Assembly (NCBI GenBank): GCA_030068145.1
Contig: JAPJBO010000033.1
Span: forward strand, 423,501 to 487,500
Direction of reading: 5' to 3'
Source: Diplonema papillatum
Lineage: Eukaryota > Euglenozoa > Diplonemea > Diplonemida > Diplonemidae
DNA length: 64,000 nucleotides
Numbering within the stretch: position 1 is the first letter of the stretch; each line of letters begins with the position of its first letter. The notes beneath the pieces were generated by a model. That model was not told where the DNA came from. It ran no database searches and saw only the letters and a list, made by a program, of their open reading frames with translations. The position numbers and the translations under genes are program-made. Positions 1 through 64,000 of the stretch are shown here, in pieces.

Positions 1-1038
1 GTCGAGCCACTATGCAGTGCTACATTGATGGGCTGTGTGGAACTCCTTACTCCCCTATCTCCGCCAATCCAGCCCATCGGCAACAAAAAGGTCAAGATCC
101 CTGCTTGGGCAAGCCTCCCTGCCGAAGCGTGTCGGGAAGTGGCAGGCATGCTCGGACCGACTGGAAGTATTCGCAACAGTCAGGTGGCCGCTTCTGCCCA
201 GGGTTCCCCGCTCCCCGCTCACGTCGCCATTGTAGAGTGTGTTTCACTGTTGTGAATTTGGCACGACACCACTCACAGTGCGTCTCTCTTGCCACCGTTT
301 CTTCTCATTTTGTAGACGCTTTTCCTCGGCAGCTGTCAATTAGCTCAACAAAAGTCTCAGGGTAAAGGGGCTCGACAGTGCGCACAGTTCCAGTTGGGTG
401 CGCGCTGCTCCTCTCATCCTTTTTCAACGGCGCGGCGGGTATATCAGGGGAGATGATTCCCATCAAGGCTCCCAAAAACCCTGCCCAACTCAGTCCGAGG
501 GGTAGTGCACATCGACCAAACCTCCCCAGTTTTCGATCTCGCAATTTTTCACGCAAACTCCCCAATAAATCACTGTTTTGGACTGAAAAACAACTGAATT
601 CACTTGTAATTCTTACTAGTGCACTTGTAAATTTTACTAGTAAAAGTGTAAAGTTTACTAGTAAATTTACTAGTAAAAGGGTCATTTTACAAGTTTACTA
701 CTGCACGGTGTTGCCGGCAAGCGTCCGCCAAAGTCTAACTGACACGTTCCCTCAGTCAACCACGGTCTCCGGTGAAATCATTTCCGGTGCGCCGGAAATG
801 ATTTCGCAACAGCATTTTCCTCGTTGGACCAACACAAGCTGCCACACCGCCAAGCCCGGTTAGCTTTGAATATATCCGTTTTCTCCTTGGAACCCCTGAA
901 ACTCCTAGGCAGTAGGGGACTGAGCTTCCCTTTGTGTATTGTTGTTGAAGAGGAAACACCTTTCCGGGGTGTTGTCCATAGCTTTCCACGTTCTACTACA
1001 AAACCACCGTTTCCCAACCAAACCCTCAAAAACTACAG
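1..1038 (+). other. Intron upstream of the gene 1 module exon (3' part)
   Basis: Non-coding. From position 1 it matches the 3' part of the next intron (about 7934-8940) almost base for base, with small indels, the largest in the AT-rich block near 600-690. It ends in a polypyrimidine-poor CAG acceptor (AG at 1037-1038) directly before the LamG half-domain. Because the intron continues off the left edge, another exon of gene 1, probably an equivalent module, should lie upstream. It contains a short AT-rich block of repeated TTACTAGTAAA motifs (about 590-690) and a perfect hairpin at 774-805. Confidence 0.75.
774..805. repeat. Perfect 14-bp-arm hairpin in gene 1 intron
   Basis: The arm GAAATCATTTCCGG is followed by a 4-nt loop and its exact reverse complement. 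The same hairpin recurs in the downstream gene 1 intron at 8676-8707. It is absent from the shorter gene 2 introns. No function can be assigned. Confidence 0.85.
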
Positions 1039-4000
1039 GCGACTTCAACACCGCGAAGTCCATTGAGACTGACGGAACGGATGGCGGCAGCGTTTCATAC
1101 GGCACAGGCGTCTACGGACACTCGTTGTTCCTTGACGGCGAGACCGGCGTCCGGCTGCCGGACGACCTGGTTGGAGACAACTACACAGTTGCTTTTTGGG
1201 TCAAAAGACAGAGCACGACGGAGGAGACCACGCTTTGGTACGGGTACAAGGGCAACGATTGGTGCAGATTCCGCGTGAGCGACATCGGCGCGGGAGCCCT
1301 GCGGTGTGGAAGCACCAGCGCGGAACCGACGTTTGAGTTCGCGATCCCCGACTTCCAATTGCCGGTGGCGACGTGGACCCACATTGCATTCACCTTTGAG
1401 GACAACACCGCGACAGTTTCGTTGTTCGTGAACGGTGCCTTTGTGGGGAACATGACGGACATGCCACAGCTGTTTGCAGGCGGGTCAAGCGCTCTGGGCG
1501 TCAACAACACAGAAGCCGATGCTTTCAAGGGCTGGATCGACGAAGTGCTCGTCTTCAACACTGCATTGACCGCGGCAGAGCTCAACGTGTTCCTCTGGCC
1601 GGAAACAGAGAAGCCTGCCGAGAGTGCGCCGACGCACCCGCGCTCCACCGTGTCGCTCCCGTTGAGCACGAATGGCGGCAAGATTGTCGACACGAACGGG
1701 GCCAATGTGAAGCTGTCCTGTGTGACGTGGCCTGGTGGTGAGGATTGGCTCATGGTGCCCCGAGGGCTTGAGTACAACATTATCGACCGAATCATCATTT
1801 TGGTCGGTGACATGGGCTTCAACTGTGTTCGTTTGCCCTTCTCTCTCGAGCTCGTCGACACGAAGCCGGTGCTCCCAGTTGACGGTGACGAGTCGAAGCT
1901 GGCTTGGGAGAAACGGTTCATAGGTGGGAGCGCTATGGACGTGTTCGACGCTGTTGTGCGGGCGCTGACACGGAGGGGCATCTTGGTGATTTTGGAGAAC
2001 CTCGCATCGGCCGCTGGCGAAGAAGGCGGGCTGTGGTACACTGACGCATACCCAGAAGAGAAGTGGATCTCGCTTTGGGAAGAGGTCGTGACTCGGTACG
2101 CGCGTATTCCGGGTGTCATTGGCTGCGGCCTTCGCGGTGGGCTGAGCACAGGGATCATCAACAGTGCCAACGTCGAGCCCACGTGGGGCAGTGGCAACGC
2201 GGACTCGGACTGGCGCCTCGCAGCGATCAAAGCGATCGGCCGTCTGCAGGCTATCCGCGCCGACCTGCTGATGTTCGTTTCGGGCATTGACGGTGGCGAG
2301 AACCTGAAGGATGTCCGTGACCACCCCATAAGCAACGGCGACCTCATGGTGGGCAACAAGGTTGTCTACGAAGCATTCAACTTCCCGTCGTCGAACACCC
2401 CGACGACCTCGTTCGAAGACTTCAGCGCTCGGCTCCTGGAGGACTGGGCGTACATCATGCTCACTGACAACTCTGCGCCGGTGTTCCTCGGAGCGTTTGG
2501 GGCTTCGCACACGGATGCGGGTCTTGACAGCCTCTACTGGCAGTTCCTCTCGCGTTGGTTGTCGGAGAACGAGGTTTCGTGGTCGTGGTCTCATCTGGCT
2601 GGCACGTACAACGGGCGGAACACGAGCCTCATGCCTTACGGAAGTGAGGACCCTACCGGCCTTTTGAACATGACCTACACAGGCCCTGCGGAACCTAGAC
2701 TGGTCCAAGAACTCCAGGCGTTGATGGACAAGACGTACTGGGTCAAGCTGCTTCCGACGCACCCGCGGACGAAAGTTACCTTGCCGTTGAGCACTGAAGG
2801 GACAAAGATTGTAGATGCAAATGGCGACACTGTGAAGCTCTCTTGCGTCACCTGGCCAGGTGCTGAGGGGGCCGAGTTTACCCCGGAGGGGCTGAATTCC
2901 AACTCGATCGACAACATTGTTGCGATGGTTGTCGACTGGGGCTTCAACTGCGTCCGTTTGCCGTTCTCTCTCCAGTCTGTGGAAACAAACCCTCCGATCG
3001 CTGACTTGCTCTTCGAGCCGGGTTTGAAGGGGACAAATGCGTCGAACGCGACGGACGCAGTTATCGACTCGCTGACGCAGAAGGGGCTCATGGTTATCTT
3101 GCAGAACCAGGACGACGAGAGTGGGGCGTGGTATGATGATTCATACGACGAGGAGGCGTGGATTTCGCTTTGGGAGGAAATGCTCACTCGATACGCCAAT
3201 GAGAAGCTCGTCATTGGCTGCGGCCTTCGCAACTCGCTGAGCGCAGCGACTGTGAACGGCATCGCTGTCAATCCGGAGTGGGGCACTGGCGACGAAGCGA
3301 ATGACTGGCGCCTCGCAGCCATCAAAGCGATCGACCGCCTGCACAAAATCCGCAGTGACGTACTGATGTTTGTCTCTGGAATCGAAGGCGCCGTGAACCT
3401 GAAGGGCGTCCGGGACCACCCCATCAGCAACAGTGACGTTTGGATTAACAACAAAGTTGTCTACGAAGCGCACGACCTCGCGACGTCGAGCGCCTCGTTC
3501 GAAGACTTCAGCGCTCGGTTCCTGGAGGACTGGGCATTCATCATGCTCGAAGACAACTCTACGTTCAATGCGCCGGTGTTCCTCGGAGAGTTTGGGATCA
3601 CGCACTCGGACGCGGGTCTTGGCACAGTTTGGTGGCAGTTCATCTCGCGTTGGTTGTCTGAGCACGAGGAGGTTTCGTGGTCGTATTCATCTTTGCCCGG
3701 CACCTTGAACGGGAATGAGAACCCAGAGGGCCTCCTCAACGTGGCCTACAGCGGGCCTGCAAGTCGGAGGCAGATTCGCGACCTCCAGGCGATCATGCCC
3801 AAGACCTACTGGGCTCCGATCCAACAGGGACACGCCCTCATGAAAGCAGCGGTGCCGTTGAGAACTGAGGGAGTGCAGATCGTAGACGCGAACGGCAAGA
3901 AGGTGACGCTGTCGTGCGCCAGCTGGCCGGGTGCCGAGAAGAGCCTGATGACGCCGCAGGGGCTCGAGTACAACACCATCGCCGGCATCGCCAAAATAGT

Positions 4001-7000
4001 TGCCGACTGGGGTTTCACCTGCGTCCGTTTGCCGTTCTCTCTCGAGCTTGTGGACACAAACCCGCTGCTCCCCATTGGTGGGGATGAGTCGAAGTTTGCG
4101 GCGGAGCCAAGCTTCTTGGGGAAGCATGCGTTGGATGTGTTCGATGCCGTAGTGAAGACGCTGACACGCAGGGGCATCATGGTGATTTTGGAGAACCGCC
4201 TGTCGGACGCAGGGTACTGCTGCAGCAATGACAACGGGAACGGGCTGTGGTACACTGAGTCATACCCAGAAGACAGGTGGCTCTCGCTTTGGGAGGACAT
4301 GATGACCCGGTACAAAAGGAACAAGCTCGTCGTTGGCTGCGTCCTCCGCAGTGAGCTGCGCACAGCGACCGTCAACAGTGCCACCGTCGCGCCCACGTGG
4401 GGCAGTGGCAACGCGGACTCGGACTGGCGCCTCGCGGCTATCAAAGCGATCAAGCGCCTGCAGGCTGTCCGCAGCGACCTGCTGATGTTCGTTTCGGGCA
4501 TTGACGGTGGAGAGAACCTGAAGGATGTCCGTGACCACCCCATCACCACCGATGACGCTGATACGCTGGGCAACAGGGTCGTGTACGAAGCGCACAACTT
4601 CCCGTCGTCGAACATCCCGACGACCTCGTTCGAAGACTTCAGCGCGAGGCTCCTGCAGGACTTCGCGTACATCATGCTCGAAGACAACTCTGCGTTCAAT
4701 GCGCCGGTGATCCTCGGAGAGTTTGGGACTGCGCACACGGACGCGGGTCTTGACGACGTATGGTGGGAGTTCCTCTCGCGCTGGTTGTCGGAGAATCAGG
4801 TTTCGTGGTCGTGGTCGCCTCTGGTTGGGACCATGTATGGTAGCTCCGATCGGCCGTACGGCGACGAGGAGCCTAACGGCCTTTTGAACACAACGTACAC
4901 TGGTCCCGCAAGCACGAGGCTGGTCCAAGAACTCCAGGCGTTGATGGACAAGACGTACTGGATCCCGGCTGGCGCGACGCACCCCGACACGACGGTGGCG
5001 ACCCCCCTGAGCGTTGTTGGTTCGAAAGTTATTGACGCGAACGGCAAGCCCGTGAAGCTCTCGTGCGTCAACTGGCCCGGGGCCCAGGAGCATATTTTCG
5101 TGCCGTTGGGTCTTGAGTACAACACAATTGACGGCATCGTAGACCTGATGGTGGAGTGGGGGTTGAACTGCGTCCGCCTGCAGTTCTCTCTCGAGCTGGT
5201 GGACAAGAACCCGGTGCCGCTCGACCACTTGCTTGCCAAGGAGCCCAGTCTTCAAGGGAGGCCGGCACTCGAGACGTACGACGCTGTTGTTGAGAGCTTG
5301 ACAAGGAAAGGAATCATGGTGTTGTTGGACAACCACAATTCGGACGCCGCGTGGTGCTGTGGACGCACAGATGGAAACGGGATGTGGTACACCGAGACCT
5401 ACTCCGAGGATTCCTGGATCTCCCTGTGGGAAGTAATGGTGCGCCGTTTCATGGACAACGACTACGTTATCGGCTGCAGCATGCGTAACGAGCCTCGGTG
5501 GGCCACAGTCTACGGGGAATACATGAAGGTCTCGTGGGGCGACAAGAACCTCAAGACTGACTGGCGCACTGGCGCGTTGAACGCGATCAACAGACTGCAG
5601 ACCGTCGCACCGCATTTCCTCTACTCCATTCCGGGCATCGAGTACTCGAAGGACCTGAAGGATATTCGCGACCACCCGATCCTCGACACCGACGTTTTGA
5701 TTCCGCACAAGAGAATGTACGAAGCGCACTTATACGCTTGGGTTGGCACCGTCGAGTCACCGGAGTTGTTCCTGGAAGACCACACAAGACAGTGGGCGTT
5801 TGTTTTCATGGACGAAGATGCGGACTACGTCGCCCCGATTTTCGTCGGGGAGTTCGGAATGGAGCACATGAACGACAAACTTGTCGAACCCTGGTGGACA
5901 CTGTTGCACCCCTTCATGGCCAAGCACGACATTGGATGGGCGTGGTGGTCCATGTCCGCTACCATGGGTGGCAGTCCAGGTCGTCCTTATGGTGGAGAGG
6001 AAACGTACGGGCTGCCGAACACGACGTGGGATGGACCTGCCAACGAAAGGCTGATTTCCAGTCTCCAGGCACTCATGGACAAGGACTACTGGCCGGAGGT
6101 GAAGCAGATCGTTGTGCCGGACCCGCCGTTGATGCTCACCCCCGCGCCGAACGCGCCGACAACGCCGATCGTGAAACTCACCCCGACGGCTTTTTTTACG
6201 TTTGACGAGACGCTAGACGACTCGGTGAACACAAGCGACGCCGCCCGTTTCATCATGAAGTCGGTGAACGATGAGGATGGAAACCGTCTCTCGTACGACG
6301 CCTACTACAACACGGAAATCCCGGCAACCCCTTCGTACTCCACGGACGCTATATCCGGACACTCGATCTATTGCAACGGTACTGTCGGCATGCGCTTCCG
6401 GCAATTGGTCAGCTCAGACGAGTACTCCTTCGCGCTTTGGCTGAAGCCGCAGAAGAAAGATATCCACTCGCCCGCGGTGTTCTGGGGGAATGCTGACACC
6501 TGGATCAACCTGATGCCACGCTGGTGGTCGCAATACGGCATCCTCTGGAGTCGTGCCGGCTTCAACACAGTGTACGACACCCTTGTCGAAATCCCGATGA
6601 TGGAGTGGACCCATTTCGCGGTTTCCGTGAGAAAGGGGGCCGTGTCAGTAATGCTGAACGGCACGGAGGTTGTCAACGCAATCGGACAAAGAGACATTTT
6701 CACGAACGTGGAACCGAAGTCCTTGTTCACGTTGGGTCTCAACTACTGGGATCTCCCATTCACCGGGTGGTTCGATGACTTCGTGGTTTATGACACTGCG
6801 CTGACGGTGGCTGAGGTGAGGATGTCGCTTATTGAACAGCGTGGCGAGGCCGAAGTGGCCGCATTCTTGCAGTCAGACGGCAACCTGTGCCTGCGAGGCA
6901 CCGTCGGGCGGTATTTGACGGAGAAGAAGGTCCGGCCCGGGCCGCTTTTCGGACAGTCATACGCGTGGGCGTCGAGCAATGAATCGGTCTTTTCGAACAA

Positions 7001-7173
7001 CGGTCTCGCGGCCCCGCCGCAGAGCACCGCCGACCGCCTGCCGGTTGAGCTCACGCTGACGGTCCAGTTCTCGGCAAGCAACTCAATCCACGTGTTCGAA
7101 GACATGTTCGTGATCAGCAACGTGCCCGTCGCGGCGTTCACGTTCGACTGCCAGTCACTCGAGGACATGATAG
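1039..7173 (+). CDS. Gene 1, internal module exon: LamG(C-half)-4xGH5-LamG-aBig-LamG(N-half)
   Basis: This 6,135-nt exon has phase 1 at both ends: AG at 1037-1038 before it, GT at 7174-7175 after it. The open frame extends slightly into both introns. Domain order by position: second half of a LamG (concanavalin-A-like) domain about 1039-1610; GH5 (cellulase family) domains about 1627-2750, 2755-3825, 3830-4970 and 4975-6105; a full LamG about 6190-6830; an Ig-like segment resembling the atrophied bacterial Ig fold (pattern W-x-S-S-x5-S-x2-G) about 6870-7130; then the first strands of a further LamG (VAAFTFDCQSLEDMI). Only GH5 domain 4 has the NEP acid/base motif and GEFG nucleophile motif together with the conserved His residues; domains 1-3 are degenerate. 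The protein is almost identical to gene 2 exon 2, with differences seen mainly near the N-terminus. The likely role is extracellular binding and hydrolysis of a beta-glucan; the substrate is inferred only from the family. Confidence 0.88.
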
Positions 7174-7394
7174 GTCTGCCTTTTAGTTCTTTCTGCGTCT
7201 CGTAGCTTCGCACGACGGCCAAGCTAAAAGCATGAAGGCATGGCGTACCTTGGGGCTTCGGCCCACGTGCTGGGTGGGGTGCATGGCCGCAAAGCTAAGT
7301 TCGGCGAAGCAAACTGGTGCCAGTGGGTGCCGGTCAAGAAAACCCCGGAGCGAGGGAATCGGCTATAACCGAAGACGAAGGAGAACCAAAAAAA

Positions 7395-7470
7395 GGTCCT
7401 CGGCAGGGTTCGAACCGGGGACTTCCAGCCGTGAAGGCTTGCACCGTTCACTCTGCCATCACGGTGTCCA
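7395..7470 (-). ncRNA. tRNA-like sequence, possibly SINE-related or a tRNA pseudogene
   Basis: On the minus strand there is a good A box (TGGCAGAGTGA), an exact B box (GGTTCGAACCC) at normal spacing, and a run of seven T directly after the 3' end, as in RNA polymerase III terminators. The acceptor stem does not pair and the anticodon stem is imperfect, so no anticodon is assigned. A functional tRNA is unlikely. A tRNA-derived SINE head or a decayed tRNA gene fits better. Confidence 0.35.
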
Positions 7471-8675
7471 TTTTTAGGGGCAAAGAAAGCCGCTGACAAA
7501 AATGCTGACCGATACAACCATCTAAGGTGCGCTGTGTCGCCCGCTGGCAGAATGTGTTGAGAGGTGGCCTTTTCGTTGCACCCTCCTAAACCACATATCT
7601 CCGTTGTGCCGTTTTGTAGAATCGATTGCCTCACTAGCGCACTGCTCCGCTGGACCTCCGGAGTTGGTGCAGCGTCTTGCCGTTGATGCTGCTCTGTGGC
7701 GCGTTTAGTCGCTCTCGGAGACTGCGGTTCCTCTGATGCTCGAGGGCCCCCTGTGCAAACCTGCCGATCTCTTCCATCTGCACTAGGCCGGCGGCATCTT
7801 GGGCGCATACGTATTGGAGGCCTGCACCATGGTAGACCGATTCACATCAAAGACGCTTCGTCCGTTCAGCACACTTCCTGCTGCCTCGTCCGGATTTTCA
7901 TGTTTACGAAACCTCATAAATTTTCTGACTAATATGGTCGAGCCACTATGCAGTGCTACATTGATGGGCTGTGTGGAACTCCTTACTCCCCTATCTCCGC
8001 CAATCCAGCCCATCGGCAACAAAAAGGTCAAGATCCCTGCTTGGGCAAGCCTCCCTGCCGAAGCGTGTCGGGAAGTGGCAGGCATGCTCGGACCGACTGG
8101 AAGTATTCGCAACAGTCAGGTGGCCGCTTCTGCCCAGGGTTCCCCGCTCCCCGCTCACGTCGCCATTGTAGAGTGTGTTTCACTGTTGTGAATTTGGCAC
8201 GACACCACTCACAGTGCGTCTCTCTTGCCACCGTTTCTTCTCATTTTGTAGACGCTTTTCCTCGGCAGCTGTCAATTAGCTCAACAAAAGTCTCAGGGTA
8301 AAGGGGCTCGACAGTGCGCACAGTTCCAGTTGGGTGCGCGCTGCTCCTCTCATCCTTTTTCAACGGCGCGGCTGTATATCAGGGGAGATGATTCCCATCA
8401 AGGCTCCCAAAAACCCTGCCCAACTCAGTCCGAGGGGTAGGGCACATCGACCAAACCTCCCCAGTTTTCGATCTCGCAATTTTTCACGCAAACCCCCCAA
8501 TAAACACTGTTTTGGACTGAAAAACAACTGAATTCACTTGTAATTCTTACTAGTGCACTTGTAAATTTTACTAGTAAAAGGGTCATTTTACAAGTTTACT
8601 ACTGCACGGTGTATGCCGGCAAGCGTCCGCCAAAGTCTAACTGACACGTTCCCTCAGTCAACCACGGTCTCCGGT

Positions 8676-8707
8676 GAAATCATTTCCGGTGCGCCGGAAA
8701 TGATTTC
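8676..8707. repeat. Second copy of the 14-bp-arm hairpin
   Basis: Identical to the hairpin at 774-805 and at the corresponding place in the duplicated intron. Confidence 0.85.
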
Positions 8708-8940
8708 GCAACAGCATTTTCCTCGTTGGACCAACACAAGCTGCCACACCGCCAAGCCCGGTTAGCTTTGAATATATCCGTTTTCTCCTTGGAACCCAAT
8801 AAACTCCTAGGCAGTAGGGGACTGAGCTTCCCTTTGTGTATTGTTGTTGAAGAGGAAACACCTTTCCGGGGTGTTGTCCATAGCTTTCCACGTTCTACTA
8901 CAAAACCACCGTTTCCCAACCAAACCCTCAAAAACTACAG

Positions 8941-9515
8941 GCGACTTCAACACCGCGAAGTCCATTGAGACTGACGGAACGGATGGCGGCAGCGTTTCAT
9001 ACGGCACAGGCGTCTACGGACACTCGTTGTTCCTTGACGGCGAGACCGGCGTCCGGCTGCCGGACGACCTGGTTGGGAGCGACAACTACACAGTTGCTTT
9101 TTGGGTCAAAAGACAGAGCACGACGGAGGAGACCACGCTTTGGTACGGGTACAAGGGCAACGATTGGTGCAGATTCCGCGTGAGCGACATCGGCGCGGGA
9201 GCCCTGCGGTGTGGAAGCACCAGCGCGGAACCGACGTTTGAGTTCGCGATCCCCGACTTCCAATTGCCGGTGGCGACGTGGACCCACATTGCATTCACCT
9301 TTGAGGACAACACCGCGACAGTTTCGTTGTTCGTGAACGGTGCCTTTGTGGGGAACATGACGGACATGCCACAGCTGTTTGCAGCCGGGTCAAGCGCTCT
9401 GGGCGTCAACAACACAGAAGCCGATGCTTTCAAGGGCTGGATCGACGAAGTGCTCGTCTTCAACACTGCATTGACCGCGGCAGAGCTCAACGTGTTCCTC
9501 TGGCCGGAATGCTGA
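8941..9515 (+). CDS. Gene 1 terminal exon: LamG C-half, GPI signal lost
   Basis: This exon follows an AG at 8939-8940 and enters in phase 1. It completes the LamG begun at the end of the previous exon; the visible pattern is TGVYGHSLFLDG, then the FWVKR strand and the WTHIAFTFE strand. It then ends in FLWPEC and a TGA stop. The equivalent gene 2 exon continues through TEKPAESAPQ into a hydrophobic GPI-like tail. Here that tail is missing: the sequence jumps into a GC-rich palindrome (9511-9552) that supplies the stop codon. Relative to gene 2 about 390 bp are deleted on the 5' side of that palindrome and about 215 bp on the 3' side. Small differences from other copies include an extra Ser in LVGSDNYTV. 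The exon is probably still expressed, but its product would be released rather than anchored. Confidence 0.8.
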
Positions 9516-9552
9516 ACGGGAGGACCCCCGGGAGGGGCCCTCCCCGTTCAGC
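9511..9552. repeat. GC-rich palindrome at the gene 1 stop codon
   Basis: GCTGAACGGG at the left end pairs with CCCGTTCAGC at the right end around a GGACCCCCGGGAGGGGCCC core. The TGA stop of gene 1 (9513-9515) lies inside the left arm. A close relative lies downstream of gene 2 at 39624-39668. It could act as a termination hairpin or be the end of a mobile element. Confidence 0.75.
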
Positions 9553-9554
9553 TG

Positions 9555-10564
9555 TTTTCAGCCGGGCGCGGCCGTAGAGAAAGTTGAGTGGAGCCAGCAA
9601 GCCCCTGCGGCTCCTTCCCACACACAACAAACCCTCAAACGAATCAAAGCGACGTCGATCCTTTGGACCTTCTTTGAGCTCTTCTTTTTTCCTCTTTTAA
9701 TATCCCCCCTGACACAAATCTCTCCCCATATTTTTTTACATAAGCGCCAGCTTGACAAAGAACCGAAGGGATCCCAAGTGCTGTAACTACGGAACCACGT
9801 GTTGAACGGACGTGAGGTCATGCGGGTCTACCCCAACACGACAAATCACACAAACACAACAGGTCAAAAGACCTGAGTGAAAAAAACTCCACACGGTGGT
9901 GTAAGCGAAGAACAAATCAGATTGTGTTTGTTATTGTAGTTTCCCCATAATGTATTTTTTCCTCCCTTCCATTCGGAGTCAAAGCAGCGTCGAGTATATC
10001 CGATGATGTTGGCATCATGCCATCAAATCAAGGAGCGTAACAGCCAAACCCAACGCCTGTTCCGACGGGCACTTCGTTTTGCGCAGAGCCTGACGAGTCG
10101 CCACAAGGAAACCTCCACAAAGAACCCCCTGTGCGTGTTCCCAAACCCTCTACCCCCCCCGTGCTCCCGAATTCTGGAATGCAACCTTTATTTAATACGA
10201 GCCAATTCACCCGCTGCCCGGTCGAACGTTGTCGAGCCTTGTAGAACGTAATCGAGTTTCGTGGAGCGTAATCTTTGTAAGTTAGAATGCAAAGAATCTG
10301 TAGCGATAATCTGCATCTGCTCTCTTCCGTGACTACATCTTCGAGCGCGCCGTGTCATGTTTCCGGCGCTTGTTACCTTCTGGCTCGTCGGTCTTGGGCG
10401 GTCGTTCCGTGCCACCTTTCTTTCGTCTTGCACCTCTGCCGCCGCGGAGCGCACTTCGACGACGGCGCGTAATCGAGCTCAGGTCGCCTTCAGGGGGGGT
10501 GGGTGCATTGGCTCAGCAAAAAAAAAGTATTGGAAAGGGGGATCGAACAGAAGCTGCCGGGCTG
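9555..10564 (+). repeat. Gene 3'-flank duplication, gene 1 copy, proximal part
   Basis: Nearly identical to 39888-40892 downstream of gene 2, with scattered substitutions and short indels; the largest visible differences are near 10380-10470. No coding region is supported. Together with the module exons it shows that a large segment was duplicated including the 3' flank. Confidence 0.85.
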
Positions 10565-11748
10565 GAGTCAATACCCAAGATAGTACGGTTTTTCTTAGAG
10601 TTGATCAAGATAGTACATGTTTCCTTAGAGTTACCCATTATAGTACATACCTCTTAGAGTTGATCAAGATAGTACATGTTTCCTTAGAGTTGCCCATTAT
10701 AGTACATCCCAAGATAGTACGGTTTTTCTTAGAGGTGATCAAGATAGTACATGTTTCCTTAGAGTTGATCAAGATAGTACATCTTTCCTTAGAGTTGATC
10801 AAGATAGTACATCTTTCCTTAGAGTTGATCAAGATAGTACATGAGTTGATCCATGTAGAGTTGTCCATGATAGTACGTTTTGCTCTGGTACGGTCTCTTA
10901 TCCTGTTCTGTTCTGTCCTGTGGGGCGGAACGAAGCCCGGGCAAAACGAGGCTGGGATAAGGTCCAAAACAGTACGTTTCCCGAGTTTGTGCCCAAAACA
11001 GCACCTTTTCCTGTTTGTGCCCAAAAGAGTACTTTGTTCTAACTTGAGTGCGGGTCCAAGTTTTGAGTCCAAGTTGTGTCCAAGTTTCTGCAGAACCAGG
11101 TTCGGTTAGCAAATCCAGACTCTCATCGAATCAAGGACCAAAATGGCAAGGTTTGCTGCCATGCCGATCAAAAACTGAAACACAACAGGCATCAATTCCC
11201 CTCAGCCGGGTTTTCCTCGCGTGCAGCACGGTGCACCGCGTTTGAGACCCAAGTTTGGGACCCAAGTTTGGGACCCAAGTTTGGGACCCAAGTTTGGGAC
11301 CCAAGTTTGGGACCCAAGTTTGGGACCCAAGTTTGGGACCCAAGTTTGGGACCCAAGTTTGGGACCCAAGTTTGGGACCCAAGTTTGGGACCCAAGTTTG
11401 GAACTCAAGTTTTGGGCACAAACTCAGGTCCGAGTCAGGAAACCGTACTCTTTTGGTATTTCACCCAACCAGCAGCCCGTGCCTGGGCCACGGCTGGGGA
11501 AAGGGGGGTCTCTAAAAAAAACGAAGAAAAAGCAAAAACTACGGTTTCTGTGCATTTTTCTTGCATTTCAGGGGGCCTTCCAGGAGTTTCAAGTGTGTGT
11601 ACTATAATGGGCAACTCTAAGGAAACATGTACTATAATGGGCAACTCTAAGGAAACATGTACTATCTTGGGTAACTCTAAGAGGTATGTACTATAATGGG
11701 TAACTCTAAGAAAGTGTGTACTATAATGGGAAATGACCCGCCGGGCTG
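10556..11748. mobile_element. Foldback/MULE-like non-autonomous element with 9-bp target duplication
   Basis: The element proper is 10565-11739 (1,175 bp), flanked by the direct repeat GCCGGGCTG at 10556-10564 and 11740-11748. The equivalent site in the gene 2 flank (40884-40892) has a single GCCGGGCTG and no insert, which is a natural empty site. The ends GAGTCAATACCCAAGATAGT and, inverted, GGGTCATTTCCCATTATAGT match at most positions. The left arm (about 10580-10870) is a tandem array of about 30-bp units containing AGATAGTACAT; the right arm (about 11595-11735) carries related units inverted. An inner inverted region includes the GTTTGTGCCCAAAAC motif. No transposase is encoded. A 9-bp duplication is typical of Mutator-like elements, so mobilisation by a MULE is inferred. 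Confidence 0.85.
11247..11401. repeat. 13-bp tandem array (about 12 copies)
   Basis: The unit ACCCAAGTTTGGG is repeated without interruption inside the foldback element. The unit is itself nearly palindromic (CCCAAGTTTGGG). Open frames across it read as a 13-residue repeat only because 39 nt is three units, and they are not genes. Confidence 0.95.
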
Positions 11749-12400
11749 ACGAAGGCAGTGACCCGGGTGCGATGTCCCGGCAGGTTCCGTTTGCTCCTCA
11801 CATAATAATAATAAGAAGGGAACGTGTCAGTTAGACCGACACTTTCCCGAATCGATTGTTCGCTGCTGCGGGCGGTGGTGCCTGTGGGAGGCGGGCGCCT
11901 CCCATTTGCTCCCCCGTTTTTTACTTGCGAACACAAGCCCTCTGCTTCAATGGACTTTTCTCCCGTTTTCTGTGGCAACCCAATCAAAACGGCCTTCGTG
12001 CTCGGATGCGGGGGGTGGTTCGACAAGGCAAGGGTTTTCACCCCATCCGCCGGTCCTTTTCGTACTACACGGTGAACTCCAGCGATGTCCTCGAGTGAAA
12101 CCAGACTCTCCAAAAGCGGGTGTGCCACACCCTACTTCACACCCTATATCCGGGTGCGGCCACACCCTAATTCACACCCTATATCCGGGTGTGCCACACC
12201 CTACTTCACACCCCATTTCCGGGTGTGCCACAGGCACTTGAGGCCGGACTTTAGCTCGAGCAAAAGTTGCTGGAGTTCACCGTGTTATCCAAGAACCCCG
12301 CACCCGAAGCCGGCTCGATCCTGACCCCTTCAGGGGGACGCGACCCTTCCTCTCCCGTCCTGGTGGGCGAGACAGGAATTCCCATCACCAAGGGTTTTTC
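11749..12400 (+). repeat. Gene 3'-flank duplication, gene 1 copy, distal part
   Basis: Matches 40893-41783 downstream of gene 2, except that the gene 2 copy has a longer CACACCCTA-type tandem array and a short extra segment near 41000. Similarity stops at about 12401, which marks the right edge of the duplicated segment. No gene is visible. Confidence 0.8.
12067..12285. mobile_element. Short TIR element (MITE-like) with CACACCCTA array
   Basis: Bounded by the 17-bp perfect inverted repeat ACACGGTGAACTCCAGC. Inside are about 3.5 units of a roughly 34-bp repeat (CACACCCTATATCCGGGTGT type). The gene 2 copy (41255-41665) has the same ends but about ten units. No clear target duplication was found. 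A sequence like its right end, inverted, occurs at about 49862-49903 beside a MULE transposase fragment. Confidence 0.6.
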
Positions 12401-13059
12401 GTGAACCCAGGGCATTTTGACCATTTCACCTTCGAGCCCCCGCTCAGCCCCTGTGGTAAATGCACGACTCTGTATTTATCAATGTTATCAACTTGATTGA
12501 CAAGTTTGTTTCTTGAATTTTTCTCGTCTTGCTCTCCGCTTGTTTTAGCAGCTGCAATATTGAAGATTCCATCCTTGGATGGCGTGATTACCGTGGGCGT
12601 GGACCCTAGCGCTAACCCGGGGCCCGGGCCCCGGAGACCCTGGATTTACAGGTACCCTTTCCCCCCCCCCCCCCATCCCATTGACAAACGCCTTGCTTAA
12701 GCTCGGCACCCGGTTGCTTTGGCAACCTGTCGCTGTTGTGACGCCACAAACTTCGTTTCCCGAGACGTTACCATACGGCCCAATCCCGGAACACCAAGAG
12801 AGGTACAGTTTGGAAGGTTCTGCATGTCCAAGCAGGAAAAGGCATATGGAAACGCTCAGAACCGATAAAGAACAAAAAAGGTCGTAACCCAACACAGGAC
12901 GAGAAGGAAGGAGCAGCACCACCAGAACCGAGAAAGAACAAAAAAGCAAAAAAAGAAGAATACTACGCACCAAACCCACCCTCCCCAACCCGGGCTAGCT
13001 TTTTACCCCTGCAAACCCGTGAATAGGTGCTACGGGAGTATCTGGCAACCGCTGCGTAA
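12401..13059. other. Unassigned spacer left of the LINE array
   Basis: Unique to the gene 1 side, since the matching gene 2 flank diverges at 12401. It contains a poly-C run near 12661-12673. I see no supported gene. The 5' boundary of LINE copy A lies somewhere near its right end. Confidence 0.5.
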
Positions 13060-16000
13060 CATGAGAAGGCGAAGCAGCTGCTCACAGCGTTGCGGGAAAA
13101 GACGAGTAGGCTCGGAAGAGAAGGATCTGCGGCCAGGTTTACGAAGTACCGAGACAAGCTGAACGAGAGGGCGGACGCGAGCAGACGATGTCTAGCGACC
13201 GTCTGCGCCGGTCGCGCTGAGCCGTCGGGAATGTTGCGCACCGGAGCGAAGATGACTGCAAATGCGGACGAGATGGACGAGGTGTTGCACACTGCGTGGG
13301 ACGCTATCCTGCGTAAGTACAAGGACCGGCCAGAGCCGGAGTACGTTCCGTTTCGGGATCGGTTCCAGGAGCACATCGACACACACTTGATGGAACCCGG
13401 AACGATCACGGGGGAGGAGCTGCGGACTCTGCTAAGGAAGAAGCCGAAGAGAAGCGCGTCAGGCGTGGATGGCTGGCGCATGGCTGAACTGCGGGAGTTG
13501 CCGCTTCCCCTGCTGAATGCGCTAGCGGATGTCATGAACCTGGTCGAAGTGACTGGGGTTTGGCCGGCGAGCATGACAACTGCCCTGGTGTCGATGGTGC
13601 CGAAGGATGAGAGCCAAGACCCGCTGCACACGAGGCCAATAACCGTCACGTCCGCTGTGTACCGCCTATGGGCGTGCCGCAGGCTTGCGGACATAGTCCT
13701 GTGGCAGGAGAAGTGGATCGAAGAAGGACAGAAGGGCTTTCGACCGGGTCACCGTATCGAGGACGTCCTGATGGAGATAGGGCTCGAGATGGAGGACGCC
13801 TTGCTAGATGGAGAGCCGCTCTACGGACTTCCGGAAATGTTTCGACATGGTCCCGCGAGAGATAGTGCTGCGCCTGGCCGGGGGCCTAGGGTTGCACAAT
13901 CGGGTTCTCAAGCGCTATGGGCGATCTACAGACTGCTCGCAAGACGCTTCAAGCTGCCTATAGGGGTGGGCAGGGAGTTTAGTGTGACCCATGGTATCCT
14001 TCAAAGGGTGCCCTGTATCCGTCATCCTCATCAATGCCCTGCTGTCGGTAGTGATGAAGGCGGTCAAGAAAGAAGCGGAGGGTGTGAGCCCAAAGTCGTA
14101 CGCGGACGATGCCACGCTGCTATCCAGGCTGTCGGAGGCCGCCCTGCAAAAGGGGGTGGACGTAGTAGACGAGTTCTGCACGCTCACCGGAATGGAGCTA
14201 AACCTCCAGAAAACGGTCGCCTTCTCGACGAGACGTAGGCATCAGTCGACGCTCAGACTCCGCAGCGTGGATGCGCTGCTGCGGTTTAGCAAATCCGTCA
14301 AGTGCCTCGGGGTCCTAGTCTCGACGGCGAAGAATAGGACAGAAAGGCCCGACTCGGAGAGGGTGGAAAAGGCGGCTGCCCTGGCGGAAGGCCTCCGCCA
14401 TGCGCCGTTCCGGTACGAGAAGCGGGTCCGGATTGTACAGTCGAATGTGCTACCGGCGGCGCTGCTCTTTCGCGCCGGTGTCGAAGGTGGCAATGAAACG
14501 GCTGACGACGTCGGTGATGGGACTGATCTGGGGTGGGTCCAACCCAAAGCGCGCGAGGGAGATGGTCCTAAACTTTCAGGAGAAGGGCCACCTGAGAGAC
14601 CCCAGTACATGCCTAGGATATAGGGTGACGACGGCGTTCTACGCGGCGTGCGAGAGGTTGCCACGACTTCTGCCTCTGATGGAGAGCATCCGGGGAAGGT
14701 ACGCCGAGGGGGACCTACCCCTGGGGCCAGTTGGACTGGCGATGCGGAGCATGGAGGAGTGTGGACACGTATGGGGACCAGGGCCCCTGTCTCGCGCGCT
14801 GAGGAATGGTGCAATGTTTGACCCGATAGCTTCGACACCCTCGAAGAGGGGCATTCTCGGGTACTACCACTCCGTGTTCCAGCGTGCATCTGGGCCAGTC
14901 AGCGCGGTTGGCCGCCATCAGCTCGGCATGTGCCTCTCGTCGCAGTATGTGCGAGTACGCTCCGCAGTCTTCTCGTCCTCGATGTCGCCGCTTCCACAGT
15001 GCTTGCAGCTGGGCGCCTGCGGCTCAGCTCCGGCCTGCCTCATCCGCGACGTGAACTCAGCCGTGTTCACTCCCTCCAACGCTATACGTATAAGCCTCGC
15101 GGTGTGCGCGGGAATGCGCTGCACGAGAATGCACCGAAGGGGGTGAGGGAGCGAGGAAACGTCCTGCGCTGCATGATCAGCGCGTTGGACAAGCTGGCGA
15201 CACAGCAAGGGCTGGGGAGTTGCGAGAGAGGCGAGAGAGTATGCCCGACGACGTCGCTGTCGTTCATGGGCATCTCGGGGATATCGGGGGTGCGGCCCAG
15301 GCCCCGCTTTCGCGAGGCACACACGGGGACGATCCTCGAAGAGCAGGTGAAGGGAAGCGATGTAAGGACGCAGTGCCCGACGTACCCGGACTGGACGGCC
15401 GAGAGAGCGGCGAGGTGGGCCCTGCCTGTCCCACCACAGCTGCACCCCGACCCCGTGCATATGCCGGGTGTCGGAGTAGAGAAAGCACTCGTCACCTGCG
15501 CGACCCACCACAAGGGGAAGTGTGAGGCGTGCCGAGCACTCGTCCGAAGGGACGTGCCCACGGTAGAGATGTGCTGTCGGCACTATCACCTGGGCAGCCG
15601 ATCGCGGTGTGCGTGGAGCACAGCACGACGAAGTGCGGCGAGTGCAAGACGGCGGCGGCGTGCTGCCGCAGCGGGCATCATGCCTGCCGCACGCATGGCA
15701 GAGGAACCTGCCAAGAATGCAGGAGGCTCCCTACGTTGACGCAGAGGAGACCGGCAGCGTGCTGCCGCCGCGGCCACCACCAACCCAACGAACCGAACGC
15801 CCCGGCAACCCCCGGACACAGCAAAAAGAAGAAGAGACCCCTCTCACCCACCCAGGTGGGCGTACAACGAGAAACGCCGGCGGGAAAGCGCGCGGCGCAG
15901 GCGCCGCCCGCCGTAGCGAAGCAGAAGACGGCGACGACCGGACGGGCAGCCAAGAGGCCGCCACCAACGCCAGGGACCGGCGAACGACCAGCGTTGAAAA

Positions 16001-16302
16001 AGAGGGTGCTCGGCACCCCGAAGGAGAGCCCGATCGCCGGCCGCAAGCGGAAGAAGGCGAAGGCGACCACACCCGAGTCAGGGGTGCAACGAAGAAAGAG
16101 GAAGGCCCTTAAAGCAAACAGCTACCAGAAACGTTCGACGTCCCCAAGCACTCCAGTGCCCTCGAGAGTGAAAAACGTGCAAGATTGTCCGCACCTGTGC
16201 CCCTCCACGCAATCTCCAGAACCGCAAGAAAGCCCAGCGCCCCTGGCGCCACAAGTACTCGACCTTGACGACGCAGTGACAGGTGACGACGTCATAAAGT
16301 AA
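13060..16302 (+). pseudogene. Reverse transcriptase pseudogene of LINE copy A
   Basis: The first open stretch (13060 to about 13830) has the RT finger region with the pattern KRSASGVDGWRMAELREL, then MVPK and GFRPGHRIEDVL. The palm follows in shifted frames: a CFDMVP motif, then GCPVSVILIN, then the catalytic YADD box (about 14099). At least two small frameshifts lie near 13830 and 14010, and more follow after 14480. The zinc-binding C-x2-C...H...C segment is present only in inverted form, and another small deletion at about 15585 precedes the Cys/His repeats. The Lys/Pro-rich tail and stop (16300-16302) are intact. It cannot make a functional protein. Confidence 0.85.
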
Positions 16303-16370
16303 CCTTAAGCGGTGACACAGTGCATGCTAATCCATGTGGTTCATGTACTTAAAAGAACTCAATGCTTAAC
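16303..16370 (+). other. 3' UTR of LINE copy A
   Basis: These 68 nt are shared with copy B (21767-21833) and copy C (23995-24062). They contain GCTAATCCATGTGGTTCATG and end in TTAAAAGAACTCAATGCTTAAC without poly(A). This is probably the region recognised by the element's reverse transcriptase. Confidence 0.75.
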
Positions 16371-16575
16371 ATGGATGAGAGTCAAGACCCGCTGCACACA
16401 AGACCGATAACCGTCACATCCGCCGTGTACCGCTTATGGGCCTGCCGCAGGCGGTACTGTGGCAAGAGGAGTGGATCGAAGAAGGACAGAAAGGCTTTCG
16501 ACCGGGTCACCGGATCGAGGACGTCTTGATGGAAATTGGGCTCGAGATGGAGGACGCCTTGTTAGACGGGGGAGG

Positions 16576-16950
16576 ACGAGGCTGATCGTTGTGTCGCAGC
16601 AGCCGCCGCCAGCCACAGTAGTGTCGAGGATGGGCCGCGACCCTATCTTCGTACGCCCGATGGCAAGGGGGGACGAACCGCGCGGCGGGGCGAAGGCGAA
16701 CGTGTGGGAGGGGCGAATCCCCAGGGCCTCGCTGCCTAAGCAGGCAGTCAAAAGCGACGCGCCGATGGACCCGAAGGAAGGCCACATACACGTGTGGCAG
16801 GAGCCGGAGCGGAACAAGGGCACGCAGGAATGCGAAGAGTGCGAATCACCCCGGCAGAACGGGACGATGATGCGCACATGCTTCTGCGCTGCCCGCATCT
16901 GTGGTACGTGCTACACGGCCGCAAGCAAGAAAGTGCAGGAAGTCCGGTGA
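16576..16950 (+). pseudogene. Cys-rich N-terminal segment of LINE copy B
   Basis: An open stretch ends at a TGA at 16948-16950. Its C-terminal part has three cysteine pairs: C-x2-C (ECEEC), C-x-C (CFC) and C-x2-C (CGTC), which could bind zinc. It lies directly upstream of the AlkB/2A/endonuclease frame and may be the first open frame of the element or the N-terminus of the same protein after a frameshift. Its left boundary is a chimeric junction with an RT fragment. Confidence 0.5.
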
Positions 16951-16953
16951 CTC

Positions 16954-18990
16954 GTGAACTCGACGCTGGTGTCACATGGGGCTGGTGAAGGCCAGCTCCA
17001 TGTTGACTTCGAGGCGGTCTGCTGGACCAGCCACGACCTCTCCGGTGCCCCTGCAACCGCGCCACCTGACGCGTCACTTAACCACCACGACCCGAAGACC
17101 TCGGAACCAGCCGTCGCCTGCCTGGCGCCACTGCGATCTGCCCTGCCCTCGTTCGGGCTGCCGAGTCCTAGCACCCCTGCCAGGCAGTTCGATCACGCAG
17201 AGACGGAAAAAGAGAATTCCTGCTCCTCTTCTTTTCCCCTCCCTCTCTCTCACGGCGCGCCTGGCCTCAATCGCCCGGGAGCGATACCCCGAGGGACCGG
17301 TTTTGCGCACAAACAATCCCCCTACAATAGCCAGTGTGCCCGGCCAACTTGCAACGAGGGCCCCCCCGCCAGGGTGGAGGGACCCATCCCGGGGCTAAGT
17401 TTCCAGGCGATCCCTCGGGATCTTCTGGATAGACTGAGCCGAGCACCCGAGCTCAACCCGGAAGCCCAATGGGGAAGGCTGGGGGGTGGACGCAGCAGGG
17501 AAACCCAGCAGTGGGGGCACGCCTATCGACTAGGTGAACCCCCGATCAGACTGGAACGGGATATCCCCGAGGGGCCCCTGAAAGAAGCGGCGGATCTCAT
17601 ACGTGACCGCCTTGGGTGGGAACCGGACCAGTTGCTGGCCAACTGGTACCGGAGGGGAGTGGGGATCAACCCCCACAAAGACCAGAGAGAACTGGGTCCG
17701 AGGGTAGCGACCATATCGCTCTTGAGCGACACGGTCATGGAATGGGAGAGGGGGAGCCGGAAAGTGAGAACCCCTCTGCCGGTCGGCACACTGTGCCACA
17801 TGGAAGGCGAGGCCAGGAACCTGTGGACACACGGGATTCGTCCCGATGATGTCGCACGCGACCGGGTCTCGCTGACCTACAGGGCCGTGCGCGAGGCCGC
17901 CTCCCAAAGTTTGCAAGGCCGGGACACCCCGCAAGAAACTCCCATACCCCCCCCGCCCAGCCCTCAGGCATCCACTGCACCCCCCCAACATCAGTCCAGC
18001 CCCGCGCCACGGACACTTTTGCTTCATCACCAAAGAACTCTACAATCAATCAAAGAATCAGCAAGACAGCGGCTGATAACCGCGGGGGACGTCGAACAAA
18101 ACCCTGGTCCCGGCCGCGCGGAGATGAGGTTCGCGACGTTAAACGTAACCAACCTACTACAGTATCTCCCAGCGGCCGACGCGGTGGAAGCGGATCTTCT
18201 CTGCTGCCAGGAGGTGACACTCCTTCCGTGCAAACGGGTGCAGGCGGAGGAATACCTGCGGAAATGGTGCTGCCACTGGGGTCTGCCACCACCCGGAAGA
18301 CTCTGTAGGAACTCCGGTAGTCGCTCGACGATGAACGCCGCGAACGGAGGGCTCTCCACTCTAGTACTGAGACCGATACCGGCGTACGATACGATGACGG
18401 CGCTCTCGCACGCAGCAATACGGTCCCCGGACCGAGTGAGCCATACGGTAGTAGCAACAGGGGCCGGCAACACGTTCGTGCACGTGTTCAATGTCTACTG
18501 CCCTTCCGGAAACGGGAGGGCGGAGAGCGAGGAGCGTGAGGACATGCTGGAGAAGATCCTCTTCGCAGCGGCGGATAGCCTCGGTGACGTCCCCATAATG
18601 GTGATGGGTGACCTGAACACAGAAGAAGACCGGTCCCCTGTACTGCGGAAGGCACTAAGGAATGGGTGGTCCGACGCAGCGGAACTGCACCATGCGCGTA
18701 CCGGTGACACACCACCACCACCGACCTTTACTAGCGCCCGGACATCGGGCACGAGGATCGACCGCATACTCCTCAACCGAATAACGACGGGAGCTTTCCG
18801 CCAATGCGTCACCACCGCGGTGAACGTGCCGGGACACCGGCTCGTGACAATGACCCTGGACATTGCGGCGCTGCGCCAAATCGTGTGGCGATTTAAAGTA
18901 CCGCGGGAAATCTCTACGGAGGGGGGACCCAAGTGGTGCCTCTCGGACACAGAAGCTTACAGGGAAGCCGTACAGAGACTGGCCAACTCC
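16954..18990 (+). CDS. LINE copy B: AlkB-like dioxygenase, 2A peptide, EEP endonuclease
   Basis: Numbering is from the frame's first possible start at 16954; the true start is unknown. Residues 1-140 are Pro/Ser-rich. Residues about 145-313 form an AlkB-like Fe(II)/2-oxoglutarate dioxygenase: the HxD iron motif is H241-K-D243, the distal iron His is H293 in WTHGI, and the 2-oxoglutarate pair is R304-x5-R310 in RVSLTYR. Residues 375-387 (ITAGDVEQNPGPG) are a full 2A ribosome-skipping motif, with separation expected between G385 and P386. Residues about 391-640 are an exonuclease/endonuclease/phosphatase domain with LNVTN, QE, YCPSG, GDLN, RIDRIL and GHRLV in order. After about residue 679 the frame is shifted by a deletion into the RT. 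In other LINEs 2A separates an accessory protein from the EN-RT protein; here the accessory would be the AlkB-like enzyme. Confidence 0.85.
18076..18114 (+). other. 2A ribosome-skipping peptide
   Basis: Encodes ITAGDVEQNPGPG, which satisfies the D-[VI]-E-x-N-P-G-P consensus in full. It sits between the AlkB-like domain and the endonuclease with only a few residues before the first endonuclease strand. The preceding segment (QRTLQSIKESARQRL) is basic and probably helical, as is usual upstream of 2A motifs. Confidence 0.9.
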
Positions 18991-21766
18991 GATCCTTCAA
19001 GGGTGCCCTGTATCCGTCATACTCATCAATGCCCTGCTGTCGGTAGTGATGAAAGCGGTCAAGAAAGAAGCGGAGGGTGTGAGTCCAAAGTCATACGCGG
19101 ACGACGCCACACTGCTGTCCAGGCTGTCGGAGGCCGCCCTGCACAAGGGAGTGGACGTAGTAGACGAGTTCTGCACACTCACCGGTATGGAGCTAAACCT
19201 CCAGAAGACGGTCGCGTTCTCGACGAGACGTAGGCATCAGTCGACTCTCAAACTCCGCAGCGTGGATGCGCTGCTGCGGTTTAGCAAATCCGTCAAGTGC
19301 CTCGGGGTCCTAGTCTCGACGGCGAAGAATAGGACGGAAAGGTCCGACTCGGAGAGGGTGGAGAAGGCGGCTGCCCTGGCGGAAGGCCTCCGCCATGCGC
19401 CGTTCCGGTACGAAAAGCGGGTCCGGATTGTGCAGTCGAATGTGCTACCGGCGGCGCTGTCAGGCTGCTCTTTCGCGCCGGTATCGAAGGTGGCGATGAA
19501 ACGGCTGACGACGTCGGTGATGGGACTGATCTGGGGTGGATCCAACCCGAAGCGCGCGAGGGAGATGGTCCTAAACTTTCAGGAGAAGGGCCACCTGACG
19601 GATCCCGGTACATGCCTAGCATATAGGGTGACGACAGCGTTTTACGCGGCGTGCGAGAGGTTGCCACGACTGCTGCCTCTGATGGAGAGCATCCGGGGAA
19701 GATACGCCGAGGGGGACCTACCCCTGGGGCCAGTTGGACTGGCGATGAGGAGCATGGAGGAGTGTGGACACGTATGGGGACCCGGGCCCCTGTCTCGCAC
19801 GCTGAGGAATGGTGCAACATTTGACCCGTTAGCCTCGGCACCTTCGAAGAGGGGACATGAAGTTAGGGCGGACTTGAGGGCGAAGACGTGGTCCCGACTG
19901 GTGGCGAGGCGGCCGGGATTTGAGGGCATACAGAGAGCCGACCTGGAGCGGACGAACACCTTCTGGAGGATGCGTGAATGTCCCGCGCACACCGCGAGGC
20001 TTATACGTGTAGCGTTGGCGGGGGGGGTGAACACGGCTGAGTACACGTCGCGGATGAGGCAGGCCGGAGCTGAGCCGCAGGCGCCCAGCTGCAAGCACTG
20101 TGGAAGCGGCGACACCGAGGACGAGAAACACGTATTCTGGGACTGCGGAGCGTACTCGCACATACGGCGACGAGAGGCACATGCCGAGCTGATGGCAGCC
20201 AACCGGGCCGACTGGCCCAGATGCACGCTGGAACACGGAGTGGTAGTACCCGAGAATGCCCAATTCTCGAGGCGGCTCCAGGAGATGTTGGCTGAAATCC
20301 TTGCGGAACGGGCTGGGCTCGAAGCACGTGGCTGGGTGGCCAGGAACCCCACGACCCCCTGGTCGAGAGCGAATGCGATGCCTGCCGAGAAATTTGACCA
20401 CCCCTTCGCGCGGATTGCCCCGGCATGGACGTGGGAGCGGAACAAGACCTGGGGACTACCGACGTTTTATGCGTTGGTAGCGTGGCTGTCGGACATGCAA
20501 TGGACCGAGAACGGGCAGGCGTCAATGCTGGAGCTTGCGATCGACTTTGAACTCTTCTCGGGCCTCAGCATGCCGCTGCACGGGAATGCGCCGAAGGGGG
20601 TGAGAGAACGGGGAAACGTCCTGCGCTGCATGATGAGCGCGTTGGACAAGCTGGCGGCACAGCAAGGGCTGGGAAGCTGCATGAGAGGAGAGAGGGTGTG
20701 CCCGACGACGTCGCTGTCGTTCATGGGCATCACGGGGATATCGGGTATACGGCCCAGGCCACGCTTTCGCGAGGCACACACGGGGACGATACTTGAGGAA
20801 CAAGTGAAAGGAAGCGATGTAGGGACGCAGTGCCCGGCGTACCCTGACTGGGCGATCGGGAGAGCGGCGAGGTGGGCCCTGCCTGCCCCACCACAACTGC
20901 ACCCAGACCCCGTGCATATGCCGGGTGTCGATATAGAGAAGGCACTCGTCACGTGCGCGACCCATCACAAAGGGAAGTGTGAGGCGTGCAGAGCACTCGT
21001 CCGAAGGGACGTTCCCACGGTAGAGATGTGCTGCCGGCACCATCACCACGCGAACGATGGGCAGCCGATCGCGGTGTGCACAGAGCACAGCACGACGAAG
21101 TGCGGCGAGTGCAAGACGGCGGCGGCGTGTTGCCGCAGCGGGCATCATGCCTGCCGCACGCATGGCAGAGGAACCTGCCAAGAGTGCAAGAGGCTCCCTA
21201 CGCTGACGCAGAGGCGACCGGCGGCATGTTGCCGCCGCGGCCACCACCAGTCCAACGAACCGAACGTCCCGTCAACCCCCGGACGCAACAAGAAGAAGAG
21301 GCCCTCCTCACCCACCCAGGTGGGCGTACAACGGGGAACGCCAGTAGGAAAGCGAGCGGCGCAAGCGCCGCCCGCGGCAACGAAAAAGGAGACGGCGACG
21401 ACCGGACGGGCGACCAAGAGGCCGCCACCAACGCCAGGAACCAGCGAACGACCAGCGCTGAAGAAGAGGGTGCTAGGCACCCCGAAGGAAGGCCCGATCG
21501 CCGGCCGCAAGCGGAAGAAGACGAAGGCGACCACCCCCGACTCAGGGGTGCATCGAAGGAAGAAGAAGGTTCCGAGGGCAAGCAGCTCTCAGAAACGACC
21601 GGGGACCACGGGCACGCCAATGCCCTCGAAAGTGAAAAACGGGCACACGAGCCCGCCCTCGTATTCGCCGACTCAGTCTCTGGAATCACAAGAAAGCCAA
21701 ACCCCGCTAGCTCCACAAATGCTCGACCTTGACGACGCAATGGCAGGTGACGACGTCATCCGATAA
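18991..21766 (+). CDS. LINE copy B: RT C-half, zinc knuckle, Cys/His repeat domain
   Basis: The useful frame starts at about 18991 just after the deletion junction. Order: RT motif ILQGCPVSVILIN, catalytic YADD box (about 19098), thumb region, then a zinc-binding C-x2-C...H-x4-C segment (CKHCGSGDTEDEKHVFWDC) of the type found after LINE reverse transcriptases. A Trp-rich conserved region follows (WGLPTFYALVAWLSD). Next come three Cys/His repeats with C-x2-H, C-x2-C and CCRxxHH elements (about 20950-21250), and finally a long Lys/Pro/Thr-rich basic tail. The stop is at 21764-21766. RT motifs before the GCP box are deleted, so this copy is inactive although its C-half frame is open. Confidence 0.85.
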
Positions 21767-21833
21767 CCTGACTTTCAAGGCAGTGCATGCTAATCCATGT
21801 GGTTCGTGTACTTAAAAGAACTCAATGCTTAAC
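21767..21833 (+). other. 3' UTR of LINE copy B
   Basis: Sixty-seven nt with the same ending CAATGCTTAAC as copies A and C. Copy C begins directly after it. Confidence 0.75.
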
Positions 21834-23994
21834 CGGTACATGCCTAGCATATAGGGTGACGACGGCGTTCTACGCGGCGTGCGAGAGGTTGCCACGACTT
21901 CTGCCTCTGATGGAGAGCATCCGGGGAAGGTACGCCGAGGGGGACCTACCCCTGGGGCCAGTTGGGCTGGCGATGAGGAGCATGGAGGAGTGTGGACACG
22001 TATGGGGACCAGGGCCCCTGTCTCGCACGATGAGGAATGGTACAATGTTTGACCCGATAGCCTCGACACCCTCGAAGAGGGGGCATGAGGTGAGGGCGGA
22101 TTTGAGGGCGAAGACGTGGTCCCGTCTAGTAGCAAGGCGGCCGGGATTCGAGGGTGTGCAGAGGGCTGACCTGGAGCGGACGAACTCCTTCTGGAAGATG
22201 CGAGAATGTCCCGCGCACACCGCGAGGCTTATACGTGTAGCGTTGGCGGGAGGAGTGAACACGGCTGAGTTCACGTCGCGGATGAGGCAGGCCGGAGCTG
22301 AGCCGCAGGCGCCCAGCTGCAAGCACTGTGGAAGCGGCGATACCGAGGACGAGAAACACGTATTTTGGGACTGCGGAGCGTACTCGCACATACGGCGACG
22401 AGAGGCACATGCCGGGCTGATGGCGGCCAACCGCGCCGACTGGCCCAGATGCACGCTGGAACACGGAGTGGTAGTACCCGAGAATGCCCACTTCTCAAGG
22501 CGGCTCCAGGAGATGATGGCTGAAATCCTAGCGGAACGGGCAGGGCTCGAAGCACGAGGCTGGGTAGCCAGGAACCCCACGACCCCCTGGTCGAGAGCGG
22601 ATGCGATGCCTGCCAAGAAGCTCGACCACCCCTTTGCGCGGATTGCCCCGGCATGGGCGTGGGAGCGGAACAAGGCCTGGGGACTACCGACGTTTTATGC
22701 GTTGGTGGCGTGGCTATCAGACATGGAGTGGACCGAGAACGGGCAGGCGTCAATGCTAGAGCTTGCCATCGACTTTGAACTCTTTTCAGGCCTCAGCATA
22801 CCGCTGCACGAGAATACACCGAAGGGGGTGAGGGAGCGAGGAAACGTCCTGCGCTGCATGATCAGCGCTTTGGACAAGCTGGCGACACAGCAAGGGCTGG
22901 GGAGTTGCGAGAGAGGCGAGAGAGTATGCCCGACGACGTCGCTGTCGTTCATGGGCATCACGGGGATATCGGGGGTGCGGCCCAGGCCCCGCTTTCGCGA
23001 GGCACACACGGGGACGATCCTCGAAGAGCAGGTGAAGGGAAGCGATATAGGGACGCAGTGCCCGACGTACCCGGACTGGACGGCCGAGAGAGCGGCGAGG
23101 TGGGCCCTGCCTGTCCCACCACAGCTGCACCCCGACCCCGTACATATGCCGGGTGTCGGAGTAGAGAAAGCACTCGTCACCTGCGCGACCCACCACAAGG
23201 GGAAGTGTGAGGCGTGCCGAGCACTCGTCCGAAGGGACGTACCCACGGTAGAGATGTGCTGTCGGCACCATCACCACGCTGACGATGGGCAGCCGATCGC
23301 CGTGTGCGTGGAGCACAGCACGACGAAGTGCGGCGAGTGCAAGACGGCGGCGGCGTGCTGCCGCAGCGGGCATCATGCCTGCCGCACGCATGGCAGAGGA
23401 ACCTGCCAAGAATGCAGGAGGCTCCCTACGTTGACGCAGAGGAGACCGGCAGCGTGCTGCCGCCGCGGCCACCACCAACCAAACGAACCTAACGCCCCGG
23501 CAACCCCCGGACACAGCAAAAAGAAGAGACCCCTCTCACCCACCCAGGGGGGCGTACAACGTGAAACGCCGGCGGGAAAGCGCGCGGCGCAGGCGCCGCC
23601 CGCCGTAGCGAAGCAGAAGACGGCGACGACCGGACGGGCAGCCAAGAGGCCGCCACCAACGCCAGGCACCGGCGAACGACCAGCGTTGAAAAAGAGGGTG
23701 CTCGGCACCCCGAAGGAGAGCCCGATCGCCGGCCGCAAGCGGAAGAAGGCGAAGGCGACCACACCCGAGTCAGGGGTGCAACGAAGGAAGAGGATGGCCC
23801 TTAAAGCAAACAGCTACCAGAAACGTTCGACGTCCCCAAGCACTCCAGTGCCCTCGAGAGTGAAAAACGTGCAAGATTGTCCGCACCTGTGCCCCTCCAC
23901 GCAATCTCCAGAACCGCAAGAAAGCCCAGCGCCCCTGGCGCCACAAGTACTCGACCTTGACGACGCAATGACAGGTGACGACGTCATAAAGTAA
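21834..23994 (+). CDS. LINE copy C: thumb, zinc knuckle and Cys/His domain (5'-truncated)
   Basis: About 719 codons of uninterrupted frame cover the end of the thumb, the C-x2-C...H...C knuckle (about 22318), the Trp-rich region, the three Cys/His repeats (about 23180-23480) and the basic tail. Stop at 23992-23994. The frame is open from 21787 because the copy B 3' UTR happens to lack stops there, but those first codons are not protein of the element. No RT catalytic motif is present, so the copy cannot transpose on its own. Confidence 0.8.
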
Positions 23995-24062
23995 CCTTAA
24001 GCGGCGACACAGTGCATGCTAATCCATGTGGTTCATGTACTTAAAAGAACTCAATGCTTAAC
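23995..24062 (+). other. 3' UTR of LINE copy C
   Basis: Same 68-nt terminal sequence as copy A. To the right is unrelated DNA, so this is the right edge of the LINE array. Confidence 0.75.
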
Positions 24063-24269
24063 AGTCCTCACGTGGGCGGTGTCTTCTGACAGCACCTCGT
24101 GATGTTCGCATCACAAAACAAAGAAGACAGTGAAATGGTCGTTGCGGTTCGCTCGCCCGTTTCCTGAACAATCGTTCACTGAACCCGCGGTTAAATAACC
24201 TGGCCTCAGTGGTGCAAGCACCACGCGCTCTTCAAACCCAAGAAACATTTTCGCCCCCTATATCATACA
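24063..24269. other. Spacer between LINE array and hAT element
   Basis: About 200 nt with no recognisable gene or repeat. Confidence 0.5.
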
Positions 24270-25582
24270 TGTAACCCCCGACAAATTTGTCGGGGAAAAT
24301 CGGGGGAAATCGGGGGGGTTTCACTGTAGTGCACTGGCTGGGAAAAAGTTTTTTGTCGGCCCATTGGCATGACTACCAATTGAAAGGCTGAGAAAGAAAA
24401 TAAAATTTCTGAGAAATGGCGAACGAACGGGAAAAATAAATGTTAGCCGAGGCACGTCTTGTGCGACCCGGTCAGCTTTTGCGGCTGCTTTGCGAGTATT
24501 TCGCTCAACGCCCGCGCTTCCTTGACAACTGCCGGGGTTGGCATTCGGACTGCTTTTTAGTTGCGCTGGCTTTCGGTTCGACGCTGCGCTGCTTCCGGCT
24601 CTTCATCGCTTGTCGTGTCTTCGATAGCATCAGTCTTCTTTTTAGCTCTCTTATTTTCTGCGGGGCCGTCCTGCTGCCTTCCGAGGTGGTGAAGCAGCAT
24701 GCGGAGTTTTGTTCAGCCAACGGCTTTCTGCTGAAGAACAAGGAAATCCGGGACGGGCTAAAGGCGGCGGCTACGATGAAGATGTAGAGGTATCTTCTAC
24801 AGCTAGTGCACAGCTGTCCGATCGAAGTTCGACTTTGGCGCACTGGCCAGCCATGCATACCCAGAACCCTGAAGAGGGCCTACACAGAGCACCCGAATTA
24901 CGGCATCGTCATCAGTCTTCGATTCCTTCACCCAGTAATGGTCCTCCTTACCAGACGGTGCCTCTATCGAGGCAATGTGTGCTCTGTTTGCCGCGAGCTT
25001 CGCCGGTCGGTCAGAAGAGGTGTCCGGGCAGTTTGTGCAGTGGGCTGGCAGTGCTACGCTGACAAGCACCCGCGGTACAGCCCACGACTATTGGGCATCC
25101 TACACGGGGGAGCATCCAGCACTGCAGTACCTCGCTAAAATGTGTCTCAAGCTTTCACCGACCGACACACACGTGGATTCGGCCTTCAGTACACTGAACA
25201 TACTCGGAGAGAATAAAAGACGCCGCCGGTTGAAGCCGGAGATCATCGCAATGTGCGGCACTGATGCGATGTCGCAGGTGGGATTCGCGACGATGGTTGA
25301 GTGCCATGAGACATCTTCAGAGGAGTCGGACTTGGTGAGTAGGTGTCGTGGCCCGTGAGAAATAGCCGGCGAAAAAATATTCTGAGAGTATCCCAGTTTC
25401 GAAACACGTCGAAATAGTTATTTAATGCGATGTATGCACATTGTTTTCCCATCTCTTTGCCTTGCAGACAGGTAGAGTCCAACTTTAAATACCCCCGATT
25501 TTCCCCCGATTTTCCACCCATTTCCCCCGATTTCCTTACCGAGTTTCCCCGATTTCCCCCGACAAATTTGTCGGGGGTTACA
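24270..25582. mobile_element. Decayed hAT-like DNA transposon with 26-bp TIRs
   Basis: The left end begins TGTAACCCCCGACAAATTTG; the right end is its inverse and finishes ...GGGGGTTACA at 25582. The match extends 26 bp. The TIR itself contains the palindrome CCCCGACAAATTTGTCGGGG. Subterminal repeats of CCCCCGATTT occur inside both ends (24290-24325, 25485-25560). A transposase remnant lies at 24975-25358. I found no convincing 8-bp target duplication, so the flanks may have changed since insertion. Confidence 0.75.
24975..25358 (+). pseudogene. hAT transposase C-terminal (dimerisation) fragment
   Basis: The segment YTGEHPALQYLAKMCLKLSP, followed by THVDSAFSTLNILGENKRRR and LKPEII, follows the hAT C-terminal pattern (hydrophobic LA..L.. 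then S..FS......R..L.PE). The catalytic DDE core and zinc finger are not present in the element, so only the C-terminal part survives. Confidence 0.7.
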
Positions 25583-26067
25583 CGTATGCTATATATAAGA
25601 CACGATTGTAGGGGCCTTCTCCCCGTGACGGATTCGCCTGTGCTCTAGTAGCACGGGTGGTCCTGACTGTGACGAGCTACGAACAGCCGCCTGACAAACC
25701 AGACTCACCCCGCAGTCCCGTCTGCAGACACTCAGGTTCCGCGCTGCTGATGGTCCGCCTATGTGTATGTGTGGCTTAAAGGACGAAACACGGCGCAGAC
25801 GGGACCAGTGCGGTGTTGAGCACATATCCATTCCAAGCACGTTCTTGCAATCCCCCCTATGTGTAATATTGTTTTATTGCCAAGCGCGAAAAGCCTGGTT
25901 GTAAAAAAAAAACGGTATAAATTCATGCCAATCCATGCGGTATCACATTAACCTATTACCGTATTGGTTCGCAGAAAGGTGCTTGAGATGCATGCCAGTA
26001 AGTCCCACCGTGCACCGCAGGTAGCCCCCTTTCTCGTATTTGGCGCGAAAGAAACAAGAACAACGCG
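25583..26067 (+). promoter_or_regulatory. 5' flank of gene 2, putative promoter region
   Basis: A TATATAAG string lies at about 25590-25599 and a TATAAA string at 25916-25921, 147 nt upstream of the ATG. The second sits just after a repeat CCAAGCGCGAAAAGCCTGGTTGT + A-run that recurs at 41868, so it may be chance within a repeat. No other gene is visible. Confidence 0.25.
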
Positions 26068-29000
26068 ATGCTGCGGCTGTGCTCACTCGCTGCGCTGGCA
26101 GCCGTGAGCGTCGCGGTGGATGCGCCGACGCACCCGCGCTCCACCGTGTCGCTCCCGTTGAGCACGAATGGCGGCAAGATTGTCGACACGAACGGGGCCA
26201 ATGTGAAGCTGTCCTGTGTGACGTGGCCTGGTGGTGAGGATTGGCTCATGGTGCCCCGAGGGCTTGAGTACAACATTATCGACCGAATCATCATTTTGGT
26301 CGGTGACATGGGCTTCAACTGTGTTCGTTTGCCCTTCTCTCTCGAGCTCGTCGACACGAAGCCGGTGCTCCCAGTTGACGGTGACGAGTCGAAGCTGGCT
26401 TGGGAGAAACGGTTCATAGGTGGGAGCGCTATGGACGTGTTCGACGCTGTTGTGCGGGCGCTGACACGGAGGGGCATCTTGGTGATTTTGGAGAACCTCG
26501 CATCGGCCGCTGGCGAAGAAGGCGGGCTGTGGTACACTGACGCATACCCAGAAGAGAAGTGGATCTCGCTTTGGGAAGAGGTCGTGACTCGGTACGCGCG
26601 TATTCCGGGTGTCATTGGCTGCGGCCTTCGCGGTGGGCTGAGCACAGGGATCATCAACAGTGCCAACGTCGAGCCCACGTGGGGCAGTGGCAACGCGGAC
26701 TCGGACTGGCGCCTCGCAGCGATCAAAGCGATCGGCCGTCTGCAGGCTATCCGCGCCGACCTGCTGATGTTCGTTTCGGGCATTGACGGTGGCGAGAACC
26801 TGAAGGATGTCCGTGACCACCTTATAAGCAACGGCGACCTCATGGTGGGCAACAAGGTTGTCTACGAAGCATTCAACTTCCCGTCGTCGAACACCCCGAC
26901 GACCTCGTTCGAAGACTTCAGCGCTCGGCTCCTGGAGGACTGGGCGTACATCATGCTCACTGACAACTCTGCGCCGGTGTTCCTCGGAGCGTTTGGGGCT
27001 TCGCACACGGATGCGGGTCTTGACAGCCTCTACTGGCAGTTCCTCTCGCGTTGGTTGTCGGAGAACGAGGTTTCGTGGTCGTGGTCTCATCTGGCTGGCA
27101 CGTACAACGGGCGGAACACGAGCCTCATGCCTTACGGAAGTGAGGACCCTACCGGCCTTTTGAACATGACCTACACAGGCCCTGCGGAACCTAGACTGGT
27201 CCAAGAACTCCAGGCGTTGATGGACAAGACGTACTGGGTCAAGCTGCTTCCGACGCACCCGCGGACGAAAGTTACCTTGCCGTTGAGCACTGAAGGGACA
27301 AAGATTGTAGATGCAAATGGCGACACTGTGAAGCTCTCTTGCGTCACCTGGCCAGGTGCTGAGGGGGCCGAGTTTACCCCGGAGGGGCTGAATTCCAACT
27401 CGATCGACAACATTGTTGCGATGGTTGTCGACTGGGGCTTCAACTGCGTCCGTTTGCCGTTCTCTCTCCAGTCTGTGGAAACAAACCCTCCGATCGCTGA
27501 CTTGCTCTTCGAGCCGGGTTTGAAGGGGACAAATGCGTCGAACGCGACGGACGCAGTTATCGACTCGCTGACGCAGAAGGGGCTCATGGTTATCTTGCAG
27601 AACCAGGACGACGAGAGTGGGGCGTGGTATGATGATTCATACGACGAGGAGGCGTGGATTTCGCTTTGGGAGGAAATGCTCACTCGATACGCCAATGAGA
27701 AGCTCGTCATTGGCTGCGGCCTTCGCAACTCGCTGAGCGCAGCGACTGTGAACGGCATCGCTGTCAATCCGGAGTGGGGCACTGGCGACGAAGCGAATGA
27801 CTGGCGCCTCGCAGCCATCAAAGCGATCGACCGCCTGCACAAAATCCGCAGTGACGTACTGATGTTTGTCTCTGGAATCGAAGGCGCCGTGAACCTGAAG
27901 GGCGTCCGGGACCACCCCATCAGCAACAGTGACGTTTGGATTAACAACAAAGTTGTCTACGAAGCGCACGACCTCGCGACGTCGAGCGCCTCGTTCGAAG
28001 ACTTCAGCGCTCGGTTCCTGGAGGACTGGGCATTCATCATGCTCGAAGACAACTCTACGTTCAATGCGCCGGTGTTCCTCGGAGAGTTTGGGATCACGCA
28101 CTCGGACGCGGGTCTTGGCACAGTTTGGTGGCAGTTCATCTCGCGTTGGTTGTCTGAGCACGAGGAGGTTTCGTGGTCGTATTCATCTTTGCCCGGCACC
28201 TTGAACGGGAATGAGAACCCAGAGGGCCTCCTCAACGTGGCCTACAGCGGGCCTGCAAGTCGGAGGCAGATTCGCGACCTCCAGGCGATCATGCCCAAGA
28301 CCTACTGGGCTCCGATCCAACAGGGACACGCCCTCATGAAAGCAGCGGTGCCGTTGAGAACTGAGGGAGTGCAGATCGTAGACGCGAACGGCAAGAAGGT
28401 GACGCTGTCGTGCGCCAGCTGGCCGGGTGCCGAGAAGAGCCTGATGACGCCGCAGGGGCTCGAGTACAACACCATCGCCGGCATCGCCAAAATAGTTGCC
28501 GACTGGGGTTTCACCTGCGTCCGTTTGCCGTTCTCTCTCGAGCTTGTGGACACAAACCCGCTGCTCCCCATTGGTGGGGATGAGTCGAAGTTTGCGGCGG
28601 AGCCAAGCTTCTTGGGGAAGCATGCGTTGGATGTGTTCGATGCCGTAGTGAAGACGCTGACACGCAGGGGCATCATGGTGATTTTGGAGAACCGCCTGTC
28701 GGACGCAGGGTACTGCTGCAGCAATGACAACGGGAACGGGCTGTGGTACACTGAGTCATACCCAGAAGACAGGTGGCTCTCGCTTTGGGAGGACATGATG
28801 ACCCGGTACAAAAGGAACAAGCTCGTCGTTGGCTGCGTCCTCCGCAGTGAGCTGCGCACAGCGACCGTCAACAGTGCCACCGTCGCGCCCACGTGGGGCA
28901 GTGGCAACGCGGACTCGGACTGGCGCCTCGCGGCTATCAAAGCGATCAAGCGCCTGCAGGCTGTCCGCAGCGACCTGCTGATGTTCGTTTCGGGCATTGA

Positions 29001-31669
29001 CGGTGGAGAGAACCTGAAGGATGTCCGTGACCACCCCATCACCACCGATGACGCTGATACGCTGGGCAACAGGGTCGTGTACGAAGCGCACAACTTCCCG
29101 TCGTCGAACATCCCGACGACCTCGTTCGAAGACTTCAGCGCGAGGCTCCTGCAGGACTTCGCGTACATCATGCTCGAAGACAACTCTGCGTTCAATGCGC
29201 CGGTGATCCTCGGAGAGTTTGGGACTGCGCACACGGACGCGGGTCTTGACGACGTATGGTGGGAGTTCCTCTCGCGCTGGTTGTCGGAGAATCAGGTTTC
29301 GTGGTCGTGGTCGCCTCTGGTTGGGACCATGTATGGTAGCTCCGATCGGCCGTACGGCGACGAGGAGCCTAACGGCCTTTTGAACACAACGTACACTGGT
29401 CCCGCAAGCACGAGGCTGGTCCAAGAACTCCAGGCGTTGATGGACAAGACGTACTGGATCCCGGCTGGCGCGACGCACCCCGACACGACGGTGGCGACCC
29501 CCCTGAGCGTTGTTGGTTCGAAAGTTATTGACGCGAACGGCAAGCCCGTGAAGCTCTCGTGCGTCAACTGGCCCGGGGCCCAGGAGCATATTTTCGTGCC
29601 GTTGGGTCTTGAGTACAACACAATTGACGGCATCGTAGACCTGATGGTGGAGTGGGGGTTGAACTGCGTCCGCCTGCAGTTCTCTCTCGAGCTGGTGGAC
29701 AAGAACCCGGTGCCGCTCGACCACTTGCTTGCCAAGGAGCCCAGTCTTCAAGGGAGGCCGGCACTCGAGACGTACGACGCTGTTGTTGAGAGCTTGACAA
29801 GGAAAGGAATCATGGTGTTGTTGGACAACCACAATTCGGACGCCGCGTGGTGCTGTGGACGCACAGATGGAAACGGGATGTGGTACACCGAGACCTACTC
29901 CGAGGATTCCTGGATCTCCCTGTGGGAAGTAATGGTGCGCCGTTTCATGGACAACGACTACGTTATCGGCTGCAGCATGCGTAACGAGCCTCGGTGGGCC
30001 ACAGTCTACGGGGAATACATGAAGGTCTCGTGGGGCGACAAGAACCTCAAGACTGACTGGCGCACTGGCGCGTTGAACGCGATCAACAGACTGCAGACCG
30101 TCGCACCGCATTTCCTCTACTCCATTCCGGGCATCGAGTACTCGAAGGACCTGAAGGATATTCGCGACCACCCGATCCTCGACACCGACGTTTTGATTCC
30201 GCACAAGAGAATGTACGAAGCGCACTTATACGCTTGGGTTGGCACCGTCGAGTCACCGGAGTTGTTCCTGGAAGACCACACAAGACAGTGGGCGTTTGTT
30301 TTCATGGACGAAGATGCGGACTACGTCGCCCCGATTTTCGTCGGGGAGTTCGGAATGGAGCACATGAACGACAAACTTGTCGAACCCTGGTGGACACTGT
30401 TGCACCCCTTCATGGCCAAGCACGACATTGGATGGGCGTGGTGGTCCATGTCCGCTACCATGGGTGGCAGTCCAGGTCGTCCTTATGGTGGAGAGGAAAC
30501 GTACGGGCTGCCGAACACGACGTGGGATGGACCTGCCAACGAAAGGCTGATTTCCAGTCTCCAGGCACTCATGGACAAGGACTACTGGCCGGAGGTGAAG
30601 CAGATCGTTGTGCCGGACCCGCCGTTGATGCTCACCCCCGCGCCGAACGCGCCGACAACGCCGATCGTGAAACTCACCCCGACGGCTTTTTTTACGTTTG
30701 ACGAGACGCTAGACGACTCGGTGAACACAAGCGACGCCGCCCGTTTCATCATGAAGTCGGTGAACGATGAGGATGGAAACCGTCTCTCGTACGACGCCTA
30801 CTACAACACGGAAATCCCGGCAACCCCTTCGTACTCCACGGACGCTATATCCGGACACTCGATCTATTGCAACGGTACTGTCGGCATGCGCTTCCGGCAA
30901 TTGGTCAGCTCAGACGAGTACTCCTTCGCGCTTTGGCTGAAGCCGCAGAAGAAAGATATCCACTCGCCCGCGGTGTTCTGGGGGAATGCTGACACCTGGA
31001 TCAACCTGATGCCACGCTGGTGGTCGCAATACGGCATCCTCTGGAGTCGTGCCGGCTTCAACACAGTGTACGACACCCTTGTCGAAATCCCGATGATGGA
31101 GTGGACCCATTTCGCGGTTTCCGTGAGAAAGGGGGCCGTGTCAGTAATGCTGAACGGCACGGAGGTTGTCAACGCAATCGGACAAAGAGACATTTTCACG
31201 AACGTGGAACCGAAGTCCTTGTTCACGTTGGGTCTCAACTACTGGGATCTCCCATTCACCGGGTGGTTCGATGACTTCGTGGTTTATGACACTGCGCTGA
31301 CGGTGGCTGAGGTGAGGATGTCGCTTATTGAACAGCGTGGCGAGGCCGAAGTGGCCGCATTCTTGCAGTCAGACGGCAACCTGTGCCTGCGAGGCACCGT
31401 CGGGCGGTATTTGACGGAGAAGAAGGTCCGGCCCGGGCCGCTTTTCGGACAGTCATACGCGTGGGCGTCGAGCAATGAATCGGTCTTTTCGAACAACGGT
31501 CTCGCGGCCCCGCCGCAGAGCACCGCCGACCGCCTGCCGGTTGAGCTCACGCTGACGGTCCAGTTCTCGGCAAGCAACTCAATCCACGTGTTCGAAGACA
31601 TGTTCGTGATCAGCAACGTGCCCGTCGCGGCGTTCACGTTCGACTGCCAGTCACTCGAGGACATGATAG
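26068..31669 (+). CDS. Gene 2 exon 1: signal peptide-4xGH5-LamG-aBig-LamG(N-half)
   Basis: First exon of a three-exon gene: join 26068-31669, 32104-38238, 38676-39325. Exon lengths 5602 + 6135 + 650 sum to 12,387 nt, or 4,128 codons plus stop. Residues 1 to about 18 (MLRLCSLAALAAVSVAVDA) form a classic signal peptide. GH5 domains lie at about 18-391, 396-750, 752-1131 and 1135-1511, LamG at 1539-1755, an aBig-like Ig domain at about 1768-1850, then the start of a LamG cut by the intron. In domain 4 the acid/base is E1307 (RNEP) and the nucleophile E1427 (GEFG), with His in LDNHN and YEAH. Domain 1 has RGGL and GAFG (A308) instead. Domain 2 loses the acid/base Glu. Domain 3 has RSEL and loses His. 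Compared with module exons the N-terminal LamG half is replaced by the signal peptide, and one visible change is DHP to DHL near 26822. Confidence 0.92.
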
Positions 31670-32103
31670 GTCTGCCTTTTAGTTCTTTCTGCGTCTCGTA
31701 GCTTCGCACGACGGCCAAGCTAAAATCATCACGGGAGATTGCTTGTGGATGCAAAGCTCGACGACATCCATGAGCCGGTCCACCCCCCCTAGACCGTGAT
31801 GGACCGAAGAATACAGCATCGGGCAATTGATGCAGCTCTAGGGACTAGGGATGGACCTGATAGACCGTGGTGGACCGTGATTCACTGTGATAAACAGCGG
31901 CAGGCACTTCGATGCAGTTTCAAGAGATAGGGACGGACCGGCTCAATCCAATGACTCCTTGCTGGGGAGAGCGAGAGGCCACGTCGTCCCACTGCCGGAT
32001 TGTCTGCTGACTAGGTGCCGAAACACCTTTCCGCGTGTTGTCCATAGCTTTCCACGTTCAACTACAAAACCACCATTTCCCAACCAAACCTCAAAAACCA
32101 CAG
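31670..32103 (+). other. Gene 2 intron 1 (434 nt, GT-AG)
   Basis: Phase 1. Nearly identical to intron 2 (38239-38675). It contains several degenerate repeats of a GGACCGTGAT motif (about 31790-31885). The open frame running through part of it has no coding meaning. Confidence 0.85.
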
Positions 32104-35100
32104 GCGACGTCAACGCCGCGAAGTCCATTGAGACTGACGGAACGGATGGCGGCAGCGTTTCATACGGCACAGGCGTCTACGGACACTCGTTGTACCTTGA
32201 CGGCGAGACCGGCGTCCGGCTGCCGGACGACCTGGTTGGAGACAACTACACAGTTGCTTTTTGGGTCAAAAGACAGAGCACGACGGAGGAGACCACGCTT
32301 TGGTACGGGTACAAGGGCAACGATTGGTGCAGATTCCGCGTGAGCGACATCGGCGCGGGAGCCCTGCGGTGTGGAAGCACCAGCGCGGAACCGACGTTTG
32401 AGTTCGCGATCCCCGACTTCCAATTGCCGGTGGCGACGTGGACCCACATTGCATTCACCTTTGAGGACAACACCGCGACAGTTTCGTTGTTCGTGAACGG
32501 TGCCTTTGTGGGGAACATGACGGACATGCCACAGCTGTTTGCAGGCGGGTCAAGCGCTCTGGGCGTCAACAACACAGAAGCCGATGCTTTCAAGGGCTGG
32601 ATCGACGAAGTGCTCGTCTTCAACACTGCATTGACCGCGGCAGAGCTCAACGTGTTCCTCTGGCCGGAAACAGAGAAGCCTGCCGAGAGTGCGCCGACGC
32701 ACCCGCGCTCCACCGTGTCGCTCCCGTTGAGCACGAATGGCGGCAAGATTGTCGACACGAACGGGGCCAATGTGAAGCTGTCCTGTGTGACGTGGCCTGG
32801 TGGTGAGGATTGGCTCATGGTGCCCCGAGGGCTTGAGTACAACATTATCGACCGAATCATCATTTTGGTCGGTGACATGGGCTTCAACTGTGTTCGTTTG
32901 CCCTTCTCTCTCGAGCTCGTCGACACGAAGCCGGTGCTCCCAGTTGACGGTGACGAGTCGAAGCTGGCTTGGGAGAAACGGTTCATAGGTGGGAGCGCTA
33001 TGGACGTGTTCGACGCTGTTGTGCGGGCGCTGACACGGAGGGGCATCTTGGTGATTTTGGAGAACCTCGCATCGGCCGCTGGCGAAGAAGGCGGGCTGTG
33101 GTACACTGACGCATACCCAGAAGAGAAGTGGATCTCGCTTTGGGAAGAGGTCGTGACTCGGTACGCGCGTATTCCGGGTGTCATTGGCTGCGGCCTTCGC
33201 GGTGGGCTGAGCACAGGGATCATCAACAGTGCCAACGTCGAGCCCACGTGGGGCAGTGGCAACGCGGACTCGGACTGGCGCCTCGCAGCGATCAAAGCGA
33301 TCGGCCGTCTGCAGGCTATCCGCGCCGACCTGCTGATGTTCGTTTCGGGCATTGACGGTGGCGAGAACCTGAAGGATGTCCGTGACCACCCCATAAGCAA
33401 CGGCGACCTCATGGTGGGCAACAAGGTTGTCTACGAAGCATTCAACTTCCCGTCGTCGAACACCCCGACGACCTCGTTCGAAGACTTCAGCGCTCGGCTC
33501 CTGGAGGACTGGGCGTACATCATGCTCACTGACAACTCTGCGCCGGTGTTCCTCGGAGCGTTTGGGGCTTCGCACACGGATGCGGGTCTTGACAGCCTCT
33601 ACTGGCAGTTCCTCTCGCGTTGGTTGTCGGAGAACGAGGTTTCGTGGTCGTGGTCTCATCTGGCTGGCACGTACAACGGGCGGAACACGAGCCTCATGCC
33701 TTACGGAAGTGAGGACCCTACCGGCCTTTTGAACATGACCTACACAGGCCCTGCGGAACCTAGACTGGTCCAAGAACTCCAGGCGTTGATGGACAAGACG
33801 TACTGGGTCAAGCTGCTTCCGACGCACCCGCGGACGAAAGTTACCTTGCCGTTGAGCACTGAAGGGACAAAGATTGTAGATGCAAATGGCGACACTGTGA
33901 AGCTCTCTTGCGTCACCTGGCCAGGTGCTGAGGGGGCCGAGTTTACCCCGGAGGGGCTGAATTCCAACTCGATCGACAACATTGTTGCGATGGTTGTCGA
34001 CTGGGGCTTCAACTGCGTCCGTTTGCCGTTCTCTCTCCAGTCTGTGGAAACAAACCCTCCGATCGCTGACTTGCTCTTCGAGCCGGGTTTGAAGGGGACA
34101 AATGCGTCGAACGCGACGGACGCAGTTATCGACTCGCTGACGCAGAAGGGGCTCATGGTTATCTTGCAGAACCAGGACGACGAGAGTGGGGCGTGGTATG
34201 ATGATTCATACGACGAGGAGGCGTGGATTTCGCTTTGGGAGGAAATGCTCACTCGATACGCCAATGAGAAGCTCGTCATTGGCTGCGGCCTTCGCAACTC
34301 GCTGAGCGCAGCGACTGTGAACGGCATCGCTGTCAATCCGGAGTGGGGCACTGGCGACGAAGCGAATGACTGGCGCCTCGCAGCCATCAAAGCGATCGAC
34401 CGCCTGCACAAAATCCGCAGTGACGTACTGATGTTTGTCTCTGGAATCGAAGGCGCCGTGAACCTGAAGGGCGTCCGGGACCACCCCATCAGCAACAGTG
34501 ACGTTTGGATTAACAACAAAGTTGTCTACGAAGCGCACGACCTCGCGACGTCGAGCGCCTCGTTCGAAGACTTCAGCGCTCGGTTCCTGGAGGACTGGGC
34601 ATTCATCATGCTCGAAGACAACTCTACGTTCAATGCGCCGGTGTTCCTCGGAGAGTTTGGGATCACGCACTCGGACGCGGGTCTTGGCACAGTTTGGTGG
34701 CAGTTCATCTCGCGTTGGTTGTCTGAGCACGAGGAGGTTTCGTGGTCGTATTCATCTTTGCCCGGCACCTTGAACGGGAATGAGAACCCAGAGGGCCTCC
34801 TCAACGTGGCCTACAGCGGGCCTGCAAGTCGGAGGCAGATTCGCGACCTCCAGGCGATCATGCCCAAGACCTACTGGGCTCCGATCCAACAGGGACACGC
34901 CCTCATGAAAGCAGCGGTGCCGTTGAGAACTGAGGGAGTGCAGATCGTAGACGCGAACGGCAAGAAGGTGACGCTGTCGTGCGCCAGCTGGCCGGGTGCC
35001 GAGAAGAGCCTGATGACGCCGCAGGGGCTCGAGTACAACACCATCGCCGGCATCGCCAAAATAGTTGCCGACTGGGGTTTCACCTGCGTCCGTTTGCCGT

Positions 35101-38100
35101 TCTCTCTCGAGCTTGTGGACACAAACCCGCTGCTCCCCATTGGTGGGGATGAGTCGAAGTTTGCGGCGGAGCCAAGCTTCTTGGGGAAGCATGCGTTGGA
35201 TGTGTTCGATGCCGTAGTGAAGACGCTGACACGCAGGGGCATCATGGTGATTTTGGAGAACCGCCTGTCGGACGCAGGGTACTGCTGCAGCAATGACAAC
35301 GGGAACGGGCTGTGGTACACTGAGTCATACCCAGAAGACAGGTGGCTCTCGCTTTGGGAGGACATGATGACCCGGTACAAAAGGAACAAGCTCGTCGTTG
35401 GCTGCGTCCTCCGCAGTGAGCTGCGCACAGCGACCGTCAACAGTGCCACCGTCGCGCCCACGTGGGGCAGTGGCAACGCGGACTCGGACTGGCGCCTCGC
35501 GGCTATCAAAGCGATCAAGCGCCTGCAGGCTGTCCGCAGCGACCTGCTGATGTTCGTTTCGGGCATTGACGGTGGAGAGAACCTGAAGGATGTCCGTGAC
35601 CACCCCATCACCACCGATGACGCTGATACGCTGGGCAACAGGGTCGTGTACGAAGCGCACAACTTCCCGTCGTCGAACATCCCGACGACCTCGTTCGAAG
35701 ACTTCAGCGCGAGGCTCCTGCAGGACTTCGCGTACATCATGCTCGAAGACAACTCTGCGTTCAATGCGCCGGTGATCCTCGGAGAGTTTGGGACTGCGCA
35801 CACGGACGCGGGTCTTGACGACGTATGGTGGGAGTTCCTCTCGCGCTGGTTGTCGGAGAATCAGGTTTCGTGGTCGTGGTCGCCTCTGGTTGGGACCATG
35901 TATGGTAGCTCCGATCGGCCGTACGGCGACGAGGAGCCTAACGGCCTTTTGAACACAACGTACACTGGTCCCGCAAGCACGAGGCTGGTCCAAGAACTCC
36001 AGGCGTTGATGGACAAGACGTACTGGATCCCGGCTGGCGCGACGCACCCCGACACGACGGTGGCGACCCCCCTGAGCGTTGTTGGTTCGAAAGTTATTGA
36101 CGCGAACGGCAAGCCCGTGAAGCTCTCGTGCGTCAACTGGCCCGGGGCCCAGGAGCATATTTTCGTGCCGTTGGGTCTTGAGTACAACACAATTGACGGC
36201 ATCGTAGACCTGATGGTGGAGTGGGGGTTGAACTGCGTCCGCCTGCAGTTCTCTCTCGAGCTGGTGGACAAGAACCCGGTGCCGCTCGACCACTTGCTTG
36301 CCAAGGAGCCCAGTCTTCAAGGGAGGCCGGCACTCGAGACGTACGACGCTGTTGTTGAGAGCTTGACAAGGAAAGGAATCATGGTGTTGTTGGACAACCA
36401 CAATTCGGACGCCGCGTGGTGCTGTGGACGCACAGATGGAAACGGGATGTGGTACACCGAGACCTACTCCGAGGATTCCTGGATCTCCCTGTGGGAAGTA
36501 ATGGTGCGCCGTTTCATGGACAACGACTACGTTATCGGCTGCAGCATGCGTAACGAGCCTCGGTGGGCCACAGTCTACGGGGAATACATGAAGGTCTCGT
36601 GGGGCGACAAGAACCTCAAGACTGACTGGCGCACTGGCGCGTTGAACGCGATCAACAGACTGCAGACCGTCGCACCGCATTTCCTCTACTCCATTCCGGG
36701 CATCGAGTACTCGAAGGACCTGAAGGATATTCGCGACCACCCGATCCTCGACACCGACGTTTTGATTCCGCACAAGAGAATGTACGAAGCGCACTTATAC
36801 GCTTGGGTTGGCACCGTCGAGTCACCGGAGTTGTTCCTGGAAGACCACACAAGACAGTGGGCGTTTGTTTTCATGGACGAAGATGCGGACTACGTCGCCC
36901 CGATTTTCGTCGGGGAGTTCGGAATGGAGCACATGAACGACAAACTTGTCGAACCCTGGTGGACACTGTTGCACCCCTTCATGGCCAAGCACGACATTGG
37001 ATGGGCGTGGTGGTCCATGTCCGCTACCATGGGTGGCAGTCCAGGTCGTCCTTATGGTGGAGAGGAAACGTACGGGCTGCCGAACACGACGTGGGATGGA
37101 CCTGCCAACGAAAGGCTGATTTCCAGTCTCCAGGCACTCATGGACAAGGACTACTGGCCGGAGGTGAAGCAGATCGTTGTGCCGGACCCGCCGTTGATGC
37201 TCACCCCCGCGCCGAACGCGCCGACAACGCCGATCGTGAAACTCACCCCGACGGCTTTTTTTACGTTTGACGAGACGCTAGACGACTCGGTGAACACAAG
37301 CGACGCCGCCCGTTTCATCATGAAGTCGGTGAACGATGAGGATGGAAACCGTCTCTCGTACGACGCCTACTACAACACGGAAATCCCGGCAACCCCTTCG
37401 TACTCCACGGACGCTATATCCGGACACTCGATCTATTGCAACGGTACTGTCGGCATGCGCTTCCGGCAATTGGTCAGCTCAGACGAGTACTCCTTCGCGC
37501 TTTGGCTGAAGCCGCAGAAGAAAGATATCCACTCGCCCGCGGTGTTCTGGGGGAATGCTGACACCTGGATCAACCTGATGCCACGCTGGTGGTCGCAATA
37601 CGGCATCCTCTGGAGTCGTGCCGGCTTCAACACAGTGTACGACACCCTTGTCGAAATCCCGATGATGGAGTGGACCCATTTCGCGGTTTCCGTGAGAAAG
37701 GGGGCCGTGTCAGTAATGCTGAACGGCACGGAGGTTGTCAACGCAATCGGACAAAGAGACATTTTCACGAACGTGGAACCGAAGTCCTTGTTCACGTTGG
37801 GTCTCAACTACTGGGATCTCCCATTCACCGGGTGGTTCGATGACTTCGTGGTTTATGACACTGCGCTGACGGTGGCTGAGGTGAGGATGTCGCTTATTGA
37901 ACAGCGTGGCGAGGCCGAAGTGGCCGCATTCTTGCAGTCAGACGGCAACCTGTGCCTGCGAGGCACCGTCGGGCGGTATTTGACGGAGAAGAAGGTCCGG
38001 CCCGGGCCGCTTTTCGGACAGTCATACGCGTGGGCGTCGAGCAATGAATCGGTCTTTTCGAACAACGGTCTCGCGGCCCCGCCGCAGAGCACCGCCGACC

Positions 38101-38238
38101 GCCTGCCGGTTGAGCTCACGCTGACGGTCCAGTTCTCGGCAAGCAACTCAATCCACGTGTTCGAAGACATGTTCGTGATCAGCAACGTGCCCGTCGCGGC
38201 GTTCACGTTCGACTGCCAGTCACTCGAGGACATGATAG
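32104..38238 (+). CDS. Gene 2 exon 2: LamG(C-half)-4xGH5-LamG-aBig-LamG(N-half)
   Basis: Exactly 6,135 nt like the gene 1 module exon, a multiple of three with phase 1 on both sides, so the exon can be added or lost without frame change. It begins GDVNAAKSIETDG, completing the LamG started in exon 1, and repeats the whole GH5 x4-LamG-aBig block (protein residues about 1868-3912). As in exon 1 only the fourth GH5 has a full catalytic set; its NEP motif is at about 36555. The linker where LamG meets GH5 reads ESAPTHPRST. The open frame extends upstream into the intron to 31887, but the LamG fold and the acceptor at 32102-32103 set the boundary. Confidence 0.92.
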
Positions 38239-38675
38239 GTCTGCCTTTTAGTTCTTTCTGCGTCTCGTAGCTTCGCACGACGGCCAAGCTAAAATCATCA
38301 CGGGAGATTGCTTGTGGATGCAAAGCTCGACGACATCCATGAGCCGGTCCACCCCCCCTAGACCGTGATGGACCGAAGAATACAGCATCGGGCAATTGAT
38401 GCAGCTCTAGGGACTAGGGATGGACCTGATAGACCGTGGTGGACCGTGATTCACTGTGATAAACAGCGGCAGGCACTTCGATGCAGTTTCAAGAGATAGG
38501 GACGGACCGGCTCAATCCAATGACTCCTTGCTGAGGAGAGCGAGAGGCCACGTCGTCCCACTGCCGGATTGTCTGCTGACTTAGTGCCGAAACACTTTTC
38601 CGGGTGTTGTCCATAGCTTTTTTCCACGTTCTACTACAAAACCACCATTTCCCAACCAAACCTCAAAAACCACAG
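38239..38675 (+). other. Gene 2 intron 2 (437 nt, GT-AG)
   Basis: Phase 1, near-duplicate of intron 1 with a few substitutions and a 3-nt insertion of T near 38620. Acceptor AG at 38674-38675. Confidence 0.85.
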
Positions 38676-39325
38676 GCGACTTCAACACCGCGAAGTCCAT
38701 TGAGACTGACGGAACGGATGGCGGCAGCGTTTCATACGGCACAGGCGTCTACGGACACTCGTTGTACCTTGACGGCGAGACCGGCGTCCGGCTGCCGGAC
38801 GACCTGGTTGGAGACAACTACACAGTTGCTTTTTGGGTCAAAAGACAGAGCACGACGGAGGAGACCACGCTTTGGTACGGGTACAAGGGCAACGATTGGT
38901 GCAGATTCCGCGTGAGCGACATCGGCGCGGGAGCCTTGCGGTGTGGAAACACCAGCGCGGAACCGACGTTTGAGTTCGCGATCCCCGACTTCCAATTGCC
39001 GGTGGCGACGTGGACCCACATTGCATTCACCTTTGAGGACAACACCGCGACAGTTTCGTTGTTCGTGAACGGTGCCTTTGTGGGGAACATGACAGACATG
39101 CCGCAGCTGTTTGCAGGCGGGTCAAGCGCTCTGGGCGTCAACAACACAGAAGCCGATGCTTTCAAGGGCTGGATCGACGAAGTGCTCGTCTTCAACACTG
39201 CATTGACCGCGGCAGAGCTCAACGTGTTTCTCTGGGCGGAAACAGAGAAGCCCGCCGAGAGTGCGCCGCAGTTGTTCATTTCTCTTAGCCTTCTGGTTGC
39301 TGGGGTCGTCTTGACGGTCTTCTAG
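38676..39325 (+). CDS. Gene 2 terminal exon: LamG C-half and GPI-anchor signal
   Basis: Completes the last LamG domain (GDFNTAKSIETDG onward), then reads FLWAETEKPAESAPQ followed by the hydrophobic end LFISLSLLVAGVVLTVF and TAG. A small-residue cluster (ESA), a short spacer and a terminal hydrophobic stretch with no cytoplasmic tail is the usual GPI-attachment arrangement. Up to ESAP it is the same as module exons; there modules continue with THPRST (next GH5) and this exon switches to the anchor. Differences from other copies include N for S in CGNTSAE and A for P in LWAET. Confidence 0.88.
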
Positions 39326-39623
39326 CACTGCCGTCCAGCCGAGCCAACCCGGACCTCCCGTCTCCGCCAGCAGTTGTTATTCGAAAAAACACGCACGCGA
39401 CGCATTGCACTGCTCCGTTCTGCTTCCCGGTCTCGGAAGGCGGAAACGACACAACTACTCCTGGTCTTGCGTCGAGGTGTTCACGGCGGCGTAAATGTGT
39501 GACGCGAATATATCGGTCTGGTTGGTTTGGGTCAGCGGTAATTCGCACTAGTTGGGGGTCGGTTTCGGCAACATATGCATAAGGGGCGAGCTGCCAACTG
39601 GTTTCCTCCTCCTGCCCCCAAAA
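39326..39623. other. 3' flank of gene 2
   Basis: No gene seen. This block (together with the end of the exon from about 39237) is what is missing from gene 1. Confidence 0.6.
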
Positions 39624-39668
39624 AGCTTGACGGGGAGGACCCCCGGGAGGGGCCCTCCACGTTCAGCT
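39624..39668. repeat. GC-rich palindrome downstream of gene 2
   Basis: Related to the palindrome at 9511-9552: AGCTTGACGGGGAGG pairs imperfectly with CCTCCACGTTCAGCT around the same CCCGGGAGGGGCCC core, followed by a T run. May form a stable transcript hairpin. Confidence 0.7.
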
Positions 39669-39671
39669 TTT

Positions 39672-39893
39672 TTTGTATAAGCACCTGCTTTGTGTGGAAA
39701 TGCTTGAGGAGACTGCCAGTTGCGATAGATCAAAGGGGATAAATGTGCTGCAGCCCACACGAAACACAGGTAAATCTGGGTTTAATGGCGGGCGTAAGCG
39801 TTCAACAAAAAAGACCCACTTTGTAGCTGTATTGTTTTCCCCTCCTCTAGCCTCCTTCGAAATGAGCACAAGGCAGTCCCTCGAGTATTTTCA
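39672..39893. repeat. Dispersed repeat, copy 1
   Basis: Shares long stretches with 44262-44541 and 56011-56147, including GAGGAGACTGCCAGTTGCGA, CCCACACGAAACACAGGT, AAAAGACCCACTTTGTAGCT and GAAATGAGCACA. The type of element is unknown. Confidence 0.75.
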
Positions 39894-40892
39894 GCCGGGC
39901 GCGGCCGTAGAGAAAGTTAAGTAGAGCGCAAACCCCTGCGCCTCCTTCCACACACAACAAACCCTCAAACGAATCAAAGCGACGTCGATCCTTTGGACCT
40001 TCTTTGAGCTCTTCTTTTTTCCTCTTTTAATATCCCCCCTGACACAAATCTCTCCCCATATTTTTTTACATAAGCGCCAGCTTGACAAAGAACCGAAGGG
40101 ATCCCAAGTGCTGTAACTACGGAACCACGTGTTGAACGGACGTGAGGTCATGCGGGTCTACCCCAACACGACAAATCACACAAACACAACAGGTCAAAAG
40201 ACCTGAGTGAAGAAAACTCCACACGGTGGTGTAAGCGAAGAACAAATCAGATTGTGTTTGTTATTGTAGTTTCCCCATAATGTATTTTTTCCTCCCTTCC
40301 ATTCGGAGTCAAAGCAGCGTCGAGTATATCCGATGATGTTGGCATCATGCCATCAAATCAAGGAGCGTAACAGCCAAACCCAACGCCTGTTCCGACGGGC
40401 ACTTCGTTTTGCGCAGAGCCTGACGAGTCGCCACAAGGAAACCTCCACAAAGAACCCCCTGTGCGTGTTCCCAAACCCTCTACCCCCCCCGTGCTCCCGA
40501 ATTCTGAAATGCAACCTTTATTTAATACGAGCCAATTCACCCGCTGCCCGGTCGAACGTTGTCGAGCCTTGTAGAACGTAATCGAGTTTCGTGGAGCGTA
40601 ATCTTTGTAAGTTAGAATGCAAAGAATCTGTAGCGATAATCTGCATCTGCTCTCTTCCGTGACTACATCTTCGAGCGCGCCGTGTCATGTTTCCGGCGCT
40701 TGTTACCTTCTGGCGTGCCACCTTTCTTCGTCGCTGGTACCTTGTCTTGCACCTCTGCCGCCGCGGAGCGCGTGTCTGCCTTCGATGCTGGCGCGTAATC
40801 GAGCTCAGGTCGCCTTCAGGGGGGGTGGGTGCATTGGCTCAGCAAAAAAAAAAAGTATTGGAAAGGGGGATCGAACAGAAGCTGCCGGGCTG
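39888..40892 (+). repeat. Gene 3'-flank duplication, gene 2 copy, proximal part
   Basis: Counterpart of 9555-10564. Positions 40884-40892 are the unoccupied target site GCCGGGCTG of the foldback element seen on the gene 1 side. Confidence 0.85.
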
Positions 40893-41254
40893 ACGAAGGC
40901 AGTGACCCGGGTGCGATGTCCCGGCAGGTTCCGTTTGCTCCTCCCAGAATAATAAGAAGAAGGGAACGTGTCAGTTAGACCGACACGTTCCCGAAGGAAA
41001 AAAAAATTCCCTGTACAAAATCACTTTTCTCATCCCCCCCGTTCGATTGTTCGCTGCTGCGGGCGGTGGTGCCTGTGGGAGGCGGGCGCCTCCCATTTTC
41101 TCCCCCGTTTTTACTTGCAAACACAAGCCCTCTGCTTCAATGGACTTTTCTTCCGTTTTCTGCGGAAACCCAATCAAAACGGCCTTCGTGCTCGGATGCG
41201 GGGGCTGGTTCGACAAGGCAAGGGTTTCACCCATCCGCCGGTCCTTTTCGTACT

Positions 41255-41665
41255 ACACGGTGAACTCCAGCGATGCCCTCGAGTGAAACCAGACTCTCCA
41301 AGAGCGGGTGTGCCACACTCTATTTCACACCCTATTTCCGGGTGTGCCACACCCTACTTCACACCCCATTTCCGGGTGTGGCCACACCCTATTTCACACC
41401 CTATATCCGGGTGCGACCACACCCTATTTCACACCCTATATCCGGGTGTGCCACACCCTACTTCACACCCCATTTCCGGGTGTGGCCACACCCTATTTCA
41501 CACCCTATTTCCGGGTGTGCCACACCCTATTTCACACCCTATATCCAGGTGCGGCCACACCCTATTGCACACCCTATATCCGGGTGTGCCACACCCTACT
41601 TCACACCCCATTTCCGGGTGTGGCTACACCCGCACTTGAGCAGAAGTTGCTGGAGTTCACCGTGT
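41255..41665. mobile_element. Short TIR element (MITE-like), array expanded
   Basis: Same 17-bp inverted ends ACACGGTGAACTCCAGC as at 12067-12285. The inner array holds about ten units of CACACCCTATTTCCGGGTGT type compared with about 3.5 there. Confidence 0.6.
41307..41635. repeat. Roughly 34-bp tandem array
   Basis: Units alternate between TATTTCCGGGTG, TATATCCGGGTG and CATTTCCGGGTG variants joined by CCACACCCTA. The variants suggest higher-order amplification. Confidence 0.9.
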
Positions 41666-41783
41666 TATCCAAGAACCCCGCACCCGAAGCCGGCTCGATC
41701 CTGACCCCTTCAGGGGGACGCGACCCTTCCTCTCCCGTCCTGGTGGGCGAGACCGGAATTCCCATCACCAAGGGTTTTTCGTG

Positions 41784-42000
41784 TTTGGAGAAAATGGGGT
41801 GTTCCGCGGTCTGGACTCCCCCAATAGGGCACATGCAGGACGACCTCCCCCTATAATAATATAACCAAGCGCGAAAAGCCTGGTTGTAAAAAAAAAAACG
41901 GTATGGGGGTGTGGTCCGGCTGCCATCGCTTAGCGATAAGTGCGTGCCTATTCATGCGGTATCACGTACTCAACAAAACTCAGCTCTTTAACGGACACAC
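41784..42000. repeat. Repeat with a tail resembling the LINE 3' end
   Basis: CCAAGCGCGAAAAGCCTGGT followed by TGT, an A-run and CGGTAT occurs here (about 41868) and at 25881. Its right part reads ATTCATGCGGTATCACGTAC ... CTCTTTAAC, similar in layout to the LINE 3' UTR (ATCCATGTGGTTCATGTACT ... ATGCTTAAC). It may be a SINE or a second LINE family's 3' end. Confidence 0.4.
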
Positions 42001-42694
42001 TGTGGCGGCGTGCCAATTACACGCTTCCCCAAAAGACTTTTCGCTGTTTTTCAGAAATGATATCAAACAGGTCCCTTTTTCACACTCATACCCTGCTGGG
42101 CTTGCCCGGGGGGGGGTCCTTGGCCGCTACGAATACTCTCCTTTTACGGGTTCTCTTTTTTTCCTCTACGCATTTCTTCTTTTCTTACGCTCCAACCACC
42201 CAAATACTCTCCAGTCTGTCCTCATTTCTTCGAATGATGGAAAAAGGGGGATGGGATGGGGGACCCCCTGTAGGTGCATCCTACAGGGGTTGGTGGAGGA
42301 GACCCTCTGGCCTGGCTTAGCCTTGGTGTCCGTGAATGTTGCGCTGCCCCACGTTCCGTGGTTCCCCTGGCCAGGGATTAAATGTCTGCGCCAACTGAAC
42401 TGATCCTCTGATGGTCCTGTGATGGCCGCGTCACGTGAGGCGTGTCGGGGGACCTGGCCCGCCATCACTGGAGGGCGAATAAATCGAGGCAGCGATAGGG
42501 CGTGGAAGAGGAAGAGGTGGTGTGTCGACAGTTGGTAACAGAAGAAGATCGCCTCAGTTTTGCTCGGGATCGACCAGGATAGGAATGAGTTGAGGAGGTG
42601 ACCCGCGGCATCGTCAGCGAAGGGTAAGTGTGCGGCGTCTTCGGATAGCGTCCTTGCTCCCGCTGGCCTGACGAGGTTAAACGCTCGCAGGCTC
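42001..42694. other. Spacer, no gene recognised
   Basis: Contains only short open frames without recognisable motifs. Confidence 0.5.
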
Positions 42695-42904
42695 ATGTCA
42701 GCCGCAGCAATCTTCTACTGCCCGTCTTGCTACACGGACCGTGCCCCGACCTCATGCAGGTGCCCGCAGGTACCCCGCGCCGCAGGAAACCACGATAATG
42801 CCTGCACGACAGACAGGGGGTCGCCAACGAAACGACGGAAACACACACAACTGCCGACGCAACCGACAACCTCACCTTCCCGCCTCCGACCACCACAGCT
42901 CTAA
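42695..42904 (+). CDS. Possible small Cys-rich open frame or last exon
   Basis: Encodes 69 residues beginning MSAAAIFYCPSCYTD, with C-x2-C and C-x-C pairs, then a basic and Pro/Thr-rich end. A CAG acceptor-like site lies just upstream (about 42690), so this may be the last exon of an unrecognised gene or a retroelement remnant. No homology is recognised. Confidence 0.2.
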   Translation: MSAAAIFYCPSCYTDRAPTSCRCPQVPRAAGNHDNACTTDRGSPTKRRKHTQLPTQPTTSPSRLRPPQL

Positions 42905-43495
42905 TCTTCCCCACACAACCCCATCCCCCCCATTCATTTTGTCTTTTGCTCCCCGCGCACCCCCAATTTTCTCTTGTGGTGTCGACAGAATACTCCGTCT
43001 AATTGTCACAGATTGTTGCTGGTATCAAAGTTCGCACTGCACTACTACAGATCGTTGCTGCATATCAAAGTGCAAACTTCTACTACTACTACTTCTTTTC
43101 GGACACGATTTCTGGGGCAGGCAGCTCAAAAGGTTCCCCGACCCCCCGAGCGAAATCTGCAGTTTGGATTTCTGGTGACGCCCAGTTTGGGTTTCTGATG
43201 TTTTTCCTCAAGGAATTGTTTTGCATTCTTCGGCCATTATTTCAGCCTAAACGAGCATCCGACCAGTTATGTTTGGTAGTTCCCGAGCATTTTAGGACCA
43301 CCTGAGTAGTGGTAGGTTTCTAGTTTTGGGTTGCTGGGGCCCGGAAAAACAGGGGTCTTTCAGGGTCACAGTCCTTCTGTTTCGCGGACTGTTCCCAAAA
43401 GAACTCGCCCGCCCCGCAAGAGCAGCAGCCAGTAGTGCAATTGGTATCTCCGAAGGAGCCTCTCGCCGGTGACACCGGAACATCTAGATCCAAAG

Positions 43496-43710
43496 CAAAC
43501 GCCGGATTAGCCGCGGATGCCAGATCTTCCGCAAGGATTATCGACGCCGCTTAAACACAAGCCCGGCAGGCAAGCACCACCAAAAAGCAAACATCCCACG
43601 AACGCAAACGCCGGACTAGCCGCGGACACCGGATCTTCCGCAAGGACTTTTCGACGCCGCTTAAACACAAGCCCGGCAAGCAAGCACCACCAGCAAACAT
43701 CCCACGAACA
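43496..43710. repeat. Two-copy tandem duplication of about 109 bp
   Basis: Two adjacent copies start with GCAAACGCCGGA and end in AAACATCCCACGAAC, with several substitutions and a small indel between them. Not recognisably coding. Confidence 0.85.
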
Positions 43711-44261
43711 CGAACGCAAGACCGCAACTTCCAAAATGAAGCAGTTCTTCGATCGCGCAACAACAACAAGGTCTGGCAACCCGTTCGCCAACCTGTTCGG
43801 TGCGGGGTGCATGAAAGCACCTGTGAAAAGAATTCGGAGGGACTACACAGTCCAAGCCCCAGCAAAGCAGGAAATAAACCCAGCATCTACCTGGCGACCC
43901 AGCGAGTTACGAAAATATCATCTGCCCCCTTTCTTTTTTAGAATTTCTTCTTTCCTCTTTTTCGTTACTTCGATCAGGTGCCACGGCAAGTTTTGGCAGC
44001 TTAACAACAGCGGGCAAGTCAAGAGGCCGCGCGTACGACTAGCGCTGAAGATACACCTATTCAACACTTGTGGTACCTGCATTTCAAGTTCACACTGCTC
44101 AACGTGGACACCTCGTCCACAGCGTCACCTCCCCGATGCGAGCTGATTGCCGGTTGGATGCGGGCAACTGCACCTTCTTCCAGGTAACGTCAACTGCGCA
44201 CAAACAAAAGAAGCCCATATCAATTTCGACGTTTTATTTGCTCCTTTTCTTTTTTTTGTAG
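43711..44261. other. Spacer with a weak open frame
   Basis: A frame from 43736 (MKQFFDRATTTRSGNPFANL) is open for about 130 codons, but has no recognisable domain and runs through a T-rich stretch. I do not call it a gene. Confidence 0.3.
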
Positions 44262-44541
44262 CAGCACCCTGCGTTAGGAAATACTTGAGGAGACTGCCAG
44301 TTGCGAAATCTCAAAGGATATGGTGTGGCACTCATCGGCATGCCGATGACTCCCCACTATCGCAACAATATTCCAATCTCAAAGGAGGTTAATGGGCTGT
44401 AGCCCACACGAAACACAGGTAGATCTGGGTTCAGTGGCGGGCGTACGCGTTCAACCAAAAAAGACCCACTTTGTAGCTGGATTGTTTTCTCCCTCTCTAG
44501 CCTTCGTCGAAATGAGCACAGGGCAGTCCCTCAAGCATTTT
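44262..44541. repeat. Dispersed repeat, copy 2
   Basis: Same family as 39672-39893, with an extra about 60 bp (about 44318-44385) relative to it. Confidence 0.75.
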
Positions 44542-45058
44542 GTAACACTCCCATCCCCTTGCCCCCCATCCATGGGGGTCGGGTTTGTCACTTTATCGGG
44601 TGCGTACTAGTTTCTATTACGAAGTACCCTGGCTGGGTGATCCACATTTTGCGAAAACGCAAACTGCTTAAACAAGTCTTCAGCATCAATCACAAACTTG
44701 CGTCTTCTTGTTGCGTTAGTGGTATGGTCCTTTGACAGAGTGAGCCGATGCCTCTCATCTCACCTTTAAAACACGGCTGAGTCACGCATGCTCTTGACAG
44801 ACGCTGGCGTCGGACATTTCGCACGCGCGTCGCAGTCGTTGGGTGGTATTGACAAGGGGTTTCATCGGACACTCGGATGAGCTTCGTTACTTCACCGCCG
44901 CAGGCTCTTGTTGCGGCGGTGGCGTGTCAGTCGAGTGAGTACTTTCGGACCTACGTGATCCCGGGGAGGGGTCGCGTTTCAAACGCCTCCTGAGCGGCGA
45001 CACACGTGAAACTTTCGCAAAACCCCGCCAGGCGAGGAGCCACGAGAACTGTTTTGCG

Positions 45059-45383
45059 AAAAAGACAGGCGCTTCGTTTTGTTTGTGCGTGCCGGGTGAT
45101 TGTTTTCCCACTTGTATTTACCCTGTGTATATTCAGGTGAGGAATTCTGATCAACCACCAGAACACGCTGCCTACGTCTTTTTAGTACTAACAATCTTGT
45201 GGGTCTTTTTAGCCTGCACAATACATTGAAGGGCAACCCACAAGATTGTTAGTACTAAAAAGACAGGCGCTTCGTTTTGTTTGTGCGTGCCGGGTGATTG
45301 TTTTCCCACTTGTATTTACCCTGTGTATGTTCAGGTGAGGTATTCTGATCAACCACCAGAACACGCTGCCTACGTCTTTTTAG
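45059..45383. repeat. Direct duplication with an internal 29-bp inverted repeat
   Basis: A block starting AAAAAGACAGGCGCTTCG is present twice, at 45059 and at about 45257. Between the copies, GTCTTTTTAGTACTAACAAT (through 45203) and its exact complement (about 45234-45263) form a 29-bp perfect inverted repeat with a roughly 30-nt spacer. Confidence 0.85.
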
Positions 45384-45661
45384 CCTGCACTATACATTGA
45401 AGGGCAACTCGCAAGATTGCTAGTACTAAGGACTAGTTGAAAACCTTCGTTTTGCAATGCACGCGGATCACCCGGCCGGGTTTCACCCACCGACCGGAAC
45501 GAAACCTTCCCACCTCAAGAAAGGGCATCTCCGCCTCTCCGTGAACTGAATTCGGGTTCCATTTTCGAACACGTGAAGATAAAGGCGCTGGCAACAGAGC
45601 AGACGAACGCTGCGTGACACAGGAATGTGCAAAGAACCAACCTGATAAAGAACGAGCTTTG

Positions 45662-45792
45662 TAAAGCCCCTACCCTCGTACTATTTAGGTAGTACCCCCT
45701 CGTACTGTTTAGGTGGTAAGAATTGGAAATTCTCCGGAAGGTTTTTTGATAGATAGTACGACTGCCTAAATAGTACGAGGGAGGGGGCGTTA
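45662..45792. mobile_element. Small TIR element (MITE-like), about 130 bp
   Basis: Inverted ends contain CCCTCGTACTATTTAGG and its complement CCTAAATAGTACGAGGG, flanked by CCCCT / AGGGGGCG extensions. An inner partial copy of the end lies at about 45696-45712. No target duplication was identified. Confidence 0.6.
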
Positions 45793-46561
45793 CGAAGGCG
45801 TTGTTGGCGTACGTCGTCGAAGCAACAGAGATGAAGAACAACGCTGTCCGCAGTTGAAAGAATGATCTGTTCCAGTTTCTTGTCATCTTTTCTGACGTTG
45901 TTCGCATCGCACGCCCAACCCTTACCTAAGTGACTGAAGTTCCCCGCGTGTTTCCCCTTCTGGCACAACAACACTGTTTGCTGTTGACGAGACAACGAAA
46001 ACCCCGAGCAGCGAGCCTTTTGCGAGATGGTAGATCGTCATCAGCAGCAACGTGCTGCATAAAACGATTCATCGTGGGAATGTTTCAGCGTGGCGACCAA
46101 ACAGCAGGTCGTTGGGGTGAAGCGCCAAGGCATTCCCGCCTAAACCCACGTCCCGTCTTGAGCTGCAGGATAGCGAGGTCAAGGAGTAGCTTTCCTGCCT
46201 TTCTCCAATTCCCGCGCGCGCGTGTGTGCACGATATTTGTGTACCGTCTCCTACTCTCGCACTTGTGTGCGCGAGATTTGTGTACTGTCTCCTACTCTCG
46301 CGCGTGTGTGTACAAACATTATAGTACATCATAGTACACGAAAAAACATGAAAAACAGGAGGGTGTAAAGCAAAACCGCCGGGCGCCCCCCTCCCTCCCG
46401 AAAAGAACACCGCACGAAGGGAGTGCAAGGCTTCCACGCCGATACCGCTGGGCAGCGACGGCAGGATCCCGAGCCCGCAGTTTTGGGAGCGCGTTCGAGG
46501 GGGGGTGTTGCCGACCAGGAGGGGGGCCGGGGACGGTGTGGGAGACGTATAATGCCCAGCC
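45793..46561. other. 5' region of the PH/RUN gene
   Basis: No separate gene. A roughly 48-bp duplication (ATTTGTGTAC[CT]GTCTCCTACT units) lies at about 46228-46312. A TATAATG string occurs at 46548-46554 close to the start codon; whether it matters is unknown. Confidence 0.4.
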
Positions 46562-48747
46562 ATGAGCACCGGGGCCAAGATCGTCATCAGCGGCAACGTG
46601 CTGAAGCCGCGCGGGACCGATGTCGCGACGAAGCGCGGGAAGTGGAAGCGCGTGCTGCGGGCTGGGCAGAAGAACTGGCAGCAGCGCTTCCTCTGGCTTG
46701 AGCAGGCCGGGCCAGACGTGTGGCTCTGCTTCAGCGAGTCGCCGTCGACGACCGACCGGCCTTCAAAGCGGTTCCACGTCCGCGAGATAGCCGGCGTATC
46801 CGCGCTGCGGCCGGCAGACGCGCTGAAGGAAGGGTTGCAGGTCCGTTTTTTGGATAAGTGCATCAGGGTGTTCAGCGAGAGCAAAAGCTACGTCTTCGCG
46901 CTGCTGAACAACGACCGGGAGCGATGGCTCGAAGTGATGATGAAGTACGGCGTCGCGGTCACGCAGGGGAAGGAAGGCGAAGCCAGCGACGACGACGAAT
47001 CCGAAGGCAGCAGCGGCACCGAAACGGAAAGCGACGAAGAATCGGACGAAGACGACGACGCCTCCGCCGCCGGCAGCGCCGGCGACGTGGCGGACGCGAT
47101 GAACCGTGCGGATTCGGACTACGACGACGACGACGAGTACGAAGAAGACGAAGAAGCCTCGGAGTACGACGAGAACTCCGAAGATTACGAAGAAGCCGAC
47201 GAAGACTACACGGAAGCCGGCTCGGATTTTTCACCGAGCAGCATCCGATCCGAGTCGACGTCTTCACCGCTGAGTCCAGGGCACTCTCAGGCCGTGCTGG
47301 AGACGAACCTCGAAAAAAGCCTTTTTATCGACGAGCGCAAGGCCGCGTCGATGGCTTCCGTCGAGCGGTCGACGATACGGTTCGCAGCGAAAGTGTCGAA
47401 GTGCTCGTCGAAGGGCAAGGAGCAGGACCGGTACATCGTCCTGACGAGCTCGGACTTCCACATCATCACCGACACGCGGATCAGGTGCGTGAAGACGAAG
47501 ATCGGCCTGCAGCAGCTGCGCGGGGTGATCCGCAACAACGACGACGAGTTGCAGGTCGCGGTGCTCTGGCCGTCGGGACACGATTACCTGCTGTCGTTCC
47601 TCCCGACCGACCACGACGCGGTGAACCAATTCGTCGCGCACCTGCGGCAGGCACACTACCAGAAGACGCGGGCGCCGAACTTCATCGACCGGGAATCGAA
47701 CAACATCCTCGCGGTCATCCGCCGGACGAAGGACGAGTCCTACGAGCCGTTGACTTCCGACCGGTTCGACGAGTTCAGGGTGGCGAGCGACGACCGCACG
47801 TGCCAGATCCTCCGGGAGAACGGCGACGCAACCGTGCACATCTCGCAGATCGTGCTCAAGGAGTCGAAGGGAGGGGAATCCTCGGAGAAGCTGCTGGTCG
47901 TCACGGACCTCGCGGTTTACTACTTTCCGCCGTCGGACTTCTCGAATTTGAACCGGAGAATCGACTTGAAGAATGTGAGCGGCGTCATGCATGAGCGAGA
48001 GGACGGGTTGATCCTGCTGCAGGTGTCCGAGAACGAAGGGTACGGGAAGAAGTCGGGCGACCTGCTGTTCAGCCCGCTCACGCACAGCCAGCACGACGAG
48101 AGCTTGTACCACGTGTTCCTGGAGCAGTTTCCGAAGATCGTCGCGGCCGGGCGGTCGGCGCACGACGCGCCGCTGCACGTCGCCGCGGCGCGGTCGAAGA
48201 AGAAGATCCTCGAGACCGCGCGCCTCGAGCGGCGCGACGCGGTTGCGAAGACGGTCGGCAACGCAATGAAGCTGACCGGCAACATCACCAAGCACGGGCT
48301 CCGCTTCACGGGACGGGTCCGCAAGCTCGGCGGGAGGATGCGGGGCAACCTCGTGCAAGGCGTCGTCAAAGGCATGGCCACCCAGCTCTACGACGCCGTC
48401 GGCGACATGGTCGGCTTCACCGCCGGCGCGGGGCTCGAAAAAGAGACAGCCCTTGCCGCCGAGCAAATCGGGCTCCCCGTCGACCGGTTGACGGGCCCCG
48501 GCGGGAACTCGGTGTTCTCCCTCGCGCCCGAGGAGGCGGTGGCGGAGATCGAAAACGATGCGCGGCTGAAGAAAAAGGAGAAGATCAGCGCGACGCTGCT
48601 GTCGGCGTACGTGCGGGCCAACGCGCGGTTCCAGGAGGAGAAGGACCTTCCGGAGGGCGAGGTGCCCTGCTTCGCGTGCCGGTACGTCGACGCCCTCAAC
48701 ACGGCGCAGTACCGCGTCCCCGATCGCATCGCGGTCATCACCAACAG
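46562..48747 (+). CDS. PH/RUN giant protein, exon 1
   Basis: First exon of a two-exon gene (join 46562-48747, 49982-55832; 8,037 nt, 2,678 codons plus stop). Residues about 20-125 form a PH domain: basic KRGKWKRVLRAGQKNWQQRF strand start, ending in the RERWLEVMMKYG helix. Residues about 138-242 are a strongly acidic Asp/Glu/Ser linker. Two further PH-like or myosin-TH1-like folds lie at about 268-375 (RYIVLTSSDFHIITDT) and 430-525 (KLLVVTDLAVYYFPPSD). A basic amphipathic segment follows at about 545-615. A fourth such domain is cut by the intron after ITN(R). Expected role: peripheral binding to phosphoinositide membranes, as a scaffold or trafficking factor. The frame continues into the intron to 48793, but the donor AG|GTGTGC after AACAG joins exactly to exon 2. 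Confidence 0.87.
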
Positions 48748-48794
48748 GTGTGCCAGGCTCCCCCCCACTCAGGGTATTATATTAATGGCGTAAA

Positions 48795-49080
48795 GTGCTT
48801 ATATGGCCAGCAATATTTCAGAAAATTGCTTATATGGCCAGCAATGTTTCAAAATTGCTTATATGGCCAGCAATGTTTCAATACTGCTTATATGGCCAGC
48901 AATGTTTCAGAAAACTGCTTATATGGCCAGCAATGTTTCAGAATTGCTTATATGGCCAGCTATGTTTCAGGAAATTGCTCATATGGCCAGCAATGTTTCA
49001 AAATTGCTTATATGGCCAGCAATGTTTCAGAAAACTGCTTATATGGCCAGCAATGTTTCGATAGTTGCTTATCCGGCCAG
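48795..49080. repeat. 29-31-bp tandem array in intron (about 10 copies)
   Basis: The unit is CTTATATGGCCAGCAATGTT plus TCA and a variable A/G tail (AAATTG, GAAAACTG, ATACTG). It starts about 45 nt after the splice donor. The last copy is diverged (CTTATCCGGCCAGG). Confidence 0.92.
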
Positions 49081-49301
49081 GGGTGCTTCTTGGGTATAAT
49101 TTTAGGGCAAATTTCTTGTGTCACTATTTTTGGCCGAATTTTTGGGTTCATTTTTGGGTCAAATTTTCCAAAAACTTGGGTCGAACTTTTGGGTAAATTT
49201 TCGGGTTACTTTTGAGTCAAACATTTTGAGCAATATTTGGGTCAATTTTTGGCTCGAATTTTGTGCATATTTGGGTCAACAAATTGCAATGCAGTCTGAC
49301 A

Positions 49302-49703
49302 TCAACGGCCTTTGTGGGCAATGCACCGGTCCACGAAACCACCAAGGTCCACGAAAAACATCGTCCAGTTCTCTGTGTCTTCGGCTAATCCGATTGCGTG
49401 GGCGATAGGGACCGTGTTCTCCTCGCCGTCAAACCCGACAGCACAGAACAAGAGCCCTCCTGTGTGCTTCAGGTGCGCGGCGTCCACGATTACGATCGGA
49501 CACACATGAGGCAGTGCGGCAACACACGCACCGTGCGCGGCGAAGGCGTACTTGAAGCGGCCCGCCTTGTCTTCGAAGTACGACCGTAGCAGGCCGTATG
49601 TATCCTCTCCAGCAATGCTGTTCTGATCAACAGCTCGCCTGCGGGCCTGAAGTGCCACGTACGTGCTATTGTCGACGGAGAAGTCTGACTTTGCACGCGC
49701 CAC
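49302..49703 (-). pseudogene. MULE transposase fragment
   Basis: On the minus strand, PIVIVDAAHLKHTGGLLFCA, then VGFDGEENTVPIAHAI and ENWTMFF match the MULE DDE-core pattern (VDxTxLK...G.LL.A.G.D......P.A.......E...W..F). The first catalytic Asp is the D of VDAAHLK. The later Asp and Glu and the zinc finger are missing. Near its 5' side, at about 49862-49903, lies a sequence like the right end of the 12067-12285 MITE, inverted. Confidence 0.75.
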
Positions 49704-49981
49704 AATGGCAGCAGAAGATAACTTTGGCTCCTGGACGAGCCACGGCTGGATGGTGGTAGCCAGCCATCACGGTTACCCATGCAGGCCATCGCTTCACGAT
49801 ATTCTGCATTCTAGCTTCAAGCCATCACGGTGTACCGTATGGAGCTGCGTCGAATCGCTACACGGTGGACTCCAGCAACTTTTGCTCGAGCTGAAGTCCG
49901 GGACACGATACAAACCCCTCCGTCCTCAACAGACAATTGTTGCCCACTCCTGTAGTCTACAATAATCCTTTTCCCAACCAG

Positions 49982-52900
49982 GTACCTGGTGCTCTATTTC
50001 GATCCGGACCCGCACGTGTACAAGCCGTCGCTGTCGCGAAAGAAGCGCGAAGCCCAGCTGCGCCTGGAAACGCTGACCTGCGTGGCGGAGTGCGCGCAGC
50101 GGCCGGAGAACTTCGTGCTGATGTTCCAAAAGCGCGACCTGTTCATGTCGGTGCGCAGCAGCGAGGACCGAGCGCAGTTCAAAGCGTACCTGCACTGCAA
50201 GTTCGCGCGGGTGCACGAGCGGAAGAAGAAGAGCGACGCGCTCAAGCCGGCGCTGAAGCTGCAGTACCGGACGGTCGAGCGCCCCGACAACCTGCGGCTC
50301 CTCCTCCGCAAGCCCGGCTCCGAAGCCGTGCTGCCCGCCCTCACGATACCCTCGCGCGACGACCGCGTCAAGCTCTCCCGCTGCGAGAGCTGTCTGCGTG
50401 TCTTCCACGCCTACCGCGACACGTCCGTTTTTTTCTCGGCGGTCTGCGAGGCGCAGCTGTACAAAGGGATGGACAAGGAAGCCGTCGAATTCGACCTCAA
50501 AAAGTACTTCTGCGTGGTCACGCAGAACGCGTTGTACCTCATGCGCGGCATCGGCGACAGACTCGCGATCCGGAAGCGCATCGAACTCCCGGCCATCGCC
50601 GGCTTGCTGGTGAACTCGAACGACAACTCGCAGCTCGTGGCGCGCGTCATGTACCTGACGTTCACCGTCACCCGCAAGCCCCAGGAAGACGGCCAACCCC
50701 TCGATCCGACGGCGTCGGACGCGACGCCTTCCACGTCTTCCCTCGCGCCGCCGGCCGCGCTCTTTAAAAAAGTCCCCAGCAAGCAGGGCACCTGCAACTG
50801 GCTCGAGACTGTCTTCGGTCTGCAGGACATTCTGGACGTGACCGAGGTGACCGCACACCGCGTCGTATTCCGGCTCTGGCCCGTGTCGGAGTTCGACGTG
50901 ATGCTGGTCCGGAAGAAGATGCCGAAGAACATGGCGACGCTCGAGCGAAACGCGCAGTTCTACCCGTATTTCGAACCGGCGCCGCTCGAGCTGGAGGAGA
51001 GCCTCGACTTCGACGATGTCGTGCTCACCTTCCCGTCTGGCGCGACCGACTTCGTCGACCAGCTGTCGCGGGCGCGGTACGACTGGAGCACGCACGCCTG
51101 CGTGACCGCGGCACCGGTGACGCCGGAGGCGGCGGTGAAGCCGCAGGCCATCGGCGCGTTCACGGTGACGTACCAGGCGCCGCCGGCGCAGCCGGCTGGG
51201 TCGGGGAAGAAGAACGGCACGAAGTCGAACCCCATGGTAGCGTGCGTCCGGTGCAAGAACCCGGAGAAGCACACCGACCCGCCGAGTGCTGACGAGGCGG
51301 TGGACGGCGTGTGCAGGTGGTTCGAGAGGCGGCTGGCGGCGGCGGTCGCGAACGACGGCGACGACAGCGTGGCCCGGCTGCAGCACGTGTTAGAGCAGGG
51401 CTTGCGGCTCGGCCTGCTGAAGCCGGATGATGAGAGGGAGATGGTGCGGGCGGCGCGTCGCCGTGTTGACGACGCGAAGCACCGCGCGCAGCGGCTGGAC
51501 CGCCTGAAGGAGCTCATCGCCGAAGAGCGGTTCCGCGAGTTCGACCGGTTGATCTCGAAGGGCGCGTCCGCGTTCCAAGTCGAGCCCGAGTTCTTCCCGC
51601 ACCGCAACAAGGACTTCCGCCAGGTCCTGCAGTGGTCGCGCAAGGCGGGGCAGGCGGGCGTCACCCCCGGCTTCTTCGACAGTGCGGCCGTCCCGCCGCG
51701 CACGATGACCATCTCCGACGCGAAGACGTTCTGCCTGCGCAACCCGCAGACCATCGGGTTCTCCCACGAGGGCCCCCCGGACATCACCGAGGAGATCCCC
51801 ATCACCTTCCGCGTCAGCGACTCCCCGTTGGACCCCGCCGTCCTCTCCCAGAAGCGGTCGAAGGTGCCGCTTGCGTTCATGGACAAGAAGCGAGTCGACC
51901 CGACCAACGCTGTCGGTCTAGGGCTCGTGCCCAATCCGAGCGCGCTCGTCGACGTGTTGTACCACACAGCGTGGCTGAAGGAGGTGGATCCGGTGACGCG
52001 GGTCATGCAGCAGAAGAAGGAGGCGCTCAGCCAGAAAGCGGTGCTCAAGTCGATCGCGCAGAAGATCGCGACCGTCGTCGGCGTCGACACGCCGCGGGCG
52101 AACGTCGACGAGTTTGCGGTGCTGGTCAACAACGCGCAGAAGTCGATGACGCAGCCCGCCGCCCTCAACTACCTGGCAGACCTGCAGCTCCTGGTGTCGG
52201 CCTGCGCGCAGCGCGCGTCGATCGAGCACGTCCTCGCGACCGACGACTTCGCGTCCGCCCGGGAGCCGGACTTCACGCGTTTGGTCCACCTCGCCTGGGA
52301 GACCCTGGGGAAGGACGCGATCGACCAGGAGCGGGCGATGATGCTCGCGGAGATATCGTACACCGCGTGCGAGCTGCACACCGTCCTCGCGGACCTCGAC
52401 ACGGCGATGGACCCGCACCAGACCGGCGAGCTGGAGCAGCGCTTCGAAGCGCTGATGCTCGATTTCGAGGAGTTTGCAGAAGAGAACGACATTTCCGACC
52501 ACTACGACCTGATGGAGCGCGCCGTCAAGTACCGCTGGGTGCACCGGCTGAGCTACCGGAAGGACCGGTCGACCGCGGCGACCGTCGAGCTGCCGCAGCC
52601 ACTCGCGCTCGCCGGGCAGAAGATCAAGAAGAAGATCGAGTTCTGCGTCCTCGAGAACGACCGCGCCGGCCTCCACGAGATCCTGAAGGACCCGCGCCTC
52701 TCGAAGGCGGCGGGCAGCGCGAAGCGGTCGGGGAGCGCGGCGTCCGACGACGAAGAGCGGGAGAACGGCGGGTTGCACGACACGCTGCGGTCCGGCGCGT
52801 CGCTGCCGCTGTCGGTGGGGATGGAGCTCGAGGAGGAAGTGCGGCTCGCGGAGAAGGAGATCCTGTCGGCCCACGACCGCGGGCTGCTCGTCAGCAAGGT

Positions 52901-55832
52901 GGCCAACACGGTGTCGGCCGCCGGGCGGCTCTGCTTCGCGGGCGCGGGGCGGGCCACCAGCGAGGGCGAGCTCGTCAGCACGAAGCAGAGCCTCGAGGAG
53001 CTGCTCCCGCAGGTCGCGGAATACAGGTCCCTCGCCGGCGAAAGCAGGCAGATTTCGTTCCTCCTCGACAGAGTGACTCGCCGGCTGCAAAGCGTCGTCC
53101 TCGAGAAGGAGCGCGACGACGCCGCCGAGCGCAAGCGCGCCGAGCAGGAGAGCCGGAACCGGGAGCGCGGGGAGAAGATCCAAGAGCGCCTCGACGCGAA
53201 GGAGGTGCGGCGGCGGCGGAAGGAGGAGCTCTCCGCCCAGAAGGGCCTCGAGCGGGCGCAGAAGCTCGCGGAGGCGCGGGCGAAGGCGACGGCCGCGGCG
53301 GACAAGCACCGCGGCAGCGCCGCCGAGTTCGCGGCCGCGCAGTCGGCGCTCGCGAAGAACCGGAACGAGTGCCACACAGCGCTGCAGGACGCGCGCGCCC
53401 TCGCGCACTCGAACGACCACCCGGACTTGGTCAAGGCCGTCTCGCTCCTCGAGGAGACCCTCGCCGCGTGGGACGAGTTTTTGAAGGACAAAGACGAGCA
53501 GGAGCGGGAAGCCATCGCGAAAGACGTCGACGAACTCATCGAGTCCCGCGACAAGGAGAAGTACCTCACCTTCCTCAAGGCCACCGTCGAGCGCCTCCCG
53601 GAAGAGGAGATCGTCCGGATCCGCCTCGCGTGGTCTGCACTGCTTTCCTCGCTGTCCGAGGAGCAGGACGCGCTGGCAGTCGTCGAGGACTTGCTGAAGG
53701 AGCGCGACGGCCACGGGTTGGTCAAAGCGATCTCCGACCCGGCCTTGAAGCACACGCCGGCGGACCACCCGCTGATGACGCGCGCGAAGGCGCTCATCGA
53801 GGAGCTCTGCGCGTCGCCGCTGTCGGCGTACGCGTCGCCGATCCACAAGGAGGCGCTGTCCCCTTCGCAGAACCCGTCGCTGGGCGGCGGCAACAAGGGG
53901 GGGGGTCCCGGCAACCCAGGAGCGGAGTCGGAGTTCGCCACGGCCGAAGGCCGCGGGGACGCGCCGGCGGAGGACGAGTCGATGTACGTCGACAAGTACG
54001 CTGCGAGCAACCCCGCGTCGCCGCCGCACGTCCTATCAGCTACGCCGTCGTCGGCGACCGGCACGAGCCTAAACGCATCTCCCAGCGCGAGGGTGCCCGT
54101 GATGTCGTCCGGGATGGCTATGTCCCTCGTGTCGAACATGCTGCCCGGCGAGAACGGCGGCGCGGCGCTGTCCGCGATCGGCAGCCGCAACACGTCGCAA
54201 ACGGACCCGGATCCGAAGGCCGGCGCGACCGACTCCGACGTCGGCGGCGGCGGCGACTCGGGCGACAAACCGGTGAGCAAGCTGCAGTCGGGGCTCGACC
54301 CGCCGCCGTCGACGTCGGACGACAGCTTCCCGCTGCTGATCGACCTCTTCAACTCCGTCCGCGGGTTGAAGGACAGCTCGGAGATGGAGCCCACTGGCAT
54401 CGTGCGCTGCCGGCTGAACAACCCGGGGCTCCCCGGGTTCGTCGCCGCGTGGTCCGCCGTCTTGCGGTACAAGACGCAGAAGCACGGCACCTTCGGCCGG
54501 AAAAAGGACCGGACCGAGCTCGACGTGTTATCCGAGATGGCGAAGCACGTCTGGTCGGTCAACGACGCGATGGACAACTTCAAGGTCGCGAAGAAGCTCA
54601 ACACGCCGAAGATTGACCTCCACATCTTCCTCCTGCAGTACCTGCTGCAGTGCGGGCGGTTCTTCCAAGTCATCCTCGACCTGCTGACCTCGGCCGAGCA
54701 GCTCAAAGGGTTGTACAAGAAGGACGCGATCTTCCTCAACCCGCCGTGCGTTAAGTACGTCATCGGCGTCGTGACCGCGTCGAAGAACCTGAGGTTCAAC
54801 TTCAAGCACCAGCTCTCCCCGAAGGACATCCTGTACCTCCAAGCGATCGACGCGCAGCTGGAGGAGGCGCACAACAAAGAAGTCGCGAAGGCGAACGGCG
54901 GCGAGCCCGGAACCGGAACTGGAACGGGAGCCGCCGAGGAGGCCGGGTCCCCCGCGGAAGCGGGCAACGGCCAACCGGCGCAGGCGCCGCCGGGCGACGC
55001 GAAGGAGACGGAGGAGAAGGACGACGCTGGCGGCGCCGCGGCCGACGGCGGCGACGCGAAGGCCGCGGGCCTGAGCCCCCCGGAAGCCCTGCCGGCTGCC
55101 GCGTCCCCCCCGGCGGCCAACGGGGGCGTCGCGGAGCCGCCCGAAAAGAAGCCGGAGTCGGCGGCGACGAGTGTCATGGCGCTCCTGTTGGAGTCGGCCG
55201 CCTTCGACAGCGCCGGCGAGGTCGGGAAGCTGAAGATCGCCGTCCAGCAGCTGCTCGCGTACGTCGACGCCCTGCGCACCGAGAAGAAGCTGCGGAAGGG
55301 CCCGAAGCTGAAGAACGTCTTCGACGAGACGCAAAACCACGTCCTCGGCGTGATCGTGCGCGAGCGCATCAGCCCCGCGATAGTCGCCCTGCTGGCCCAC
55401 GGGTTCAAGGAGAGCGGCGGCGCCCTCAGCCGCAAGAAGCGGCACGTCTGGCAGTACATCGAGACCGCCGCCGCCGCGAAGAAGAAGGCTGCCCAGGACC
55501 TCGGCGCCTTGAAGCTCCCGGAAGGCATCGAGTGCGTCAAAAACGTCGTCAGCAAGAAGCTCTCGCGCGAGTCGTCCGGGCACTCGGGGCAGAGCGTCAA
55601 CGACATCAAGCTGCGGGCCCTCATCAGCTACGCCCTGAACCAGGCGCACCTCAAGATATACGTCGAGACGCTGTACAACATCTCCGCCGACGGCAAGGAC
55701 GCGCTGCACAAGGACTGGTACCAGCCTACCGCCGCTTTGCTCGACCCGAAAATCAGGGGTGAAGTGGACGGCGTTATCGAGCTCTTGGACGCTCTGAACT
55801 TCCACGTGCTGCTGGACGCGGACGTTTGGTAG
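49982..55832 (+). CDS. PH/RUN giant protein, exon 2
   Basis: Enters in phase 2 after AG at 49980-49981 and continues the interrupted PH-like fold (YLVLYFDPDPHVYKPSLSRK). Residue numbers are for the spliced protein. Another PH/TH1-like region lies at about 840-1090. A long helical middle part follows, then a charged coiled coil at about 1755-1935 (KERDDAAERKRAEQESRNRE). A low-complexity Ser/Gly/Pro linker covers about 2010-2165. A helical region at about 2170-2345 (LLIDLFNSVRGLKDSSEMEP) is somewhat like formin FH3 repeats. An Ala/Gly/Pro linker follows, and a C-terminal RUN domain covers about 2461-2678 (VLGVIVRERISPAIVALLAH; KLRALISYALNQAHLKIYVE; then WYQPTAALLDP and LLDALNF). RUN domains usually bind Rab/Rap-type GTPases or kinesins. 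No motor or GAP domain is visible. The very long antisense frames here are by-products of high GC. Confidence 0.88.
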
Positions 55833-56010
55833 AAGCACCTTTCGACTCTCAGGGCCAACGCCTGTGATGCGATCAAAGTGAGACTGAGCACGCAAAGCAA
55901 TCTGCCCATTCCGGAGCATTCTCAGTACAGGAAACCGACCGGAGGTGAGAGTATGTCGGTATTCCGCGTACGGCCAACGATGAGGAGGGCACCAATCGTA
56001 AAGGAGAAAG
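55833..56010. other. 3' flank of the PH/RUN gene
   Basis: Nothing recognised. Confidence 0.5.
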
Positions 56011-56147
56011 TGTGCTGTGGCCCTCACGGAACACAGGTGCGGCCGGTCAGCGTTCAACACAAAAACGACCAATGTGTGTAGTTGTATTGCTTCTCCCCCT
56101 GTACCTCTACGTCAACAACAAGCCCCGGGCGGCCGCTCCGAGTATTT
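56011..56147. repeat. Dispersed repeat, copy 3 (diverged)
   Basis: Shares GGAACACAGGT..., GCGTTCAACACAAAAACGAC and GAGTATTTTCA with the copies at 39672 and 44262, but is more diverged. Confidence 0.6.
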
Positions 56148-58587
56148 TCACGTGCCTGGGACACGGAACTAAAGTTTCACTTGCCCTGCCCATGGTAATT
56201 CGCTACGAACGATTGGATGGGGAAAATCTCACTCCCCACTTCGTCGCCACCTCCAGATTTTTTGAACGTGAAGCGAGACTGACGGACCCCCGTCGTCGGA
56301 ACTAAAGATCGTGTATCGAGCAAGCTTTTACCATGCGAGGCTTCTGAACTCCTTGCTTGAGTTGAGCTCTTAGCCGTTCCAGCACGTAAACGGGGGTCTT
56401 GAAGGCCCCCGAAACCCGAAAAACCAAGGACTCACTGCAGTGGGGGTTTCCCAATTTCTCCCACTTTGACGCAGTTAGCCAGCGCCTCGAAACTGCGGAA
56501 AAGCAAAGACGTATAACTGGCATTGTTCCGCGCCACTCCGTTTTCCGGCAGCGAAAAATCACCCTTTCTGCAGTTGACGTGGAAATGACTAGAAACGGGA
56601 AAGAAAGAAGGGGGGGAGACCATCGTTGAACACGTGCCCTTGCCAACATTCCATGAACACAACGGGACGCAACGGCTCTTTGCACGTTCGAACGCCTGTG
56701 GATGGATGGGCACAGACACCTTCCCCCGTCCCTTTCCTAGACAACATATTCCTCGAAGAAGACAGACTTGATGCTAGCATCAACCATGCATGAGAGGCGG
56801 TGCTCTGCCTAAACATTAATCAGAGTTTTTCCCCCCGTCCCTTTGATGGTCTCTCCCGGTCGCTTCTGCCTCGCACTCTGTTTTGTAGTATTTGCGGCAT
56901 ACAGAATTTGCCTTCATACGTCTTTCCCCGGCCTCCCCGTTCCATCCGCCCGATGCAGCGAAACGGCAGTAGAAGTTCCGACCCGTGCAGTTACCCAGCT
57001 GGCGTTTACGCGCGCGGCATCATTTAGCAGGTGACAGACGGGGGGCTTGCGGAACGGAAAAACTGCCGTGTGCGGGTAGATGTTGCTCTTACTCTTGCTC
57101 AGAATGTAAGCAAAGCAAGCATCGCGTAGGTGCTCGCGTCGTTGCGCATCATTCGCTTGACAGCATGCAAAGCAAAGCCTGCAGCAATATGCTGACTAGG
57201 CTTCTTGAGTTTGCGATGCTCGCAATCTTGCGGGAGTTAGCGAACCTAAAACCGCACCGCCCGCGCCCTTTCGTGAGAAAAACGAAGCAAAAAAAAAAAA
57301 AGACGCTAAGAGTGAGGGAAGACGCAACCCAATAAAATGAAAAGTATGAGAAAGAGGGACCGAGAAATAAATAGCCGAAGGGCGCCCATCATCTTGGACC
57401 CAAACAAAGCTCAGGACGGGGAGACTCTGCCTGAAGGAATCAACCACCCCCGGGTGGGCTAGTCTGACACAAGTTGTCAACAGGAAAAAAAAAAAAAAAA
57501 AAAAAAGGCGCATTCAGGGCCGCAACTCAAACCGGCCTATCAATTGCTCTTTTTACACGGGTTCGGATGGCCTAGTTTGCTTCGCGAAACAAGGCCAACA
57601 ATACCCAGGCGAAGCAAAGCAAATCCGACCGAGGGTCTCTCGATCTTCGGCTTCACGCTGGTTTCAAAAAGAGGGGATCCGTCCGTCAGGGAAGGCGTCT
57701 ACCATTTCGAAGACAAAGACCCGGCTTTTTGGATAGAAACCCTGAACATCGTTGTAAGAAAGGGCGAACCTGAGGCCCGTGCTCACTACCGGTCTGGATT
57801 TGCTTTGCGCAGGGATCCACTCGATATTGGCCTTTCGGCAAGCAAATAAGAGCAACGCAATGCGTAGAAGGCAAGTAGAAGCAAGTATTTGTGACTACAC
57901 ACCGTGTGAATACACAGCGACACGCGCGCTCAAGGAAAACATGAACACGCTGTGCGCGAATAGAGCCAATTCCGATAGAGCCCATTCTGCTTTACTTCAG
58001 TTGCTGCCAGCTGTCGCCGTCCCCCAAAGAAGCGCAACAGTGTAGTAAAACGAAAAGAGAAAAAAAAAACGAGGTTGGATCCCCTCTGTGGGTATTACCT
58101 TCCCGGCGGAATGGTGCGGCGCGTTGGTCTCACTACGGGCCGCTTCATTGGCGGTCTCTGACGATGGAAGAAAAACAGAGAAAAGAACAGAAACCCTCCA
58201 AAGTAAAAGAAGAAAATGCAAAAAAAAAAAAAAGAGAACCCACGGCTGAAAGAGAGAGTTTCTCTTCTTTTTTGGGTTAGCTTTGAAGGCTCACTTTGGA
58301 GAACGTTTCGAACTTTTGGTTTCCGTTTTTCTTGCGTTCAACGTAGATTGATTGTAGCGGGTGCTTGTCAATGCATGGTGAGCACGTTAGAGCGGAAGAG
58401 GCAACTCGCCGAGCGACCAAGAGACGGGAATGTATGCGGCGCAGAAAACGGAAACAACCATGGTATTCCCGAAAAGCACAAAACGAAGTACGCAAGATCT
58501 ACGCATACCTACTGCTGAGACTATGCAATACGGGGTTGGGCTACTTTCTTCTTCTCGATGTAGCTGTTTGTCCAAACAGTAATCCGG
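56148..58587. other. Long spacer with no supported gene
   Basis: Contains homopolymer A tracts (57291-57301, 57485-57507, 58210-58222). A 101-codon frame at 57544-57849 has no recognised domain and is not called. Confidence 0.5.
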
Positions 58588-59285
58588 TTAAACCATACTT
58601 GTACCCCGCCTTTAAAAAAAGCGGGGGAAACGCGGGGGGATTTTCCCCGCTTTTTTAAAAAGCGGGGAAAAAAGCGGGGGGCCAGACAACACAATTCTGG
58701 ATGAATAAGGGCGACCAGGTCGTCCACACCTGTCGGGGCATGCGTCGACGAGGCTCGGATCGGGCTTCGGGTCGTAGATCAGGCATGCTTCCGAAAAAGA
58801 GATGCCTGCACAGACCAAGCGCGGTGCCGGGGACATTGGTTCGGATGGGCCCGGACCCCTTTCCTTGGGCATGTCCCTTTTTCCCGAACTGGGGGGGTCG
58901 GCGACGCGCACATCCTTTCCCCCGTGGCTCAGAACGTCGCCCCGAAGAAGCAAGGCAGGGCGGTCGCCCCGAAGGTTGCCTGGAAGGCCCCGAAAGTCGC
59001 GCCCGAAAGCCGTTTCTTCGGCTGGCAGCGACAGCGACAGTGACCGCTATGAAACCGAAGCGACTTCGGCTGCGACTTCCGCAGCTGCGCACGGGGCATT
59101 CTGAACACATGCCCAGTTGTAACTGGGGTGGGGGAATTCGGGGTTTTCAACCCTGAGTACGATCTCGGGGAACAAGCGCCGCCAGCGGCTGACCCCGAAC
59201 GAGCTCTCGCTCAGGACAAACTCCTCATCAACGGCGAAAGCGGGGATCCCGCTTTTTTTTAAGGCGGGGTACAAGTATGTTAAAC
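58588..59285. mobile_element. Non-autonomous TIR element with TTAAAC target duplication
   Basis: The element proper is 58594-59279 (686 bp), flanked by TTAAAC on both sides (58588-58593, 59280-59285). The terminal inverted repeat of about 32 bp begins CATACTTGTACCCCGCCTT and continues into an A7-8 GCGGG tract with one small difference. A second GCGGGGAAAA-type inverted pair lies just inside the left end. The GC-rich interior may include captured sequence (short open frames, none recognisable). The left flank AATCCGGTTAAAC resembles the satellite motif AATCCGGTTGAACAC, so the insertion is in or beside a satellite monomer. Confidence 0.82.
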
Positions 59286-62225
59286 ACTAAAAAAAATGTA
59301 GCCCTCGCCGTTTCACAAACTCCAAAGCGCCCTCGCTCATTTTAGGAGAATCGGTAGCCACTTGTAGTGAAGCTCGCGGTCATCTAGTTCCACCGTCGAA
59401 ACTTGCCGAAGGCAAATAAATCCGGTTGAACACTTATAAATCATTAAAATGTAGCCCTCGCCGTTTCACAAACTCCAAAGCGCCCTCGCTCATTTTAGGA
59501 GAATCGGTAGCCACTTGTAGTGAAGCTCGCGGTCATCTAGTTCCACCGTCGAAACTTGCCGAAGGCAAATAAATCCGGTTGAACACTTATAAATCATTAA
59601 AATGTAGCCCTCGCCGTTTCACAAACTCCAAAGCGCCCTCGCTCATTTTAGGAGAATCGGTAGCCACTTGTAGTGAAGCTCGCGGTCATCTAGTTCCACC
59701 GTCGAAACTTGCCGAAGGCAAATAAATCCGGTTGAACACTTATAAATCATTAAAATGTAGCCCTCGCCGTTTCACAAACTCCAAAGCGCCCTCGCTCATT
59801 TTAGGAGAATCGGTAGCCACTTGTAGTGAAGCTCGCGGTCATCTAGTTCCACCGTCGAAACTTGCCGAAGACAAATAAATCCGGTTGAACACTTATAAAT
59901 CATTAAAATGTAGCCCTCGCCGTTTCACAAACTCCAAAGCGCCCTCGCTCATTTTAGGAGAATCGGTAGCCACTTGTAGTGAAGCTCGCGGTCATCTAGT
60001 TCCACCGTCGAAACTTGCCGAAGGCAAATAAATCCGGTTGAACACTTATAAATCATTAAAATGTAGCCCTCGCCGTTTCACAAACTCCAAAGCGCCCTCG
60101 CTCATTTTAGGAGAATCGGTAGCCACTTGTAGTGAAGCTCGCGGTCATCTAGTTCCACCGTCGAAACTTGCCGAAGACAAATAAATCCGGTTGAACACTT
60201 ATAAATCATTAAAATGTAGCCCTCGCCGTTTCACAAACTCCAAAGCGCCCTCGCTCATTTTAGGAGAATCGGTAGCCACTTGTAGTGAAGCTCGCGGTCA
60301 TCTAGTTCCACCGTCGAAACTTGCCGAAGGCAAATAAATCCGGTTGAACACTTATAAATCATTAAAATGTAGCCCTCGCCGTTTCACAAACTCCAAAGCG
60401 CCCTCGCTCATTTTAGGAGAATCGGTAGCCACTTGTAGTGAAGCTCGCGGTCATCTAGTTCCACCGTCGAAACTTGCCGAAGACAAATAAATCCGGTTGA
60501 ACACTTATAAATCATTAAAATGTAGCCCTCGCCGTTTCACAAACTCCAAAGCGCCCTCGCTCATTTTAGGAGAATCGGTAGCCACTTGTAGTGAAGCTCG
60601 CGGTCATCTAGTTCCACCGTCGAAACTTGCCGAAGACAAATAAATCCGGTTGAACACTTATAAATCATTAAAATGTAGCCCTCGCCGTTTCACAAACTCC
60701 AAAGCGCCCTCGCTCATTTTAGGAGAATCGGTAGCCACTTGTAGTGAAGCTCGCGGTCATCTAGTTCCACCGTCGAAACTTGCCGAAGACAAATAAATCC
60801 GGTTGAACACTTATAAATCATTAAAATGTAGCCCTCGCCGTTTCACAAACTCCAAAGCGCCCTCGCTCATTTTAGGAGAATCGGTAGCCACTTGTAGTGA
60901 AGCTCGCGGTCATCTAGTTCCACCGTCGAAACTTGCCGAAGGCAAATAAATCCGGTTGAACACTTATAAATCATTAAAATGTAGCCCTCGCCGTTTCACA
61001 AACTCCAAAGCGCCCTCGCTCATTTTAGGAGAATCGGTAGCCACTTGTAGTGAAGCTCGCGGTCATCTAGTTCCACCGTCGAAACTTGCCGAAGGCAAAT
61101 AAATCCGGTTGAACACTTATAAATCATTAAAATGTAGCCCTCGCCGTTTCACAAACTCCAAAGCGCCCTCGCTCATTTTAGGAGAATCGGTAGCCACTTG
61201 TAGTGAAGCTCGCGGTCATCTAGTTCCACCGTCGAAACTTGCCGAAGGCAAATAAATCCGGTTGAACACTTATAAATCATTAAAATGTAGCCCTCGCCGT
61301 TTCACAAACTCCAAAGCGCCCTCGCTCATTTTAGGAGAATCGGTAGCCACTTGTAGTGAAGCTCGCGGTCATCTAGTTCCACCGTCGAAACTTGCCGAAG
61401 GCAAATAAATCCGGTTGAACACTTATAAATCATTAAAATGTAGCCCTCGCCGTTTCACAAACTCCAAAGCGCCCTCGCTCATTTTAGGAGAATCGGTAGC
61501 CACTTGTAGTGAAGCTCGCGGTCATCTAGTTCCACCGTCGAAACTTGCCGAAGGCAAATAAATCCGGTTGAACACTTATAAATCATTAAAATGTAGCCCT
61601 CGCCGTTTCACAAACTCCAAAGCGCCCTCGCTCATTTTAGGAGAATCGGTAGCCACTTGTAGTGAAGCTCGCGGTCATCTAGTTCCACCGTCGAAACTTG
61701 CCGAAGGCAAATAAATCCGGTTGAACACTTATAAATCATTAAAATGTAGCCCTCGCCGTTTCACAAACTCCAAAGCGCCCTCGCTCATTTTAGGAGAATC
61801 GGTAGCCACTTGTAGTGAAGCTCGCGGTCATCTAGTTCCACCGTCGAAACTTGCCGAAGGCAAATAAATCCGGTTGAACACTTATAAATCATTAAAATGT
61901 AGCCCTCGCCGTTTCACAAACTCCAAAGCGCCCTCGCTCATTTTAGGAGAATCGGTAGCCACTTGTAGTGAAGCTCGCGGTCATCTAGTTCCACCGTCGA
62001 AACTTGCCGAAGGCAAATAAATCCGGTTGAACACTTATAAATCATTAAAATGTAGCCCTCGCCGTTTCACAAACTCCAAAGCGCCCTCGCTCATTTTAGG
62101 AGAATCGGTAGCCACTTGTAGTGAAGCTCGCGGTCATCTAGTTCCACCGTCGAAACTTGCCGAAGGCAAATGAATCCGGTTGAACACTTATAAATCATTA
62201 AAATGTAGCCCTCGCCATTTTCACA
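59286..62225. repeat. 153-bp satellite array, 19 full units
   Basis: The start ATGTAGCCCTCGCC recurs every 153 bp from 59296 to 62203, giving exactly 19 units plus a short 20th. Units are almost identical; the main visible variant is GAAGGCAAAT versus GAAGACAAAT (five units with A: numbers 4, 6, 8, 9 and 10). The last unit has AAATGAATCC and merges into diverged DNA. Every unit carries stop codons, so it is non-coding even though 153 is a multiple of three. Confidence 0.97.
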
Positions 62226-62792
62226 AATCCATTCGGCAAGAAGTACACACGAACTGCGCCGCAAGCGGCGCGGGCAGCACGGAGTGCCAAGCAACCTAAG
62301 AAGGAAGACGAGGAGATTCAGATAGCACAGCAGGACGCCGAGCCGAGGCGGCTGACGGACCACAGAGGCGAAAGGCAGAACAGGAAAGGTCGGTACGAGA
62401 AGCGGCAATCGCGGATGAGGCAATGAGTACAGAGCAGTCCACGCGCAGACGAGCAGCAAAGTGGCCCGCGTCGCAGGTGGCACAAAACCGAAGTAGCCCG
62501 TGAGGCAGGGAGTGGAGACGAGGTGATGCAGGACGAAGGGGAAGCGCGAAGCCCCCAGCCCGGACGGATCAACAAGACGCAAGACCAGGCGACCAAGAGA
62601 AGGAGGGGGACGCGACCCAGAGACCCGGGCTAAGTAGCTTGGAACTAGTGTGATGGACCTTTCTTCGGAGGGGCTCGCGCACTCAAAGATCGACTTATAC
62701 GCACGAACTACGCAGGAACGACGTCATCCGGGGGTTTGGGGTTACCAAACGGGGCGAACTAAGCGACCAGCACACAGTCCACGAGCGGATGA
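62226..62792. other. Spacer between satellite and the right-edge gene
   Basis: A frame from about 62226 gives a basic and Gln/Glu-rich stretch (KKYTRTAPQAARAARSAKQP) broken by stops; no family is recognised. It may be a decayed retroelement or promoter DNA of the next gene. Confidence 0.4.
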
Positions 62793-64000
62793 ATGAAAGC
62801 ACCTGCCCTAGGCTACGGCGCCGCCCTCGCCGCCTTGACGTTGATCCCTGTGGCGATCCGGCTCGGGACGGCCGGCGTGCTCGACGCGCCGCGGCAAAGC
62901 TTGGTGCTCGCGTCGGCGGAGCGGAAGACGCGGCTCGCCGAGCTCGCGGCGGCGAGCGCGCTGGCCGGGGTCTCTGCCGTGGTCGACGCCGGGGATGCCT
63001 ACCCCTACCCGGATCCCGCGCCGGGCCTCGCACTCTGCAGCTTCGCGCTGAACGCCTCGCAAGACGCCCTCGCCGTCTTCCGGGTCGCGAACACGACGAC
63101 GGGCGGGTCCCCGCAGGAGACTGTCCTGTCGTGCTACCGCAGCGGCGGGGCAGTCGTCGCTTCGGCGGGGCCCCGCAACGCCACAGAGCTGAGCGGCTGG
63201 CTCGGGATAGCCGGGGAACTGGCAGCTTCTGAGACCGCCGTGTACCCTTTCGTACTCGGACCGGCAGGCTCGCAGTCCGACGGGACCCTCCTGGCACCAG
63301 CGGATGCGGCGGCATGGCTTCCCGGCGCTTTCGCCGGGGAGCTGGAGAGTGGCGCCGCGGCGTTGTTCGTGCGGAGGACCGACAGGGCGGCGTGGCTGGT
63401 CTTGCACAGCGTGGCCGCCGCCAGCGGCGGCCTGCCGCCGGGAGCTGGCGCCGCGTGGGTCGAGGGTGACGGGGGAGGCGTGCTGGCGTGGCTTCCGTTC
63501 TGCGGGAATCCGTGCGGTCCGGGAGCCGAGTTGCTCGCCGCCCTCGCTACTACCAGCCCGTCCGCGTTCGAAGTGCGCGGCGCTTCCGTGTACTCCATGC
63601 GGGTGGACACGCCCAACCGGACGCACGCACTCGTCTCCTTCGCCGCAACCGGCGGCGGTTGGGTCTCCGCGGCATCGCGGCTGGTCGTGTTTGCAGCGGA
63701 ACCCCACGGTGACACGGGGGTCGCGCGAGCCTTCGGGCTGTGGGCGTCTGCTCTTGGGGACACGGCGAACGCCGTGATTTGGGTGGTACTGGGGGTGGTG
63801 GGCTGCGTGGTGGCCGCGGCGCCGCTGTGGGTGGTCTCGCGGGGGGTCGAGCGGGTGGCGGAGCGGGCGTGGCTGCTGGGCGCGGAGGTGGAAGGGTCGG
63901 GGTGGGACTGGCTGCTGGAGAAGGAAGGCGCCGCGTACAGTCCAACGTCGCCGTTTGCCGAAGTGCGGCTGCTGGAGTCGGCGTTCTCGCGCTTGCTTTC
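62793..64000 (+). CDS. Membrane receptor-like protein, 3' end outside window
   Basis: Open for 402 codons without a stop to the edge. Start chosen at the ATG at 62793 (MKAPALGYGAALAALTLIPV), whose hydrophobic N-terminus works as a signal anchor; an overlapping ATG at 62789 is in another frame that gives an Arg-rich sequence and closes at 63232. Residues about 30-325 look like an extracellular sensor domain with N-glycosylation sequons (NAS, NTT, NAT, NRT) and paired Cys. Residues about 330-350 (VIWVVLGVVGCVVAAAPLWV) are a transmembrane helix. The following cytoplasmic part ends SPFAEVRLLESAFSRLL, a juxtamembrane pattern seen in protist receptor nucleotide cyclases and some receptor kinases. 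A cyclase or kinase domain downstream is therefore a guess. Codon use is strongly GC-rich, like the PH/RUN gene. Confidence 0.7.
   Translation, partial: MKAPALGYGAALAALTLIPVAIRLGTAGVLDAPRQSLVLASAERKTRLAELAAASALAGVSAVVDAGDAYPYPDPAPGLALCSFALNASQDALAVFRVANTTTGGSPQETVLSCYRSGGAVVASAGPRNATELSGWLGIAGELAASETAVYPFVLGPAGSQSDGTLLAPADAAAWLPGAFAGELESGAAALFVRRTDRAAWLVLHSVAAASGGLPPGAGAAWVEGDGGGVLAWLPFCGNPCGPGAELLAALATTSPSAFEVRGASVYSMRVDTPNRTHALVSFAATGGGWVSAASRLVVFAAEPHGDTGVARAFGLWASALGDTANAVIWVVLGVVGCVVAAAPLWVVSRGVERVAERAWLLGAEVEGSGWDWLLEKEGAAYSPTSPFAEVRLLESAFSRLL

Follow-up and report, generated by a model that had tools for sequence, protein, structure and literature searches.

Can a LINE carry an AlkB-type dioxygenase of its own, in one frame with its endonuclease? 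The question is raised by a locus of Diplonema papillatum, on contig JAPJBO010000033.1, within the 64,000-nucleotide stretch of DNA that we analysed (the window). Here a single stop-to-stop open frame of 760 aa (16951-19233) encodes an AlkB-type dioxygenase, an exact 2A motif and an AP-type endonuclease. At the window's base composition, 678 open codons are expected by chance at ~3e-9. The parts of this LINE copy and its neighbours are as follows, where L031 (of full-length type), L032 and L033 are other copies of the family, L035 and L036 are copies of two sister families and P0015 is a database relative.

13060..16370, + strand: rearranged relative from this LINE family, truncated at its 5' end and with its 3' end at 16370
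16373..16569, + strand: separate RT fragment, also from this LINE family, immediately 5' of the window copy
16570..16947, + strand: C-terminal part of ORF1, Cys-rich, ending ...CFCAARICGTCYTAASKKVQEVR, 5'-truncated here; same frame as ORF2; matches L031 from nt 941
16948..16950, + strand: in-frame UGA stop, then CUC, separating ORF1 and ORF2; UGA-CUA/CUC in 32/34 family loci and also in L035 and L036
16951..17382, + strand: N-terminal spacer of ORF2, without an ATG; first 63 aa also in the sister copy L035
17383..17910, + strand: AlkB-type 2OG-Fe(II) dioxygenase domain (PF13532; ALKBH8 match); residues kept in 34/34 loci
17674-17682, 17830, 17863 and 17881, + strand: AlkB residues (HxD, H, R and R, in that order)
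17911..18039, + strand: Pro-rich linker, open in the AlkB/endonuclease frame
18040..18111, + strand: 2A region LQSIKESARQRLITAGDVEQNPGP; 2A motif in 34/34 loci
18112..18912, + strand: AP-type (EEP) endonuclease (PF03372), aligned with five relatives
18992..21763, + strand: remaining RT and Cys/His-rich C-terminal part, out of frame (PF00078); corresponds to P0015 642-1568 and to L031 from nt 4673
21764..21833, + strand: 3' end of the window copy; L031-L033 extend ~72 nt more before their flanks diverge
21834..24063, + strand: another copy from this LINE family, again truncated at its 5' end, 3' of the window copy

The window copy is a damaged member of a high-copy family: it is 5'-truncated and part of its RT is deleted. 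The deletion lies at about 18992, where 1.32 kb is missing by comparison with L031 (441 aa by comparison with P0015). Because ~1.32 kb was lost, the RT is out of frame and is found in a different frame at 18863-21766 (PF00078). The first in-frame ATG of the window copy comes at residue 263 (numbering from 16951), past the HxD motif. The 9-mer AAAGAACTC occurs at 18032, just 5' of the 2A region, and again at 16352, 21815 and 24044, in the 3' tails of three LINE copies.

The original prediction claimed AlkB residues, a full 2A motif and an EEP endonuclease in one frame, and profile and motif searches recovered all three. The AlkB domain matches PF13532 over residues 214-310 (E 1.4e-12, 48.7 bits, cut-off 31.2). 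The predicted residues H241, D243, H293, R304 and R310 fit when counted from 16954, and the same pattern lies one residue further on when counted from 16951. By sequence, the closest solved structure to the AlkB part is human ALKBH8 (E 3e-7); an AlphaFold model of this part has several strands at an only moderate pLDDT of 60.5. The loose AlkB spacing pattern is unspecific alone, with 10 occurrences in the window compared with a mean of 2.1 in simulations.

The HxD...H and Rx5R pattern is also present in five database proteins: P0005, P0006, P0008, P0017 and P0018. Over the AlkB core, P0017 is the closer one (92/95 identities), and the other four are diverged (77/95). The AlkB residues thus persist across AlkB types with differences at 18/95 core positions. 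P0005, P0006, P0008 and P0018, all models named D. papillatum, carry this related AlkB without a 2A or an endonuclease. A weak OTU match follows AlkB in P0018 (E 0.0005, below cut-off), and zinc-finger-like stretches can be seen by eye after its AlkB. The tails of P0018 and P0008 presumably resemble RT and restriction-like endonuclease parts; Pfam found nothing in either tail, and a search of the PDB found nothing for that of P0018. As to other sources of AlkB, there were no confirmed relatives in viral_contigs (query AlkB-2A-endonuclease), genome_contigs, phages, PHROGs or PADLOC.

All six frames of the window together contain a single 2A motif, D[VI]ExNPGP (here GDVEQNPGP), and 0/60 first-order Markov simulations produced one. 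Behind it, PF03372 matches residues 400-609 of the frame (E 3.1e-9, 37.3 bits, cut-off 24.5); sequence search of the PDB gave no match for this endonuclease. The database protein P0009 has both PF03372 and PF00078 and matches LINE-1 ORF2p (E 1e-20). The EEP endonuclease and RT share one ORF in P0009 and in L031-L034, where 2A and the RT motif YADD are also present. No RNase H family was found by Pfam (E<=0.5) in P0009, P0012, P0013, P0014, P0015 or P0016, and Rfam gave no match of any kind in the window or at 17880-18330, so that no HDV-like ribozyme was seen there.

Does AlkB belong to the family, or to this copy? Database proteins gave no hint of a family trait. Of the 17 relatives (P0002-P0018), 16 carry the name D. 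papillatum. Among the 17, in which AlkB was scored by pattern and domains by Pfam, 12 have an endonuclease or RT, five have AlkB, and none (0/17) has both. The omission of AlkB from gene models such as that of P0009 has a simple cause: they start at an internal Met just behind 2A, because no AUG precedes AlkB. A chance join of AlkB to the window copy, considered in view of the 0/17 relatives and of the differing upstream part of P0002, was overturned by searching the genome.

That search used window positions 16954-18900 as query against the assembly (271 Mb, 2910 contigs), and scoring covered the best 68 of 1975 candidates. The query contains AlkB, so the count is a lower bound for copies with AlkB and is silent on copies without it. 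The matches fell into 70 rows at 68 places, spread over many contigs (two places split into two rows), and all of these, the best 68 of 1975, span the AlkB core through 2A by query range. Four of the 68 scored places have one stop within the match. Counted by eye, 34 of the 68 have stop-free open frames of 1981-2046 aa; C137, which has a stop, is excluded from this count.

We read 34 loci, corresponding to 31 distinct places (L031, L032 and L033 repeat L011, L008 and L026). In all 34, the five AlkB residues are intact and so is the 2A motif. ORF2 is 2046, 2046, 2007 and 2007 aa long in L031 to L034, and all four have YADD. L031, L032 and L033 share a common 3' end and then differ in their 3' flanks; they are therefore separate insertions. 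Two subfamilies can be told apart, A (2046 aa) and B (2007 aa). Their ORF2 is common from about residue 66, with 98.9% identity over 6.1 kb, and their 5' regions differ. Dispersed, 5'-truncated copies are present in the window, and the scored places extend this genome-wide (68, the best of 1975).

That the AlkB-LINE join is a rearrangement of one copy, a nested insertion or a mistake of the assembly has next to no probability left: 0/17 protein relatives combine the two domains and the window copy is itself rearranged, but the same junction stands at 68 places on many contigs (best 68 of 1975) and L031-L033 differ in their 3' flanks, so that the idea is already refuted by the genome search unless the whole assembly is wrong. 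The original prediction had suggested looking for full-length members, and frames of about 2000 codons with the order AlkB-2A-endonuclease were found in many copies. It had also named two findings that would speak against it, AlkB as an accident of this copy and family-wide loss of the Fe-binding residues. Neither was found: with the AlkB-containing query, 68 scored places (the best of 1975) span the AlkB core through 2A, and 34/34 loci read retain the Fe/2OG residues. Judged by these frames, this is an AP-endonuclease LINE family, and the order ORF1 - UGA - spacer - AlkB - 2A - AP endonuclease - RT is common to many of its copies.

How, then, would AlkB be translated? There is no in-frame ATG before the HxD motif in 33/34 loci; the exception, L019, has one within its own differing upstream sequence. 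Upstream lies ORF1, Cys-rich at its end and in the frame of ORF2, with open stretches up to 498 aa in the loci read. A single stop separates the two: UGA-CUA in 17 loci and UGA-CUC in 15, together 32/34 loci or 29/31 places. The other two loci, L019 and L020, have other stop contexts (judged by the residues following). ORF1 is homologous throughout, with 53% identity between subfamily A and L036 and 35% between A and B, and UGA-CUA/CUC is kept despite this identity of 35-53%. Subfamilies A and B differ strongly in their 5' regions, and both have an unbroken frame from the UGA onward. One database model, P0016 (1817 aa), unites an ORF1-like N-terminus (32% to L035, E 2e-18) with an endonuclease-RT, and has no NPGP by pattern.

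UGA-CUA is a leaky readthrough context. We infer that a single UGA followed by CU, kept in the same frame and with no AUG ahead of AlkB, is the expected trace of programmed readthrough. A spliced upstream exon that gives AlkB an AUG was considered as well, but ORF1 in the frame of ORF2 makes splicing unnecessary rather than impossible. The main alternative to readthrough is termination-reinitiation, which is documented in the LINEs SART1 and L1 (PMC5972666); stop-codon readthrough in a LINE had no case among the literature matches listed, as far as these sources were covered.

Our preferred explanation, to which we assign a probability of roughly 0.6, is that this is a high-copy LINE family whose ORF2 encodes AlkB-2A-endonuclease-RT, that ribosomes would reach this ORF by UGA readthrough, and that 2A would then separate ORF1-AlkB from endonuclease-RT. 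Both readthrough and 2A skipping are predicted here from motif and context. On this explanation most ribosomes would terminate after ORF1, and some would pass the UGA and then translate AlkB. At 2A, ORF1-AlkB would be released and the ribosome would continue into endonuclease-RT. AlkB would thereby stay attached to the ORF1 protein, which presumably binds RNA, and so be held near the element's own RNA. There it could strip off methyl groups (m6A, m1A, alkylation damage) that serve as marks on the RNA or stand in the way of reverse transcription. AlkB itself would have been gained between the ORF2 start and 2A, after divergence from sister families.

The last of these steps can be compared with two sister families, from each of which we read one copy, L035 (P0003 type) and L036 (66% family). 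Both have the same plan: ORF1, UGA-CUC or UGA-CUA, a same-frame ORF2 spacer of 158 or 105 aa, 2A and endonuclease. In these two copies, one per sister family, AlkB is absent between the stop and 2A. AlkB was probably inserted in this family, since a gain is simpler than two losses when neither sister copy has it. Its absence from both also means that AlkB is dispensable for that LINE type.

Is the AlkB reading frame maintained by selection? The original prediction proposed a test for purifying selection, and none is visible on AlkB among these copies. Variants among copies are 9 nonsynonymous : 2 synonymous in AlkB, which is near the neutral expectation at small counts. They are 3 : 4 in the 2A-endonuclease block (2/34 loci, L009 and L012, dropped as out of register) and 38 : 70 with 4 stop variants in the stretch after the endonuclease (8/33 loci dropped). 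The spacer before AlkB has 7 : 15, partly due to L019's own join. Between subfamilies A and B, again with small counts, the nonsynonymous : synonymous numbers are 6:2 in AlkB, 1:3 in the endonuclease and 1:5 after it. An RT-C-terminal block of four copies (A vs B, 147 nonsynonymous : 61 synonymous) was apparently out of register and is unused. In none of the 34 loci, most of them best-scoring ones, does a variant place a stop in AlkB. The AlkB frame and catalytic residues are thus intact, but purifying selection is not visible in this young family, at small counts.

These numbers bear on a second explanation, which we consider unlikely though well short of negligible: AlkB may be a passenger, recently captured between the ORF2 start and 2A, rarely or never translated, and open because the family is young. 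In that case ribosomes would start endonuclease-RT at the AUG that closely follows 2A, or would reinitiate once ORF1 has been translated. An AUG does lie 4 codons downstream of NPGP, where the P0009 gene model begins, and from it endonuclease-RT could arise without ORF1 or AlkB. The neutral-looking substitution ratio of AlkB suits a passenger, as do the 33/34 loci without an AUG before the AlkB core, the lack of AlkB in both sister copies read and the SART1 and L1 precedent for termination-reinitiation (PMC5972666). It is harder to square with the lack of AlkB stop variants and the five residues kept in 34 loci (mostly best-scoring; 4/68 places have a stop), or with the continuity of the frame from UGA to AlkB in two subfamilies with different 5' regions. 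The 2A would, moreover, serve no purpose without translation upstream of it.

A third explanation concerns the 2A boundary itself. P0002 (DIPPA_26192) is identical to the window's 2A-endonuclease over 250/250 aa from LQSIKES, and is unrelated upstream, where an OTU-like segment takes the place of AlkB (PF02338, E 0.0027, below cut-off). At the other end of the element, the ORF1 of subfamily A is 100% identical to that of L035 over 302 aa, while the endonucleases are ~61% alike (P0003 vs window). It follows that 5' regions have been exchanged between LINE families. The 2A boundary might therefore be a swap point, at which N-terminal cassettes (AlkB, OTU-like, none) and ORF1 5' regions pass between LINE families, for example by RT template jumping. 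On this reasoning an inserted cassette would be tolerable there, because readthrough precedes it and 2A follows. The P0002 boundary, the L035 ORF1 in subfamily A and the ORF2 that A and B have in common from about residue 66, without a common 5' region, all fit. Against it, the OTU junction of P0002, known from a protein model, may be a spliced gene model, and there is just one example per cassette exchange. We regard the swap point as possible rather than probable; it is compatible with readthrough and 2A separation in an AlkB-carrying LINE, and not exclusive of them.

Readthrough, 2A separation and cassette exchange can be combined into a bolder proposal, which we offer tentatively and would not bet on. 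The element would be a one-frame LINE that yields up to three products by UGA readthrough and 2A skipping. Between the two signals would lie a slot for an exchangeable enzyme, occupied by AlkB in this family, by an OTU-type protease in a sister copy and by nothing elsewhere. Here AlkB would clear methyl marks or lesions from the element's RNA ahead of reverse transcription.

The design invites comparison with the L1Tc/ingi elements of trypanosomes, which like Diplonema belong to the Euglenozoa. Both types have an AP-type endonuclease and an RT, and the 2A of L1Tc adjoins its endonuclease. We know of no AlkB in L1Tc/ingi. In the Diplonema family, unlike L1Tc/ingi, ORF1 and an in-frame UGA precede. 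Within the window, Rfam showed no HDV-like (Pr77) ribozyme. An active 2A has been reported for L1Tc (PMC4748587). L1Tc also has an RNase H (PMC4748587), whereas none was found by Pfam in P0009. Internal 2A sequences are likewise present in animal non-LTR retrotransposons, of sea urchin and others, for which the available text of the report mentions no AlkB (PMC4981915).

Other replicating elements have acquired AlkB. Ty3/Gypsy elements of Phalaenopsis orchids encode an AlkB-type demethylase, and the purified protein is reported to be active on RNA in vitro (PMC9289625). These are LTR retrotransposons with AlkB on a separate ORF and, in the available part of that report, no mention of a 2A (PMC9289625); the Diplonema element is a LINE. 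AlkB domains are also carried by plant RNA viruses of the Alphaflexiviridae, Betaflexiviridae and Closteroviridae (as cited in PMC9289625). They too sit on an RNA-based replicon, but these are viruses, not LINEs.

Was the combination new, as the original prediction supposed? No earlier LINE case turned up in the literature searched. For AlkB with non-LTR, LINE, RT or retroelement, the orchid Ty3/Gypsy element was the only case recognised among the matches listed, by titles and abstract starts; PMC2714080 deals with virus-derived grapevine sequences and PMC11294593 with a host alkB2. For 2A with non-LTR elements, there was no AlkB case among the matches listed, a coverage outside which the central 2A-LINE papers lie. 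The D. papillatum genome paper reports a dozen AlkB homologues and about 2500 retroelement gene models, and in the text available the two are not connected (PMC10161547). Within the literature searched, and to the extent that its text was available, no LINE before this one carries an AlkB-type dioxygenase of its own.

Together with the orchid Gypsy elements, the Diplonema LINE suggests that retroelements have captured RNA demethylases more than once, and independently. It is therefore testable whether host RNA methylation restrains retrotransposition. Gene replacement has been reported in D. papillatum, so the organism is transformable (PMC10161547). The same-frame UGA before AlkB and the 2A behind it suggest, moreover, a route by which LINEs could gain accessory domains with endonuclease-RT unharmed.

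The window holds repeats of other kinds. Positions 59140-62346 are a tandem array of ~20 near-identical units of 153 bp. Three long, near-identical frames containing internal repeats lie at 924-7205, 26002-31701 and 31881-38270; these may be cellulase-like, from their look.
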